From the NCBI RefSeq assembly GCF_003046545.1, contig NZ_QAAA01000018.1, positions 1-44,161 on the forward strand: a DNA stretch of 44,161 nt, in the 5' to 3' direction. The notes under the pieces are model-generated. The model saw nothing but the letters and a program-made list of their open reading frames with translations. It was not told where the DNA came from and did no database searches. Source of the stretch: Rhodovulum imhoffii. Its GTDB lineage: Bacteria > Pseudomonadota > Alphaproteobacteria > Rhodobacterales > Rhodobacteraceae. The first letter of the stretch is position 1, and every line of letters starts with the position of its first letter. This document shows, in pieces, positions 1 through 44,161 of the stretch. The position numbers were made by a program, and so were the translations under genes.

Positions 1-616
1 GACATGGCGTCGATGTGCTTCTTCAATTTATCTGTACGGGCGGTCAGATCGGCGATCTGCTCTATCAAGCCGCGGCAGATTTCCCGAACAGCGGTTGGTA
101 TGTCCGTGGTTTCATCCGCGATGATTTCTTCTATCCGGCCCGTGTGATGGATGCCGTATGGGGCGATATAGCCGAACTCATAAAGATGCGCGCGCAGCGT
201 ATTCACCAGTTCGGTGCGCTGGTTAACCAGCTGCTCGCGGGCACGAAAGACGATGGCGCGCTCCTGTTGCGCTTCGGGCTTTTAACCTCCACGAAACGCA
301 TTGTCGGACGCGTGGCCGCCTCCACGATGGCTTCTGCGTCGTTGGCGTCGTTCTTGTGGCGTTTGACAAACGGCTTGACATAACGCGGCGCGATCAGCTT
401 GGCCTCATGGCCGAGCCGGATCATCTCGCACGCCCAGTGATGCGCTCCGCCGCAAGCCTCCATGACAACCAGGCACGGCGGCAGGTCCATCATGAACTTG
501 TGAAATTGCAAGCGCGAGAGCTTCCTTCGGAACACGGGGTGCCCGTCGGCACGGGCGCCGTGCACATGAAAAACGTTCTTTGCCAAATCGACGCCGACGA
601 TTGTAACCTCCTCCAT
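1..616 (-). pseudogene. IS110-family transposase, frameshifted and cut by the window edge
   Basis: The N-terminal 110 or so residues (start at 616) read as the DEDD/RuvC-like domain of IS110-family recombinases: IVGVDLAKNVFHVHG near the start, VVMEACGGAHHW, then KRHKNDANDAEAIVEA. After MRFVEVKSP the expected continuation (EAQQERAIVFRAREQLVNQR) is found only in the next frame. One base is missing near 274-276: the plus strand reads ttcggg where ttccggg would keep frame. The second frame then stays open to position 1, so the gene continues leftward outside the window. Either a genuine one-base deletion has killed the element or this is a sequencing error. The family rearranges DNA by an RNA-guided (bridge RNA) mechanism and leaves no terminal inverted repeats, so the right edge of the IS can only be placed roughly between 617 and 700. 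Confidence 0.9.
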
Positions 617-699
617 GGATGTCTCCCTTTCTCTTTCGTGGCTTTAGACAACCACGACGTTGGCACACAGCGATGCCGTCGAGGAAGGGCGGCATCCAC

Positions 700-871
700 C
701 CCATCTGAGGTCGACGAGATGCTCGCCCGGCTGCAGGCGCTCAGCGACGACCATTTCAACACCCACCCCGACGAGGTGAACTGGAGCCATGTCGGCACCC
801 TCGAAAACTACGCAAGTCTCCTGAAGCGCATCACCGACAGCGCCTTCTGCGAAGGCGAGCACGCCGAGTAA
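700..871 (+). pseudogene. 3' fragment of a small conserved protein, 5' end lost at the IS110 boundary
   Basis: The open frame ending at 871 encodes VDEMLARLQALSDDHFN, then VNWSHVGTLENYASLLKRIT and an acidic tail. This looks like the C-terminal part of a small protein of unknown function that, from memory, accompanies DUF3489-type genes in alphaproteobacterial mobile regions. Its upstream codons merge into IS110-flanking sequence and no convincing start with a ribosome site is seen; an in-frame ATG at 719 would give only 50 residues. I therefore read it as truncated by the insertion. It ends 14 nt before the next small gene and probably belonged to the same transcription unit. Function unknown. 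Confidence 0.5.
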
Positions 872-885
872 CGGGAGCGCGCACC

Positions 886-1104
886 ATGGAAACCAGCACC
901 ATCCGCATAGCCATCCGCGGCCTGAACGAGCCTTGGGATGCCCGCCGCATCCCCGCCGTCCTCGACGAGATAGAGTGTGCGCTCCGCGAGGAGGCGAGCA
1001 TTCCCGCGCGCCTCACCGCCGACAGCATGAGCATCGCCATCGACGTGGCGACGGATCGGCTGCCCGCCGCCGCCACGCTCCTGCGCGAACTCGGCCTGAT
1101 CTGA
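886..1104 (+). CDS. Conserved hypothetical protein, 72 aa
   Basis: This short frame starts at ATG 886 with a purine-rich stretch (gggagcgc) before it and ends at 1104. The protein has no signal peptide or membrane segment. It is mixed alpha/beta in character: IRIAIRGL at the start, an amphipathic helix around VLDEIECALREEA (residues 22-34), then a second strand/helix pair ending LLRELGLI. It sits between the truncated gene ending at 871 and the DUF3489 gene, all on the same strand, which suggests a former small operon on a mobile element. I do not recognise a domain and assign no function. The even spacing of hydrophobic residues and third-position GC bias support real coding. Confidence 0.55.
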   Translation: METSTIRIAIRGLNEPWDARRIPAVLDEIECALREEASIPARLTADSMSIAIDVATDRLPAAATLLRELGLI

Positions 1105-1197
1105 TCTCCGGCACCGCCGGAACTCCTGCCGCGCCCTGCGCGGCTCGGGGTCGTAGGAGGGTCGCGACGGTTGCGGCCCCGAAACCGGAGATCCCAG

Positions 1198-1782
1198 ATG
1201 ACCAAGCTTTCCGACACCCAGCTCGTGATCCTCAGCGCGGCTGCTCAGCGCGAGGACCGCAACGTCCTGCCGCTCCCCGGCTCCCTTCGCGGCGGCGCCG
1301 CCGCAAAGGTGGTTGGCGCGCTGCTGAAGCGCGCGCTGATCGCCGAGACCAGGACCGACAGCCGGGCCAAGGCCGACGCCGCGCTCAACCGCATCTGGCG
1401 TAACGACGAGGACGGCAACGCCATCCTCCTGCACATCAACAACGCGGGCCTCGCGGCCATCGGCGTCGAGCCGGAGAGTGGCGACAGCGCGCCCACGGGT
1501 CCCGACGAGGCGCCGAGTGCGGAAGTCCCGCAGAACGCTCCCGCCGATGCCGTTCCCACGCCCAAGGCACGCGCACCGCGCGCGGGCACGAAGCAGGCCA
1601 AGCTGATCGAGATGCTCCGCGCCGAGGGCGGCGCGACCATTGATGAGATCGTCGGCGAAACGGGATGGCAGCCGCATACAGTCCGAGGCGCATTCGCGGG
1701 CGCGCTCAAGAAGAAGCTCGGGCTCGAAGTCACCTCAGAGAAAGTCGAGGGCCGCGGAAGGGTGTACAAGCTAAGCAAGTAA
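1198..1782 (+). CDS. DUF3489 domain-containing protein
   Basis: The protein is 194 residues from ATG 1198, which has GGAG about 8 nt upstream; an upstream TTG at 1171 lacks this and was not chosen. The N-terminal part (MTKLSDTQLVILSAAAQRED, then LPLPGSLRGGAA) is the hallmark of the DUF3489 family, predicted to be winged-helix-like. An Ala/Pro-rich linker (about residues 100-125) leads to a second helix-turn-helix-like unit: GTKQAKLIEMLRAEGGATID, then IVGETGWQPHTVRGAFAGAL and a basic tail ending GRGRVYKLSK. The C-terminal half therefore looks DNA-binding. Members are common in alphaproteobacterial prophages and integrated elements; their function is unproven. Its neighbours here are all mobile-element debris. 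Confidence 0.85.
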   Translation: MTKLSDTQLVILSAAAQREDRNVLPLPGSLRGGAAAKVVGALLKRALIAETRTDSRAKADAALNRIWRNDEDGNAILLHINNAGLAAIGVEPESGDSAPTGPDEAPSAEVPQNAPADAVPTPKARAPRAGTKQAKLIEMLRAEGGATIDEIVGETGWQPHTVRGAFAGALKKKLGLEVTSEKVEGRGRVYKLSK

Positions 1783-1832
1783 GCGACTGCATTCCTTGCA
1801 TCCTTAGACTATGCTGCTTTGCGGAGGACCAC

Positions 1833-2678
1833 ATGGATTTCGTGAACCCGCAAAGCAGCACGGTCATTTTCGGTTTCGATTCGGCGTGGACCGATGCCCC
1901 GAAGGCGCCGGGCGCGATCTGCGCCGTGGCATATGATGACCACGGCCGAGTTCAGTTCCACGAACCGCAACTGGTCTCGTTCGCGCAGGCTCGCAGGTTG
2001 ATTGAGGAGTTCCGCAAGAATTTCGCTGTCAGCCTCGTTGCGCTTGATCAGCCAACGGTAGTGCCCAATGCCGCGGGCAGCCGCCCGGTGGACAAAGTCG
2101 CTGCGTCCCTCGTTTCTTTTGTCGGCGGTGGCGTTCAGCCAGCCAACCGCAGCAAGATCGGCATGTTCTGCGACAACTCGCCGATTTGGTCTTTCATTTC
2201 CGGTCTCGAAGCGACGGAGGATCCTATTCAGGCGCGCACTGCGTCTGCTGGCCACTTCCTTATCGAAGTATTCCCCGCGCTGGCTCTGCCCGCGCTTGAC
2301 GACGGCTTTGCTCAGCGGCTCCGCGCTCCGAAGTACAATCCGCAGAACCGGAAGAAATTCCGCTTGGAAGACTGGCAGGCGGTGGCGCGCGTGGTCGAGC
2401 GTTCAGCTGAGCGGTTCAATGTGCCGGGCCTTGCCGAATGGGCGCATCAGATGCGGAACGCCGCTCAACCTCGGAAGTCCAATCAGGACAAGCTTGATGC
2501 TGCCATCTGTGCGCTGATTGGTCTCTTCTGGCGAGCGGGCCCCACTGCCCACTCGGCAATGCTGGGAGACGTCGATCACGGCTACATGGTCACGCCGATC
2601 TCAGACGCGACGTGGCCCCGCCTCCGGCAGGCAGCAATCCGGCGCGGTGTGCCGACTTCGCAGGTCGTCGATCCCTAG
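1833..2678 (+). CDS. DUF429 domain-containing protein (predicted RNase H-like fold)
   Basis: Starting at ATG 1833 with GCGGAGG 6-12 nt upstream, this encodes 281 residues. The first strand VIFGFDSAWTD (about 10-20) and the later LVALDQPTVVPN carry the two acidic strands expected of DUF429 proteins, which are predicted to have an RNase H-like nuclease fold. A conserved FIEVFPALALP-like segment (here LIEVFPALALPALD) and the C-terminal KLDAAICALIGLFW also fit the family. The length is within the family range. Biochemical function is not established. It lies between the DUF3489 gene and a recombinase remnant, so it was probably carried by a mobile element, though no operon partner is obvious. Confidence 0.85.
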   Translation: MDFVNPQSSTVIFGFDSAWTDAPKAPGAICAVAYDDHGRVQFHEPQLVSFAQARRLIEEFRKNFAVSLVALDQPTVVPNAAGSRPVDKVAASLVSFVGGGVQPANRSKIGMFCDNSPIWSFISGLEATEDPIQARTASAGHFLIEVFPALALPALDDGFAQRLRAPKYNPQNRKKFRLEDWQAVARVVERSAERFNVPGLAEWAHQMRNAAQPRKSNQDKLDAAICALIGLFWRAGPTAHSAMLGDVDHGYMVTPISDATWPRLRQAAIRRGVPTSQVVDP

Positions 2679-2698
2679 TTCCGAACTCGGATTCCCTC

Positions 2699-2992
2699 GA
2701 ACAGCCGCCGCCGTTGCTGCACCCGAACATGGCACAGATGTATCAGGATCGGATCGCCAAGCTCTGCGAGAACCTGCAATCCGAGGAAGATCGTGGCGCC
2801 GCCGTCGACGTGCTTCGATCACTGGTAGATGAAATCAGCCTCGTGCCGCAGAACGGAGAACTCTCCATCGTTCTTCGCGGCGACCTGGGAGCGATCCTGC
2901 GCTTTGCAGCCGGAAAGCAAAACCCCGACTTCCTTTCGGAAGCCGAGGCTTTGGACAACCTGCTTTCGCAGAAATCGTTGGTTGCGGGAGGG
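2699..2992 (+). pseudogene. C-terminal remnant of a large serine recombinase
   Basis: About 98 residues in one frame (PPPLLHPNMAQMYQDRIAKL, then LQSEEDRGAAVDVLRSLVDE, a basic-acidic strand GELSIVLRGDLGAIL and the end LLSQKSLVAGG) match the C-terminal end of large serine recombinases/resolvases of the type common in Rhodobacteraceae. There the segment follows the zinc-ribbon and coiled-coil region. The catalytic serine domain, recombinase domain and zinc ribbon are absent, and the frame opens abruptly after the DUF429 stop codon. The 3' end is cut right after SLVAGG, where the sequence changes to an IS3 transposase end in another frame. This is a dead fragment that records an earlier integration or excision event. 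Confidence 0.75.
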
Positions 2993-3182
2993 CGCAGCAG
3001 ACGATCCCGTGGAATACGCCACCCTCGAATGGGTCGACTGGTTCAACAACCGCCCCCTTCTCGAACCCATCGGGAACATTCCACCGGCAGAAGCCGAAGC
3101 AGACTTCTGCGCGGCTCTGGAAAGATCAGACATGGCCGCGTAACTAAGATCAATCAGCCTCCGGAAAACCCGGCGCGGTTCA
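2993..3182 (+). pseudogene. C-terminal remnant of an IS3-family transposase with the IS end
   Basis: In the frame ending with TAA at 3143 the last 45 or so residues read VEYATLEWVDWFNNRPLLEP, then IGNIPPAEAEADFCAALE. This is the characteristic end of the rve/DDE domain (orfB) of IS3-family transposases; NN in WFNN lies just past the catalytic Glu helix. No upstream DDE residues or orfA are present. The sequence after the stop (to about 3182) looks like the terminal repeat region of such elements. The fragment joins a serine recombinase stump in a different frame at 2993-3006, so an IS insertion followed by deletion is likely. Confidence 0.75.
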
Positions 3183-3222
3183 GCGTCTGCAAATCCAGGG
3201 TCATCTCACACCGCGATGATGG

Positions 3223-4344
3223 TCACACAGAAACCCAACTGCGGATTGCATGCGAGCTTTGCATCGCCTCAATGGTCCGCTGCACCTCGTAGGCTTCCCG
3301 GAAGTCCGGAAAACAGGCCGGCCCGCCTGCATGCGCCATCAGAAGCTGGGCCACCTCGATGACTTTCAGATCGTTAAAACCAAGATGGTGACCCGGCGCC
3401 GGGCAGAACTGCGCGTAGGGCGGATGAGAGGGGCCCGCTTCAATGCGAGTGAAACCGGGACCGTCCCCCGCCTGGACCAACAATTGGTTCATGTTCTCCT
3501 GGGTGAAGGCAATCGCACCTTTCGTGCCGGTCACCTCGAAGGACAAATCCATTGTGCGGCCGGTGGCCGCCCAGTTGGCCTCAAGGCTGCCCGACACCCC
3601 GTTTTCGAACCGGATCAGGGCATGGGTCATGTCATCGACCTCCACCGGCTTGCGAACACCGCTTCCGGGCGCGGCAGGACGGTTTTTGTGGATCGTCGTG
3701 CAATCGGCCTGCACCTCAGCGATCGGCCCCAACAGGTAGCGGGCCATCGACACGATATGGCTGCCGATATCCGCCAGCGCGCCGCCACCCTGCGGGTCCG
3801 TGCGGAAGGAATGCGGCGTATCGGGATTGATCATATAGTTCTCGGCGTGGCGTCCGCGAAACCCCGTGATCACACCGATATCGCCTGCGGCGATGAGTTC
3901 CCGGGCCAGACGTACCATGGGATTGCGCAGGAAATTGAAACCGACAGAGGTTACAACCCCTGCGGCCTCGGCCGCCTCGGTCATCTTGAGGGCTGAGGCG
4001 GCTGTCGTGGAAAGCGGCTTTTCGCAATATACCGTCTTGCCTGCGGCGATGGCTGCCATCGCAATGGGGTCATGCAGCACATTTGGCGCGGTGATCGCGA
4101 CAATGTCCACCGCGTCGTCAAAGACAAGATCGGACCAATCCTCCGTGGCCCGGGCAAAGCCCAGAGCGGCGGCACCGGCCTCCGCGGCCTGTCGGGTGGC
4201 ATCGGCCAGAATGGCCTTGATCGGCTGAACCGGCAGATCAAAGAGGCCCGAGACCGCCCCAAAGGCATTGGCGTGGCACCGGCCCATGAAGCCGGATCCA
4301 ACCAGACCGACCCCAACCCGTGGTTTTTCTGTTCTGTGTGTCAT
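3223..4344 (-). CDS. Gfo/Idh/MocA family NAD(P)-dependent dehydrogenase
   Basis: The 373-residue protein begins with a Rossmann nucleotide-binding loop (VGLVGSGFMGRCHANAFG, about residues 11-28). It carries the family signature YCEKPLS (about 107-113), whose Lys is catalytic, and then GGGALADIGSHIVSMARYLL, matching the C-terminal dehydrogenase half (Asp/His pair). Family members oxidise a hydroxyl of a sugar, inositol or related polyol with NAD(P). It is the last gene of the leftward ABC-1 operon, 6 nt after the ATPase gene, which suggests it acts on the imported substrate or its first product. Length is normal. The exact substrate cannot be read from sequence; myo-inositol-like or keto-sugar substrates are possible. 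Confidence 0.92.
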   Translation of the reverse strand: MTHRTEKPRVGVGLVGSGFMGRCHANAFGAVSGLFDLPVQPIKAILADATRQAAEAGAAALGFARATEDWSDLVFDDAVDIVAITAPNVLHDPIAMAAIAAGKTVYCEKPLSTTAASALKMTEAAEAAGVVTSVGFNFLRNPMVRLARELIAAGDIGVITGFRGRHAENYMINPDTPHSFRTDPQGGGALADIGSHIVSMARYLLGPIAEVQADCTTIHKNRPAAPGSGVRKPVEVDDMTHALIRFENGVSGSLEANWAATGRTMDLSFEVTGTKGAIAFTQENMNQLLVQAGDGPGFTRIEAGPSHPPYAQFCPAPGHHLGFNDLKVIEVAQLLMAHAGGPACFPDFREAYEVQRTIEAMQSSHAIRSWVSV

Positions 4345-4350
4345 GGCTGG

Positions 4351-5859
4351 TTACTCCGCCACCATTGGTCCACGATGATGGGAGACCGCGTCGATCAGAT
4401 TTTCCTCGGTCATCTGCGCGCCCCCGAACTCTGCCACCACGGCACCCTCGGACATGGCAAGAACCCGGTGGCTGACGCCCAGAACTTCCGGCATTTCCGA
4501 AGAGATCACGACCACCGCGAGCCCCTGTTCGGCCAGGTGCGCGATCAACTCGTGGATGGCTGATTTCGAGCCGACGTCGATCCCGCGTGTCGGCTCATCA
4601 AGGATGATCAGTTTGGGATCGGCGCAAAGCCATTTGGCCAATACGAATTTCTGCTGATTGCCGCCCGACAATTGCGACACCGCCTGATCGGGCCCCGTGG
4701 TCTTTATGGAAAGAGCAGAGCGGTATTTCTCGAAGGCCGCCAGTTCCTTCGATTTGTTCATGACCGAAAGCTCGGAAAACATGCTCAGATGCGGCAGGGA
4801 CGTATTTTCACGCCCCCCCATCATGAGAACCAGACCCTGTTCCTTGCGGCTTTCCGGGACCAGCGCCATGCCCATGTCTATGGATTGGCGCGGCGTCGGC
4901 AAGCCGATATCGCCCCCTTTCCAATAGACCTTTCCAGCATCCGCCCTGCGCACCCCGAAAACCGTTTCAACGACTTCGGAGCGCCCGGCACCGACGAGGC
5001 CGTAAAGACCCAGGACCTCGCCCTCGCGGACGGAAAAGGAAACCTCGCGGAACAGGCCCGTTTTGGTCAAATTCTCGACCCGCAATACCTCCGCGCCGAA
5101 TTCCGCCTTCGCCTTGACGAAATAGGCGTCCAGCGTCCGGCCGATCATCATGCGCGTGACATTGTTCAGGTCGGTATCGGCCGTATCGATCGTGCCCTGA
5201 ACCTGGCCATCGCGCAGCACCGTGATGCGGTCGGTGATATCAAAGATCTCGTCCATCTTGTGCGAAATGTAGACGATCCCGACCCCGCGCGCCTGAAGGC
5301 CCCGTATGGTGTGAAAAAGCTGCTCCTTTTCCGCGTCCGTCAGGGAGGCGGTCGGTTCGTCGAAGATCACGACATTTGCCCTGAACGCCTCGGCCCGGGC
5401 AATTTCGACCATCTGCTGCATCGCGACCGACAAGGTCCCCACGCGGACATCGGGACCGAAACCGCATCCAAGGGCCTCAAGTGCGGCTGAGGCATTCCTG
5501 CGCAATTCCTTCTTCCGGAGTACCCCGAAGCGGTTTGTCGGCCAGGCCCCGAGATAGATGTTCTCGGCCACGGAAAGCTCGGGTGACAGCGACAATTCCT
5601 GGTGGATCAGCAAGATCCCCTTTTGCCGTGCATCCAGCGGGTTCGACACGTTTGTCGGCTCCCCCAGATAGACGATCTCTCCACCGTCGGGCTGATGCAG
5701 CCCGGCGAGCACCTTCATGAGGGTCGATTTTCCGGCCCCGTTCTCTCCGACAAGCGCGTGGACCTCGCCCGGCCGAATATCAAAGCTGACATTGTCCAGC
5801 GCCTTGACGCCCGGGAATGTCTTGGTAATGCCGTCGACCTTGAGAATGACGTCTTGCAT
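4351..5859 (-). CDS. Sugar ABC transporter ATP-binding protein (CUT2 type), system 1
   Basis: The 502-residue protein has two fused ATPase halves, the pattern of RbsA/XylG/MglA proteins that energise ribose-class uptake. The first half has Walker A GENGAGKST (38-46), the signature variant LSVAMQQMVEIAR and Walker B VVIFDEPTAS. The second half has the usual degenerate P-loop GLVGAGRSEVVE, signature LSGGNQQKFVLAKW and Walker B LIILDEPTRGIDVG. Start 5859 was chosen over upstream codons because it overlaps the permease stop (TGATG) and begins the fold directly. It acts at the inner face of the membrane with the two permeases encoded just upstream in the same leftward operon. The sugar specificity is unknown. 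Confidence 0.95.
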   Translation of the reverse strand: MQDVILKVDGITKTFPGVKALDNVSFDIRPGEVHALVGENGAGKSTLMKVLAGLHQPDGGEIVYLGEPTNVSNPLDARQKGILLIHQELSLSPELSVAENIYLGAWPTNRFGVLRKKELRRNASAALEALGCGFGPDVRVGTLSVAMQQMVEIARAEAFRANVVIFDEPTASLTDAEKEQLFHTIRGLQARGVGIVYISHKMDEIFDITDRITVLRDGQVQGTIDTADTDLNNVTRMMIGRTLDAYFVKAKAEFGAEVLRVENLTKTGLFREVSFSVREGEVLGLYGLVGAGRSEVVETVFGVRRADAGKVYWKGGDIGLPTPRQSIDMGMALVPESRKEQGLVLMMGGRENTSLPHLSMFSELSVMNKSKELAAFEKYRSALSIKTTGPDQAVSQLSGGNQQKFVLAKWLCADPKLIILDEPTRGIDVGSKSAIHELIAHLAEQGLAVVVISSEMPEVLGVSHRVLAMSEGAVVAEFGGAQMTEENLIDAVSHHRGPMVAE

Positions 5860-6833
5860 CACGTAACCTTCCGATGGTTCAGAAGTTTGTCGAGAACAAG
5901 GGCAAGGACGAGAACAACCCCCATCACCATGAGTTCCACATAGTTCGGGGTATTCAGCAAACGCAGGCCGTTGCGCAGGACCGCCAGCGTCAGCACGCCC
6001 CCGACAGTCATCCACATGCTGCCAAACCCGCCCTGAAGCCGCGTGCCGCCCAGCACCACAGCGATGATCGTCCACAACTCCCATATCCGGCCTGCATTCG
6101 GCTCGGCGGTTCCCAGGCGCATCGACAGAAGGATACCGCAGACCGCGGCCAGCGTACCGCAGATGGTGAAGTTGACGATCTTATGCCGCTTCACGTTGAT
6201 CCCGGCGTCGTGGGCCGCTTCGATATTGTCGCCCACGGCATAGGTTTCGCGGCCATGACGGGTGCTCGACAGGATCCACTGGAAAAACAGGGCAAGGACG
6301 AAGAAGAGCATTGCCGTCAGGGAGATGGGCCCAAGATAGATTTCGGGGATTTCGGTGTAGGTGAAATCCTGCACCATGAGCGCGTTCTCACCTGTGTAGA
6401 CAAATACCAGACCGCGGATGCCGATCAACGCGCCAAGGGTCACAATAAAGGAATGCATGCCGGACAAGGCAACCAGCGTTCCGTTCACAAATCCCAGCGC
6501 AGTACCAGACAGAAGGCCCAGGATCACCGCAGGCCAGACGCCCACGACATCCTGCAATCCGATGGCCAGCGCCGACGCCAGGGCCAGGATCGCGCCGACA
6601 GACAGGTCGATTTCCCCGTCAATCATCACCATCGTCATTCCGATCGCAAGAATGCCGATGAACGCGCCCTGGGTCAGGATGTTGCCCAGGTTGTTGACAG
6701 TAAGGAAATAGGGGCTGGCAAAGGAAAACACCAACACGGTCAGCCCCAGAAACACCCAGATATGGTTTCTCAGGAGCCAGGACAAGGCTTTGCCAAGCGA
6801 TGCCGGGGGCAGGGTTTCGGTTGCGTGGCTCAT
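5859..6833 (-). CDS. Sugar ABC transporter permease (CUT2), system 1, second subunit
   Basis: A 324-residue integral membrane protein of the RbsC/BPD_transp_2 family, with about 8-10 hydrophobic segments. Family marks include the conserved block GMTMVMIDGEIDLSVGAILA (DGEIDLSVG corresponds to the usual GxIDLSVG) and the C-terminal VVLGGTRLQGGFGSMWMTVG. An N-terminal cytoplasmic stretch of about 20 residues precedes the first membrane helix. The start overlaps the stop of the preceding permease gene by 4 nt (ATGA) and its own stop overlaps the ATPase start, so the subunits are probably made in fixed ratio. It would form a heterodimeric channel with the product of 6830-7783. Confidence 0.94.
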   Translation of the reverse strand: MSHATETLPPASLGKALSWLLRNHIWVFLGLTVLVFSFASPYFLTVNNLGNILTQGAFIGILAIGMTMVMIDGEIDLSVGAILALASALAIGLQDVVGVWPAVILGLLSGTALGFVNGTLVALSGMHSFIVTLGALIGIRGLVFVYTGENALMVQDFTYTEIPEIYLGPISLTAMLFFVLALFFQWILSSTRHGRETYAVGDNIEAAHDAGINVKRHKIVNFTICGTLAAVCGILLSMRLGTAEPNAGRIWELWTIIAVVLGGTRLQGGFGSMWMTVGGVLTLAVLRNGLRLLNTPNYVELMVMGVVLVLALVLDKLLNHRKVT

Positions 6834-7783
6834 GCGAAGATCCTCCCGCGCTTGGCGCCCAGGTCAATCCAGACCGCGATGATGATGACAGCCCATGTCA
6901 CGAGCCATTGCACGTAGTAGGGGTACCCCAAAAGAAGCAGTCCATTCTGGATGAAGCCCAGCATTGAGATCCCGATCACCGTGCGCCAGATGCTGCCGGA
7001 GCCCCCCAGCAGCGATGTCCCGCCCAGAATCACCCCCGCGAGGACTGTCAACTCATAGCCTTGCCCGATAGTGTTCTGGGCCCCCATGACCCGGCTGCCC
7101 ATAATCACTGCCGCGATGGCGGTTGTCAGACCGGACACGACATACGTCCAAAAGACAGTCCAGGGCGCATTGATCCCCGAGAAGATGCTGGCCGTTTCGT
7201 TGCCGCCCACCGCGTATATGCGGCGCCCGAATGTCGTGAACGCAAGTACCAGCCCCGCGACAATCGCCCCTGACAGAAACAGCAGAACCGGAACCGGCAG
7301 TCCCAGAAAGCTGCCACGCCCGAACACGGCGAACCAGGTGTCCTGGGCATTTTGCACATTGACGTTCGAGCCCCCGGAATAGAACAGCACAAGCCCCTGC
7401 AAAAAGGACAACATCGCCAATGTGACGATCAGCGCGTTCAGCCCGACGAAACCGATGAGCAGGCCGTTGAACGCCCCTATCGCGGCGCCCGCAAGCAGCG
7501 TCATGACAATAGCGGGGAACGGCCCCGAGATATTGTGCTGATCCACCACGATGACGGTCAGCAAGGTCAGCAACGACCCGACGGACAGGTCCAGGCGCCC
7601 CGTCAGAACGACAAAGGTCACGCCCAGCGCCATCATCCCGGTGATGGAAACCTGCCGCAGCACGTCCAGAATGTTGCCAGGTGTCAGAAACGCCTCCGCA
7701 TTCACGGCAACGACCGCGAGAAACACCAGAAAAGCCAGCAGCAGCCCATGGCGTCGCAGCACATTCTTAATCAATTGGCCCAT
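6830..7783 (-). CDS. Sugar ABC transporter permease (CUT2), system 1, first subunit
   Basis: This 317-residue membrane protein is the first gene of the leftward ABC-1 operon. It shows the CUT2 permease pattern: GVTFVVLTGRLDLSVGSLLT near residue 60, FNGLLIGFVGLNALIVTLAM, and the C-terminal GVILGGTSLLGGSGSIWRTV followed by a final helix and a basic end. It starts 257 nt from the divergently transcribed binding-protein gene at 8041, and that gap must hold both promoters. The split arrangement (binding protein one way, permeases and ATPase the other) is a little unusual for CUT2 operons and allows separate dosing of the abundant binding protein. Confidence 0.94.
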   Translation of the reverse strand: MGQLIKNVLRRHGLLLAFLVFLAVVAVNAEAFLTPGNILDVLRQVSITGMMALGVTFVVLTGRLDLSVGSLLTLLTVIVVDQHNISGPFPAIVMTLLAGAAIGAFNGLLIGFVGLNALIVTLAMLSFLQGLVLFYSGGSNVNVQNAQDTWFAVFGRGSFLGLPVPVLLFLSGAIVAGLVLAFTTFGRRIYAVGGNETASIFSGINAPWTVFWTYVVSGLTTAIAAVIMGSRVMGAQNTIGQGYELTVLAGVILGGTSLLGGSGSIWRTVIGISMLGFIQNGLLLLGYPYYVQWLVTWAVIIIAVWIDLGAKRGRIFA

Positions 7784-8040
7784 TCAGAAACGTCCTCCCC
7801 CAATGACGATATGCGGGGAAAATGGCACACAAAACGCCGGTTATATCCGAAATGGATTTTATGCGTGGACCCCGGCCTTCTTGGCGCGCGGCCCTGTTTC
7901 TTCACCGCCAGGCAAAAAACCGATTTGGATATTTCAACGATTGAGCGCGGATGCGGTCTGCCGAAAATTGAAGTTAAGTCACCCGCAGCGCTGCCGACGG
8001 GGAGGACTGAGAAATACTGGCGGCATTTGGAGGAGAAACC
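7784..8040. promoter_or_regulatory. Divergent intergenic region between ABC-1 permease operon and binding-protein gene
   Basis: A 257-nt gene-free stretch separates two outward-facing operons and must contain both promoters. Visible elements are CGGTCTGCCGAAA at 7954-7966, near-identical to a site before the second binding-protein gene, and a pair of related boxes, ATATCCGAAATGG at 7843-7855 and CCGATTTGGATAT at 7920-7932, the second being an imperfect reverse complement of the first. GGAGGAG lies just before ATG 8041. Clear -35/-10 hexamers could not be assigned with confidence. Confidence 0.6.
7954..7966 (+). promoter_or_regulatory. Candidate operator CGGTCTGCCGAAA
   Basis: The 13-mer differs by one base from CGGTTTGCCGAAA at 25144-25156. 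Each copy stands upstream of a CUT2 binding-protein gene: 75 nt before ATG 8041 and 65 nt before ATG 25221, a difference of about one DNA turn. The core CGG-N4-CCG is an inverted repeat. A shared site bound by the paralogous winged-helix regulators of this island is an inference. Confidence 0.45.
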
Positions 8041-9033
8041 ATGACCAAATTGACCAAGGCAATTGCCATTGCGACATCTGTCATTGGGCTGGCGGCAGGC
8101 GCAGCGCCGGCCCAGGATGCCCCTGAATGGCTGGGGGGTGAGCTGAAGAAACCGCTGTCGGAAACCCGCATCGGCATTACCGTACTCTATCCGGGTTCGA
8201 ATGCCTACCAGGCGAAATATGCCGAGACTGCGGAAGCCTACAGCAAGGAGCTTGGCATTCAGGCCACCGTGATGGACCCTCAGGGCGACCCGGCCGTGCA
8301 ATTCAATCAGATTCAGGACATGGCTTCGCAGAAGCTGGATGCGCTGGTCGTCTGGCCGACGTCGCAGAACGCGCTGATTCCGGCAATTCGCAACGCCTCG
8401 CGCGATGGTATTCCGGTTGTTACGTCGAATTCGCCGATCGGTGAAGCGGGGCGGCGCTATATCGTCGGCCACACCGGGCCGGACGATTGCGCACAGGCCG
8501 AACAATCGGCGGAAATGCTGGGGGATGCGCTTGGCGGCGACGGCGATATTGTGGTTGTGGAGGGCACACCGGGCTATAGCGTCTCGATCCTGCGCAAGAA
8601 CTGTTTCCTCGACAAGATTGCCGACGATTATCCCGGCATCAACATTCTGGCCAGCCAGACCGCGGAATGGAACCGGGAAAAGGCTCAGACCGTGATGGAA
8701 ACCTTCCTGACCCAATTCGGCGACCAGATCGATGGCGTCTACGCGTTTGACGACGGAATGGGCCTTGGGGTGATCAGTGCGCTTCAGGGTGCCGGAAAGC
8801 AGCCCGGCGAAGTCAAGGTCGTAACATGCAACCAGTTTGGCGAAGGATGGGATGCAATGAAGGCCGGTTGGCATTCCGGCTCGAACAAACAGTCGCCCAT
8901 CGACGATGCGATCCTGGCCATCCAGACGGCGGTCAAGGTTGCCAACGGCATCGAGGTGCCGGCACTGCAGGGCATCGAGACGCCGAAGGTCACGCCGGAC
9001 AACGTGGATGAGTTCGACCGCCCGAGCTGGTAA
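8041..9033 (+). CDS. Periplasmic sugar-binding protein (Peripla_BP_4, CUT2), system 1
   Basis: The 330-residue product opens with a classical Sec signal peptide (MTKLTKAIAIATSVIGLAAG, then APAQD with a likely cut after APA). Mature residues form a type I periplasmic binding fold: RIGITVLYPGSNAYQAKYAE, VMDPQGDPAVQFNQIQDM, LDALVVWPTSQNALIPAIR, GIPVVTSN, and the hinge block AEWNREKAQTVMETFL. It captures the substrate for the system 1 permeases encoded divergently. The start is fixed by GGAGGAG 7-12 nt upstream. The substrate is likely a sugar or polyol, since the family includes ribose, xylose, rhamnose and erythritol binders. It resembles the system 2 binding protein, so the two systems probably arose by duplication or from related donors. 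Confidence 0.94.
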   Translation: MTKLTKAIAIATSVIGLAAGAAPAQDAPEWLGGELKKPLSETRIGITVLYPGSNAYQAKYAETAEAYSKELGIQATVMDPQGDPAVQFNQIQDMASQKLDALVVWPTSQNALIPAIRNASRDGIPVVTSNSPIGEAGRRYIVGHTGPDDCAQAEQSAEMLGDALGGDGDIVVVEGTPGYSVSILRKNCFLDKIADDYPGINILASQTAEWNREKAQTVMETFLTQFGDQIDGVYAFDDGMGLGVISALQGAGKQPGEVKVVTCNQFGEGWDAMKAGWHSGSNKQSPIDDAILAIQTAVKVANGIEVPALQGIETPKVTPDNVDEFDRPSW

Positions 9034-9053
9034 GCCAACGCCCCCAAGACATC

Positions 9054-9079
9054 GGGGCCGCGTTGAAAGACGCGGCCCC
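9054..9079. terminator. Hairpin between convergent genes
   Basis: GGGGCCGCGT (9054-9063) pairs perfectly with ACGCGGCCCC (9070-9079) around the loop TGAAAG. It lies 21 nt after the binding-protein stop (9033) and 15 nt before the stop of the convergent regulator gene (9094), so it can end transcription from both sides. No long T tract follows on the plus strand. Confidence 0.7.
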
Positions 9080-9093
9080 TCCGGGGAGGCGGC

Positions 9094-10797
9094 TCAATAG
9101 CGGCCACGTTCCCGCATCAGGGCGTCGATGCGGTTTTGGGCATTCGACAGGGCCTGTTCCACGGTCAGGACACCTTGTAGCATCATGTGGATTTCGACCC
9201 CAAGAACACTCAGAAGATCGCTGAATTCCGGGATCGGAGGACGCGGCCAGGTCTGCAACTCGCCGCGGCGCTCCATGGCATCGACCGCGCTGATCATGGC
9301 ACTGCTGGCCTGAACCTCCGGATCCGCGCTGGTGGAAAAGCGTGGGCTGGTCGGGTTGCCGTTCAGCACGTACCATTTCAGCATTTCCGGGCGCGTCAGG
9401 TATTCCATCACCTTCCAGGAGGCCGCCTTGCGCTGGGTTGAAAGCCCGGAAGGCATGGCCAGAGAGAAGCCGCCGATCGGGGAGACAGTGCGCGCGCCCG
9501 GCCCGTGCGGATGTGGCACAAACTGCACATTGCCATGTGCCGGGGAGGAATCGTTCAGTTCAAAGGCTGCCGCGCGAATGCTCCAGCCATATGTCATGGC
9601 CGCCTCGCCTTTCGAAAAAATGCTGATGCGACGATCCCAATTGCAACTCAGGCTGTCACGGTGCGAAAACGCCAACAGTTCCAACAAAAACTCGGCCGTC
9701 TCCCGGGCCACGTCCGTGTTCAGAAGGGGGCGGTAATTTTCCCCCCGAATCTCGTTCACGTTGAATTCAACTCCCAGCGGATCGAGGTTTATGACCGGCT
9801 GCCCGAAATCCGCCAGTGTCTGGACAAAAGTATGTGCGACCGGGGTTCCGCGGCCGAAATTCATAACGATCCCCGAAAGATTGAGGGTCGAACGATGTAG
9901 CACCCGGGCCGCCAGAAGCAGTTCGTCGGTCGTCCTTGGACTGGTCAATCCTGCTTCGGCGAAAAGGTCGGAACGACAAAACAAAAGCTCCGCAGTCGGC
10001 TGAATCGGCAAACCGTATTGGCAATTATTCCAGGAAGACCCCCGGTAGGCCGCGTTATGAAAATCTGAAGGGTTGTAACGCTCTTCGCTCATGATCTCGT
10101 TAAGCGGCTCAATCACGTTTTCGGTGGCGAGTTGGCCGATCCACGGCAGATCCACGGCCATGAGATCGTATTTCGAAATCTCCCGTTGGGCATTGTTCAT
10201 GATTTCGCCAAGGAGTTCATCGAGCGGCAAGTTGACGATTTCGATATTCGTTCCGCAAAGCTCATCCAGATTCGATGAAAACTCGCTGAGGGTCTTGAAC
10301 GTTGGATCGATCGGACTGAGAATCCGAAAGGTCTGCTCCACGCCGACGCCTGCGCGCATTGCGCTCGGGTAGGGCAATGTACGGGATGCCATGTAATAAC
10401 CGCCGAAGTAGAAATCGCTGATTTCGCCATCGCCGGTCGTGAAACCGAATGTATTTCCGACCGTTGATTTCAACTGCGTGGCAAAACTCTCGATCTCCGA
10501 AATCAGTTTGCGCGTCGGATGCAGCGAAAACGATTTCCCCGTCCGGGATTTGGGGCGTTTGTGCAGGAACCCTTCCTCGATCAGTTCCGAAATACGGCGC
10601 ATCGCCGTGCCGTAAGGGACATCCGCAGCCATCGCGGCGGATGTCACGGTCAAAAGCTTTCCTTCGAGATGCCGGCGCATGGCATAGGAGACGATATTCC
10701 AGCGCGGGTCCACCGTGGCCAGGCTGGTCCGCTTTTCGGACAATTCACGGTTGGAATCCACGAATGTCAGAATTCTTAAAAGCTCCTCTCGGGTCAT
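9094..10797 (-). CDS. Winged-helix regulator fused to a family-1 solute-binding domain (regulator 1)
   Basis: The 567-residue protein has no signal peptide. Residues of about 33-95 look like a winged helix: a first helix, then VTSAAMAADVPYGTAMRRIS (recognition helix) and a basic wing KRPKSRTGKSFSLHPTRKL. From about residue 150 to the end it resembles an extracellular solute-binding protein of the maltose class (SBP_bac_1/8): YDLMAVDLPWIGQ, then AELLFCRSDLFAEAGL, GEAAMTYGWS and a late SPIGGFSLAMPSG. Together they suggest a cytoplasmic one-component regulator whose ligand is bound by a transporter-type fold, in the way SgrR couples HTH and a different binding-protein family. It is convergent with the system 1 binding protein and divergent from the GMC gene, its probable target. 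A paralogue lies at 23182-25002. Confidence 0.85.
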   Translation of the reverse strand: MTREELLRILTFVDSNRELSEKRTSLATVDPRWNIVSYAMRRHLEGKLLTVTSAAMAADVPYGTAMRRISELIEEGFLHKRPKSRTGKSFSLHPTRKLISEIESFATQLKSTVGNTFGFTTGDGEISDFYFGGYYMASRTLPYPSAMRAGVGVEQTFRILSPIDPTFKTLSEFSSNLDELCGTNIEIVNLPLDELLGEIMNNAQREISKYDLMAVDLPWIGQLATENVIEPLNEIMSEERYNPSDFHNAAYRGSSWNNCQYGLPIQPTAELLFCRSDLFAEAGLTSPRTTDELLLAARVLHRSTLNLSGIVMNFGRGTPVAHTFVQTLADFGQPVINLDPLGVEFNVNEIRGENYRPLLNTDVARETAEFLLELLAFSHRDSLSCNWDRRISIFSKGEAAMTYGWSIRAAAFELNDSSPAHGNVQFVPHPHGPGARTVSPIGGFSLAMPSGLSTQRKAASWKVMEYLTRPEMLKWYVLNGNPTSPRFSTSADPEVQASSAMISAVDAMERRGELQTWPRPPIPEFSDLLSVLGVEIHMMLQGVLTVEQALSNAQNRIDALMRERGRY

Positions 10798-10955
10798 GGG
10801 CGGGTCCTGTCATTCGTTTCCATGCGCCCAGCCACGTTCCCAAATCCGGCGGGCTGAACCAGTCAAGGTTAGTCCAAATCTGACATTTTGCGTGTTCTGT
10901 CGCAACGGCTGGCCGTGCAACGCTTGCACCGGACCATTTTCAGGCGGGGGAAACG
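10798..10955. promoter_or_regulatory. Divergent promoter region between regulator 1 and the GMC oxidoreductase
   Basis: The 158-nt gap separates outward-facing genes. GTGCAA (10915-10920), three bases, then TTGCAC (10924-10929) form a perfect inverted repeat 27 nt before ATG 10956, a sensible place for an operator. TCCGGCGGGCTGAAC at 10845-10859 matches the CGGTYTGCCGAAA boxes only weakly. A purine-rich ribosome site (GGCGGGGGAAA) precedes the GMC start. Confidence 0.45.
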
Positions 10956-12557
10956 ATGTCGCCAACTGAATTCGACTACATCGTGATCGGCGCGGGCTCG
11001 GCCGGATGCGCGGTCGCGGGACGCCTGGGCGAAGCGGGGCATTCGGTGCTTTTGCTCGAAGCCGGCGGGCGCGACTACAATCCGTTCATCCACATCCCGT
11101 TGGGCTATTCGATGCTTTACGCCAACCCCCGCGTGAACTGGTGTTACGAGAGCGCCCCCGAACCGTATTTGAACAATCGCCGCCTGTTCCAGCCGCGCGG
11201 CAAGGTGCTTGGGGGCACGGGTGCGATAAACGGAATGATCTACATGCGCGGCCAACCGGAAGATTTCGATGGATGGGCGGCCGGTGGATGTACCGGCTGG
11301 GGCTGGGACGGCGTCCTGCCGTATTTCAAATCCTGCGAAGATCAGGAGCGCGGCGCAGATGAATATCATGGTGCGGGCGGTCCTGTTGCGGTCTCCGATA
11401 TTCGCACCCGACACGAATTGGGAGAGGCCTTTCACGCGGCTTCCGAGGCGCTGGGCGTACCACGCAACGACGATTTCAACGGCGCGCAACAAGAGGGCAC
11501 GGGCTATGTCCAGACAACGACCAGGAATGGCCTCAGATGGAGCACCGCCGCCGGCTATCTGCGCGGCACGGCCAGGCAGAATATCACCCTGAAACTGGGC
11601 GCGATGGTCCAGCGCATCACGCTTGACGGGCGGCGTGCCACCGGCGTGTTGTGGCGGGACAAGCGTGGTAAACATACGGCAAATGCACGGCGCGAGATCA
11701 TCCTGAGCGGCGGCAGCTTCAATTCACCGCAATTGCTTCAGCTTTCGGGCATTGGGCCTGGCGAATTGCTGCGTTCCTTCGGGATCGGTGTGCAACACGA
11801 TTTGCCCGGAGTGGGTGAAAACCTGCAAGACCATTTCGGCATCGGGGCGGAATACCGCTCGACCGTGCGTTCCACGGTCAACGATCTTTACAACAACAAG
11901 CTCAAAGGCGGGCTGCAACTGTTGCGACATCTGGTTTCCCGGACCGGTCCCTTTGCGGACAATGGCAACTACTCCAATACCTTCATCAGGTCGGACCCTG
12001 GGATCGACCGACCGGATATGATGGTAACCTTCATGGCGTGGTGCACGGACGAGCACCTGAAGCCGCATCCTTTCTCGGGCTTCACCATTCTGGCTGAGCA
12101 TATGCGCCCCAATTCCCGCGGTCATGTGCGTATCACCAGCCCAGATCCGGATCGGCAACCCGAGATCCAATTCAACTTCTTCGCCGACGACGCCGATCAG
12201 CATGCGGCAATCGCAGGCCTGCGGTTCGCGCGCAAGATCGCAGCTACATCTCCCATGGCAGAATGCGTTGAATATGAGCTTTCGCCTGGCAAGGACGTGC
12301 AATCCGAGGATGAGCTTCTGAGCTATTGCCGGGCGAACGGCTTGTCGCTGCTGCATCCGGTCGGGACCTGCAAGATGGGGATTGGCGTGGATGCGGTGGT
12401 CGACCCACGGCTCAGGGTACATGGGATTGATGGGCTGCGGGTTGCGGATGCCTCGATCATGCCGCGGATCGTGACAGCCAATACCAACGCGGCCTCGATC
12501 ATGATTGGCGAAAAGGCGGCCGCGTTGATATTGGAAGATGCAAGGACATTCGCATGA
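10956..12557 (+). CDS. GMC family FAD-dependent oxidoreductase (choline dehydrogenase-like)
   Basis: The 533-residue flavoprotein begins with the FAD-binding Rossmann loop (YIVIGAGSAGCAVAGRL, LLLEAGG, about residues 8-40), followed by GMC signature 1 (RGKVLGGTGAINGMIYMRG, about 84-102) and signature 2 (SGGSFNSPQLLQLSGIGP, about 252-269). The active-site His lies in LLHPVGTCKMG and the partner Asn in NTNAASIMIGEKAA near the C-terminus. It has no signal peptide. Family members oxidise primary or secondary alcohols of polyols, choline or sugars and pass electrons to quinone or oxygen. It forms a two-gene operon with the Gfo/Idh enzyme (ATGA overlap), so both probably work on consecutive steps of one sugar alcohol. 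The substrate is unknown. Confidence 0.93.
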   Translation: MSPTEFDYIVIGAGSAGCAVAGRLGEAGHSVLLLEAGGRDYNPFIHIPLGYSMLYANPRVNWCYESAPEPYLNNRRLFQPRGKVLGGTGAINGMIYMRGQPEDFDGWAAGGCTGWGWDGVLPYFKSCEDQERGADEYHGAGGPVAVSDIRTRHELGEAFHAASEALGVPRNDDFNGAQQEGTGYVQTTTRNGLRWSTAAGYLRGTARQNITLKLGAMVQRITLDGRRATGVLWRDKRGKHTANARREIILSGGSFNSPQLLQLSGIGPGELLRSFGIGVQHDLPGVGENLQDHFGIGAEYRSTVRSTVNDLYNNKLKGGLQLLRHLVSRTGPFADNGNYSNTFIRSDPGIDRPDMMVTFMAWCTDEHLKPHPFSGFTILAEHMRPNSRGHVRITSPDPDRQPEIQFNFFADDADQHAAIAGLRFARKIAATSPMAECVEYELSPGKDVQSEDELLSYCRANGLSLLHPVGTCKMGIGVDAVVDPRLRVHGIDGLRVADASIMPRIVTANTNAASIMIGEKAAALILEDARTFA

Positions 12558-13564
12558 TGGGTACCATTGGGATAGCGGTGTTGGGCACGGGGCGCATGGC
12601 GCATGTCTACGGGCCCAAGATCAACGCGCATCCGGGGCTGCGCCTTGAAGTTGTTTACAACCCGCGCATGTCGTCCGCCGAAAACGCGGCCGCGCGCTAT
12701 GGCGGACGCGCGATGGACGACCTGGGTGCCGTCCTGGGCGACCCTCGGGTCGATGCGGTGGTGATCGCAACGCCGACCAACACGCATCTTGAGTATATCG
12801 ACAAGGCGGCCCGTGCCGGAAAACCGATTTATTGCGAGAAACCGCTGGATCACTCTCTGGAGAGGGTGGAGCAGGCCCTGACGACGCTCAAAACACACCC
12901 GGTTCCGTTCATGCTGGGCTTCAACCGCCGTTTTGACCCCGATAACCTTGCCTTGCGCAATGCCGTGCAGACCGGCGAGATCGGTCGCTTGACCATGGTG
13001 ATGAGCTGGTCGCGGGAGCCGAGCCCGCCGCCGATCGGCTATGTGCGTGCATCCGGCGGCTATTTCGTGGATGCGACCATTCATGACATCGACCTGTTAT
13101 GCTGGATCGCAGGGGAACACCCAGTCGAAGTGCAGGCTGCGGGGTCGTGCATGTTCGACCCTGAGATCGGCGCCCAGGGCGATTTCGATCTGACCATGAC
13201 AACGCTGAAAATGCCCTCGGGCGCGCTTGCGCACATCAACAATTCCCGTGCCTGTTCCTACGGGTTCGACCAGCGCCTGGAAGCCTTCGGAGACAAGGGC
13301 ATGGTACAGACCCTGAATCACAGGGATGACAACCTGGTGCGCTGGAACGATCGTTGCACTGTCGCCCGCGCGCCGCTCAGGCACTTCTTTCTGGAGCGCT
13401 ATGACCAGTCATTCTACAACGCGCTGGACGAGTTCCACGCCGCACTCACGTCCGGCCGGGCCCCATCCGCCACCGCGCAGGATGGGCAGGCCGCGTTGGC
13501 CATTGCCCTGGCCTGTGCGAAATCAGCGAAAACCGGGCAGGCAGTGACGCCAGATTACACATGA
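12554..13564 (+). CDS. Gfo/Idh/MocA family dehydrogenase (inositol 2-dehydrogenase-like)
   Basis: The 336-residue protein overlaps the GMC stop by 4 nt. It has GIAVLGTGRMAHVYGPKI at the start (Rossmann loop), VIATPTNTHLEYIDKAARAG, the catalytic block IYCEKPLDHSLERVEQAL (about 94-111) and VDATIHDIDLLCWIAGEHPV (about 174-193), the last being close to bacterial inositol 2-dehydrogenases. Its length is typical of IolG. Together with the GMC enzyme it suggests oxidation of a cyclic or open polyol. No other inositol genes (iolB, C, D, E) are present, so the inositol label describes family resemblance only. It ends 28 nt from the convergent SDR gene. Confidence 0.9.
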   Translation: MMGTIGIAVLGTGRMAHVYGPKINAHPGLRLEVVYNPRMSSAENAAARYGGRAMDDLGAVLGDPRVDAVVIATPTNTHLEYIDKAARAGKPIYCEKPLDHSLERVEQALTTLKTHPVPFMLGFNRRFDPDNLALRNAVQTGEIGRLTMVMSWSREPSPPPIGYVRASGGYFVDATIHDIDLLCWIAGEHPVEVQAAGSCMFDPEIGAQGDFDLTMTTLKMPSGALAHINNSRACSYGFDQRLEAFGDKGMVQTLNHRDDNLVRWNDRCTVARAPLRHFFLERYDQSFYNALDEFHAALTSGRAPSATAQDGQAALAIALACAKSAKTGQAVTPDYT

Positions 13565-13592
13565 AAGGCTCCTTGACCCACCGCGGGGGCTG

Positions 13593-14360
13593 TCAGCGGG
13601 CCAGCCAACCGCCGTCGACAGGCAGGATCGTCCCGTGAATGAACGCGGCGTGCTCGCTGGCCAGAAATGCGACCGGCCAGGCAATCTCTTCGGGCGTTCC
13701 CCAGCGGCCGGCCGGAATACGGGCCATCAGGTCGCGGGTCCGGTCTGCGTCCTTTTGCAAAGCGGCGGTGTTGTCGGTTGCGATATACCCCGGCGCCACG
13801 GCGTTGACGTTCACGCCCCGTGCCGCCCATTCATTGGCAAAGGCACGGGTCAGCTGCGCGACCGCGCCCTTGGCGGCCGCATAGCCCGGCACCAGAATGC
13901 CCCCCTGGAAGGACAGCACGGACGCGACATTGACAATCTTGCCATGTCCCCTGTCCAGCATGCGGCGCCCAAGTTCACGGGTCAGCAGGAAAACCGCATC
14001 CAGATTGACGGCCATGACCGCATCCCAGTCTTCAATGGGATGCTGCGCAGCCATTGAACGGCGGATGATCCCGGCATTGTTGATCAGGATATCGACGGGA
14101 CGCCCCGCGGCATCCAGCCCGGCGATCATGGCTTCGATCCGGCCCCGGTCCGAAAGGTCGCAATCGACCGGTTCGAATGTACCGGACAGCCCCTCGAACT
14201 GATCGGTGGGAGCATGCTTCGTGATCCGGGTGCCGACGCCAATCACATCGGCCCCGCATTGCGCGATGATGTGGGCAATGCTCAGCCCGATGCCCCGGCT
14301 GGCCCCGGTCACCAGGGCCGTCTTGCCCCGCAGGTCGATTTTGGGATGCGCATGGGTCAT
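13593..14360 (-). CDS. SDR family oxidoreductase (2-deoxy-D-gluconate 3-dehydrogenase-like)
   Basis: The 255-residue classical short-chain dehydrogenase has the cofactor loop TGASRGIG (about 17-24), NNAG, and the Ser-Tyr-Lys set in NVASVLSFQGGILVPGYAAA plus KGAV. The C-terminal ATDNTAALQKDADRTRDLMA and RIPAGRWGTPEEIAWPVAFL resemble KduD, which interconverts keto-deoxy sugar acids. Start 14360 overlaps the stop of the preceding E3-like gene by 4 nt (ATGA), so it is the last gene of the long leftward operon. An upstream extension to 14486 is ignored because it would run into that gene. Acting on a keto or hydroxy intermediate of the imported sugar is an inference. Confidence 0.9.
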   Translation of the reverse strand: MTHAHPKIDLRGKTALVTGASRGIGLSIAHIIAQCGADVIGVGTRITKHAPTDQFEGLSGTFEPVDCDLSDRGRIEAMIAGLDAAGRPVDILINNAGIIRRSMAAQHPIEDWDAVMAVNLDAVFLLTRELGRRMLDRGHGKIVNVASVLSFQGGILVPGYAAAKGAVAQLTRAFANEWAARGVNVNAVAPGYIATDNTAALQKDADRTRDLMARIPAGRWGTPEEIAWPVAFLASEHAAFIHGTILPVDGGWLAR

Positions 14361-15307
14361 AGGCCCGTGAGAGTCCCAAGCGCCCTTTCGGCGGCAAAGC
14401 CAACCGTTTCGGACAGTATCGGATCGGCATGAATGCTCCGTGCGATATCCCCAGATGTTACCCTCATTTCCATAGGCAGAACACATTCACCCAGGAGTTC
14501 CCCGGCAGTGCGCCCGACCGCCCGGATGGCCGCGCCGGCCTTGATTTCCCCGACAAAATCTTCTTCGTATCTCAGCAAAAGCGCCGGGCCGCCGGCATTC
14601 ACAGAAACGACCTTCGTGCCCGTGTGCACGGTGAGGCCGGCGGCGCCCAGCGCCGCGCGCAAGATGCGAACCACCTCGGCATCGGCGCCGGGGGCAATCT
14701 GATCCACGCACTCGATCACGGTGACCTTGCTTCCCAGAGCGGTATAGACGGTTGCCAATTCCAGCCCGACGATACCGCCGACGACGATAGCCAGCCGCTT
14801 TGGGACATCGCGAAGTTCCAGCGCATCGGTCAAATCCCAGACCCGGTGGTCCCTGGACCACCCTTCCAGTTTTACAGGGAACGATCCGACAGCGATCACG
14901 GCCTGCTTGAATGTCCATCCCTTGCCGTCGATGTCAACAGACGCCGCCCCGGTGAACGATGCGGGGCCGCGTATGACGCGGACCTTGCGCCGTTGGGCCA
15001 AACCGTTCGGGCCGCCGGTCAGACAGGCAACGATTTCGTCCTTCTTGCCACGCAGCCTGACAAGATCGCCCGGCACCCGTCCCGTCGACATCCCCCAATC
15101 GTTGTCGTGGCGCGCCTCGTGGAGGAGTTCCGCGACATGCAGCACCGCCCTGGAAAGAATGCCCCCCTCGTTCAGGCTGGCTCCGCCCAAGGTCGCGCGC
15201 GGATCGGCCGGAACGACATCCCGCCCTAGGTCGGCGGCACGCAAAGCGCAGGCATGGCCCTCCGGACCCCCGCCAACAACCATGAAATCGGCGTGTGTAT
15301 CGGGCAT
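14357..15307 (-). CDS. Degenerate, internally deleted dihydrolipoyl dehydrogenase (E3-like pseudoenzyme)
   Basis: The 316 residues clearly derive from an E3 (normally about 460-470). The FAD loop VVGGGPEGHACALRAADLG is present. The redox-disulfide motif GGxCLNxGC is GGASLNEGG (41-49), so both cysteines are gone. The NAD loop is VVGGIVGLE, one residue short of the usual GGGxxG. After AAIRAVGRT (about 267) the chain jumps to AGELLGECVLPMEMRV, removing about 145-150 residues that hold the FAD GD motif and most of the dimer domain. The final helix reads IHADPILSE where active enzymes have HxHPT, so the catalytic His is Asp (295). The frame is nevertheless open and coupled to both neighbours (9-nt gap upstream, ATGA downstream). 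It cannot catalyse the E3 reaction and is either decaying or repurposed. Confidence 0.88.
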   Translation of the reverse strand: MPDTHADFMVVGGGPEGHACALRAADLGRDVVPADPRATLGGASLNEGGILSRAVLHVAELLHEARHDNDWGMSTGRVPGDLVRLRGKKDEIVACLTGGPNGLAQRRKVRVIRGPASFTGAASVDIDGKGWTFKQAVIAVGSFPVKLEGWSRDHRVWDLTDALELRDVPKRLAIVVGGIVGLELATVYTALGSKVTVIECVDQIAPGADAEVVRILRAALGAAGLTVHTGTKVVSVNAGGPALLLRYEEDFVGEIKAGAAIRAVGRTAGELLGECVLPMEMRVTSGDIARSIHADPILSETVGFAAERALGTLTGL

Positions 15308-15316
15308 GCCTTCCCC

Positions 15317-16210
15317 TCAGACCATGATCCGGCGGGGGTCCGCAATCAACCCCGCCAAACAGGACATGAAGCGCGCGGCATCTGCGCCGTTGATCGCGCG
15401 GTGGTCATAGCTCAGGTCCAGTGGCACCATCGGAACCGGGCAGGGCGTGTCGCCGTCCCAGGTTGTGACGGTTTTGGTGCGAGTTATACCGAGGATCGCC
15501 ACCTCGGGCGGATTGACGATGGGCGTGAAACCGATGCCGCCGATACCACCCAAATTGGTGATTGTCATCGATGCGCCACCCATTTCATCCGGGCCAACCT
15601 TGCGGGACTGCGCGCGCGCGGCAAGATCGGCGATCTCCTCCGCAATCTGCCAGAGCCCCTTCTTGTCAACGTTCCGCACCACCGGCACCATCAGGCCATG
15701 TGCCGTGTCCACCGCAATGCCAAGATGAACATAGTCCTTCAGGATCAATCGCTTGCCATCTCCGGAAAGTGAGGCATTGAAACGGGGGAATTTCCGCAAC
15801 GCCCGCCCCAGGGCCTTGGCGTGGAAAGCCAGCGCGGTCAATTTGACACCGCGCGCCCGAGCCTCCGGTTTCAGTTTCGCGCGAAACGCCTCAATGGCCG
15901 ACATATCGGCGCGGTCATGGTGTGTGACTTGCGGGATCAACGCATTGGCCGCCGCGAGATTGGCGCTGGCGAGCTGGGCAAATCGGCTCATGGGTTCTTC
16001 TCTGACCGGACCATAAGCGGCGTGATCGACCTCCCAGTATGAGATGCCCGCCGCCGCACCGCCGGGGGCGGGCCTGCCACGGTCCAGATCCTCGTGCGCG
16101 ATTGTGGTGCGGCCCAGTTCACGGGCAAGCTGCTCCAGGTCGATCCCCTTGCGCAGGGCCAGAGCCCGGACGGACGGGGCGGCGATCACATGGCCCATAC
16201 CGCTCACCAT
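15317..16210 (-). CDS. Dihydrolipoamide acyltransferase catalytic subunit (E2) without lipoyl domain
   Basis: The 297-residue protein starts with a peripheral-subunit-binding domain (AAPSVRALALRKGIDLEQLA, about 10-43) and continues into a complete 2-oxoacid dehydrogenase acyltransferase domain: SRFAQLASANLAAANALIPQ, VTHHDRADM, LGIAVDTAHGLMVPVVRNVD, and the active-site block SYDHRAINGADAARF with His270 and Asn274 (Asn here is also known in pyruvate-type E2s). The usual N-terminal lipoyl domain is absent; lipoyl domains are instead in the product of 17646-18917. The start overlaps the end of the aldehyde dehydrogenase gene by 7 nt. It would transfer the acyl group from the lipoyl arm of its partner to CoA within the core of the complex. 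Confidence 0.9.
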   Translation of the reverse strand: MVSGMGHVIAAPSVRALALRKGIDLEQLARELGRTTIAHEDLDRGRPAPGGAAAGISYWEVDHAAYGPVREEPMSRFAQLASANLAAANALIPQVTHHDRADMSAIEAFRAKLKPEARARGVKLTALAFHAKALGRALRKFPRFNASLSGDGKRLILKDYVHLGIAVDTAHGLMVPVVRNVDKKGLWQIAEEIADLAARAQSRKVGPDEMGGASMTITNLGGIGGIGFTPIVNPPEVAILGITRTKTVTTWDGDTPCPVPMVPLDLSYDHRAINGADAARFMSCLAGLIADPRRIMV

Positions 16211-17628
16211 GCCGCCGAGATGTATTGGGTTTCCATGAATTCCAGCATGCCTTCATGCCCCCCTTCGCGACCCAGCCCGGATTGCTTGACCCCGCCAAAA
16301 GGTGCGGCCGGGTCAGACACGAGCCCGCGGTTGAGCCCGACCATACCGTATTCGAGTCTTTCGCAGACCTGTAGCGCGCGCTTCATGTCTTCGGAAAAGA
16401 CATAAGCGACCAAACCGTATTCGGTATCGTTGGCGCGTCGGATCACGTCGTCCTGGTGGGTAAAGGTCTGGATCGCGGCGACCGGGCCAAAGATCTCGTC
16501 GTGGACACAGTCGGCGGTCTCGGGCACGTTGGACAGAACAGTGGGCGGATAGAAAAACCCCGGTCCGTCCGGCATGGTGCCGCCGCATTCGATCCGGGCG
16601 CCTTTGGCCACCGCATCGGCGACGAATTCCGCAACCTTGTTTCGCGTGTCGGCATTGACCAGGGGACCGACGTCAACGGTTGGATCGGTGCCGTCACCCA
16701 CCTTGAGCGCCCTCATGGCTCCGGTCAGCCGCCGGGTAAAGTCTTCGGCGATGGCCTCATGCACATAGATACGGTTGGCGGCGGTGCAGGCTTCGCCCAG
16801 GTTGCGCATCTTGGCCAGCATTGTCCCTTCGATGGCCGTGTCCATGTCGGCATCGTCAAAAACGACGACAGGCGCATTCCCGCCCAGTTCCATCGCGGGT
16901 TTCAGAATCTGGTCGGCAGCCGAATGCAGCAGCTTGCGCCCGACACCCGTCGATCCGGTGAAGCTGATCACGCGGACGCGCGGGTCGTGCAGCATGTGAT
17001 TGACCAACGCGCCGGTCTTGCGTGATGGCAACACATTGACCAGCCCCGGTGGAACGCCAGCTTCTTCCAGCAGCGGCATCAAAGCCAGCATGGTCAACGG
17101 CGTTTCCGAGGCCGGCTTGATGATGACAGCGCAACCGGCCGCAAGCGCAGGGGCGATTTTGCGTGTGCCCATGGCGGCGGGGTAATTCCAGGGCGTGACC
17201 AGTACCGCCAGCCCCGCAGGTTTGTGCCGCACCATGATCCTGGCGCCCGAGGCAGGCGCATGGGTGATCAGCCCGTCGGCGCGCACGGCCTCTTCGGCAA
17301 ACCAGCGGAAGAATTCGGCGGCATAAGCGGCTTCCCCCATGGCATCGGCCCGGGCTTTGCCGTTTTCCAGCGTGATCAGATGGGCGAACTCCTCCAGCCG
17401 CGCGGCCATCAGTTCCCACGCCTTGCGCAGCACTTCCGAACGTGCACGCGGGGTGCGGGCGGCCCAGCTCTTCATTGCGGTCTCGGCGGCATCCAGCGCG
17501 GCATCGGCATCGGCGATATCGGCCGACGCAACCGAGGCAAGCACCGCCTCTGTTGCCGGGTTGATCACGTCGAAACGCTCCGCCGTCTTGCGCCATTCAC
17601 CGTTGATGTACAGGTCGGTATAATCCAT
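16204..17628 (-). CDS. NAD(P)-dependent aldehyde dehydrogenase (succinate-semialdehyde dehydrogenase-like)
   Basis: The 474-residue enzyme has the standard ALDH layout: YINGEWRKTAERFDVINPAT at the start, VTPWNYPAAMGTRKIAPALA, ISFTGSTGVGRKLL, the catalytic Glu in MELGGNAPVVVFDDAD and the nucleophile Cys in GEACTAANRIYVHE. The C-terminal PFGGVKQSGLGREGGHEGML is typical of succinate-semialdehyde-type members. Start 17628 is chosen because it opens the fold and follows the lipoyl-protein stop by 17 nt; a longer upstream frame is non-homologous. Placed between two E2 genes, it probably removes an aldehyde released by the E1 reaction, as happens with acetaldehyde in acetoin breakdown. That pairing is inferred from context. 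Confidence 0.93.
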   Translation of the reverse strand: MDYTDLYINGEWRKTAERFDVINPATEAVLASVASADIADADAALDAAETAMKSWAARTPRARSEVLRKAWELMAARLEEFAHLITLENGKARADAMGEAAYAAEFFRWFAEEAVRADGLITHAPASGARIMVRHKPAGLAVLVTPWNYPAAMGTRKIAPALAAGCAVIIKPASETPLTMLALMPLLEEAGVPPGLVNVLPSRKTGALVNHMLHDPRVRVISFTGSTGVGRKLLHSAADQILKPAMELGGNAPVVVFDDADMDTAIEGTMLAKMRNLGEACTAANRIYVHEAIAEDFTRRLTGAMRALKVGDGTDPTVDVGPLVNADTRNKVAEFVADAVAKGARIECGGTMPDGPGFFYPPTVLSNVPETADCVHDEIFGPVAAIQTFTHQDDVIRRANDTEYGLVAYVFSEDMKRALQVCERLEYGMVGLNRGLVSDPAAPFGGVKQSGLGREGGHEGMLEFMETQYISAAW

Positions 17629-17645
17629 GTCGGTCTTCCTCAGGG

Positions 17646-18917
17646 TCAGAGCAGGTGACGGAGCGGTTCCGAGATCCGCCCTGCGAAATTGGAAAGAAGA
17701 ACCAGCGCATCGCCAGGTTCCAGATGGCCGGCGGCACATTCCAGCGTGACCGTCAGATCGGAACCCGCGCCGGTCAGGGTCAGCACCGGCAGGTCTTCGG
17801 CCCCCATATGGACCGTGCGGACCGGGCTGCCGCGCAGGTCGCGCAGACGCAGGACCGGCCTGGCATCGGCTGGCACCGTCTCGCCCAGCAGCGCGCTGGC
17901 CTTGTAGCATCGATCCCGACCGAACCGTTCGACCACGATCACCGCATCGCGCCCAAGGCTGCCGGCGGCCAGCCCGGCCAGCAATGCGGCGGTATCGGTG
18001 ATCCCGGCGATCCCGGATGCCCAGGCCGCAAAGGCCGTGATCCCGTCGTCAGCCTGTGCCGTCAAATGACATACGGCGGCCTGACCGGCGGCCACAGCCG
18101 GCCCTGCGCCCTTCATCGCGCGCAGGGTTTCAAGGTCACGCATGTGGAACGGTTGAGAATGGCCCGCATCCACGAGGCGGGTGAGGTCGAGGCCTTCGGC
18201 CAGAGCCACCCGCCGCACCTTGGGCGAGGCGAGAATGCGGCCATCCCCGCGCCGGGGCGCCCCCCCTGAGGCCGGGGCCGGTACGCCAAGCGGCGTCCTC
18301 CGGTCGGCCTTTGCCGGTTGCGTGGACCGGGGCGCGGACCTGACCGACAGGCTGCGTTGGACCGGCACGGCAGGCTTTCCGGCCGAGATGACGGCGATCA
18401 CTTCCCCCACCGGGGCCTCTTCGCCCGCTTCCGCCAAAAGGGCCGCGACATAACCGTCCTGGCCTGCCTCGACTTCCATGGTGGATTTGTCTGTTTCGAC
18501 CTCAAACAGGATATCACCTGCGGCCACGGCATCTCCCGGGGCCTTGTGCCATGCAACGATCAACCCGGTATCCTGTGCCATGCCAAGCGCAGGCATGATC
18601 ACCTCGGCCCCCTTGGGCAAAGTATCGGCAGCCTGTTTCGGCGCTTCCGCCGCCTGAGCAACGGTGCCGCTGTCCTCGGCCGTTTCCGAAATCAGCGCGA
18701 TCACCCGGCCAACCGGCACCTCTGCCCCGGCATCGGCCTGTACATCCGTGAGGTAGCCGTCGGCAGCCGCCTCAACTTCCATTGTCGCCTTGTCGGTTTC
18801 GACCTCGAACAGTGCGTCGCCTTGCCTGACCTTATCGCCCGGCCTTTTCAGCCAGGACACGATCAGGCCGGTGTCCTGCGCCATCCCGAGGGCGGGCATG
18901 AGCACCTCATGCGGCAT
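17646..18917 (-). CDS. Protein-X-like E2: two lipoyl domains, subunit-binding domain, degenerate core domain
   Basis: The 423-residue protein carries two lipoyl domains, each with an intact modifiable lysine (FEVETDKATMEVEA, Lys43, and FEVETDKSTMEVEA, Lys144). After a Pro/Ala-rich linker comes a peripheral-subunit-binding domain (ILASPKVRRVALAEGLDLTR, about 228-262). The C-terminal 160 residues resemble an acyltransferase core in their ending (LVLLSNFAGRISEPLRHLL) but lack the DHRxxxG active site and are shorter than the usual 230. The layout recalls eukaryotic PDHX/E3BP, which has lipoyl arms and a dead core. The start overlaps the E1 beta gene by 11 nt. It should carry the acyl group from E1 to the separate catalytic E2 encoded at 15317-16210. 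Confidence 0.88.
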   Translation of the reverse strand: MPHEVLMPALGMAQDTGLIVSWLKRPGDKVRQGDALFEVETDKATMEVEAAADGYLTDVQADAGAEVPVGRVIALISETAEDSGTVAQAAEAPKQAADTLPKGAEVIMPALGMAQDTGLIVAWHKAPGDAVAAGDILFEVETDKSTMEVEAGQDGYVAALLAEAGEEAPVGEVIAVISAGKPAVPVQRSLSVRSAPRSTQPAKADRRTPLGVPAPASGGAPRRGDGRILASPKVRRVALAEGLDLTRLVDAGHSQPFHMRDLETLRAMKGAGPAVAAGQAAVCHLTAQADDGITAFAAWASGIAGITDTAALLAGLAAGSLGRDAVIVVERFGRDRCYKASALLGETVPADARPVLRLRDLRGSPVRTVHMGAEDLPVLTLTGAGSDLTVTLECAAGHLEPGDALVLLSNFAGRISEPLRHLL

Positions 18918-19902
18918 GAATCATCTCCCCGGACACGAGTTTGCGCGCGTTTTCCGCAACGCTTTGCGGCGTCGGCACGGTCAGATCCTCCAGCACCGGC
19001 GTGAAGGGCACGGGCACGTCCATCGCGCCCATGCGCAATACCGGCGCATCGAGATGATAAAACGCCTTTTCGTTGATACGGCTGGCAATCTCGCCAGTGA
19101 TGCCAAAGCTCTGGTGGCCCTCGTCCACCACGATTACGCGGCTGGTCTTTTTCGCAGAGGCCAGCAGCGCCGCCTCATCCAGGGGTACGATGGTGCGCGG
19201 ATCGATCACCTCGGCACTGATGCCTTCGGCGGCCAGATTCCCGGCGGCCTTCTCACAGACCTGCACCATCGAGGAAGTGCCGATCAGGGTGACATCCGTG
19301 CCTGCGCGCTTGATATGCGCCTCACCGAAGGGGATCAGGTATTCCTCTTCCGGGACCGGTGCCTTGTCGTTGTACATCAGCTTGTCTTCAAAGATGACGA
19401 CAGGGTTATTGTCGCGGATCGCGGTCTTCAACAGACCCTTGGCCTCGTAGGCAGAGGACGGCAGCGCAACCTTCAGCCCCGGAATATGCGCAACCAGCGC
19501 ATGCAGCGACTGCGAATGCTGGGCCGCAGAGCGGCGTGTTGCGCCAAGGTTGGTACGCACGACCAGCGGCGCGCTCATCTTGCCGCCGGACATATAATGT
19601 GTCTTGGCCGCCTGATTGCATAACTGATCCATGATCAGATAGATGAAATCTCCGAACATAAGGTCGACAACGGGCCGTGTCCCCGTCATTGCCGCACCGA
19701 CGGCCAACCCCATGAAACCGGGCTCCGCAATCGGTGTATCGACCACGCGATCGGTGCCGAACTCTTCGACCAGACCGCTGAGTACCTTGAAGGGCGTGCC
19801 GGCTTCGGCCACGTCCTCGCCAATGATGAACACGGTCTCATCACGGCGCATTTCCTCGGCGAGGGCTTCGTTGACGGCCTGGGATAGTGTGATCTCTCGC
19901 AT
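18907..19902 (-). CDS. 2-oxoacid/acetoin dehydrogenase E1 beta subunit
   Basis: The 331-residue protein has the E1 beta pattern: ITLSQAVNEALAEEMRRDET, VFIIGEDVAEAGTPFKVLSG, VDTPIAEPGFMGLAVGAAMT, SLHALVAHIPGLKVALPSSA (phosphate-side ThDP region) and PLDEAALLASAKKTSRVIVV with DEGHQSFG. Closest in style are AcoB and pyruvate-type E1 beta subunits. It pairs with E1 alpha encoded 10 nt upstream to form the thiamine-diphosphate heterotetramer that decarboxylates a 2-oxoacid or splits an acyloin such as acetoin. Which of these applies is not settled by sequence; the neighbouring aldehyde dehydrogenase favours acyloin cleavage. No irregularity in length or motif was noticed. Confidence 0.93.
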   Translation of the reverse strand: MREITLSQAVNEALAEEMRRDETVFIIGEDVAEAGTPFKVLSGLVEEFGTDRVVDTPIAEPGFMGLAVGAAMTGTRPVVDLMFGDFIYLIMDQLCNQAAKTHYMSGGKMSAPLVVRTNLGATRRSAAQHSQSLHALVAHIPGLKVALPSSAYEAKGLLKTAIRDNNPVVIFEDKLMYNDKAPVPEEEYLIPFGEAHIKRAGTDVTLIGTSSMVQVCEKAAGNLAAEGISAEVIDPRTIVPLDEAALLASAKKTSRVIVVDEGHQSFGITGEIASRINEKAFYHLDAPVLRMGAMDVPVPFTPVLEDLTVPTPQSVAENARKLVSGEMIHAA

Positions 19903-19912
19903 GTTGTTCTCC

Positions 19913-20926
19913 TCAGGCGGTGGGCTGCGAAAGCGCGTGTTCGACGTCGGTGAAAACGTGCATGTCGACCTCGGAAACGTCCGGGTAGCTGGCGTTCAGC
20001 GCATATTCGACGGCCGCGGCGGCGTCCCTCTCGATCTCGGCATTCATCGCGTCGATCTCCCCTTCGGACACGACCCCCTGCGCGACCAGCCAACCGCGAA
20101 ACTTGATGATCGGGTCGCGATTTTGCTTCCACTCCCTCTCTTCTTCCTTGGAGCGGTAATATTCGCGGTTGATGTCGCCCACATGGTGGCCGTGATAGCG
20201 ATAGGTCATCAACTCGATGAAGAACGGCCCCTCGCCCTTGCGCGCCCTTGCAACCAGCTTCTGGGCCAGTTCATTCACCGCAAGCACGTCCTGCCCATCC
20301 ACCTGGTGCGCCTCGATGCCAAAGGCCTCGGCACGGGCGATGATGGACCCCGCCGCGATTTCATCGGTGCGCGTGTATTCGGAATAGCCGTTGTTTTCGC
20401 AGGCATAGATAACAGGCAGTTTCCATAGCGCGGCCATGTTCATGACCTCGTACATCAACCCCTGCGCCGTCGCGCCGTCGCCAAAGAAGCAAACCGTGAC
20501 ATCGTCACGACCCAGGAGCCTGGCGGTATAGGCCGACCCGGTGGCAATTCCCATGGAGCCGCCGACAATCGCATTGGCCCCGAGATTGCCATTCGACTGA
20601 TCGGCGATGTGCATGGAGCCCCCCTTGCCCCGGCAATATCCTTCCTCCTTGCCCAGAAGCTCGCAGAACATTTCCTTGAACTCGGCCCCTTTGGCCACGC
20701 AATGGCCGTGACCCCGATGGGTCGAGGTGATCTTGTCCGTCACTCTGAGCGCCTCGCAGATCCCTACGGCCACGGCTTCTTCACCGGAATACATATGCGT
20801 CAATCCCGGCATTTTGGCAGAGAGGTAGAGCTGGTTGGCATTGTCCTCGAAGGTACGGATACGCACCATCTGGCGATACATGCGCAGATAGTCCTCTGCA
20901 TTCGATGACGTCTTGGCGGAGCTCAT
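19913..20926 (-). CDS. 2-oxoacid/acetoin dehydrogenase E1 alpha subunit (ThDP-dependent)
   Basis: The 337-residue protein contains the ThDP-binding motif from GDG to NN (FFGDGATAQGLMYEVMNMAA, then LPVIYACENNGYSEYT, about 150-187), preceded by HRGHGHCVAKGAEFKEMFCE and GKGGSMHIADQSNGNLGANA, all standard for AcoA/PdhA-type E1 alpha. The late YRYHGHHVGDINREYYRSKE matches the family region before the C-terminal helices. It has no N-terminal targeting sequence. It begins after a strong intergenic hairpin and a GGAAA ribosome site. The enzyme would generate an acyl-lipoyl intermediate on the protein-X-like E2. Acetoin, pyruvate and branched substrates all remain possible. Confidence 0.93.
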   Translation of the reverse strand: MSSAKTSSNAEDYLRMYRQMVRIRTFEDNANQLYLSAKMPGLTHMYSGEEAVAVGICEALRVTDKITSTHRGHGHCVAKGAEFKEMFCELLGKEEGYCRGKGGSMHIADQSNGNLGANAIVGGSMGIATGSAYTARLLGRDDVTVCFFGDGATAQGLMYEVMNMAALWKLPVIYACENNGYSEYTRTDEIAAGSIIARAEAFGIEAHQVDGQDVLAVNELAQKLVARARKGEGPFFIELMTYRYHGHHVGDINREYYRSKEEEREWKQNRDPIIKFRGWLVAQGVVSEGEIDAMNAEIERDAAAAVEYALNASYPDVSEVDMHVFTDVEHALSQPTA

Positions 20927-20947
20927 GAACGATTTCCTTTGAAAGGA

Positions 20948-20967
20948 GCCCGGGCAAATGCCCGGGC
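20948..20967 (-). promoter_or_regulatory. Strong intra-operonic hairpin between M24 gene and E1 alpha
   Basis: GCCCGGGC (20948-20955), AAAT, then GCCCGGGC (20960-20967) gives an 8-bp all-GC stem. It lies 13 nt after the M24 stop and about 20 nt before the E1 alpha start on the minus strand. It could be a terminator/attenuator lowering dehydrogenase expression, or an RNA-processing and stability element. No U tract follows (tcctttc), which favours the latter. Confidence 0.55.
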
Positions 20968-20980
20968 AGTCTCAGGGAGG

Positions 20981-22279
20981 TTAGTAGCGATTGGCGATCG
21001 GCAGATCCTCGGCCGGGAAGAGCGAGATGACCTCGCACCCGGTCTGGGTGACGACCACCTCCTCTTCGATCCGGGCCGCGGAATACCCGTCTGTCGCAGG
21101 GCAGTAGGTTTCCAGCGCAAAAACCATGCCGGTCCGGATTTCCATCGGATGGTCGAGCGACACGGCGCGCGAGATGATCGGACGTTCGTGCAGTGCAAGG
21201 CCCAGACCGTGCCCGAATTGCAGGCCGAATGCCGCGTCCTCGCTCGGGAAGCCGAACTCCTCGGCCCTGGGCCACAGCTTGGCCACCTGGTCAGTGGAGA
21301 CGCCCGGCCTGATCGCCTGGATCGACGCGTCGATCCATTCCCGTGCCTTGACATAGGCATCGTTTTGCGCCGGTGTCGCGCGGCCGATATTGAAGGTCCT
21401 GTAGTAACAGGTGCGGTAGCCCTGATAGGACTGGAGGATGTCGAAGAACGCCTGGTCACCGGGACGAAACAGCCGGTCGGTGAAGTTGTGCGGATGCGGG
21501 TTGCACCGCTCGCCGGAAATGGCGTTGATCGCCTCCACATCGTCGGAGCCCATTTCGTAAAGCATCTTGTTCGACAAGGCGACGATATCGTTTTCGCGCA
21601 CCCCCGGTTTCAGTTCTTCGTAGATCATGTGATAGACGCCATCGACCATGCTGGCTGCCTGGGTCAGGAGCTGGATTTCATCCCAGTTCTTGATCTCGCG
21701 CGCCGCCAGCATGATCTGCTGACCGTCCACCACGTGCAGGCCTTCCTCCTGCAACGCGTGGAACATCGCCGTTTCGGCATAATCCACGCCGACCGGCATG
21801 TCGGCCATCCCGGCATCGCGGATCAGCCCGGCAATCTGCTTGGCGTATTTTTTCATCAATCCGAATTCGGGTGGAATGGTACCGCGCATGCCGACGACGC
21901 CGGCAAGGCAGTGATCGGGTTCCAGCCAGTCGGAATAAAGCTTGTGATGCATCGCGGCGGACCCGAAATCCCAGACATAAGGACTGTCGTCGCCGGTCAG
22001 GAGGCAAAAGCGACACATTTTGTCCCGCTCCCATTCGCCGATCTTCGTCGCGGAGACGTAGCGAATGTTGTTCACATCGAACAGCAGCAAAGTGCCCGCG
22101 TTCGAGTTCTCAAGCGCCTGCCGGGTGCGGGCCAGGCGGTAGCGGCGCAGGCGGTCATGGTCGATCCGGCGTTCGAAATCGACCGAGCTGTGTCCCCAGG
22201 CGGGCAGGCGGTCACGCCATTCCCAGTTGGGTTCGAGATCTTGCGGAGTCAGCAGATTTGGCATGAGGGCGCGTGACAT
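20981..22279 (-). CDS. M24 (pita-bread fold) family hydrolase/lyase with altered metal site
   Basis: The 432-residue protein matches M24-family enzymes (Xaa-Pro dipeptidase, creatinase, DddP-type lyase): an N-terminal creatinase-like domain (GTLLLFDVNNIRYVSATKIG, about 62-81) and a C-terminal catalytic domain. The canonical five metal ligands are Asp, Asp, His, Glu, Glu. Here Asp280 (AFFDILQSYQGYRTCYYRT) is kept, the second Asp is Cys291, and His357 (FGHGLGLALHERP), Glu390 (FALETY) and Glu405 (ARIEEEVVV) are kept. A normal dinuclear peptidase site is therefore unlikely. It sits between an SDR and the E1/E2 genes, suggesting a metabolic rather than proteolytic role. The start has AAGGAGAT 6 nt upstream. 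Alternatives include a creatinase-, DddP- or ectoine-hydrolase-like reaction; none is supported by neighbouring genes. Confidence 0.85.
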   Translation of the reverse strand: MSRALMPNLLTPQDLEPNWEWRDRLPAWGHSSVDFERRIDHDRLRRYRLARTRQALENSNAGTLLLFDVNNIRYVSATKIGEWERDKMCRFCLLTGDDSPYVWDFGSAAMHHKLYSDWLEPDHCLAGVVGMRGTIPPEFGLMKKYAKQIAGLIRDAGMADMPVGVDYAETAMFHALQEEGLHVVDGQQIMLAAREIKNWDEIQLLTQAASMVDGVYHMIYEELKPGVRENDIVALSNKMLYEMGSDDVEAINAISGERCNPHPHNFTDRLFRPGDQAFFDILQSYQGYRTCYYRTFNIGRATPAQNDAYVKAREWIDASIQAIRPGVSTDQVAKLWPRAEEFGFPSEDAAFGLQFGHGLGLALHERPIISRAVSLDHPMEIRTGMVFALETYCPATDGYSAARIEEEVVVTQTGCEVISLFPAEDLPIANRY

Positions 22280-22345
22280 GGGTATCTCCTTTCGGGTGCA
22301 ACGGCGTACACCCGTGTATTGAGGCAGGGTATGTTGGCCGGACGG

Positions 22346-23155
22346 TTACTGGATGCACCAGCCACCATCGATGTGGATCATCTGGCCGGTCATGTAGTCG
22401 CTGTCGTCGCTGGCCAGGAAGGTCGCGGTACCCACGATATCCCTGGGGTAGGAGACGCGCTTGATCTGAAGCGCATCGCGGACGATGTCGTCATAGGCCT
22501 GGCCTTCGCGCTCCTTGAAGCCGATGTCGACCAGGTCCTTGTCCAGTTGCTCCCAAAGCGGCGTGACCACGACGCCGGGCGCATAGCCGTTCACGGTGAT
22601 GTTGTGCTCAGCCAGCCCGACAGCACCGCAATGGGTCAGCGCGAGGCAACCGTATTTGGAAGTGCAGTAAACGGTGACGTCGACCAGCGGCTTGCGCGAG
22701 GCGATGGAGCCCACGTTGATCAGCTTGTAAGGGTGATCCTTCATCGGGCCCTGGGCGATCATCTGACGGGCGGTTTCCTGCATGCCCAGCCACATCGCCT
22801 TGGTATTGACATTCATGATCATGTCCCAGTTGTCTTCGTCGATATCCATGAAGAACCGGGGCTTGTTGAGGCCGGCATTGAACAGCCCCACATTGATCGA
22901 GCCGAAGGCCTCGACCGTGGCGGCCACCGCGGCGGCATTGTCTTCGCGTTTGCTCACATCCATCCTGACAGCGATCGCCTTGCCGTAGCCCGACGCATTG
23001 ATGGCGTCGGCGACTTTTCGCGCTTCATCTCCATCCAGATCGCCGACACAGACATTGGCTCCCTGCGCGGCAAATGCCTCCGCATTCGCGGCCCCCATGC
23101 CGCGTGCGGCGCCGGTGATCAGGATGTTCTTTCCTTTCAGGCGATTGGGATCCAT
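22346..23155 (-). CDS. SDR family NAD(P)-dependent oxidoreductase
   Basis: The 269-residue classical SDR has LKGKNILITGAARGMGAANA (cofactor loop), a modified FNAGLNKPRFF in place of NNAG, and the catalytic set in NVGSIASRKPLVDVTVYCTS plus KYG. It ends DYMTGQMIHIDGGWCIQ, the usual cofactor-side C-terminus. Start 23155 has a strong GGAGGAGG site 7-9 nt upstream and follows the regulator stop by 26 nt; an in-frame start at 23182 would place the ribosome site inside the gene. As the second gene of the leftward operon it probably oxidises the imported polyol or sugar. A decayed SDR with a matching NAGMNKP block lies across the divergent promoter at 26252. Confidence 0.92.
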   Translation of the reverse strand: MDPNRLKGKNILITGAARGMGAANAEAFAAQGANVCVGDLDGDEARKVADAINASGYGKAIAVRMDVSKREDNAAAVAATVEAFGSINVGLFNAGLNKPRFFMDIDEDNWDMIMNVNTKAMWLGMQETARQMIAQGPMKDHPYKLINVGSIASRKPLVDVTVYCTSKYGCLALTHCGAVGLAEHNITVNGYAPGVVVTPLWEQLDKDLVDIGFKEREGQAYDDIVRDALQIKRVSYPRDIVGTATFLASDDSDYMTGQMIHIDGGWCIQ

Positions 23156-23181
23156 GGGTTTTCCTCCTCCTATGGGTTTCA

Positions 23182-25002
23182 TCAGGTCGGTCGCATCAAC
23201 GCATCGGCCCGGGCCTGGGCGCGGACCAAAGCCTCGCGCGGCGCGATGATACCGCGCAGCATGTCGTGGAATTCCTCACCGCAGATCCGGATGATGTCGC
23301 TGATCTCGGGGACCGGAGGGCGTGGCCAGAACTGAAGCTCGTCGCGCCAGGACATCGTGTCCACGGCCTCGAAAATCGGAGAGGCCCGACGCACTTCCGG
23401 GTCGGAGCCGACCGAATAGCGCGGGTTTGTTCGGCTGCCATTCTGGACATAGAGCTTCTGGGCTTCGGGCGAGGTGAAGATCAACAGCGCCTCGACCGCT
23501 GCGGGCACCCTCTCTGCCGGCAGATTTGCGGGAATGCCCATCACATAACCGCCGACAGGTGCCACAGGGGCGACTCCGGGAACCGCCGGATGCGGCAGAT
23601 ACCCGGTCTGCCCGAATGCGGGGGAGGAGTCGTCCAGTTCGAAATACGGCGCCAGCAGGGTATAACCATACGCCATGGCAACATTTCCTGCGGCATAGGG
23701 CCGGATCCGTTCATACCAGGACATGGACAGGATATCCGGAGGAGAGTGTTTCAGGAGTTCCATGAGAAACCGGGCAGCGCGTTCCCCCCGCTCGGTATCG
23801 ATCGTAGGCCGGTAGTCCTTTTGGGAGAGGTGATCGGTTTCGAAACCGCCTGCAATTTCGGGCAGGTTCAGGACCGGTTGACCGAAATCGGCCATGGTCA
23901 GCAGAACCGTGTGCCCCAAGGCCGTCCCGCGCGCCGCATTCCATGCCACGCCATAGCGGCCCCGTTGCGGCGCATGGAGAACCGAGGCGGCGTGCAGAAG
24001 TTGCTCTGTCGTCGACGGAGGTTCCAGCCCCACCTGGGCGAACAGATCGCGACGGTAGAACAAAAGCTCAGGCGTTGTCTGGGCCGGCACCCCATAGGGA
24101 CGCCCCCCCCAATGCGCCGCCTTCCATCCCGCCGTGTGGAAATCCGCCGGATCGAGCCGCGCGATGTCCATGATCTCGTCCAGAGGCATGAGGATGCCTT
24201 TTTCGGCGTATTCCCCGACCCATGGCAAATCCAGTGCAATGATATCGTAGCGGCTGACCTTGCGGTCGGCATTGCGCTTACCCTCTTCGCGCAGGCGGTC
24301 GATGGAAAAGGCGCGCTGGTGAATCTGAGTGCCGATCGCCTGTTCGAACTGGCGTTTGAGGTTTTCCATGACCATGAAGGTTGGATCGCCATGGACCAGC
24401 ACGCGAATCCCGCCCGGCACTTTCAGCGGTTCGGGCACCAGCTTGAGCGGCGGAATCGACCGCGCGGACATGTACGACCCGCCAAAATAGTAATCCCTGC
24501 TGCCCGCAGCGCGCTTGCGACCGCCAAAATACCTTTCGGCCAGCCGTTCGACCCGCGTGGACATTTGCGCCCATTGCCAAAGAAGTTCTTCGCTGGGGTG
24601 CAGGGAAAAGCTCTTGCCGCTTTTCGTGCGCGGGCGTTGTTCGATCAGCCCGGCCTCGATCATCTCCCTCAGCCGGCGGTTGGCCGTGGCATAGGGAACC
24701 TGGCTGGCCCCGATCAGCGATGTCGGCGTAACAACCCTCGCCTCCAGATGGCCCCGGATCAGATGCAGCGTCATGCGCAGATGGGGATTGCCCGTCAATA
24801 CTTCGAGCGTGCTTTCGACCTCTCCGCCCAATTCTTCGAGAAAGGACACGATGCGAAGCATTTCCGATTTCGCGCGCGGCGAAACCAGGTGGCTTTCGTT
24901 ATGACCTCTCAGCGCATTCATGGGATGTGCTGGCATCCTGTGATTTGGCGACGAATTCGGGATCGTCGATTTCTTCATTTTGGACGAATCGGATTTCGGC
25001 AT
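23182..25002 (-). CDS. Winged-helix regulator fused to a family-1 solute-binding domain (regulator 2)
   Basis: The 606-residue paralogue of regulator 1 has the same order of parts. After a polar 40-residue N-terminal tail comes a winged helix (about 74-136) with recognition helix VPYATANRRLREMIEAGLIE and wing RPRTKSGKSFSLHPS, then a linker with DYYFGGSYMSARSIP, then a maltose-class solute-binding fold (YDIIALDLPWVGEYAEKGIL, LLFYRRDLFAQVGLEPPSTT, VAMAYGYTLLAP, PVGGYVMGIPANL). There is no signal peptide, so it should act in the cytoplasm on DNA. Start 25002 is preferred for its GGGGAG site 7 nt upstream. It heads the catabolic operon and is divergent from ABC system 2; both are its likely targets. 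Activator or repressor cannot be decided. Confidence 0.85.
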   Translation of the reverse strand: MPKSDSSKMKKSTIPNSSPNHRMPAHPMNALRGHNESHLVSPRAKSEMLRIVSFLEELGGEVESTLEVLTGNPHLRMTLHLIRGHLEARVVTPTSLIGASQVPYATANRRLREMIEAGLIEQRPRTKSGKSFSLHPSEELLWQWAQMSTRVERLAERYFGGRKRAAGSRDYYFGGSYMSARSIPPLKLVPEPLKVPGGIRVLVHGDPTFMVMENLKRQFEQAIGTQIHQRAFSIDRLREEGKRNADRKVSRYDIIALDLPWVGEYAEKGILMPLDEIMDIARLDPADFHTAGWKAAHWGGRPYGVPAQTTPELLFYRRDLFAQVGLEPPSTTEQLLHAASVLHAPQRGRYGVAWNAARGTALGHTVLLTMADFGQPVLNLPEIAGGFETDHLSQKDYRPTIDTERGERAARFLMELLKHSPPDILSMSWYERIRPYAAGNVAMAYGYTLLAPYFELDDSSPAFGQTGYLPHPAVPGVAPVAPVGGYVMGIPANLPAERVPAAVEALLIFTSPEAQKLYVQNGSRTNPRYSVGSDPEVRRASPIFEAVDTMSWRDELQFWPRPPVPEISDIIRICGEEFHDMLRGIIAPREALVRAQARADALMRPT

Positions 25003-25057
25003 TGCGTCCGCTCCCCGCAAACTGATCAAAACGGCCCAATAAGCGTAGTCTGAAAAG

Positions 25058-25091
25058 ATCCATATTGAACATCTCGACATCCAATATGGAT
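25058..25091. repeat. Perfect 10-bp inverted repeat, candidate operator
   Basis: ATCCATATTG at 25058-25067 is the exact reverse complement of CAATATGGAT at 25082-25091. The 14-nt spacer puts the arm centres 24 bp apart. The AT-rich arms stand out in GC-rich surroundings and lie where a promoter for the regulator 2 operon is expected. Confidence 0.6.
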
Positions 25092-25143
25092 AACTTTGGT
25101 GCATTCCTGAAAGCCCGTTATCGGCAGGTTTGCTGAAGTCATT

Positions 25144-25156
25144 CGGTTTGCCGAAA
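25144..25156 (+). promoter_or_regulatory. Candidate operator CGGTTTGCCGAAA
   Basis: Matches 12 of 13 bases with 7954-7966 and lies 65 nt before the system 2 binding-protein start. It sits inside the inverted repeat TTCGG-N4-CCGAA. A related box (GGTTTGCTGAAG) is one 18-bp step upstream, suggesting tandem sites for a winged-helix dimer. Confidence 0.45.
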
Positions 25157-25220
25157 GATGATTCCCCTGCCGGAGGTGTGGGGGCACTCGAAAACAGGGA
25201 ATATCCGGGAGGAGTTCAAA

Positions 25221-26177
25221 ATGAACATTCGCAGAATATTTTGCGCATCCGCCACATCCGTCGCCCTTGCCGGCGCGGGCGCGGCCTCGGCTGAAACGAT
25301 GACGATCGGCATTACCCAGAACAATGTGGGCGTCGACAGCTATCAGACCACCTATGAAAAGGCGTTCATTGAAGCGGCCAACGCCAACGCAACCGTTGAC
25401 GCCGTGGTTCTGGACGCCGGCGGTGACGTCGCGCGCCAGATTGCCCAGATGGAGGACCTGATCCAGCAGGAAGTCGACGCCATCATCATCTGGCCGACCA
25501 ATGGCGAAGCGGTGATCCCCGCAGTCCGCAAGGCGCATAAGGCCGGCATTCCGGTGGTCGTGACCAACTCCAACATTGCCCAGGCCGGCTTTGACTTCGT
25601 CGCGTCGTTCTCCGGCCCCGACAACATCAATCAGGGTGCGCGCTCGGCTGAAATCATGTGCGACAAGTTCAAGGATATGGGCATCGAGAAAGAAGCGCAG
25701 GTTGTACACATCACCGGCCAGCCGGGTTACACCACCGCGATCGAACGCGCCAAGGGGTTCGAGGATCGCCTGCCCGAGGTTTGCCCGGACGTGACGGTGG
25801 TGGACACCCAGCCGGGCGACTGGAATCGCGAGAAAAGTCAAAAGGTCATGGAGGCCTTCCTCGTCAAGTATGACGATATCGACGGTGTCTATGCGGGTGA
25901 CGACAACATGGGCGTGGGGGCGCTGAACGCCGCGAAGGCCGCCGGTCGTGAGGGTATCATCTTCGTAGGGGCCACCAACTTCGCGGTGGGTTACGAAGCC
26001 ATGGAGCGCGGCGAATACTGGGGGTCGATCTACCAGTCGCCGGTTGATGACGCCAAAGCTGCGCTGCAAACCGCTGTCGACGTGCTGCAAGGCAAGGACG
26101 TTCCGTTCCTGAACTATTTCGACACACCGAAGATCACCCAGGACAACATGGGCGATTTCTCCAAGCCGGTCTTCTGA
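25221..26177 (+). CDS. Periplasmic sugar-binding protein (Peripla_BP_4, CUT2), system 2
   Basis: The 318-residue protein begins with a Sec signal peptide (MNIRRIFCASATSVALAGAG, cut probably after ASA before ETMTIG). The mature part is a type I periplasmic binding fold: MTIGITQNNVGVDSYQTTYE, VVLDAGGDVARQIAQMEDLI, VDAIIIWPTNGEAVIPAVRK, GIPVVVTNSN, then GDWNREKSQKVMEAFLVKYD and GVYAGDDNMGVGALNAAKAA. It is similar in plan to the system 1 binding protein. GGGAGGAG 8-15 nt upstream fixes the start at 25221 rather than 25158. It delivers substrate to the permeases encoded at 26780 and 27768, from which it is separated by a decayed SDR gene. Confidence 0.94.
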   Translation: MNIRRIFCASATSVALAGAGAASAETMTIGITQNNVGVDSYQTTYEKAFIEAANANATVDAVVLDAGGDVARQIAQMEDLIQQEVDAIIIWPTNGEAVIPAVRKAHKAGIPVVVTNSNIAQAGFDFVASFSGPDNINQGARSAEIMCDKFKDMGIEKEAQVVHITGQPGYTTAIERAKGFEDRLPEVCPDVTVVDTQPGDWNREKSQKVMEAFLVKYDDIDGVYAGDDNMGVGALNAAKAAGREGIIFVGATNFAVGYEAMERGEYWGSIYQSPVDDAKAALQTAVDVLQGKDVPFLNYFDTPKITQDNMGDFSKPVF

Positions 26178-26188
26178 GGCCAGCATTT

Positions 26189-26214
26189 CCGGGCGTGGCG
26201 CAGGTCGTGCCCGG
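26189..26214 (+). terminator. Possible attenuating hairpin after the binding-protein gene
   Basis: CCGGGC (26189-26194) pairs with GCCCGG (26209-26214), 12 nt after the stop at 26177, with TTCATT following. A weak terminator here would keep the binding protein more abundant than the permeases, a common design in ABC operons. The loop is 14 nt, so stability is uncertain. Confidence 0.35.
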
Positions 26215-26251
26215 CCTTCATTCAAGAGCGTCTCTTTCGGGGGAGGATGCC

Positions 26252-26720
26252 ATGGCCCGGATTCCCGGTCGGTCCTGTATCGTTGGCGCAGTCCGGGGTA
26301 TGGGCGGCGCTCTTTCCGATGAGGGTGCCGATATCTGCCTTGCCGGTCCCGACGGGGCAAAGACGGGGGAGGTTGCCCGGCCCGGCAGAGGCGGATTCGG
26401 TGCGGGGGCGGCAAGGACTGCCTGTGCAATTGTCGACCCGACCAGGGGCGACCGGATGCGGGCCAGGATCGGCCAGGCGGTACCGGGCCGACAGGCCACG
26501 AAGACTGACAACGCCGGCATGAACAAACCCCGACATGAACAAACCGATGAATTTACCTGGCATGGCTGAGAAAAACGGACATTTCCCCAACGATGTGACC
26601 GAAGTGGGCGCCCCGATCGGAACGCGGGAAGCGACGCGTGGCTACCCCGACGGAGATCACCGGATCAGGAACGTTCCTGGTCTTGGAAACCGCGATGACA
26701 TGCCGGACAAGTCGTCATGA
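26252..26720 (+). pseudogene. Decayed SDR oxidoreductase
   Basis: From ATG 26252, preceded by GGGGGAGG, the frame reads MARIPGRSCIVGAVRGMGG, then SDEGADICLAGPDGAKTGEV, and later DNAGMNKPRHE before a stop at 26569. These match the start, second strand and NNAG region of a short-chain dehydrogenase, with short deletions in between (TGxxxGxG is reduced to GAVRGMG). Further on, in another frame, ITGSGTFLVLETAMTC (about 26653-26703) resembles the usual SDR ending ITGxxxxVDGGMTC. The middle with the Ser-Tyr-Lys centre is missing. It is best read as an SDR gene lost by internal deletions inside the ABC-2 operon. The functional SDR across the promoter (22346-23155) shares the NAGxNKP block. Confidence 0.6.
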
Positions 26721-26779
26721 TGGGCGCAGCCATGACGCCGGCCTGACATTTACTACGGGCGAACACTGGGGAGGCAAAA

Positions 26780-27754
26780 ATGACAGCACCAACAAAGGAA
26801 CAGGTGGGCGGATTTCTGGCCCGACAGGGCATTATCGTCGCCTTCGTGCTGTTCATGATCGGTTTCTCCATGGCCAATGCGCGCTTTATCGACCCGGACA
26901 ACATCATGGGCGTGATACGCTCATCGGCCATTCTGGGCGTGATGGCACTGGGCGTGACCTTTGTCGTGATCAGCGGCAATCTGGATCTCTCTGTCGGCTC
27001 CATGATGTCGTTTTCGACCATCGTGGTGCTGGATCTGCACGACAAGATCGGGCCGACGCTGGCCATCCCCGCAATGTTCGCGCTGACCCTGGGCCTGGGG
27101 GCCTTCATCGGCTTTCTTGTGGGGTACCTGAAACTCAATTCCCTGATCGTCACACTTGGCATGCTCTCGGCCATTCACGGGCTGACACTGACATGGTCGG
27201 GCGGCAAGAACATGGATATCGCCGACAAGGAGGGCACCTGGTTCAAGGTTTTTGGCCAGGGTGACGCATTGGGAATTCCCGTGCCGATCCTGCTTTTCGT
27301 GCTGTTGGCGGCCTTGCTGGGGATCGCCCTGGCCAAGACGCCATTCGGGCGCAAAGTCTATGCCGTGGGGGGCAATGCTACGGCGGCGACCTTCTCGGGC
27401 ATCCGCCGGGCACGGGTTGTTTTCATCTGCTACCTCATCAGCGCCTTCTGCGTTGCGACAGCCGGACTGATCCAGGCAAGCCGATCCCTTGGGTCGCAAA
27501 ATACCGTCGGTCAGGGTCTGGAACTCGAAGTTCTGGCCGCTGTGATTCTGGGCGGAGCCTCGCTGCTGGGCGGTTCGGGCACAATCTTCAAGACGGTAAT
27601 CGGCGTTTTGATCCTTGGGTTCATCCAGAACGGCCTGCTGTTGGTCGGCTTGCAATTCTATGTCCAGTTTGTCGTGACCTGGGTCATCATCATTCTTGCT
27701 GTCTGGCTCGATATCGCGGCCAAGCGTGGCAAGCTCTGGTCTCCGATCGCCTGA
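26780..27754 (+). CDS. Sugar ABC transporter permease (CUT2), system 2, first subunit
   Basis: The 324-residue membrane protein of the RbsC family has GVTFVVISGNLDLSVGSMMS, LKLNSLIVTLGMLSAIHGL and AAVILGGASLLGGSGTIFKT, then a basic cytoplasmic end (DIAAKRGKLWSPIA). About eight to ten hydrophobic segments are visible. GGGGAGGC lies before the ATG at 26780. It is followed 13 nt later by the second permease. It resembles the system 1 first subunit (6830-7783) in its C-terminal ending, consistent with common ancestry of the two transporters. Confidence 0.94.
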   Translation: MTAPTKEQVGGFLARQGIIVAFVLFMIGFSMANARFIDPDNIMGVIRSSAILGVMALGVTFVVISGNLDLSVGSMMSFSTIVVLDLHDKIGPTLAIPAMFALTLGLGAFIGFLVGYLKLNSLIVTLGMLSAIHGLTLTWSGGKNMDIADKEGTWFKVFGQGDALGIPVPILLFVLLAALLGIALAKTPFGRKVYAVGGNATAATFSGIRRARVVFICYLISAFCVATAGLIQASRSLGSQNTVGQGLELEVLAAVILGGASLLGGSGTIFKTVIGVLILGFIQNGLLLVGLQFYVQFVVTWVIIILAVWLDIAAKRGKLWSPIA

Positions 27755-27767
27755 AGGAGGAAAGAAA

Positions 27768-28769
27768 ATGCAACCCGGAACTCTTTCCAGTTTCCTCAAA
27801 CGCGGCGCGATCTGGGCGTTCATCGCGGCCGAACTGGTTTTCTTTACCGTTGCGGGCGAATTCCTGTCGGTCAGCGAAAAGACCTTCATGGATATCGACA
27901 ACATGCTTTTGTTGTTCAAGCAGTCGGCCCCCATCGGGATCATCGCAATGGGCATGACCATCATCATGGTCAACGGAAATATCGACCTGAGTGTCGGGGC
28001 CATCTACGCGATCAGCGCGATCGTTCTGCTGGACAGTTTGACATGGCCCGTTTTTGCCGGTCTCGGCGATGGGGTGATCCCGGTCGCATGGGGGCTGGCA
28101 CTGTTGAGCGGGGTGGCGCTTGGCGCGCTGAACGGGCTGATCGTTTGGAAGACGGGCGTCGATGCCTTCATCGTCACGCTGGGTTCGATGCTGGGCTATC
28201 GTGGGCTGGTCTTCATGTATAACGGAGAACAACCCACCAGCCACCTGAACTGGACCCTTGTCGATTTCGCCGAGGCGCAATGGCTGGGCCTGCACACGTC
28301 GACCTGGTTCCTGCTGGGTGTCACGGCCGCAATCTGGTTTCTGATGAACCGCACGGTGCACGGCCGCAACGCCTATGCCATAGGGAATAACCGGTCGGCG
28401 GCGGTCAATGCGGGTATCCGCGTCGGGCCGCACATGATGATCAACTTCATGATCATCGGTTTCCTGGCAGCCCTGTCGGCTGTGGTCTTCTATTCCGAAA
28501 GCGGATCCGTGAACCCGAATGACGGGGAATTGTATGAATTGTGGGTCATCACTGCGGTCGTTCTGGGCGGCACGAAACTGACCGGCGGCGCGGGTTCCAT
28601 TGTTTCGACATTCGGCGGCGTCCTGGCGATCCAGCTGTTACGCAAAGGGCTGACCCATATCGGGGCCGATACCGAAACCGTCAATCTGGTCATCGGACTG
28701 ATCCTGATCGCGGTGCTGTTTCTGGACCGGCAACTGAACGTCAAGGGGAAGGAGGAATTGAAGGTATGA
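27768..28769 (+). CDS. Sugar ABC transporter permease (CUT2), system 2, second subunit
   Basis: The 333-residue permease starts at ATG 27768 with GAAGGAGG 7-14 nt upstream; an earlier in-frame start lies inside the preceding gene and is ignored. Family blocks are GMTIIMVNGNIDLSVGAIYA, TGVDAFIVTLGSMLGYRGLV, GRNAYAIGNNRSAAVNAGIR and VVLGGTKLTGGAGSIVSTFG. The end is DRQLNVKGKEELKV. It would pair with the 26780 product to form the membrane channel. Its stop overlaps the ATPase start (ATGA), so translation is probably coupled. Confidence 0.94.
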   Translation: MQPGTLSSFLKRGAIWAFIAAELVFFTVAGEFLSVSEKTFMDIDNMLLLFKQSAPIGIIAMGMTIIMVNGNIDLSVGAIYAISAIVLLDSLTWPVFAGLGDGVIPVAWGLALLSGVALGALNGLIVWKTGVDAFIVTLGSMLGYRGLVFMYNGEQPTSHLNWTLVDFAEAQWLGLHTSTWFLLGVTAAIWFLMNRTVHGRNAYAIGNNRSAAVNAGIRVGPHMMINFMIIGFLAALSAVVFYSESGSVNPNDGELYELWVITAVVLGGTKLTGGAGSIVSTFGGVLAIQLLRKGLTHIGADTETVNLVIGLILIAVLFLDRQLNVKGKEELKV

Positions 28770-30277
28770 GTGATCGAACCCCTGCCCTGCGCCTCGAAGG
28801 CATCGTCAAGACCTTTCCCGGCGTGCGCGCTCTGGACGGCGTGTCTTTCGACGTGATGCCGGGTGAGGTGCATGCCCTGATGGGGGAAAACGGTGCCGGG
28901 AAATCCACGCTGATGAAAGTTCTGGGGGGAATCTACCAGCCTGACGAGGGCCGGATCTTCGTGGGCGAAGTCCCGGCAGTCATGACATCGCCGCTGGAGG
29001 CCAAGGCCAAGGGCATCGTTTTCATCCACCAGGAACTGAGCCTCGCCGAGGAATTGAGCGTCGCCGAAAACATCTACCTGGGGGAGTTGCCCCGCAAACG
29101 TTTCGGGCTGGTCGACTGGGCCAGGCTTGAGCAGCAGACCAACGCGATCCTTGCCAAGCTCAGGGTCGGTTTTGACGCCAAAACCCGGGTCGGCGACCTG
29201 TCCATCGCCAATCAGCAGATGGTGGAGATTGCCCGCGCGCTGACCGTCGAAGCCAAGGCGGTGATTTTTGACGAACCCACCGCTTCGCTGACCGATGCGG
29301 AAAAGGTGGTGCTGTTCGATGTGATTGCGGGGCTGCAAGCGCAGGGCGTGGGGATCATTTACATCTCGCACCGGATGGAAGAAATATTCAAGATCACCGA
29401 CCGCATCAGCGTGCTGCGCGACGGCAGCTATCGCGGCACGGTGAAAACCGCCGAAACCGACGAGGAATCCGTTACGCAGTTGATGATCGGCCGGAAGCTG
29501 GACCTCAGCCGGAATGAAATTCACCACGCACTGGGCGATGTGGCGCTTGAAGTCCGGGGGCTCAGCTGCGCGGACCTGTATACGGATGTCAGCTTCGAAG
29601 TGCGGCGCGGAGAAGTTCTGGGCTTTTACGGGCTGGTCGGCGCAGGCCGGACGGAAATTGCCGAAACCTTGTTCGGTCTGCGCGATCCGAGTGCCGGCCA
29701 GATTCTGCTGGATGGGCGGGATACCGTCATCCGCTCGCCGGCCGCTGCAATCGCTCTGGGGATTTCCCTGGTTCCCGAAGATCGCAAGGGGCAAGGGCTG
29801 GTTCTGGGCATGAACTGCCGGGACAACATGACCCTGCCCCAGGTCGACGATCTCAGGGCTGGCCCTTTCGTGGCCGAGGGGGCGGAGGTGGCCATCTTCG
29901 ACCAATACCGCGACCGGCTCGACATCCGGACACCGGGATGGAAGCAGTTGGCCGGCAACTTGTCCGGCGGCAACCAACAGAAGATTGTCATCGGAAAATG
30001 GCTGTCGATGCATCCCAATGTGTTGATCGTCGACGAACCGACCCGCGGCATCGATGTGGGCAGCAAGTCCGAGATACACAACCTGATCCGGGAATTGGCG
30101 GCACAGGGGTATGCGGTGATTGTCATCTCCTCGGAAATGCCGGAAATTCTGCATGTCTCGGACAGGATTGTCGCCATGTATTCCGGCCGGATCATGCGCA
30201 CGTTCACTGCGGAGGAAGTGACCGAGGACAAACTGATCCAGGCGATCTCGGGGCTCACGCCAGAGAATGTGGCGTGA
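28766..30277 (+). CDS. Sugar ABC transporter ATP-binding protein (CUT2), system 2
   Basis: The 503-residue tandem ATPase has Walker A GENGAGKST (40-48), IANQQMVEIARALTVEAKAV with Walker B IFDEPTAS in the first half, and in the second half the degenerate loop GLVGAGRTEIAET, signature LSGGNQQKIVIGKWL and LIVDEPTRGIDVGSKSE. The start at 28766 overlaps the permease stop and has GGAGGAA 9 nt before it. It powers uptake by system 2 at the inner face of the membrane. It is the last gene of the operon, followed directly by a small hairpin. It is similar to the system 1 ATPase (4351-5859) in size and order of motifs. Confidence 0.95.
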   Translation: MSDRTPALRLEGIVKTFPGVRALDGVSFDVMPGEVHALMGENGAGKSTLMKVLGGIYQPDEGRIFVGEVPAVMTSPLEAKAKGIVFIHQELSLAEELSVAENIYLGELPRKRFGLVDWARLEQQTNAILAKLRVGFDAKTRVGDLSIANQQMVEIARALTVEAKAVIFDEPTASLTDAEKVVLFDVIAGLQAQGVGIIYISHRMEEIFKITDRISVLRDGSYRGTVKTAETDEESVTQLMIGRKLDLSRNEIHHALGDVALEVRGLSCADLYTDVSFEVRRGEVLGFYGLVGAGRTEIAETLFGLRDPSAGQILLDGRDTVIRSPAAAIALGISLVPEDRKGQGLVLGMNCRDNMTLPQVDDLRAGPFVAEGAEVAIFDQYRDRLDIRTPGWKQLAGNLSGGNQQKIVIGKWLSMHPNVLIVDEPTRGIDVGSKSEIHNLIRELAAQGYAVIVISSEMPEILHVSDRIVAMYSGRIMRTFTAEEVTEDKLIQAISGLTPENVA

Positions 30278-30295
30278 GTCGCGGATCACGCGACT
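30277..30295 (+). terminator. Hairpin at the end of ABC system 2
   Basis: AGTCGCG (30277-30283) and CGCGACT (30289-30295) form a 7-bp stem with loop GATCA, beginning at the last base of the ATPase stop codon. Only TTGAAAC follows, so it is a weak intrinsic terminator at best. Confidence 0.45.
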
Positions 30296-30412
30296 TGAAA
30301 CGGAAAGCGAACCGGATCTGGCCGGGGAAAGGCCTTGGATATTCGGAAAGCCCTGGCACAGACAGCCCGGTCGGCCAGGGCGAGCGCACAGGGATTAAGC
30401 GTTCAGGTGCTT

Positions 30413-30431
30413 GAATTTCAGTCTGAAATTC
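30413..30431. repeat. Perfect 9-bp palindrome in the gap before the integration module
   Basis: GAATTTCAG, T, CTGAAATTC occupies 30413-30431 in the 269-nt gene-free stretch 30278-30546. It is AT-rich, unlike its surroundings, and lies about 115 nt before the ribbon-helix-helix gene. It could be an operator for that small protein or a recombination-accessory site. I see no other strong signal in this gap. Confidence 0.5.
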
Positions 30432-30546
30432 AGTATTCAACCAAGCAAGGTACCAGACCTTGTGTAGTGAGAGCCTGTCTCTCTAAAAGCCATCAACCTT
30501 GAATCCGAAACCGGTGCCGATTTCATTTTGAAACGGGCAGGTTGTC

Positions 30547-30738
30547 ATGCGTGATCGAGATACAATACAGCACACTTCGGTTTACTTGCCGAAAGAGATC
30601 CACACTTCCCTTCGTATAGCTTCACTGAACACTGGTCTGACCATGTCGGATTTGATTGTTCAGTCCCTTGAAGGCACATGGAGTTTGGCTTCTCAGCAGT
30701 CTTGCCTGGAGACGAAGCGACAAGGGCGGCGAACATGA
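30547..30738 (+). CDS. Small ribbon-helix-helix-like protein
   Basis: The 63-residue protein begins MRDRDTIQHTSVYLPKEIHT, followed by SLRIASLNTGLTMSDLIVQS and a polar tail. A short strand (TSVYLP) followed by two helices is the plan of MetJ/Arc/CopG-type ribbon-helix-helix DNA-binding proteins, which act as dimers on palindromic sites. It is the first gene of a three-gene integration module and overlaps the next gene by 4 nt (ATGA). A role as repressor or as recombination directionality accessory is inferred from position. The lower GC of this segment compared with the flanks fits recent acquisition. Confidence 0.65.
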   Translation: MRDRDTIQHTSVYLPKEIHTSLRIASLNTGLTMSDLIVQSLEGTWSLASQQSCLETKRQGRRT

Positions 30739-30986
30739 GGCGCACCGACAGAAGCTGGCCTTGGGGCGCGGCCTTGCGGCGAATTGAGGCAGCCCAATAC
30801 TGCGGGCATTCTCCGGGGCACTTCGATAAGCTCGTGAGAAGCGGAATCTACCCGCCCGGACGAAATGCTGATGGCGTCACTGTGTGGCTACGGTGGGAGC
30901 TGGATTCCGCGCTTGCCGATTTGCCTACCATTGGGGGACAAGTATGGAGCGAAGGAAACAGTTGTGACGAGGCGTTCGGTTGCTGA
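30735..30986 (+). CDS. Excisionase/AlpA-like helix-turn-helix protein
   Basis: The 83-residue product starts at ATG 30735 inside the stop of the preceding gene. It contains ALRRIEAAQYCGHSPGHFDK and LVRSGIYPPGRNADGVTVWL, followed by RWELDSALADLP. This is the MerR-like HTH_17 layout of excisionase and AlpA family proteins: an ARxxAAxYxGxSxxxFxxLV helix-turn-helix, then a wing, then a helix. It is encoded directly ahead of the integrase, where such proteins usually steer excision. Both flanking genes are on the same strand with overlaps or a few bases between, so they were probably co-transcribed. Confidence 0.72.
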   Translation: MRRTDRSWPWGAALRRIEAAQYCGHSPGHFDKLVRSGIYPPGRNADGVTVWLRWELDSALADLPTIGGQVWSEGNSCDEAFGC

Positions 30987-30991
30987 CAAGG

Positions 30992-32073
30992 ATGAAACAT
31001 CTCAACCCATCCGGGCGGTTCCCCAGTGGCAATGTTCGCTATTACTACCGCCCAAAGGGGCAAAAGGGCATCGCAATGCCCGACCGTCCCCCGGATCACC
31101 CCGATTTCCTTGCGGCCTATGCAGAGGCTGCTGGTAGCACCAACCGGTGCGGGCAAAGGCCAACTCCGGCAGTCTTGCGTTGGCAGTTGAGGGATACCTG
31201 AAATCGGATGTTTTTCTCGTGGGGCTGGCGGAAGGCACACGGGCTGTTCGTCGGCGCATGTTGGATGAAATTCGTGAGCGATACGGGCATGGCCGGGTGA
31301 TCGACCTTCGGACCAAGCATATCGAAGCTGACCTGAACCGGTTCACGGGACACGCACGGAACAACCACCTGAAAGCATGGCGGGGCTTCGGAAAATGGCT
31401 CGCTGAGACATACAAGATTGCTGATCCGACCACAGACGCCAGGAAAGCGCCCGTCGCGCAGTCAGATGGGCATCCCCCGTGGTCAGAAGACGAGATTAAG
31501 GCTTTTCGCGCGCACTGGTCGATCGACACGCCGGAACGTCTGGCGTTCGAGGTGATCTTCTGGACCGGCGCGCGCATTTCGGATGCAGTTCGGTTGGGGC
31601 ACGGCAACGTGGACCGGGACGGCTGGATCGTGTTCCGCCAGCTGAAGACCGGCGGAGAAGTCGCAATCCCCTATGATCGCGCGCTTCCGGACTTCGCAGA
31701 AGGCATGGAAGGGGATCTCGCCTGTCTTCATGCGGCACTGGACGCCCGGAAAGACAAGCACATGACATGGATGACGACCGTGCACGGAAAATCCCGGAGC
31801 GTGAAGGCCGCAGGCCAATGGTTTGCCGCCAAAGCAAGAGCAGCGGGCGTCTATGGCCGCTCGGCGCATGGTTTGCGGAAAAGTCGGGCGCGGGCGCTAG
31901 CCGAAGCCGAAGGAACCTCGGCTCAAATCGGGGCCTGGACAGGACATGAAAGCCTGTCCGAGATCGAACGATATATCCGCAACTTCAACAAGCGGAAGGT
32001 GCTCAGCAGCACGAAAATGGAACAAAAAGTTCCAACTCAACCGACCAAAGTTCCAAACCTTCAGAAAAAATGA
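30992..32073 (+). pseudogene. Tyrosine-type integrase, broken by a frameshift
   Basis: The N-terminal part (ATG 30992: MKHLNPSGRFPSGNVRYYYR, then KGQKGIAMPDRPPDHPDFLA) and the remainder (VRAKANSGSLALAVEGYLKS to the stop at 32073) lie in different frames. The break is near 31145-31150, where cggtgcggg lacks one G relative to the expected reading cgggtgcggg. The C-terminal catalytic domain is complete: Arg in GARISDAVRL, HGLRKSR (HxxR), TGHES and Tyr in EIERYIRNF. A product starting at GTG 31147 would keep the core-binding and catalytic domains but lose about 50 residues. The gene runs toward, and stops 27 nt from, the 3' end of a tRNA-Arg gene, the usual place for an integrase next to its attachment site. 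It is therefore probably inactive unless the shift is a sequencing error. Confidence 0.85.
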
Positions 32074-32099
32074 GGATAAACATATGCTTAAGAAGGTAT

Positions 32100-32130
32100 T
32101 GGTGACCCCGGCAGGATTCGAACCTGCAAC
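32100..32130. other. Presumed attachment site at the 3' end of tRNA-Arg
   Basis: Tyrosine integrases of islands commonly recombine in the T-arm/3' end of a tRNA gene. Here the integrase stop is 27 nt from the tRNA 3' end. No second copy of this segment is visible elsewhere in the window, so the other boundary of the island is outside it or lost. The exact crossover interval is not determinable here. Confidence 0.4.
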
Positions 32131-32176
32131 CTGCCCCTTAGGAGGGGGCTGCTCTATCCAGTTGAGCCACGGGGCC
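32100..32176 (-). tRNA. tRNA-Arg (anticodon CCT), CCA encoded
   Basis: On the minus strand the acceptor arm GGCCCCG (5' end at 32176) pairs with CGGGGTC (one G-U pair), followed by discriminator A (32103) and an encoded CCA (32102-32100). The anticodon stem GCCCC/GGGGC encloses the loop CTCCTAA, giving anticodon CCT for arginine codon AGG. The T arm contains GTTCGAATC. Its 3' end faces the integrase gene, so it is the likely insertion site of the island to the left. Confidence 0.95.
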
Positions 32177-32231
32177 GTTGCCCTCTTTTTCCCGGAAATG
32201 CCCGCGATGGCAAGGGTGGGGCGCTTTGAAT

Positions 32232-32263
32232 TTCCGTACGGAAGGTTTTAACTGGGGTAAAAC
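32232..32263. promoter_or_regulatory. Candidate operator palindromes before the LacI-family gene
   Basis: TTCCGTACGGAA (32232-32243) is a perfect 12-bp palindrome. GTTTTA (32245-32250) and TAAAAC (32258-32263) form a second inverted repeat around ACTGGGG. Both lie 20-50 nt upstream of GTG 32284, where a self-controlling LacI-type protein would bind. The central TA step is not the usual CG of many LacI operators. Confidence 0.4.
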
Positions 32264-32283
32264 TGGGAAAGAAAGGCTCTTCG

Positions 32284-33354
32284 GTGACACACGCTTCTCC
32301 GCGTCCCCGCCGCCCGCTGACTTTGCGTGACGTCTCCGAGGCTTCGGGTGTCAGCGAGATGACCGTCAGCCGCGTCTTGCGCAATACCGGCGATGTCTCG
32401 GGTGCGACGCGGGCAAGGGTTCTGGCCGTCGCGAAGGCGCTCGGCTACGTTCCCAACAAGATTGCCGGGTCGTTGGCCAGTCAGCGCGTGAACCTGGTTG
32501 CGGTTATCATACCGTCGCTCTCGAACATGGTTTTTCCCGAGGTGCTGAACGGCATCAATGCCGGTCTGGAGGGCACTGGCCTGCAGCCTGTCGTGGGGGT
32601 CAGCCGCTATGATCCCGCCCACGAGGAAAAGGTGCTTTATGAAATGCTCTCGTGGCGGCCCTCTGGCATCATCATTGCGGGCCTGGAACACAGCCAGGCC
32701 GCGCGGGCGATGTTGCGCGCCGCCGATGTGTCCGTCGTCGAGATCATGGACGTCGATGGGGAACCCGTGGATTCGGTCGTGGGGATATCGCACCGCCGTG
32801 CCGGAGCGGAAATGGCGCAGGCCATTGCCCGCGCGGGTTACAGGCGCATCGGTTTTCTGGGAACGACGATGCCAATGGATCACCGCGCCCGCAAACGGTT
32901 CGAGGGCTTCACCGGGGCGCTGGCCCGTGCGGGTCTGGAAGTGGCAGATCAGGAATTCTACTCTGGCGGTTCGGGACTTTTGAAGGGGCGGGAAATGACC
33001 CGCGCCATCCTTCGTCGCTCACCTGATCTCGATTTTCTTTATTATTCCAATGATATGATTGCGGCGGGCGGACTTCTGCACTGTGTCGACGCGGGGCTGG
33101 ATGTGCCTGGCCGGATCGGTCTGGCAGGATTCAACGGGATCGAACTGCTGGACGGATTGCCCCTTGCGCTGGCCACCACGGATGCCTGCCGTCGTGAAAT
33201 CGGCGAAAAGGCCGCCGCCATCATCGCCCGTGCGGCAGAAGCCGGCCCTGCGGCCCGTCCCGAACGTATCGCCCTTGCGCCGCGATTGTCGGTTGGGCAA
33301 ACGCTCTTGCGCGGTGCGCTCGGCGGTGGACAGGACTCTCCGGTTGGTGTTTAA
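32284..33354 (+). CDS. LacI family transcriptional regulator (GntR-like)
   Basis: The 356-residue protein has an N-terminal LacI helix-turn-helix (LTLRDVSEASGVSEMTVSRV, about 13-32, then hinge helix VPNKIAGSLASQ) and a periplasmic-binding-like ligand domain (LVAVIIPSLSNMVFPEVLNG, RRIGFLGTTMPMDHRARKRF, DFLYYSNDMIAAGGLLHCVD). The start is GTG at 32284, with GAAAGG upstream. It resembles repressors of gluconate or related sugar-acid genes. No sugar catabolic genes follow it directly; the next gene is a glycosyltransferase 33 nt on. Its target may be elsewhere, or it controls itself. It lies on the chromosomal side of the tRNA, so it is probably not part of the island. Confidence 0.93.
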   Translation: MTHASPRPRRPLTLRDVSEASGVSEMTVSRVLRNTGDVSGATRARVLAVAKALGYVPNKIAGSLASQRVNLVAVIIPSLSNMVFPEVLNGINAGLEGTGLQPVVGVSRYDPAHEEKVLYEMLSWRPSGIIIAGLEHSQAARAMLRAADVSVVEIMDVDGEPVDSVVGISHRRAGAEMAQAIARAGYRRIGFLGTTMPMDHRARKRFEGFTGALARAGLEVADQEFYSGGSGLLKGREMTRAILRRSPDLDFLYYSNDMIAAGGLLHCVDAGLDVPGRIGLAGFNGIELLDGLPLALATTDACRREIGEKAAAIIARAAEAGPAARPERIALAPRLSVGQTLLRGALGGGQDSPVGV

Positions 33355-33386
33355 CCCAGCCTGTCTGTATTTTACGAGAGGCGCAT

Positions 33387-34115
33387 ATGCCTGCTGTATC
33401 CGTCGTCATCCCGATGAAGAACGAAGCCGGAAACGTGCAAACCGTTCTGACTGAAATTTCCCAGGCCTGCGCCGGGCTGGGGGACGGGCTTGAGATCATC
33501 GTCGTCGACGATGGCTCTACCGATGACACGGCCGCGGTCGTCATGGCCCTGCGGACGGAAATGCCGGGGCTGCGGCTGCTGCGGCATGCGCGGTCCGGCG
33601 GGCAGAGCGCGGCGGTTCACAGCGGGGTTCGGGCGGCGGGCGCGCCGATCATCTGCACACTGGACGGCGACGGGCAGAATCCGCCTGCGGAACTCCCGAA
33701 ACTTTACGCCCCCCTTCTGGAAGACACGACCGGGAAGCTGGGCCTGGTGGCCGGGCAGCGGGTCAACCGCCAGGACACTTTATCCAAGCGGCTGGCTTCG
33801 CGCGCGGCGAACGCCTTGCGCGGTTGGTTTTTGCGCGATGGCACGCGGGATACGGGATGCGGGCTGAAAGGTTTCCGCCGGGAGGCCTTTCTGGACATGC
33901 CCTATTTCGACCACATGCATCGCTACCTTCCGGCGCTGTTCAAGAATTGGGGCTGGCAGGTGGCCCATGTGGATGTCGCCCACCGGGAACGCCAGGCCGG
34001 GCGGTCGAATTACAACAACCTCCAGCGTGCGATGGTCGGCGCCTATGACCTGGTCGGGGTCGCGTGGCTGATCCGCCGCCGCAAGAAGGTCCAGCCAGAG
34101 CCCGAGGCTGCCTGA
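33387..34115 (+). CDS. Family 2 glycosyltransferase (dolichyl/undecaprenyl-phosphate sugar transferase type)
   Basis: The 242-residue GT-A enzyme shows VSVVIPMKNEAGNVQTVLTE, then IIVVDDGSTDDTAAVV, a DGDGQNPP block (the DxD-type metal site, about 93-100) and GCGLKGFRREAFLDMPYF, matching the DPM1/ArnC-like group. No C-terminal membrane helices are present. These enzymes load a sugar onto a polyprenyl phosphate at the inner membrane. The next two genes (LAB_N protein and a GT39 transferase) overlap it, forming a three-gene cluster expected to move that sugar to an envelope acceptor such as lipid A. The donor sugar is not known. Confidence 0.9.
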   Translation: MPAVSVVIPMKNEAGNVQTVLTEISQACAGLGDGLEIIVVDDGSTDDTAAVVMALRTEMPGLRLLRHARSGGQSAAVHSGVRAAGAPIICTLDGDGQNPPAELPKLYAPLLEDTTGKLGLVAGQRVNRQDTLSKRLASRAANALRGWFLRDGTRDTGCGLKGFRREAFLDMPYFDHMHRYLPALFKNWGWQVAHVDVAHRERQAGRSNYNNLQRAMVGAYDLVGVAWLIRRRKKVQPEPEAA

Positions 34116-34417
34116 TGGAGACGGTGTTCGGCTGGCTGCATGTCGCCAACTGGGTCGAATTCTGGTGGGTCGTTGTCGGACTTGGCGGACAGTTGCTGTT
34201 CACAGCCCGTTTCCTGGTGCAATGGATCGCCTCGGAACGCGCGGGGCGCTCGGTGGTGCCGCTGGCGTTCTGGTACTTTTCGATCGCAGGGGGCGCGGTC
34301 CTGTTTGCCTACGCGGTGTATCGAAAGGATCCGGTGTTCATCCTGGGGCAGTCGATGGGGTTGTTCATCTATCTGCGCAATCTTTGGCTGATCCGGGAAG
34401 AGCGTCGCAATGCCTGA
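34115..34417 (+). CDS. LAB_N (lipid A biosynthesis N-terminal) domain membrane protein
   Basis: The 100-residue protein, starting at ATG 34115 (TGATG overlap with the GT2 stop), has three hydrophobic segments and the conserved blocks LGGQLLFTARFLVQWIASER, SVVPLAFWYFSIAGGAVLFA and FILGQSMGLFIYLRNLWLI. This is the stand-alone form of the LAB_N domain, otherwise found at the N-terminus of some LpxB proteins. It is often encoded with GT2 and GT39/ArnT-like genes in proteobacteria, and may help move or present the lipid-linked sugar. It overlaps the downstream gene by 8 nt. The precise biochemical role is unproven. Confidence 0.9.
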   Translation: METVFGWLHVANWVEFWWVVVGLGGQLLFTARFLVQWIASERAGRSVVPLAFWYFSIAGGAVLFAYAVYRKDPVFILGQSMGLFIYLRNLWLIREERRNA

Positions 34418-35840
34418 CATACGCGGCTGGCTGCTCCCGGCCGGGATGCTTGTTCTGGCCATTACCGCAGCGCGCGTTCTGGCATTGAATTTCGTACAGA
34501 TCGACCTGTTCGTGGATGAGGCTCAGTACTGGCTTTGGGGGCAGGATCCGGCGTTCGGCTATTATTCCAAGCCACCGATGATCGGCTGGGTCATCCGCGT
34601 CTTTACCGAACTGGGCAGCGATACCGCTTTCTGGATACGCCTGCCGGGGCCACTGTTTCACGCCGCCACGGCACTGATCCTGGGCCATATCGCCGCCCGC
34701 AGTTTCGGGGCACGTGCCGGGGTGGCAGTGGCGGTGGGGTTTGTCACATTGCCGATGGTGGGCCTGGCGTCGATCCTGATCTCAACCGATACGATCATGT
34801 TTCCCTTCCTTGCGCTGGCAGGTCTGGGCTACCTCCGCCTGACCGAAGGCGCGGGACGTGGCTGGGCTGTGGCCACGGGGGTGTGTCTGGGGCTGGCCTT
34901 CCTGTCGAAATATGCGGCCATTTACTACCTTTTCTGCGCGCTCCTGGCGGCGGGGCTGATACCCCAGGCACGTATCGGCTGGCAAAAGGCGGGGCTGGTG
35001 CTGGCGGCATTCGTGCCGGTTATATCCGCGAATCTGATCTGGAACGCGACGCAGGGCTTTCCGACGCTTTCCCACACTCTGGACAACGCCGATTGGGTGC
35101 GCGACCCTTCCGCCCGGGCCGGTCTGAATCTGCCGGGATTGGCGGAATTCTTTTTCGCCCAGTTTGCCGTGGCGGGGCCGGTGATCTTCGGCGGGCTTCT
35201 GGGGATGCTGGTGCGGGCAGGGCGACTGACCGTACGGCAAAGGCTGCTGCTGTCGTTCGCGCTCCCGATCGTTGCGGTGGTGATGGGGCAGGCCCTGGTG
35301 TCACGCGCTTACGCCAACTGGGCGGCGTCGGCCTATCTGGCCGGCGCGGTAGCGGTGCTGCCCTGGCTTTCCAGGCGGTGGTTGCTGGGGTCTTTTGTCT
35401 TTAACGGAGGGGTGTGCGTTCTGCTGCCACTTCTGGCAATCGCCGCGCCCTTTCTGGGCAATACTCCGGCGGGGTCCGCCGTGGAGCGTTACCTGGGCCG
35501 CCACGATATGAGCCGCGAGATCCTTTCCGCCGCACGGGAAGCGGGGGCCGATACGGTTGTGGCCGCCTCCCGGGACGTTCTGGCAGACCTGTTCTACACC
35601 GGCCGGGACAGCGGGCTGCGTTTTTTCGCCGTGCCGCCCGAGGGCCGCCCGATGCACCATTACGAAATGGTCTTCGCTTTCCCCGGCAGTGGCTCCGCGC
35701 TCTATGCCGGGTTCGAGGCCGCGCCGCCCGATTGTGCCCGCGGTGTCGCTCCGGTTGCTACACTCCACCCGAAGACCGGTGCTTACGCGGACAAGACGCT
35801 GCGGCTTTACCCTGTGCCCACAAGCTGCTGGACGCGTTAA
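34410..35840 (+). CDS. GT39/ArnT-like polyprenyl-phosphate-sugar glycosyltransferase
   Basis: The 476-residue membrane protein has about 10-12 hydrophobic segments. After the first helix come FVDEAQYWLWGQDPAFGYYS and KPPMIGWVIRVF (about 35-66): an acidic DEAxYW motif in the first periplasmic loop, as in ArnT and PMT enzymes. A C-terminal soluble part (about 350-476) faces the periplasm. Such enzymes transfer a sugar from a polyprenyl carrier to lipid A or protein. The gene overlaps the LAB_N gene by 8 nt and ends tail-to-tail with rfbA, the two stop codons sharing the palindrome TTAA at 35837-35840. Confidence 0.88.
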   Translation: MPDIRGWLLPAGMLVLAITAARVLALNFVQIDLFVDEAQYWLWGQDPAFGYYSKPPMIGWVIRVFTELGSDTAFWIRLPGPLFHAATALILGHIAARSFGARAGVAVAVGFVTLPMVGLASILISTDTIMFPFLALAGLGYLRLTEGAGRGWAVATGVCLGLAFLSKYAAIYYLFCALLAAGLIPQARIGWQKAGLVLAAFVPVISANLIWNATQGFPTLSHTLDNADWVRDPSARAGLNLPGLAEFFFAQFAVAGPVIFGGLLGMLVRAGRLTVRQRLLLSFALPIVAVVMGQALVSRAYANWAASAYLAGAVAVLPWLSRRWLLGSFVFNGGVCVLLPLLAIAAPFLGNTPAGSAVERYLGRHDMSREILSAAREAGADTVVAASRDVLADLFYTGRDSGLRFFAVPPEGRPMHHYEMVFAFPGSGSALYAGFEAAPPDCARGVAPVATLHPKTGAYADKTLRLYPVPTSCWTR

Positions 35841-36706
35841 GGGATCAGGCCGCGCAGGTAATCGCCATAGGCGTTCTTGGCATATATCCTTGCGCGGGTC
35901 AGGACATCCTCGGCACTGATCCAGCCTTGCTTGAAGGCGATCTCTTCCGGGCAGCCGGTTTGCATCCCTTGCCGTTCCTCCAGCGTCCGCACGAAATTGC
36001 CCGCATCCAGCAGGCTGGCATGGGTGCCCGTGTCCAGCCACGCATACCCGCGGCCCATCTGTTCCACCCGGAGGACGCCATCGTGCAGGTACATTTCCAG
36101 CAGGGATGTGATTTCCAACTCCCCCCGATCCGACGGGCGCACGCTGCGGGCGCGCTCGGGCGCGGTTTCATCAAGGAAGTAAAGCCCTGTCACCGCGAAG
36201 TTCGAAGGCGGAACGGCAGGTTTTTCGATAATCTCGCGCACCGTGCCATCGGGGGCGAAATCCACCACGCCATATCTTTGCGGGTCAGACACGTGGTAGC
36301 CGAATACCGTGCCCCCCGCGCTGGCATCCGCCCGTTGCAGAAGCTGCGGCAGGCCGTGACCGAAAAAGATGTTGTCACCCAGCACCATCGCCGACGGGGC
36401 CCCGGCCAGGAAATCCTCTGTAAGGAGGTAGGCCTGCGCCAACCCATCCGGTGCGGGCTGGACCACCCAGGTGAAAGAAAGGCCCCATTGGCTGCCGTCG
36501 CCCAGCAGGTGCCGGAACTGATCCTGGTCCTGTGGGGTCGTGATGATGGCGATCTCGCGGATACCGGCCAGCATCAGGACCGAGATCGGATAGTAAACCA
36601 TCGGCTTGTCATAGATGGGCAGAAGTTGCTTCGAGATGCCTATCGTCACCGGGTAAAGCCGCGTGCCGGACCCCCCGGCCAGAATGATGCCCTTGCGATT
36701 TGTCAT
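35837..36706 (-). CDS. rfbA: Glucose-1-phosphate thymidylyltransferase
   Basis: The 289-residue enzyme has the nucleotidyltransferase signature LAGGSGTRLYPVTIGISKQL (about 10-29), PIYDKPMVYYPISVLMLAGI, the PDGLAQAYLL substrate loop and VLGDNIFFGHGL. It makes dTDP-glucose from dTTP and glucose-1-phosphate, the first step to dTDP-L-rhamnose. It is the last gene of the rfbCBDA cluster, overlapping rfbD by 4 nt. Length and motifs match RmlA. The product is feedback-inhibited by dTDP-rhamnose in studied relatives. It is also convergent with, and overlaps the stop of, the GT39 gene. Confidence 0.97.
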   Translation of the reverse strand: MTNRKGIILAGGSGTRLYPVTIGISKQLLPIYDKPMVYYPISVLMLAGIREIAIITTPQDQDQFRHLLGDGSQWGLSFTWVVQPAPDGLAQAYLLTEDFLAGAPSAMVLGDNIFFGHGLPQLLQRADASAGGTVFGYHVSDPQRYGVVDFAPDGTVREIIEKPAVPPSNFAVTGLYFLDETAPERARSVRPSDRGELEITSLLEMYLHDGVLRVEQMGRGYAWLDTGTHASLLDAGNFVRTLEERQGMQTGCPEEIAFKQGWISAEDVLTRARIYAKNAYGDYLRGLIP

Positions 36707-37551
36707 TTTATGCCAAGCTCTTTTAAAATATCGGCCAGTCCGGCGCGCCAGTCCGGGCGGGCAATTGCGTAGTCGTGCTCAAGGCCGGTGCAGTCCAGCC
36801 GGGAATTGGCGGGCCGCCTGGCGGGGGTGGGGTACTCGCGGGTGGAGATGTCGGTAACCCTTACCCGTCGGCCCGCCTGCGCGAAAATCTCGCGTGCGAA
36901 ATCGGCCCAGCTGACATCGGGCGCCCCCGAGAAATGATAGGTTCCCGACGGCCCGTCCGTGCAAAGCCGCCCCGAGACGGCCCACACGGCCTGGGCGATC
37001 GCTGCCGCAGGGGTCGGGCCGCCGACCTGGTCAGCCACGACAGTCAGGGCATCGCGGGTTTCGGACAGGCGCAGCATCGTCTTGACAAAATTGGCCCCGT
37101 GCGCGGACACGACCCAAGAGGTGCGCAGGATCACATGCGGCCCGTTCGCGGCGCGTATGGTTTCCTCCCCCGCCAGCTTGCTGCGGCCATAGACGCCAAG
37201 GGGGGCGGTCGGATCGCCAGGGTGCCACGGGCGCGTGCCGGAGCCGTCGAAGACATAGTCGGTCGAGATATGAACGAAAGGAATGCCCCGCTGTGCGCAG
37301 GCCCGTGCCATTGCGCCGGGGGCGTGGGCGTTCACGGCCATCGCGATGGTCTCGTCGTTTTCGGCCTTGTCCACGGCGGTATAAGCGGCCGCGTTGATCA
37401 CGGCCTGGGCCCCACTTTCCGCCACCTGTGCGGCGCAGGCGGCCGGGTCGGTCAGGTCGGCATCCGCCCGGCTGAGAAACCGGGCCTGCGGTGCGATACG
37501 GGCCAGTTCGGTCGCAACCTGGCCGGTTTGCCCGAAGACCAGTACCGTCAT
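36703..37551 (-). CDS. rfbD: dTDP-4-dehydrorhamnose reductase
   Basis: The 282-residue SDR-superfamily enzyme begins [20 protein letters not shown] (GxxGxxG loop) and contains [34 protein letters not shown] (YxxxK pair) and [20 protein letters not shown], all RmlD marks. It reduces dTDP-4-keto-L-rhamnose with NAD(P)H to dTDP-L-rhamnose, the last step of the pathway. Start 37551 overlaps the rfbB stop and its own stop overlaps the rfbA start, so translational coupling runs through the cluster. Confidence 0.97.
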
Positions 37552-38585
37552 GCCACCCCCAGCCTTTGGCCGACGCCCTCACGCTTCAGCAGCGGGCGCC
37601 ACCAATCCTCATTGTCCAGATACCAGCTGACGGTACGGCGCAGCCCCTCTTGCAACGTTACCGAAGGCCGCCAGCCAAGCTCATCGCGCAAACGCGCGGG
37701 GTCGATGGCATAGCGGCGGTCATGGCCGGGCCTGTCGGCCACGAACGTGATCAGGCGGTCGTGGGGGGCGCCGTCCGGGCGCATCTCATCGAGCAGGGCG
37801 CAGATCTGCCGCACCAGATCGATATTCGTGGCCTCGTTTTCTCCGCCGATATTGTAGGTTCGACCCGCAATCCCCTTTTCCATAACGCAGAGCAGGGCAT
37901 CGGCGTGGTCTTCGACAAACAGCCAGTCACGCACGTTCTGCCCATCGCCGTAAACGGGTATCGGCTGGCCCGCCAGCGCCTTGAGGATCGCCACCGGGAT
38001 CAGTTTCTCCGGGAAGTGGTACGGCCCGTAATTGTTGGAGCAGTTCGTCACCAGAACCGGCAGGCCGTAGGTTTCCCCCCAGGCCCGCACAAGGTGATCG
38101 CTGCCCGCCTTGGACGCCGAATAAGGGGAACGAGGGTCGTAGGGGGTCTCTTCGGAAAACGCCCCCGTTGGGCCAAGGCTGCCATAGACCTCATCGGTGG
38201 AAATGTGGTGAAACCGGAACGTTCCGGGCTGCCCGGCCTCTACCCAGAAGGCGCGGGCGGCCTCCAGCAGGTTAAAGGTGCCGGTCACGTTGGTTTCGAT
38301 GAACGCTGCCGGCCCGTCGATGGAGCGGTCCACGTGGGATTCGGCGGCAAGGTGCATGACCGCGTCGGGCCGGTGCTGCGCAAGGATGCGGGTCAGTTCC
38401 GCCCGGTCTCTGATATCGGCCCGCTCAAAGCTGTAGAGCGGATTGTCCGCGACCCGGGCCACGTTCGCAAGGTTGGCGGCGTAGGTCAGTGCATCGAGGT
38501 TGACAACCGCGTGGCCCCGCTGCACCGCCAGGCGCACCACCGCCGAACCGATGAAACCTGCGCCGCCTGTCACCAGAAGTTTCAT
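37548..38585 (-). CDS. rfbB: dTDP-glucose 4,6-dehydratase
   Basis: The 345-residue enzyme starts [20 protein letters not shown] (NAD loop), with [32 protein letters not shown] (STDEVYG is the catalytic Thr-Asp-Glu) and [20 protein letters not shown] (YxxxK), and [19 protein letters not shown]. This is a full RmlB. Start 38585 overlaps the rfbC stop by 4 nt; longer in-frame extensions upstream run antisense-like through rfbC and are rejected. It removes water from dTDP-glucose to give the 4-keto-6-deoxy sugar used by rfbC. Confidence 0.97.
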
Positions 38586-39142
38586 TGGGACGCCTCCCAT
38601 GTGAACGGGCTGTCGAAATCCGACAGCGGGATCGCGCGGGCATCCTTTTCCGACAGGTGCGGGGCCTCGGCCAACCCCCAGTCCACCCCGGCGCTGTCCC
38701 AGCGCACGGCACCATCGCAGTCGGGGGCGTAGTAATCGGTGCATTTGTAGACGATCTCGGTGTCGGGCTCCAGGGTGATGAAACCATGCAGGAATCCCGG
38801 TGGAATCCACAGCTGCCTGCCGTTCTCGAAACTCAGTTCCACCCCGACCCAGTGGCCGTAGGTGGGCGCGCCTTTGCGGATGTCCACGGCGACGTCGAAC
38901 AGACGACCCCGTCCGCACCGCACCAGCTTGCCCTGGGCATGGGGCGGACTTTGGTAATGCAGCCCCCGGATCGTCCCGGCCACACGGGACAGGGAATGAT
39001 TGTCCTGTACGAACTCGGCGAAGATTCCGGCCTCTTCCATGCGCCGTTTCGTCCAGCTTTCACAAAAGAAACCGCGTGTGTCGCCAAACCTTTTGGGGGT
39101 GAGGATTTTCACGCCGGAAAGGGATGTTTCCTGAACCTGCAC
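38582..39142 (-). CDS. rfbC: dTDP-4-dehydrorhamnose 3,5-epimerase
   Basis: The 186-residue cupin-fold enzyme has [20 protein letters not shown], the catalytic His in [20 protein letters not shown], and [20 protein letters not shown], then [20 protein letters not shown]. This is standard RmlC. It is the first gene of the leftward cluster, preceded by a 75-nt gap shared with the divergent epimerase gene at 39218, which must hold both promoters. The four genes together supply dTDP-L-rhamnose for surface polysaccharide. Confidence 0.97.
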
Positions 39143-39217
39143 TGAAATATCCTTTGCTCTTTCAATCGGTTTTGGCTTAGCAGGTCAGACGATCAATGTC
39201 ATCTGCCAAAGCCTGCC

Positions 39218-40090
39218 ATGCCGTGCCCTGTCTCCAGTCCATATTCCGGCCGCCACCTCCTGGTGGTGGGGGCAACAGGGCGTGTGGGGACGGCGCTTCG
39301 GCGATACTGGGGCGGGCGGGAAATATGTGGACTGCGCCCGGTTTGGCAAACCCGCCAGGCGCTTTCCGGGCGGGGCTGGGTGCGGTGGTCTCCGTTGGAT
39401 GAAGCCCTGCCGGACGTGCCACCGCTGTGGGCCGTCCTGCTGCTGGCCGGGGCAACCCCCTCGGGCAAGGGCAATATGAAAGACGCCGCGCCGCTGGCGC
39501 GGGCAGCACTGGAGGCGGCCCAGGCAGGGGGTGCGCGGCATGTGTTCCTGGCCTCGTCGCAGGCGGTCTATGGCGCAACCGATGCGGCGGCGCGCGAAGA
39601 CACGCCCCGCACCCCCCTCAGCGGTTATGGCCATAGCAAGGCGGCGATGGAAGATGCTGCACTGAACGTTCCCGCCGGCATGCCGCCGGTCACCTGCCTG
39701 CGCATCGGCAACGTGGCAGGGGCCGAGCTTCTGGGGCAGGCGGTGGCCTCCGGGCGTCCTGTGCGGCTGGACCGCTTTGCCGATGGCGCGGGGCCGGTGC
39801 GTTCCTATATCGGGGTGGGAACCCTGGCACGGGTTCTGGAAAGCCTGGTGCGCCACTCCCGAAACGGCACGCCTCTTCCGCAGGTTCTGAATGTCGCCGC
39901 CCCCACCCCCACGGCCATGTCGGAGTTGCTGAGAAGCTGGGGGCGCGGCTGGGATTGGCGTCCGGCCCCGCCAGAAGCCCGGCAGAGGGCGGTGATGAAT
40001 GTGGAACTCCTTGAGAGCCTGCACCGTTTCAGGCCCGAGGACAGTCATGCCACGCAGATGGCAAGGGATTGGGAAAGGTTCGGAGCATGA
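39218..40090 (+). CDS. NAD-dependent epimerase/dehydratase family protein
   Basis: The 290-residue extended SDR has LLVVGATGRVGTALRRYW (GxxGxxG, about 14-31), VFLASSQAVYGATDAAARED (Ser and the first Tyr region) and SGYGHSKAAMEDAAL (YxxxK). The C-terminal part has no recognised specificity block. It is divergent from rfbC and overlaps the sugar transferase gene by 4 nt, which suggests it prepares the nucleotide or lipid-linked sugar used by that transferase, for example a 4-keto sugar reductase or epimerase. Substrate unknown. Confidence 0.88.
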   Translation: MPCPVSSPYSGRHLLVVGATGRVGTALRRYWGGREICGLRPVWQTRQALSGRGWVRWSPLDEALPDVPPLWAVLLLAGATPSGKGNMKDAAPLARAALEAAQAGGARHVFLASSQAVYGATDAAAREDTPRTPLSGYGHSKAAMEDAALNVPAGMPPVTCLRIGNVAGAELLGQAVASGRPVRLDRFADGAGPVRSYIGVGTLARVLESLVRHSRNGTPLPQVLNVAAPTPTAMSELLRSWGRGWDWRPAPPEARQRAVMNVELLESLHRFRPEDSHATQMARDWERFGA

Positions 40091-40698
40091 GCGCCAAGCG
40101 TCTGTTCGATGTTTTGCTGGCACTGGTTCTTGGCGCGCTTTTGCTGCCGCTTTTGCTGTTGATCCTTGGGACGATGTGGATGCTGGACGGGCGGCCGCTG
40201 TTTTATGTCTCCGAGCGGATGAAAGCGCCGGGCCGCCCCTTTGCGCTGTGGAAGCTGCGCACGATGCGCCCGGCCCCGCGGGACAGCGGCGTTTCGGGGG
40301 GCGACAAGATCAACCGCATCACCCGGACAGGCCGGATTTTGCGCCGGTTCCGGCTGGATGAAATTCCGCAGCTTTGGAATGTGCTCAAGGGCGATATGAG
40401 CTTTGTGGGTCCGCGTCCGCCTCTGCGTCTTTACGTGGAACGGTTCCCCGATCTCTATGCCGGAGTGCTGAGGTCGCGCCCGGGGATCACCGGGCTGGCG
40501 ACGCTGACTTATCACGCCCATGAGGAGCGCCTTCTGGCACCGTGCCGTACGGCCGAAGAAACCGATGCCGTCTATTCCCGTGCCTGTGTTCCGCGCAAGG
40601 CGCGGCTGGACCTGATCTACCAGCGGAATCAGTCGGTTTGCTATGACGCGGTGCTGCTTTGGCAGACCCTGGCCCGGGTCTTCAGGCGACGCACCTAA
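40087..40698 (+). CDS. Undecaprenyl-phosphate sugar-1-phosphate transferase (small monotopic PGT type)
   Basis: The 203-residue protein has one N-terminal membrane re-entrant helix (KRLFDVLLALVLGALLLPLL) followed by the conserved cytoplasmic domain of the WcaJ/PglC family: LWKLRTMRP, ITRTGRILRRFRLDEIPQLW (the RRxxLDEIPQ motif) and NVLKGDMSFVGPRPPL. The Asp-Glu dyad (DE in LDEIPQ) is catalytic in the family. It starts a polysaccharide repeat unit by moving a sugar phosphate onto undecaprenyl phosphate. ATG 40087 overlaps the epimerase stop. It is the end of its operon, followed by an AT-rich hairpin. Confidence 0.92.
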   Translation: MSAKRLFDVLLALVLGALLLPLLLLILGTMWMLDGRPLFYVSERMKAPGRPFALWKLRTMRPAPRDSGVSGGDKINRITRTGRILRRFRLDEIPQLWNVLKGDMSFVGPRPPLRLYVERFPDLYAGVLRSRPGITGLATLTYHAHEERLLAPCRTAEETDAVYSRACVPRKARLDLIYQRNQSVCYDAVLLWQTLARVFRRRT

Positions 40699-40719
40699 TA
40701 GTTGTATTTTACAACTATT
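40697..40719 (+). terminator. AT-rich hairpin after the sugar transferase gene
   Basis: AATAGTTGT (40697-40705) and ACAACTATT (40711-40719) form a perfect 9-bp stem with loop ATTTT. The stem begins inside the TAA stop codon and is followed by TGTTGTTAAGATTCTGTTTT. It is the most AT-rich place in this part of the window and likely an intrinsic terminator before the universal stress gene. Confidence 0.6.
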
Positions 40720-40837
40720 TGTTGTTAAGATTCTGTTTTAAAGGCGAAATCAAGGGCAACATAGTCGTTTTTGTAAGACGGCCCACCCCCCTCCGGTTTA
40801 CCCTTGCCGCCTTGAGGGCAATCAACGGGAGGAAACC

Positions 40838-41272
40838 ATGTCCCAAACTTTTGTCGTCGGATATGACGGCAGCGACGCAGCCCGTCGTGCGGTTCAGTTT
40901 GCGCTGGACCGGGCACGCGACCAGAATGGCAGGCTTGTCGTCGCCCATGTTCTCGAATGGTCACCTTATTCCTTTTTGACGCCGACAGAACTGGAAGAGC
41001 GCCACAAGCGCCGCCGGGAGGAGCTTCAGCGCGCTGAAAAAGCCCTGCTGAAACCGCTCCTGGACAGTTTGAAGGACGCCGGTGTGCCTGTCGAGACGGC
41101 GCTGAAATACGGCAACATCTCCGACACGCTGTGCGACATCGCTGGGGAGGCGGGGGGCACGCAAATCTTTATCGGACGTAACGGCCATTCCACAATGGGA
41201 TCGCGGATTTTCGGCTCGGTCGCGGGGCGGCTGGCGCAGACGGCGTCTGTTCCGGTCACCATCGTGCCCTGA
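40838..41272 (+). CDS. Universal stress protein (UspA family)
   Basis: The 144-residue single-domain Usp starts MSQTFVVGYDGSDAARRAVQ, contains LVVAHVLEWSPYSF and ends with the ATP-binding signature IGRNGHSTMGSRIFGSVAGR, an exact G-2x-G-9x-GS pattern, then SVPVTIVP. It therefore probably binds ATP. GGGAGGAAA lies before the ATG. It is followed 28 nt later by an AGCS symporter gene on the same strand, so the two may be co-transcribed. Small Usps next to transporters are common, but the functional link is unknown. Confidence 0.95.
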   Translation: MSQTFVVGYDGSDAARRAVQFALDRARDQNGRLVVAHVLEWSPYSFLTPTELEERHKRRREELQRAEKALLKPLLDSLKDAGVPVETALKYGNISDTLCDIAGEAGGTQIFIGRNGHSTMGSRIFGSVAGRLAQTASVPVTIVP

Positions 41273-41300
41273 GCGCGCACTCTTCCAACAGGGACAGAAA

Positions 41301-42845
41301 ATGACAAACACAATGACAAGGGCGGCTTTTGTCGCCGCGCTCTCGCTTGGGGCGTCGTCCCCGGCGCTGGCGCAAACCCTAGACGAAAAGGTCAACGAAA
41401 TATTCGCCAGTTCGACAGGCTGGTTCGTAGACTTCATCTTCAGTCCGTTTCCCGGGACGTCGTTCCCGTGGATCGTGGCGTGGCTGGTCGTGGCGGCGAC
41501 GGTGTTTACGATCTATTTCGGGTTCATCCAGTTTCGGGCCTTTCCCCACTCCATTGCGCTGGTACGTGGCGACTATGCGGATCCCGATGACGCGGGCGAA
41601 GTCAGCCATTTCCAGGCCCTGGCCACGGCGTTGTCGGGGACGGTCGGTCTTGGCAACATCGCCGGGGTCGCGGTCGCGGTCGGCATCGGGGGGCCGGGGG
41701 CGACGTTCTGGATGATCCTTGCCGGTCTTTTGGGCATGGCGTCCAAGTTCACCGAATGCACGCTGGCCGTTAAATATCGCAACGAATACCCTGACGGCAC
41801 CGTCTCCGGCGGTCCGATGTATTACATGACCAAGGGGATGGCCCAGCGCGGCCTGCCAGGGGGGCGGATTCTGGCGGTGATGTTCGCCGTTTTCTGTATC
41901 CTGGGGGCGTTGGGGGGCGGAAACATGTTCCAGGCCAACCAGGCGCACGCGCAGATCACCAATGTCGTCGGCAATTATCCCGGCTGGATCACCGGGGTTG
42001 TCTTCGCGGCGATCGTTTTCGCGGTAATCGTGGGCGGGCTGAAATCCATCGCACGTGTCACCGAGAAAGTCGTGCCTTTCATGGGGGTTATGTATGTGAG
42101 TGTGGCGCTGGTAATCGTGCTGGCGAATTATGACAAGATTGGCTGGGCTTTCGGGCAGATATTCGCCGGGGCTTTCACCGGTCTGGGCGTTGCCGGCGGC
42201 ATGGTGGGGGCTCTGATCCAGGGGTTCAAGCGGGCGGCGTTTTCGAACGAAGCCGGCGTGGGCTCGGCGGCCATCGCCCACTCGGCGGTGCGCACCAAGG
42301 AGCCCGCCACCGAAGGGTTCGTTTCGTTGCTGGAGCCATTTATCGACACGGTGGTCATCTGTACCATGACCGCACTGGTGATCATCATCACCGGGCAACT
42401 GGTCAGCGATCCGGAGACCGGGCGTTACGTTCTGGCCGAAGGTGGGAAGATGATCGCCACCGTCGACGGCAATACGGGTGTTGCGCTGACATCGGCGGCG
42501 TTCTCCTCGACATTCGGCTGGTTTAAGTACGTGCTGGCGCTGGCGGTGATCCTGTTTGCCTTCTCGACCATGATCAGTTGGTCTTACTACGGGCTGAAGG
42601 CCTGGACGTACCTGTTCGGCGAAGGTCACATAAAGGAACTGATCTTCAAGCTGATCTTCTGCGCCTTCGTGGTCGTCGGGGCCGCCGCCAGTCTTGGCCC
42701 GGTGATCGACTTCTCGGATGCGGCGATCTTCGCCATGGCGGTGGTCAATATCGCGGCACTTTACATGCTGATGCCGATCGTCCGGGATGAGGTGAACGGC
42801 TACCTCTCGCGTCTGAAATCGGGCGAGATCACAAAACATCGCTGA
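41301..42845 (+). CDS. Alanine/glycine:cation symporter (AGCS) family protein
   Basis: The 514-residue membrane protein starts with a signal-like segment (AAFVAALSLGASSPALAQ) and then about ten or eleven hydrophobic segments. Family blocks are FQALATALSGTVGLGNIAGV (about 107-126), AGLLGMASKFTECTLAVKYR, GGPMYYMTKGM and the long QGFKRAAFSNEAGVGSAAIA (about 306-325), all AGCS marks. It would import alanine or glycine with sodium ions across the inner membrane. GGGACAG precedes the ATG. A very stable GNRA-free TTCG hairpin follows the gene. Confidence 0.95.
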   Translation: MTNTMTRAAFVAALSLGASSPALAQTLDEKVNEIFASSTGWFVDFIFSPFPGTSFPWIVAWLVVAATVFTIYFGFIQFRAFPHSIALVRGDYADPDDAGEVSHFQALATALSGTVGLGNIAGVAVAVGIGGPGATFWMILAGLLGMASKFTECTLAVKYRNEYPDGTVSGGPMYYMTKGMAQRGLPGGRILAVMFAVFCILGALGGGNMFQANQAHAQITNVVGNYPGWITGVVFAAIVFAVIVGGLKSIARVTEKVVPFMGVMYVSVALVIVLANYDKIGWAFGQIFAGAFTGLGVAGGMVGALIQGFKRAAFSNEAGVGSAAIAHSAVRTKEPATEGFVSLLEPFIDTVVICTMTALVIIITGQLVSDPETGRYVLAEGGKMIATVDGNTGVALTSAAFSSTFGWFKYVLALAVILFAFSTMISWSYYGLKAWTYLFGEGHIKELIFKLIFCAFVVVGAAASLGPVIDFSDAAIFAMAVVNIAALYMLMPIVRDEVNGYLSRLKSGEITKHR

Positions 42846-42856
42846 TCCGCCTCCGT

Positions 42857-42876
42857 GCCGGGCCTTCGGGCCCGGC
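42857..42876 (+). terminator. GC-rich TTCG hairpin after the AGCS gene
   Basis: GCCGGGCC (42857-42864), TTCG, GGCCCGGC (42869-42876): a perfect 8-bp stem with a very stable UUCG tetraloop, 12 nt after the stop codon and followed by GCTTTGGTTT. A typical intrinsic terminator. Confidence 0.8.
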
Positions 42877-42934
42877 GCTTTGGTTTGCGCCACGCCGTGC
42901 GTCCGTCTATCAGGGGCGCAGCAAGGAGGTGGCC

Positions 42935-43444
42935 ATGGCCCCGATCATTTTCATTACCGGCGGTGCGAGGTCGGGAAAAAGCACCCGGGCCGAGGCCCGC
43001 ATCCGTGAGTTCGGCGGACCGCGGGTCTATATCGCGACGTCGCGCCCGGAGGATGACGAGATGCGCGCCCGAATCGCCGCCCATGTGGCGCAACGCGGCC
43101 CCGGTTGGCGTACCGTCGAGGAGCCGCTGGACTTGCCAGGCGCTCTTCGCGACACGGACGGTGATGGGGGCCCCTGCCTCGTGGATTGCCTGACCCTGTG
43201 GCTATCCAACCTGATGTGGGCAAAGCGGGACTGGGCCGCAAACGTCGCCGCGCTGGAGGTCGCGCTGGAGGCCCGCCAAAACCCCGTGGTTCTGGTTTCC
43301 AACGAAGTTGGCATGGGCATCGTTCCCGAAAACGCCCTGGCCCGCGCGTTCCGCGACGCCCAGGGGCGGCTGAACCAGCGCATCGCGGCCTGCGCCGACG
43401 AGGTGGAACTGGTCGTTTCTGGTCTGCCCCTGCGGGTCAAGTGA
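42935..43444 (+). CDS. cobU: Adenosylcobinamide kinase/adenosylcobinamide-phosphate guanylyltransferase
   Basis: The 169-residue protein has the P-loop FITGGARSGKSTRAEARI at its start, VYIATSRPEDDEMRARIAAH with the His-x-Arg-GPGW stretch (HVAQRGPGWRTVEEPLDL), LVDCLTLWLSNLM and VVLVSNEVGMGIVPENALAR, all CobU/CobP marks. It phosphorylates adenosylcobinamide and adds GMP in late B12 assembly. ATG 42935 is preferred over GTG 42929 because AAGGAGG sits 7-8 nt before it. It lies next to a cobalamin riboswitch and another B12-linked gene, so this corner is a B12 locus. Confidence 0.95.
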   Translation: MAPIIFITGGARSGKSTRAEARIREFGGPRVYIATSRPEDDEMRARIAAHVAQRGPGWRTVEEPLDLPGALRDTDGDGGPCLVDCLTLWLSNLMWAKRDWAANVAALEVALEARQNPVVLVSNEVGMGIVPENALARAFRDAQGRLNQRIAACADEVELVVSGLPLRVK

Positions 43445-43482
43445 ACGCTTGACAGCGGTGCCGGTGCGGCTACCTCTAGGGG

Positions 43483-43633
43483 CGGTTCTGGTGCCCCGAA
43501 AGGGGTGAAAAGGGAAGCCGGTGCGATTCCGGCGCTGCCCCCGCAACTGTCAGCGGCCAGCCCTGCCCATGCGTCACCATCCGGGACGGTGGCAAGGGGG
43601 TCGATCCGCAAGCCAGGAGACCTGCCAGAACCG
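43483..43633 (+). ncRNA. Cobalamin (adenosylcobalamin) riboswitch
   Basis: The ends CGGTTCTGG (43483-43491) and CCAGAACCG (43625-43633) form the closing stem. Between them lie GGGTGAAAAGGGAAGCCGGT, CCCCCGCAACTGT (B12-box neighbourhood) and GCCAGGAGACCTGCC, the classic conserved core. It precedes the cysteine-rich small-domain gene by about 95 nt and should lower its expression when B12 is plentiful. Confidence 0.95.
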
Positions 43634-43643
43634 TGCACCAAAT

Positions 43644-43660
43644 CCGGGCGGTGGGCCCGG
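43644..43660 (+). promoter_or_regulatory. Possible riboswitch expression-platform hairpin
   Basis: CCGGGC (43644-43649), GGTGG, GCCCGG (43655-43660) forms a 6-bp GC stem 10 nt after the riboswitch. There is no T tract directly after it, so control through this stem could be by termination or by pairing with the aptamer. No clear choice can be made by eye. Confidence 0.4.
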
Positions 43661-43726
43661 CAGGGGACTTTGGCCTGCCTCTTCCCGCCGGTTTCCGCCA
43701 TGATTGCCGTAGAAAAGAGGACGGAC

Positions 43727-44092
43727 ATGCAGCCAAAGGACACCACCGGGAACGAGGCTTTCAAAGGCTTTACCAACACGGCCTGTCCGTTTCATCCCTG
43801 CCATGCGGGTGTGAAGCGCGAATTCAACTGCCTGTTTTGCTATTGCCCGCTGATTGCCTATGAGTGCCCTGGCCCTTACAGGCTGTATACTGATCGCAAC
43901 GGCCTGACGCGGAAGGATTGTTCTGCCTGCACGCTGCCCCATGACGGCTACCAGCAATCGTGGAACTTCATCCAGAAATGGCTGGAATACCCGGTGCCGT
44001 GGAAGGGCGGGGCCCAGACCGAACCGCCTACCGCGCGTCCGCGCCCGCCTTCCGGGGTTAGTGTGCCAGCGCCAGAAGTGCGTCGAGGTTGA
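43727..44092 (+). CDS. Cysteine-rich small domain protein under cobalamin riboswitch control
   Basis: The 121-residue protein has many cysteines in the first 75 residues: NTACPFHPCHAGVKREFNC, LFCYCPLIAYECPGPYRLYT and KDCSACTLPHDGYQQSWNFI. This is the cysteine-rich small domain (PF04071 type) often encoded among B12 genes; metal or cofactor binding is likely but unproven. A Pro/Arg-rich tail follows. The ATG at 43727 has AAGAGG 7-12 nt upstream; an in-frame ATG at 43701 would add nine residues. The riboswitch ahead of it strengthens the B12 link. Its 3' end overlaps the end of a convergent gene by 35 nt. Confidence 0.85.
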   Translation: MQPKDTTGNEAFKGFTNTACPFHPCHAGVKREFNCLFCYCPLIAYECPGPYRLYTDRNGLTRKDCSACTLPHDGYQQSWNFIQKWLEYPVPWKGGAQTEPPTARPRPPSGVSVPAPEVRRG

Positions 44093-44161
44093 GATCCTCT
44101 TCCAACTGGTCGGCGAGCCTGTCGAGGGCATTTTCGACCTGCGCGGCGTAGTCGAGTCCGG
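44058..44161 (-). CDS. C-terminal end of a probable cobyric acid synthase (cut by window edge)
   Basis: The minus-strand frame entering from the right edge reads DYAAQVENALDRLADQLEED, then LNLDALLALAH and stops at 44058. An amphipathic helix followed by LDxDALLALA is the usual ending of cobyric acid synthase (CobQ/CbiP). The catalytic domains are outside the window. Its position beside cobU and the B12 riboswitch supports this reading, but only 33 residues are visible, so another B12-pathway or unrelated C-terminus is possible. Confidence 0.5.
   Translation of the reverse strand, partial: GLDYAAQVENALDRLADQLEEDLNLDALLALAH

Follow-up and report, generated by a model that had tools for sequence, protein, structure and literature searches.

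Why should a protein that carries a complete maltose-type solute-binding domain begin with a DNA-binding fold, and which genes might it control? This question is raised by REG1 (P0001), encoded in the 44,161-nucleotide stretch of Rhodovulum imhoffii DNA analysed here (the window). A preceding sequence-only reading had proposed a one-component regulator with a winged helix at about residues 33-95, a family-1 solute-binding domain and no signal peptide. The domain searches and structure predictions it had suggested gave the same two-domain layout, with neither a signal or anchor nor any other fold in place of the winged helix. The coding region had also been delimited as an open frame, but its orientation had gone unstated: the plus-strand frame at 9094-10797 is interrupted by stops, and the REG1 frame runs on the minus strand from 10797 to 9094 (Table 1).

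Table 1. Positions of the features discussed (window coordinates, except for the receptor in locus L180)
Feature	Position	Strand	Basis
Gfo/Idh/MocA dehydrogenase GfoA	3223..4344	-	best NCBIfam match levoglucosan dehydrogenase, below cut-off (290.8 vs 650 bits)
CUT2 ATPase, two ABC stretches	4351..6084	-	neighbour scan
CUT2 permease	5859..6833	-	neighbour scan
CUT2 permease	6830..7783	-	neighbour scan
Candidate operator 2, between the divergent permease and receptor genes, differing from the 18-base pattern by 3 mismatches	7914..7931	+	genome-wide search, conservation
CUT2 periplasmic receptor (Peripla_BP_4), signal-like N-terminus	8041..9033	+	domain match, hydropathy
wHTH-SBP regulator REG1, 567 aa	9094..10797	-	open frame, Pfam, full-length AF2 model
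Family-1 solute-binding (MalE-like) sensor, REG1 residues 155-563	9109..10335	-	Pfam, Foldseek 5iai, profile search
Long helix, REG1 residues 96-117, probable dimer helix	10447..10512	-	AF2 model
Winged helix-turn-helix, REG1 residues 31-94	10516..10707	-	AF2, Foldseek, MarR_2/HTH_IclR in relatives
Candidate operator 1, REG1/GMC divergent promoter, AAATGTCAGATTTGGACTAA	10869..10888	-	conservation, genome-wide search
GMC oxidoreductase, divergent from REG1	10956..12557	+	domain match
Gfo/Idh/MocA dehydrogenase GfoB	12554..13564	+	passes inositol 2-dehydrogenase cut-off TIGR04380 (360.7 vs 355 bits)
Paralogue REG2, 40% identical to REG1 over its length	23182..25104	-	search with full-length REG1
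Weaker REG2-type site with 2 mismatches, at a 21-bp distance from the stronger one	25056..25072	.	palindrome search
REG2-type site, ACATCCAATATGGATAA, 1 mismatch	25077..25093	.	palindrome search
Free receptor L180, signal-like N-terminus	L180:6743-8092	minus	sister of fused sensors in tree

REG1 opens with a MarR/IclR-like winged helix, which is followed by a long helix, a linker modelled with low confidence and a complete family-1 (MalE-like) solute-binding domain. In the AlphaFold2 model of residues 1-119, the winged helix had a mean pLDDT of 91.4 and bore out the residue range given earlier; it consisted of helices 31-45, 51-57 and 62-74 (the last being the second helix of the HTH) and wing strands 78-82 and 90-94, and was flanked by helices 3-23 and 96-117. 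The first 14 Foldseek matches of this domain were MarR-family structures (E 1.3e-4 to 6e-4), followed by the plasmid centromere-binding protein 4rs8 (rmsd 2.2 Å over 85 columns); among the 50 matches listed, the rmsd was mostly 6-10 Å. At the sequence level, residues 49-81 matched HTH_IclR weakly (0.034; 14.3 bits vs. a cut-off of 22), and a winged-helix profile found no match at E<=1 among the sequences of solved structures. When Pfam was applied to 15 diverse members of the family (E<=1), SBP_bac_1 was matched in all of them, MarR_2 in 10/15 (best 2.9e-4) and HTH_IclR in 6/15 (best 2.2e-7).

The assignment of the C-terminal part to the maltose-type, family-1 receptors was confirmed by both sequence and fold. 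SBP_bac_1 matched residues 208-471 at 8.7e-23 (82.2 bits vs. a cut-off of 26), and SBP_bac_8 matched residues 183-500 at 2.4e-15, above its curated cut-off. The solved structures closest to REG1 were transporter receptors, 5iai and 1eu8, with 4rya, whose entry name says sorbitol, lower down. For 5iai, Foldseek gave an E-value of 9.9e-26 and a TM-score of 0.89 by target length with the full-length model, and a profile search of solved structures gave 2.7e-59. The full-length model is of modest confidence (pLDDT 76.8, pTM 0.67), and residues 120-148 between the domains are poorly modelled.

The N-terminus of REG1 does not look like that of an exported protein. No signal or anchor was found in residues 1-150, where the highest 15-residue Kyte-Doolittle mean, 1.1, falls within the winged helix, and a membrane-anchored regulator was rejected on this hydropathy scan. 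For ordinary receptors, the first 60 residues gave 1.58-2.1 in 4/5 cases; the fifth, at 0.65, is perhaps called from too late a start. P0002 peaks at 1.23, inside an over-long start. A peak of 2.07 was seen in one of the 15 members, L045, at residues 31-45; in the alignment these correspond to a helix of the winged-helix domain, not to the N-terminus. REG1 thus has the PF01547 match and the fold of a family-1 solute-binding protein, and shows neither the export signal nor, among the neighbours scanned, the CUT1 permease partners of one.

The genes around REG1 stand in the order GfoA, ATPase and two permeases on the minus strand, receptor on the plus strand, REG1 on the minus strand, and GMC and GfoB on the plus strand. 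The true start of the ATPase gene is probably internal, since the long frame overlaps a permease gene. The GMC enzyme is nearest to choline-dehydrogenase-type and other alcohol oxidoreductases, and lies below the choline dehydrogenase cut-offs. A 367-residue minus-strand frame at 7771-8874 was rejected as a transporter receptor: it matched nothing in Pfam and is the shadow of the receptor gene on the opposite strand. Among the scanned neighbouring proteins of REG1 and REG2, no CUT1 permease was identified. The CUT2 transporters beside both regulators have receptors of the Peripla_BP_4 class, so that the sensor indeed differs in fold class from the receptors of its transport partners, as had been proposed.

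The paralogue REG2 lies in the same window. The genome holds 13 SBP_bac_1 matches, and those that the full-length query found as fusions are REG1 and REG2. Because the putative operators of REG2 lie inside its longest frame, translation probably begins at 25002 or lower. The REG2 cluster (13593-25104) contains E1/E2/E3-type parts of a 2-oxoacid dehydrogenase, an aldehyde dehydrogenase, SDR enzymes and an M24-family protein that is weakly DddP-like. Near REG2-type regulators, the M24 gene was found in 23/24 places and the E1 alpha gene in 20/24. Past the second CUT2 operon, a phage-integrase-type recombinase and a LacI-family regulator are encoded at 31147-32073 and 32284-33354.

The divergent promoter between REG1 and GMC (10798-10955) had been named as the likely DNA target, and a conserved, genome-wide nearly unique palindrome, which may serve as the operator, was found there. 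Orthologous loci at 67-87% identity numbered 35 in the genome-contig search, mostly in Rhodobacteraceae and kin, with Cribrihabitans marinus and Boseongicola aestuarii among the carriers, and 32 of the loci reach upstream of GMC. The 20-base consensus AAATRTCAGATTTGGAYAAA was present within 3 mismatches in 31/32 (the site was aligned for 29 loci and the window), and the 32nd, L024, carries TGTCCATTTTGGACC, which is the family-type form. In three loci (L012, L019, L038) GMC does not adjoin REG1, and the site stands upstream of GMC. In the loci that have the orthologous CUT2 transporter, a related site precedes the first permease: 24/24 have it with at most 6 of 20 mismatches and 21/24 with at most 5 (vs. 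0.6% of letter-shuffled regions), mostly with the core TCAGATTTGGA. Closer to the permease, the alignment of 18 of these 24 loci with the window contains a second conserved TTGGA stretch.

Throughout the 2.91-Mb genome, the 18-base pattern occurred within 3 mismatches at two places only, 10871-10888 (1 mismatch) and 7914-7931 (3 mismatches); the reversed pattern gave 0 matches. With 3 mismatches allowed, the window likewise contained no match to the pattern of operator 1 other than this site itself. A shorter, 14-base pattern was no commoner there than expected by chance (7 vs. 6.71 at up to 3 mismatches). A promoter scan of 7700-11000 found no sigma-70-like promoter.

Across the family, the site takes the form TRTCCA-N3-TGGAYA, with the fuller palindrome WTRTCCANNNTGGAYAW in relatives; REG1's own site has 3 mismatches to it. 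We counted this palindrome upstream of 51 regulators, in regions of at most 400 bp oriented by tblastn, and estimated the expectation from dinucleotide shuffles. It was present with at most 1 mismatch in 25/51 regions vs. 0.02 expected, with at most 2 in 40/51 vs. 0.71 and with at most 3 in 46/51 vs. 5.9; in the 51 downstream control regions it was found in one at 1 mismatch and in seven at 3. Tandem sites exactly 21 bp apart occurred in 28/51 regions (shuffles 0.0), and any other distance from 5 to 59 in at most 3. The consensus had been framed after part of the same set had been viewed, so that the count is not blind; the size of the excess and the 21-bp spacing are nevertheless hard to explain by this. 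A chance motif was rejected on the genome-wide, orthologue, family and control-region counts together. In the distant plasmid members L043-L047 the best sites have 4-5 mismatches, and in L048 the best has 3. A search of the Rhodovulum imhoffii genome for the REG2-type palindrome, with 1 mismatch allowed, gave seven places, and only one of them is the REG2 promoter.

The fusion is found well beyond this genome. Among plasmids, 84 records match REG1, and 34 of them, covering at least 80% of the query, belong to Roseobacter-group bacteria, Rhizobiaceae, Aminobacter, Skermanella and Paraburkholderia. With a profile built from 15 members (E<=1e-60; scoring covered the three or four best candidates of each genome, which may make copy numbers too low), 52/295 genomes of the same GTDB family matched, our own included. 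This becomes 50 without the plain receptors of G410 and G312, which match only from residue 149-151 on; the member in G420 is cut at a contig end. The class and phylum samples, which overlap with other samples, gave 7/289 genomes (G065 has a plain receptor and G030 a gene with an internal stop) and 6/398 genomes (of these, G701 belongs to another class). When the winged helix by itself served as the profile, 36/198 genomes gave 49 strong matches between them, and two more gave weak, apparently unrelated ones. As 48 of the 49 are full-length fusions (the 49th, in G446, is 77 bases away from where its contig stops), this winged helix was not seen with other sensors in the 198-genome sample. Two REG1 orthologues, L024:10001-11701 and L034:1823-3523, contain one in-frame stop each and are either pseudogenes or sequence errors.

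REG1 matches no NCBIfam model at 0.01, and no model names a wHTH-SBP family; the commonest match in the 15 members is the receptor model MalE (5/15). A search of the open-licence literature by titles and the starts of abstracts, which says nothing on print at large, found no description of such a family.

Neighbours were counted at 96 regulator places, four of which (in L147 and L148) repeat L026 and L033; the counts stand without control genes alongside. A CUT2 permease was found within 8 kb in 38/38 REG1-type places, 24/24 REG2-type places and 26/34 places of other members. CUT1 permeases were near 3/34 of the others and 1/38 of the REG1 type, and 6/34 of the others had neither type nearby. 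In L130 (G030) and L131 (G259), from two 1.4-Mb genomes of another family of the class, the regulator has CUT2, M24 and E1 alpha neighbours, and the upstream regions hold ATATTCAAATTGAATAT-like palindromes. On two rhizobial plasmids and one Aminobacter plasmid (L044, L045, L047), genes annotated as maleylacetate reductase and intradiol dioxygenase lie nearby, which suggests that the regulator there serves catabolism through an aromatic compound. Seven loci (L021, L023, L025, L026, L029, L030, L033) carry an additional family member, with 43-46% identity to its best query, which is oriented the other way and closes the REG1 cluster at its far end, so that one gene set is enclosed by two regulators.

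In eleven loci (L014-L018, L020, L025, L029, L031, L032, L036), the orthologous CUT2 transporter is swapped for a distant one (about 35-37% identity), and REG1 stays with the GMC and Gfo enzymes where the contig reaches and they were detected. REG1 thus appears to travel with the enzymes rather than the transporter, which points to a compound of the pathway as the signal. Our best guess for the ligand is a cyclitol or related polyol, because GfoB passes the inositol 2-dehydrogenase cut-off and 4rya is named for sorbitol.

A tree of the sensor domains was built for 47 fused members from the 96 places (all distinct other members, seven of the REG1 type and eight of the REG2 type) together with 14 plain receptors. 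Seven long-branch rows, the fused L048 among them, were left out of the careful tree of 54 rows, in which the 46 fused sensors all fall into a single clade (99/93) with the free receptor of L180 as its sister (100/100 for fused sensors plus L180); in the quick tree of all 61 rows the fused clade has a support of 89 and is not starred. The L180 receptor, 40% identical to the REG1 sensor, is encoded beside an ATPase-like gene and two CUT1 permeases, and a GMC enzyme lies at a distance of about 4.7 kb. A search with it in 292 genomes (E<=1e-60) returned only frames of 571 residues or more, apparently fused members; free receptors of this kind therefore look rare. The tree favours L180 as the nearest living relative of the captured receptor rather than as a regulator turned back into a receptor.

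Taken together, these data point to REG1 as a cytoplasmic, ligand-responsive one-component regulator of its own cluster, acting through the putative palindromes, sensing an imported cyclitol/polyol or an early product of it, and inducing the importer and the enzymes; we give this reading a probability of about 0.8. The domain layout, the family, the conservation and genome-wide uniqueness of the sites and the single clade can be seen in the sequences themselves, and REG1 probably controls nearby genes for the uptake and oxidation of an inositol-like or related polyol compound. In this reading, the winged helix would bind, as a dimer, the imperfect palindrome TRTCAG-ATT-TGGAYA in the REG1/GMC and permease/receptor promoters, and two dimers may occupy one face of the DNA where sites are 21 bp apart. 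The MalE-type domain, which appears to descend from a CUT1 transporter receptor, would sense the imported compound or an early product inside the cell, and the closing of its two lobes may shift how the winged helices sit on the DNA. In the presence of substrate, the CUT2 importer, the GMC oxidoreductase and the inositol-dehydrogenase-type enzymes would then be induced.

Several other explanations have to be weighed against this one. Public annotation has such proteins as ordinary transporter receptors, in which case the N-terminal extension would be spurious: among the 34 well-covered plasmid records, 26 are labelled extracellular solute-binding protein, 1 periplasmic component and 1 hypothetical, 6 have no label and 0 is called a regulator. 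However, the N-terminal 120 residues are conserved as protein, are modelled as a winged helix and carry no signal, no CUT1 permease is among the scanned neighbours, and conserved palindromes go with the genes, which makes this explanation highly improbable. It is also unlikely that the sensor has given up ligand binding and now serves as a protein-interaction or dimerisation module, as at least 93% of the 47 fused sensors retain D164, D211, R486, R519 and several glycines that ordinary receptors also have; W219 is retained to the same extent, although the sister receptor L180 has Q at this position.

The sign of the control is less certain. The same regulator might be a repressor released by its ligand, according to a LacI-like logic, and we regard this as a possible, though less probable, mode of action. 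The divergent promoters that carry the candidate sites include that of the regulator itself, as described in PMC4052901 for AglR and ThuR, local sugar regulators of the LacI family that each control the regulator gene and one divergent operon; the tandem sites of the REG2 set also seem, in our reading, close to the regulator's own promoter. On the other hand, the conserved permease-promoter sites, as we read the alignment, seem to precede the weak promoter-like elements instead of overlapping them, and for this reason we lean slightly towards activation by REG1.

As to the history of the family, we consider it more likely than not that this is an undescribed regulator family of single origin, in which a MarR/IclR-like winged helix captured an entire CUT1 receptor and then spread as a local regulator of CUT2 importers and several catabolic sets in Alphaproteobacteria and beyond. 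Its members would bind TRTCCA-N3-TGGAYA, often in tandem two helical turns apart, and lobe closing would register as a change in a tetramer on the DNA, while the L180 sister still serves a CUT1 transporter. A whole regulator family seems hidden in public records under the name of extracellular solute-binding protein, and the candidate operator makes its regulons and ligands predictable from genome sequence. The family also offers intracellular sensors on the MalE receptor scaffold, and with the sister receptor, the evolutionary path by which a transport component became a gene switch can be tested.

Among known regulators, SgrR combines a winged helix with a large transporter-receptor-like sensor of the SBP_bac_5 kind. 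The likeness to SgrR put forward in the sequence-only reading holds as an analogy but not as kinship: SgrR_N (PF12793) is absent from REG1 at E<=10 and gave one match, at 0.16, in the 15 members, and SBP_bac_1 and SBP_bac_8 are matched instead of SBP_bac_5, so that membership of REG1 in the SgrR family was rejected. LysR-family proteins, often divergent from their target, join a winged HTH (HTH_1) to an effector domain with a type II receptor-like fold (LysR_substrate); REG1 has no LysR Pfam domain, and the LysR effector domain is much shorter. In Firmicutes, proteins with a GntR HTH and an SBP_bac_1 domain would embody the same idea with another HTH, and Pfam found no GntR match in REG1 or the 15 members. 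The fold closest to the DNA-binding domain is that of MarR/IclR, HTH_IclR being matched at up to 2.2e-7 in a relative, and no match to the IclR effector domain was found by Pfam in REG1 or the 15 members. MarR proteins carry their winged helix between dimerisation helices; that of REG1 also has a helix on either side, but with the mostly large rmsd values given above. The CUT1 receptors 5iai, 1eu8 and 4rya share the fold and sequence of the REG1 sensor and are themselves without a DNA-binding domain. The LacI/GalR proteins are alike in being cytoplasmic, in combining an HTH with a sensor homologous to periplasmic ABC receptors and in governing local sugar regulons, according to PMC4052901. They are unlike REG1 in that their sensor is of the Peripla_BP kind and their HTH is not winged, and REG1 has no LacI or Peripla_BP Pfam match. 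The earlier reading overstated the rarity of receptor folds in regulators, as such folds are already known from LacI, LysR and SgrR; what is unusual here is the full-length MalE-type domain.
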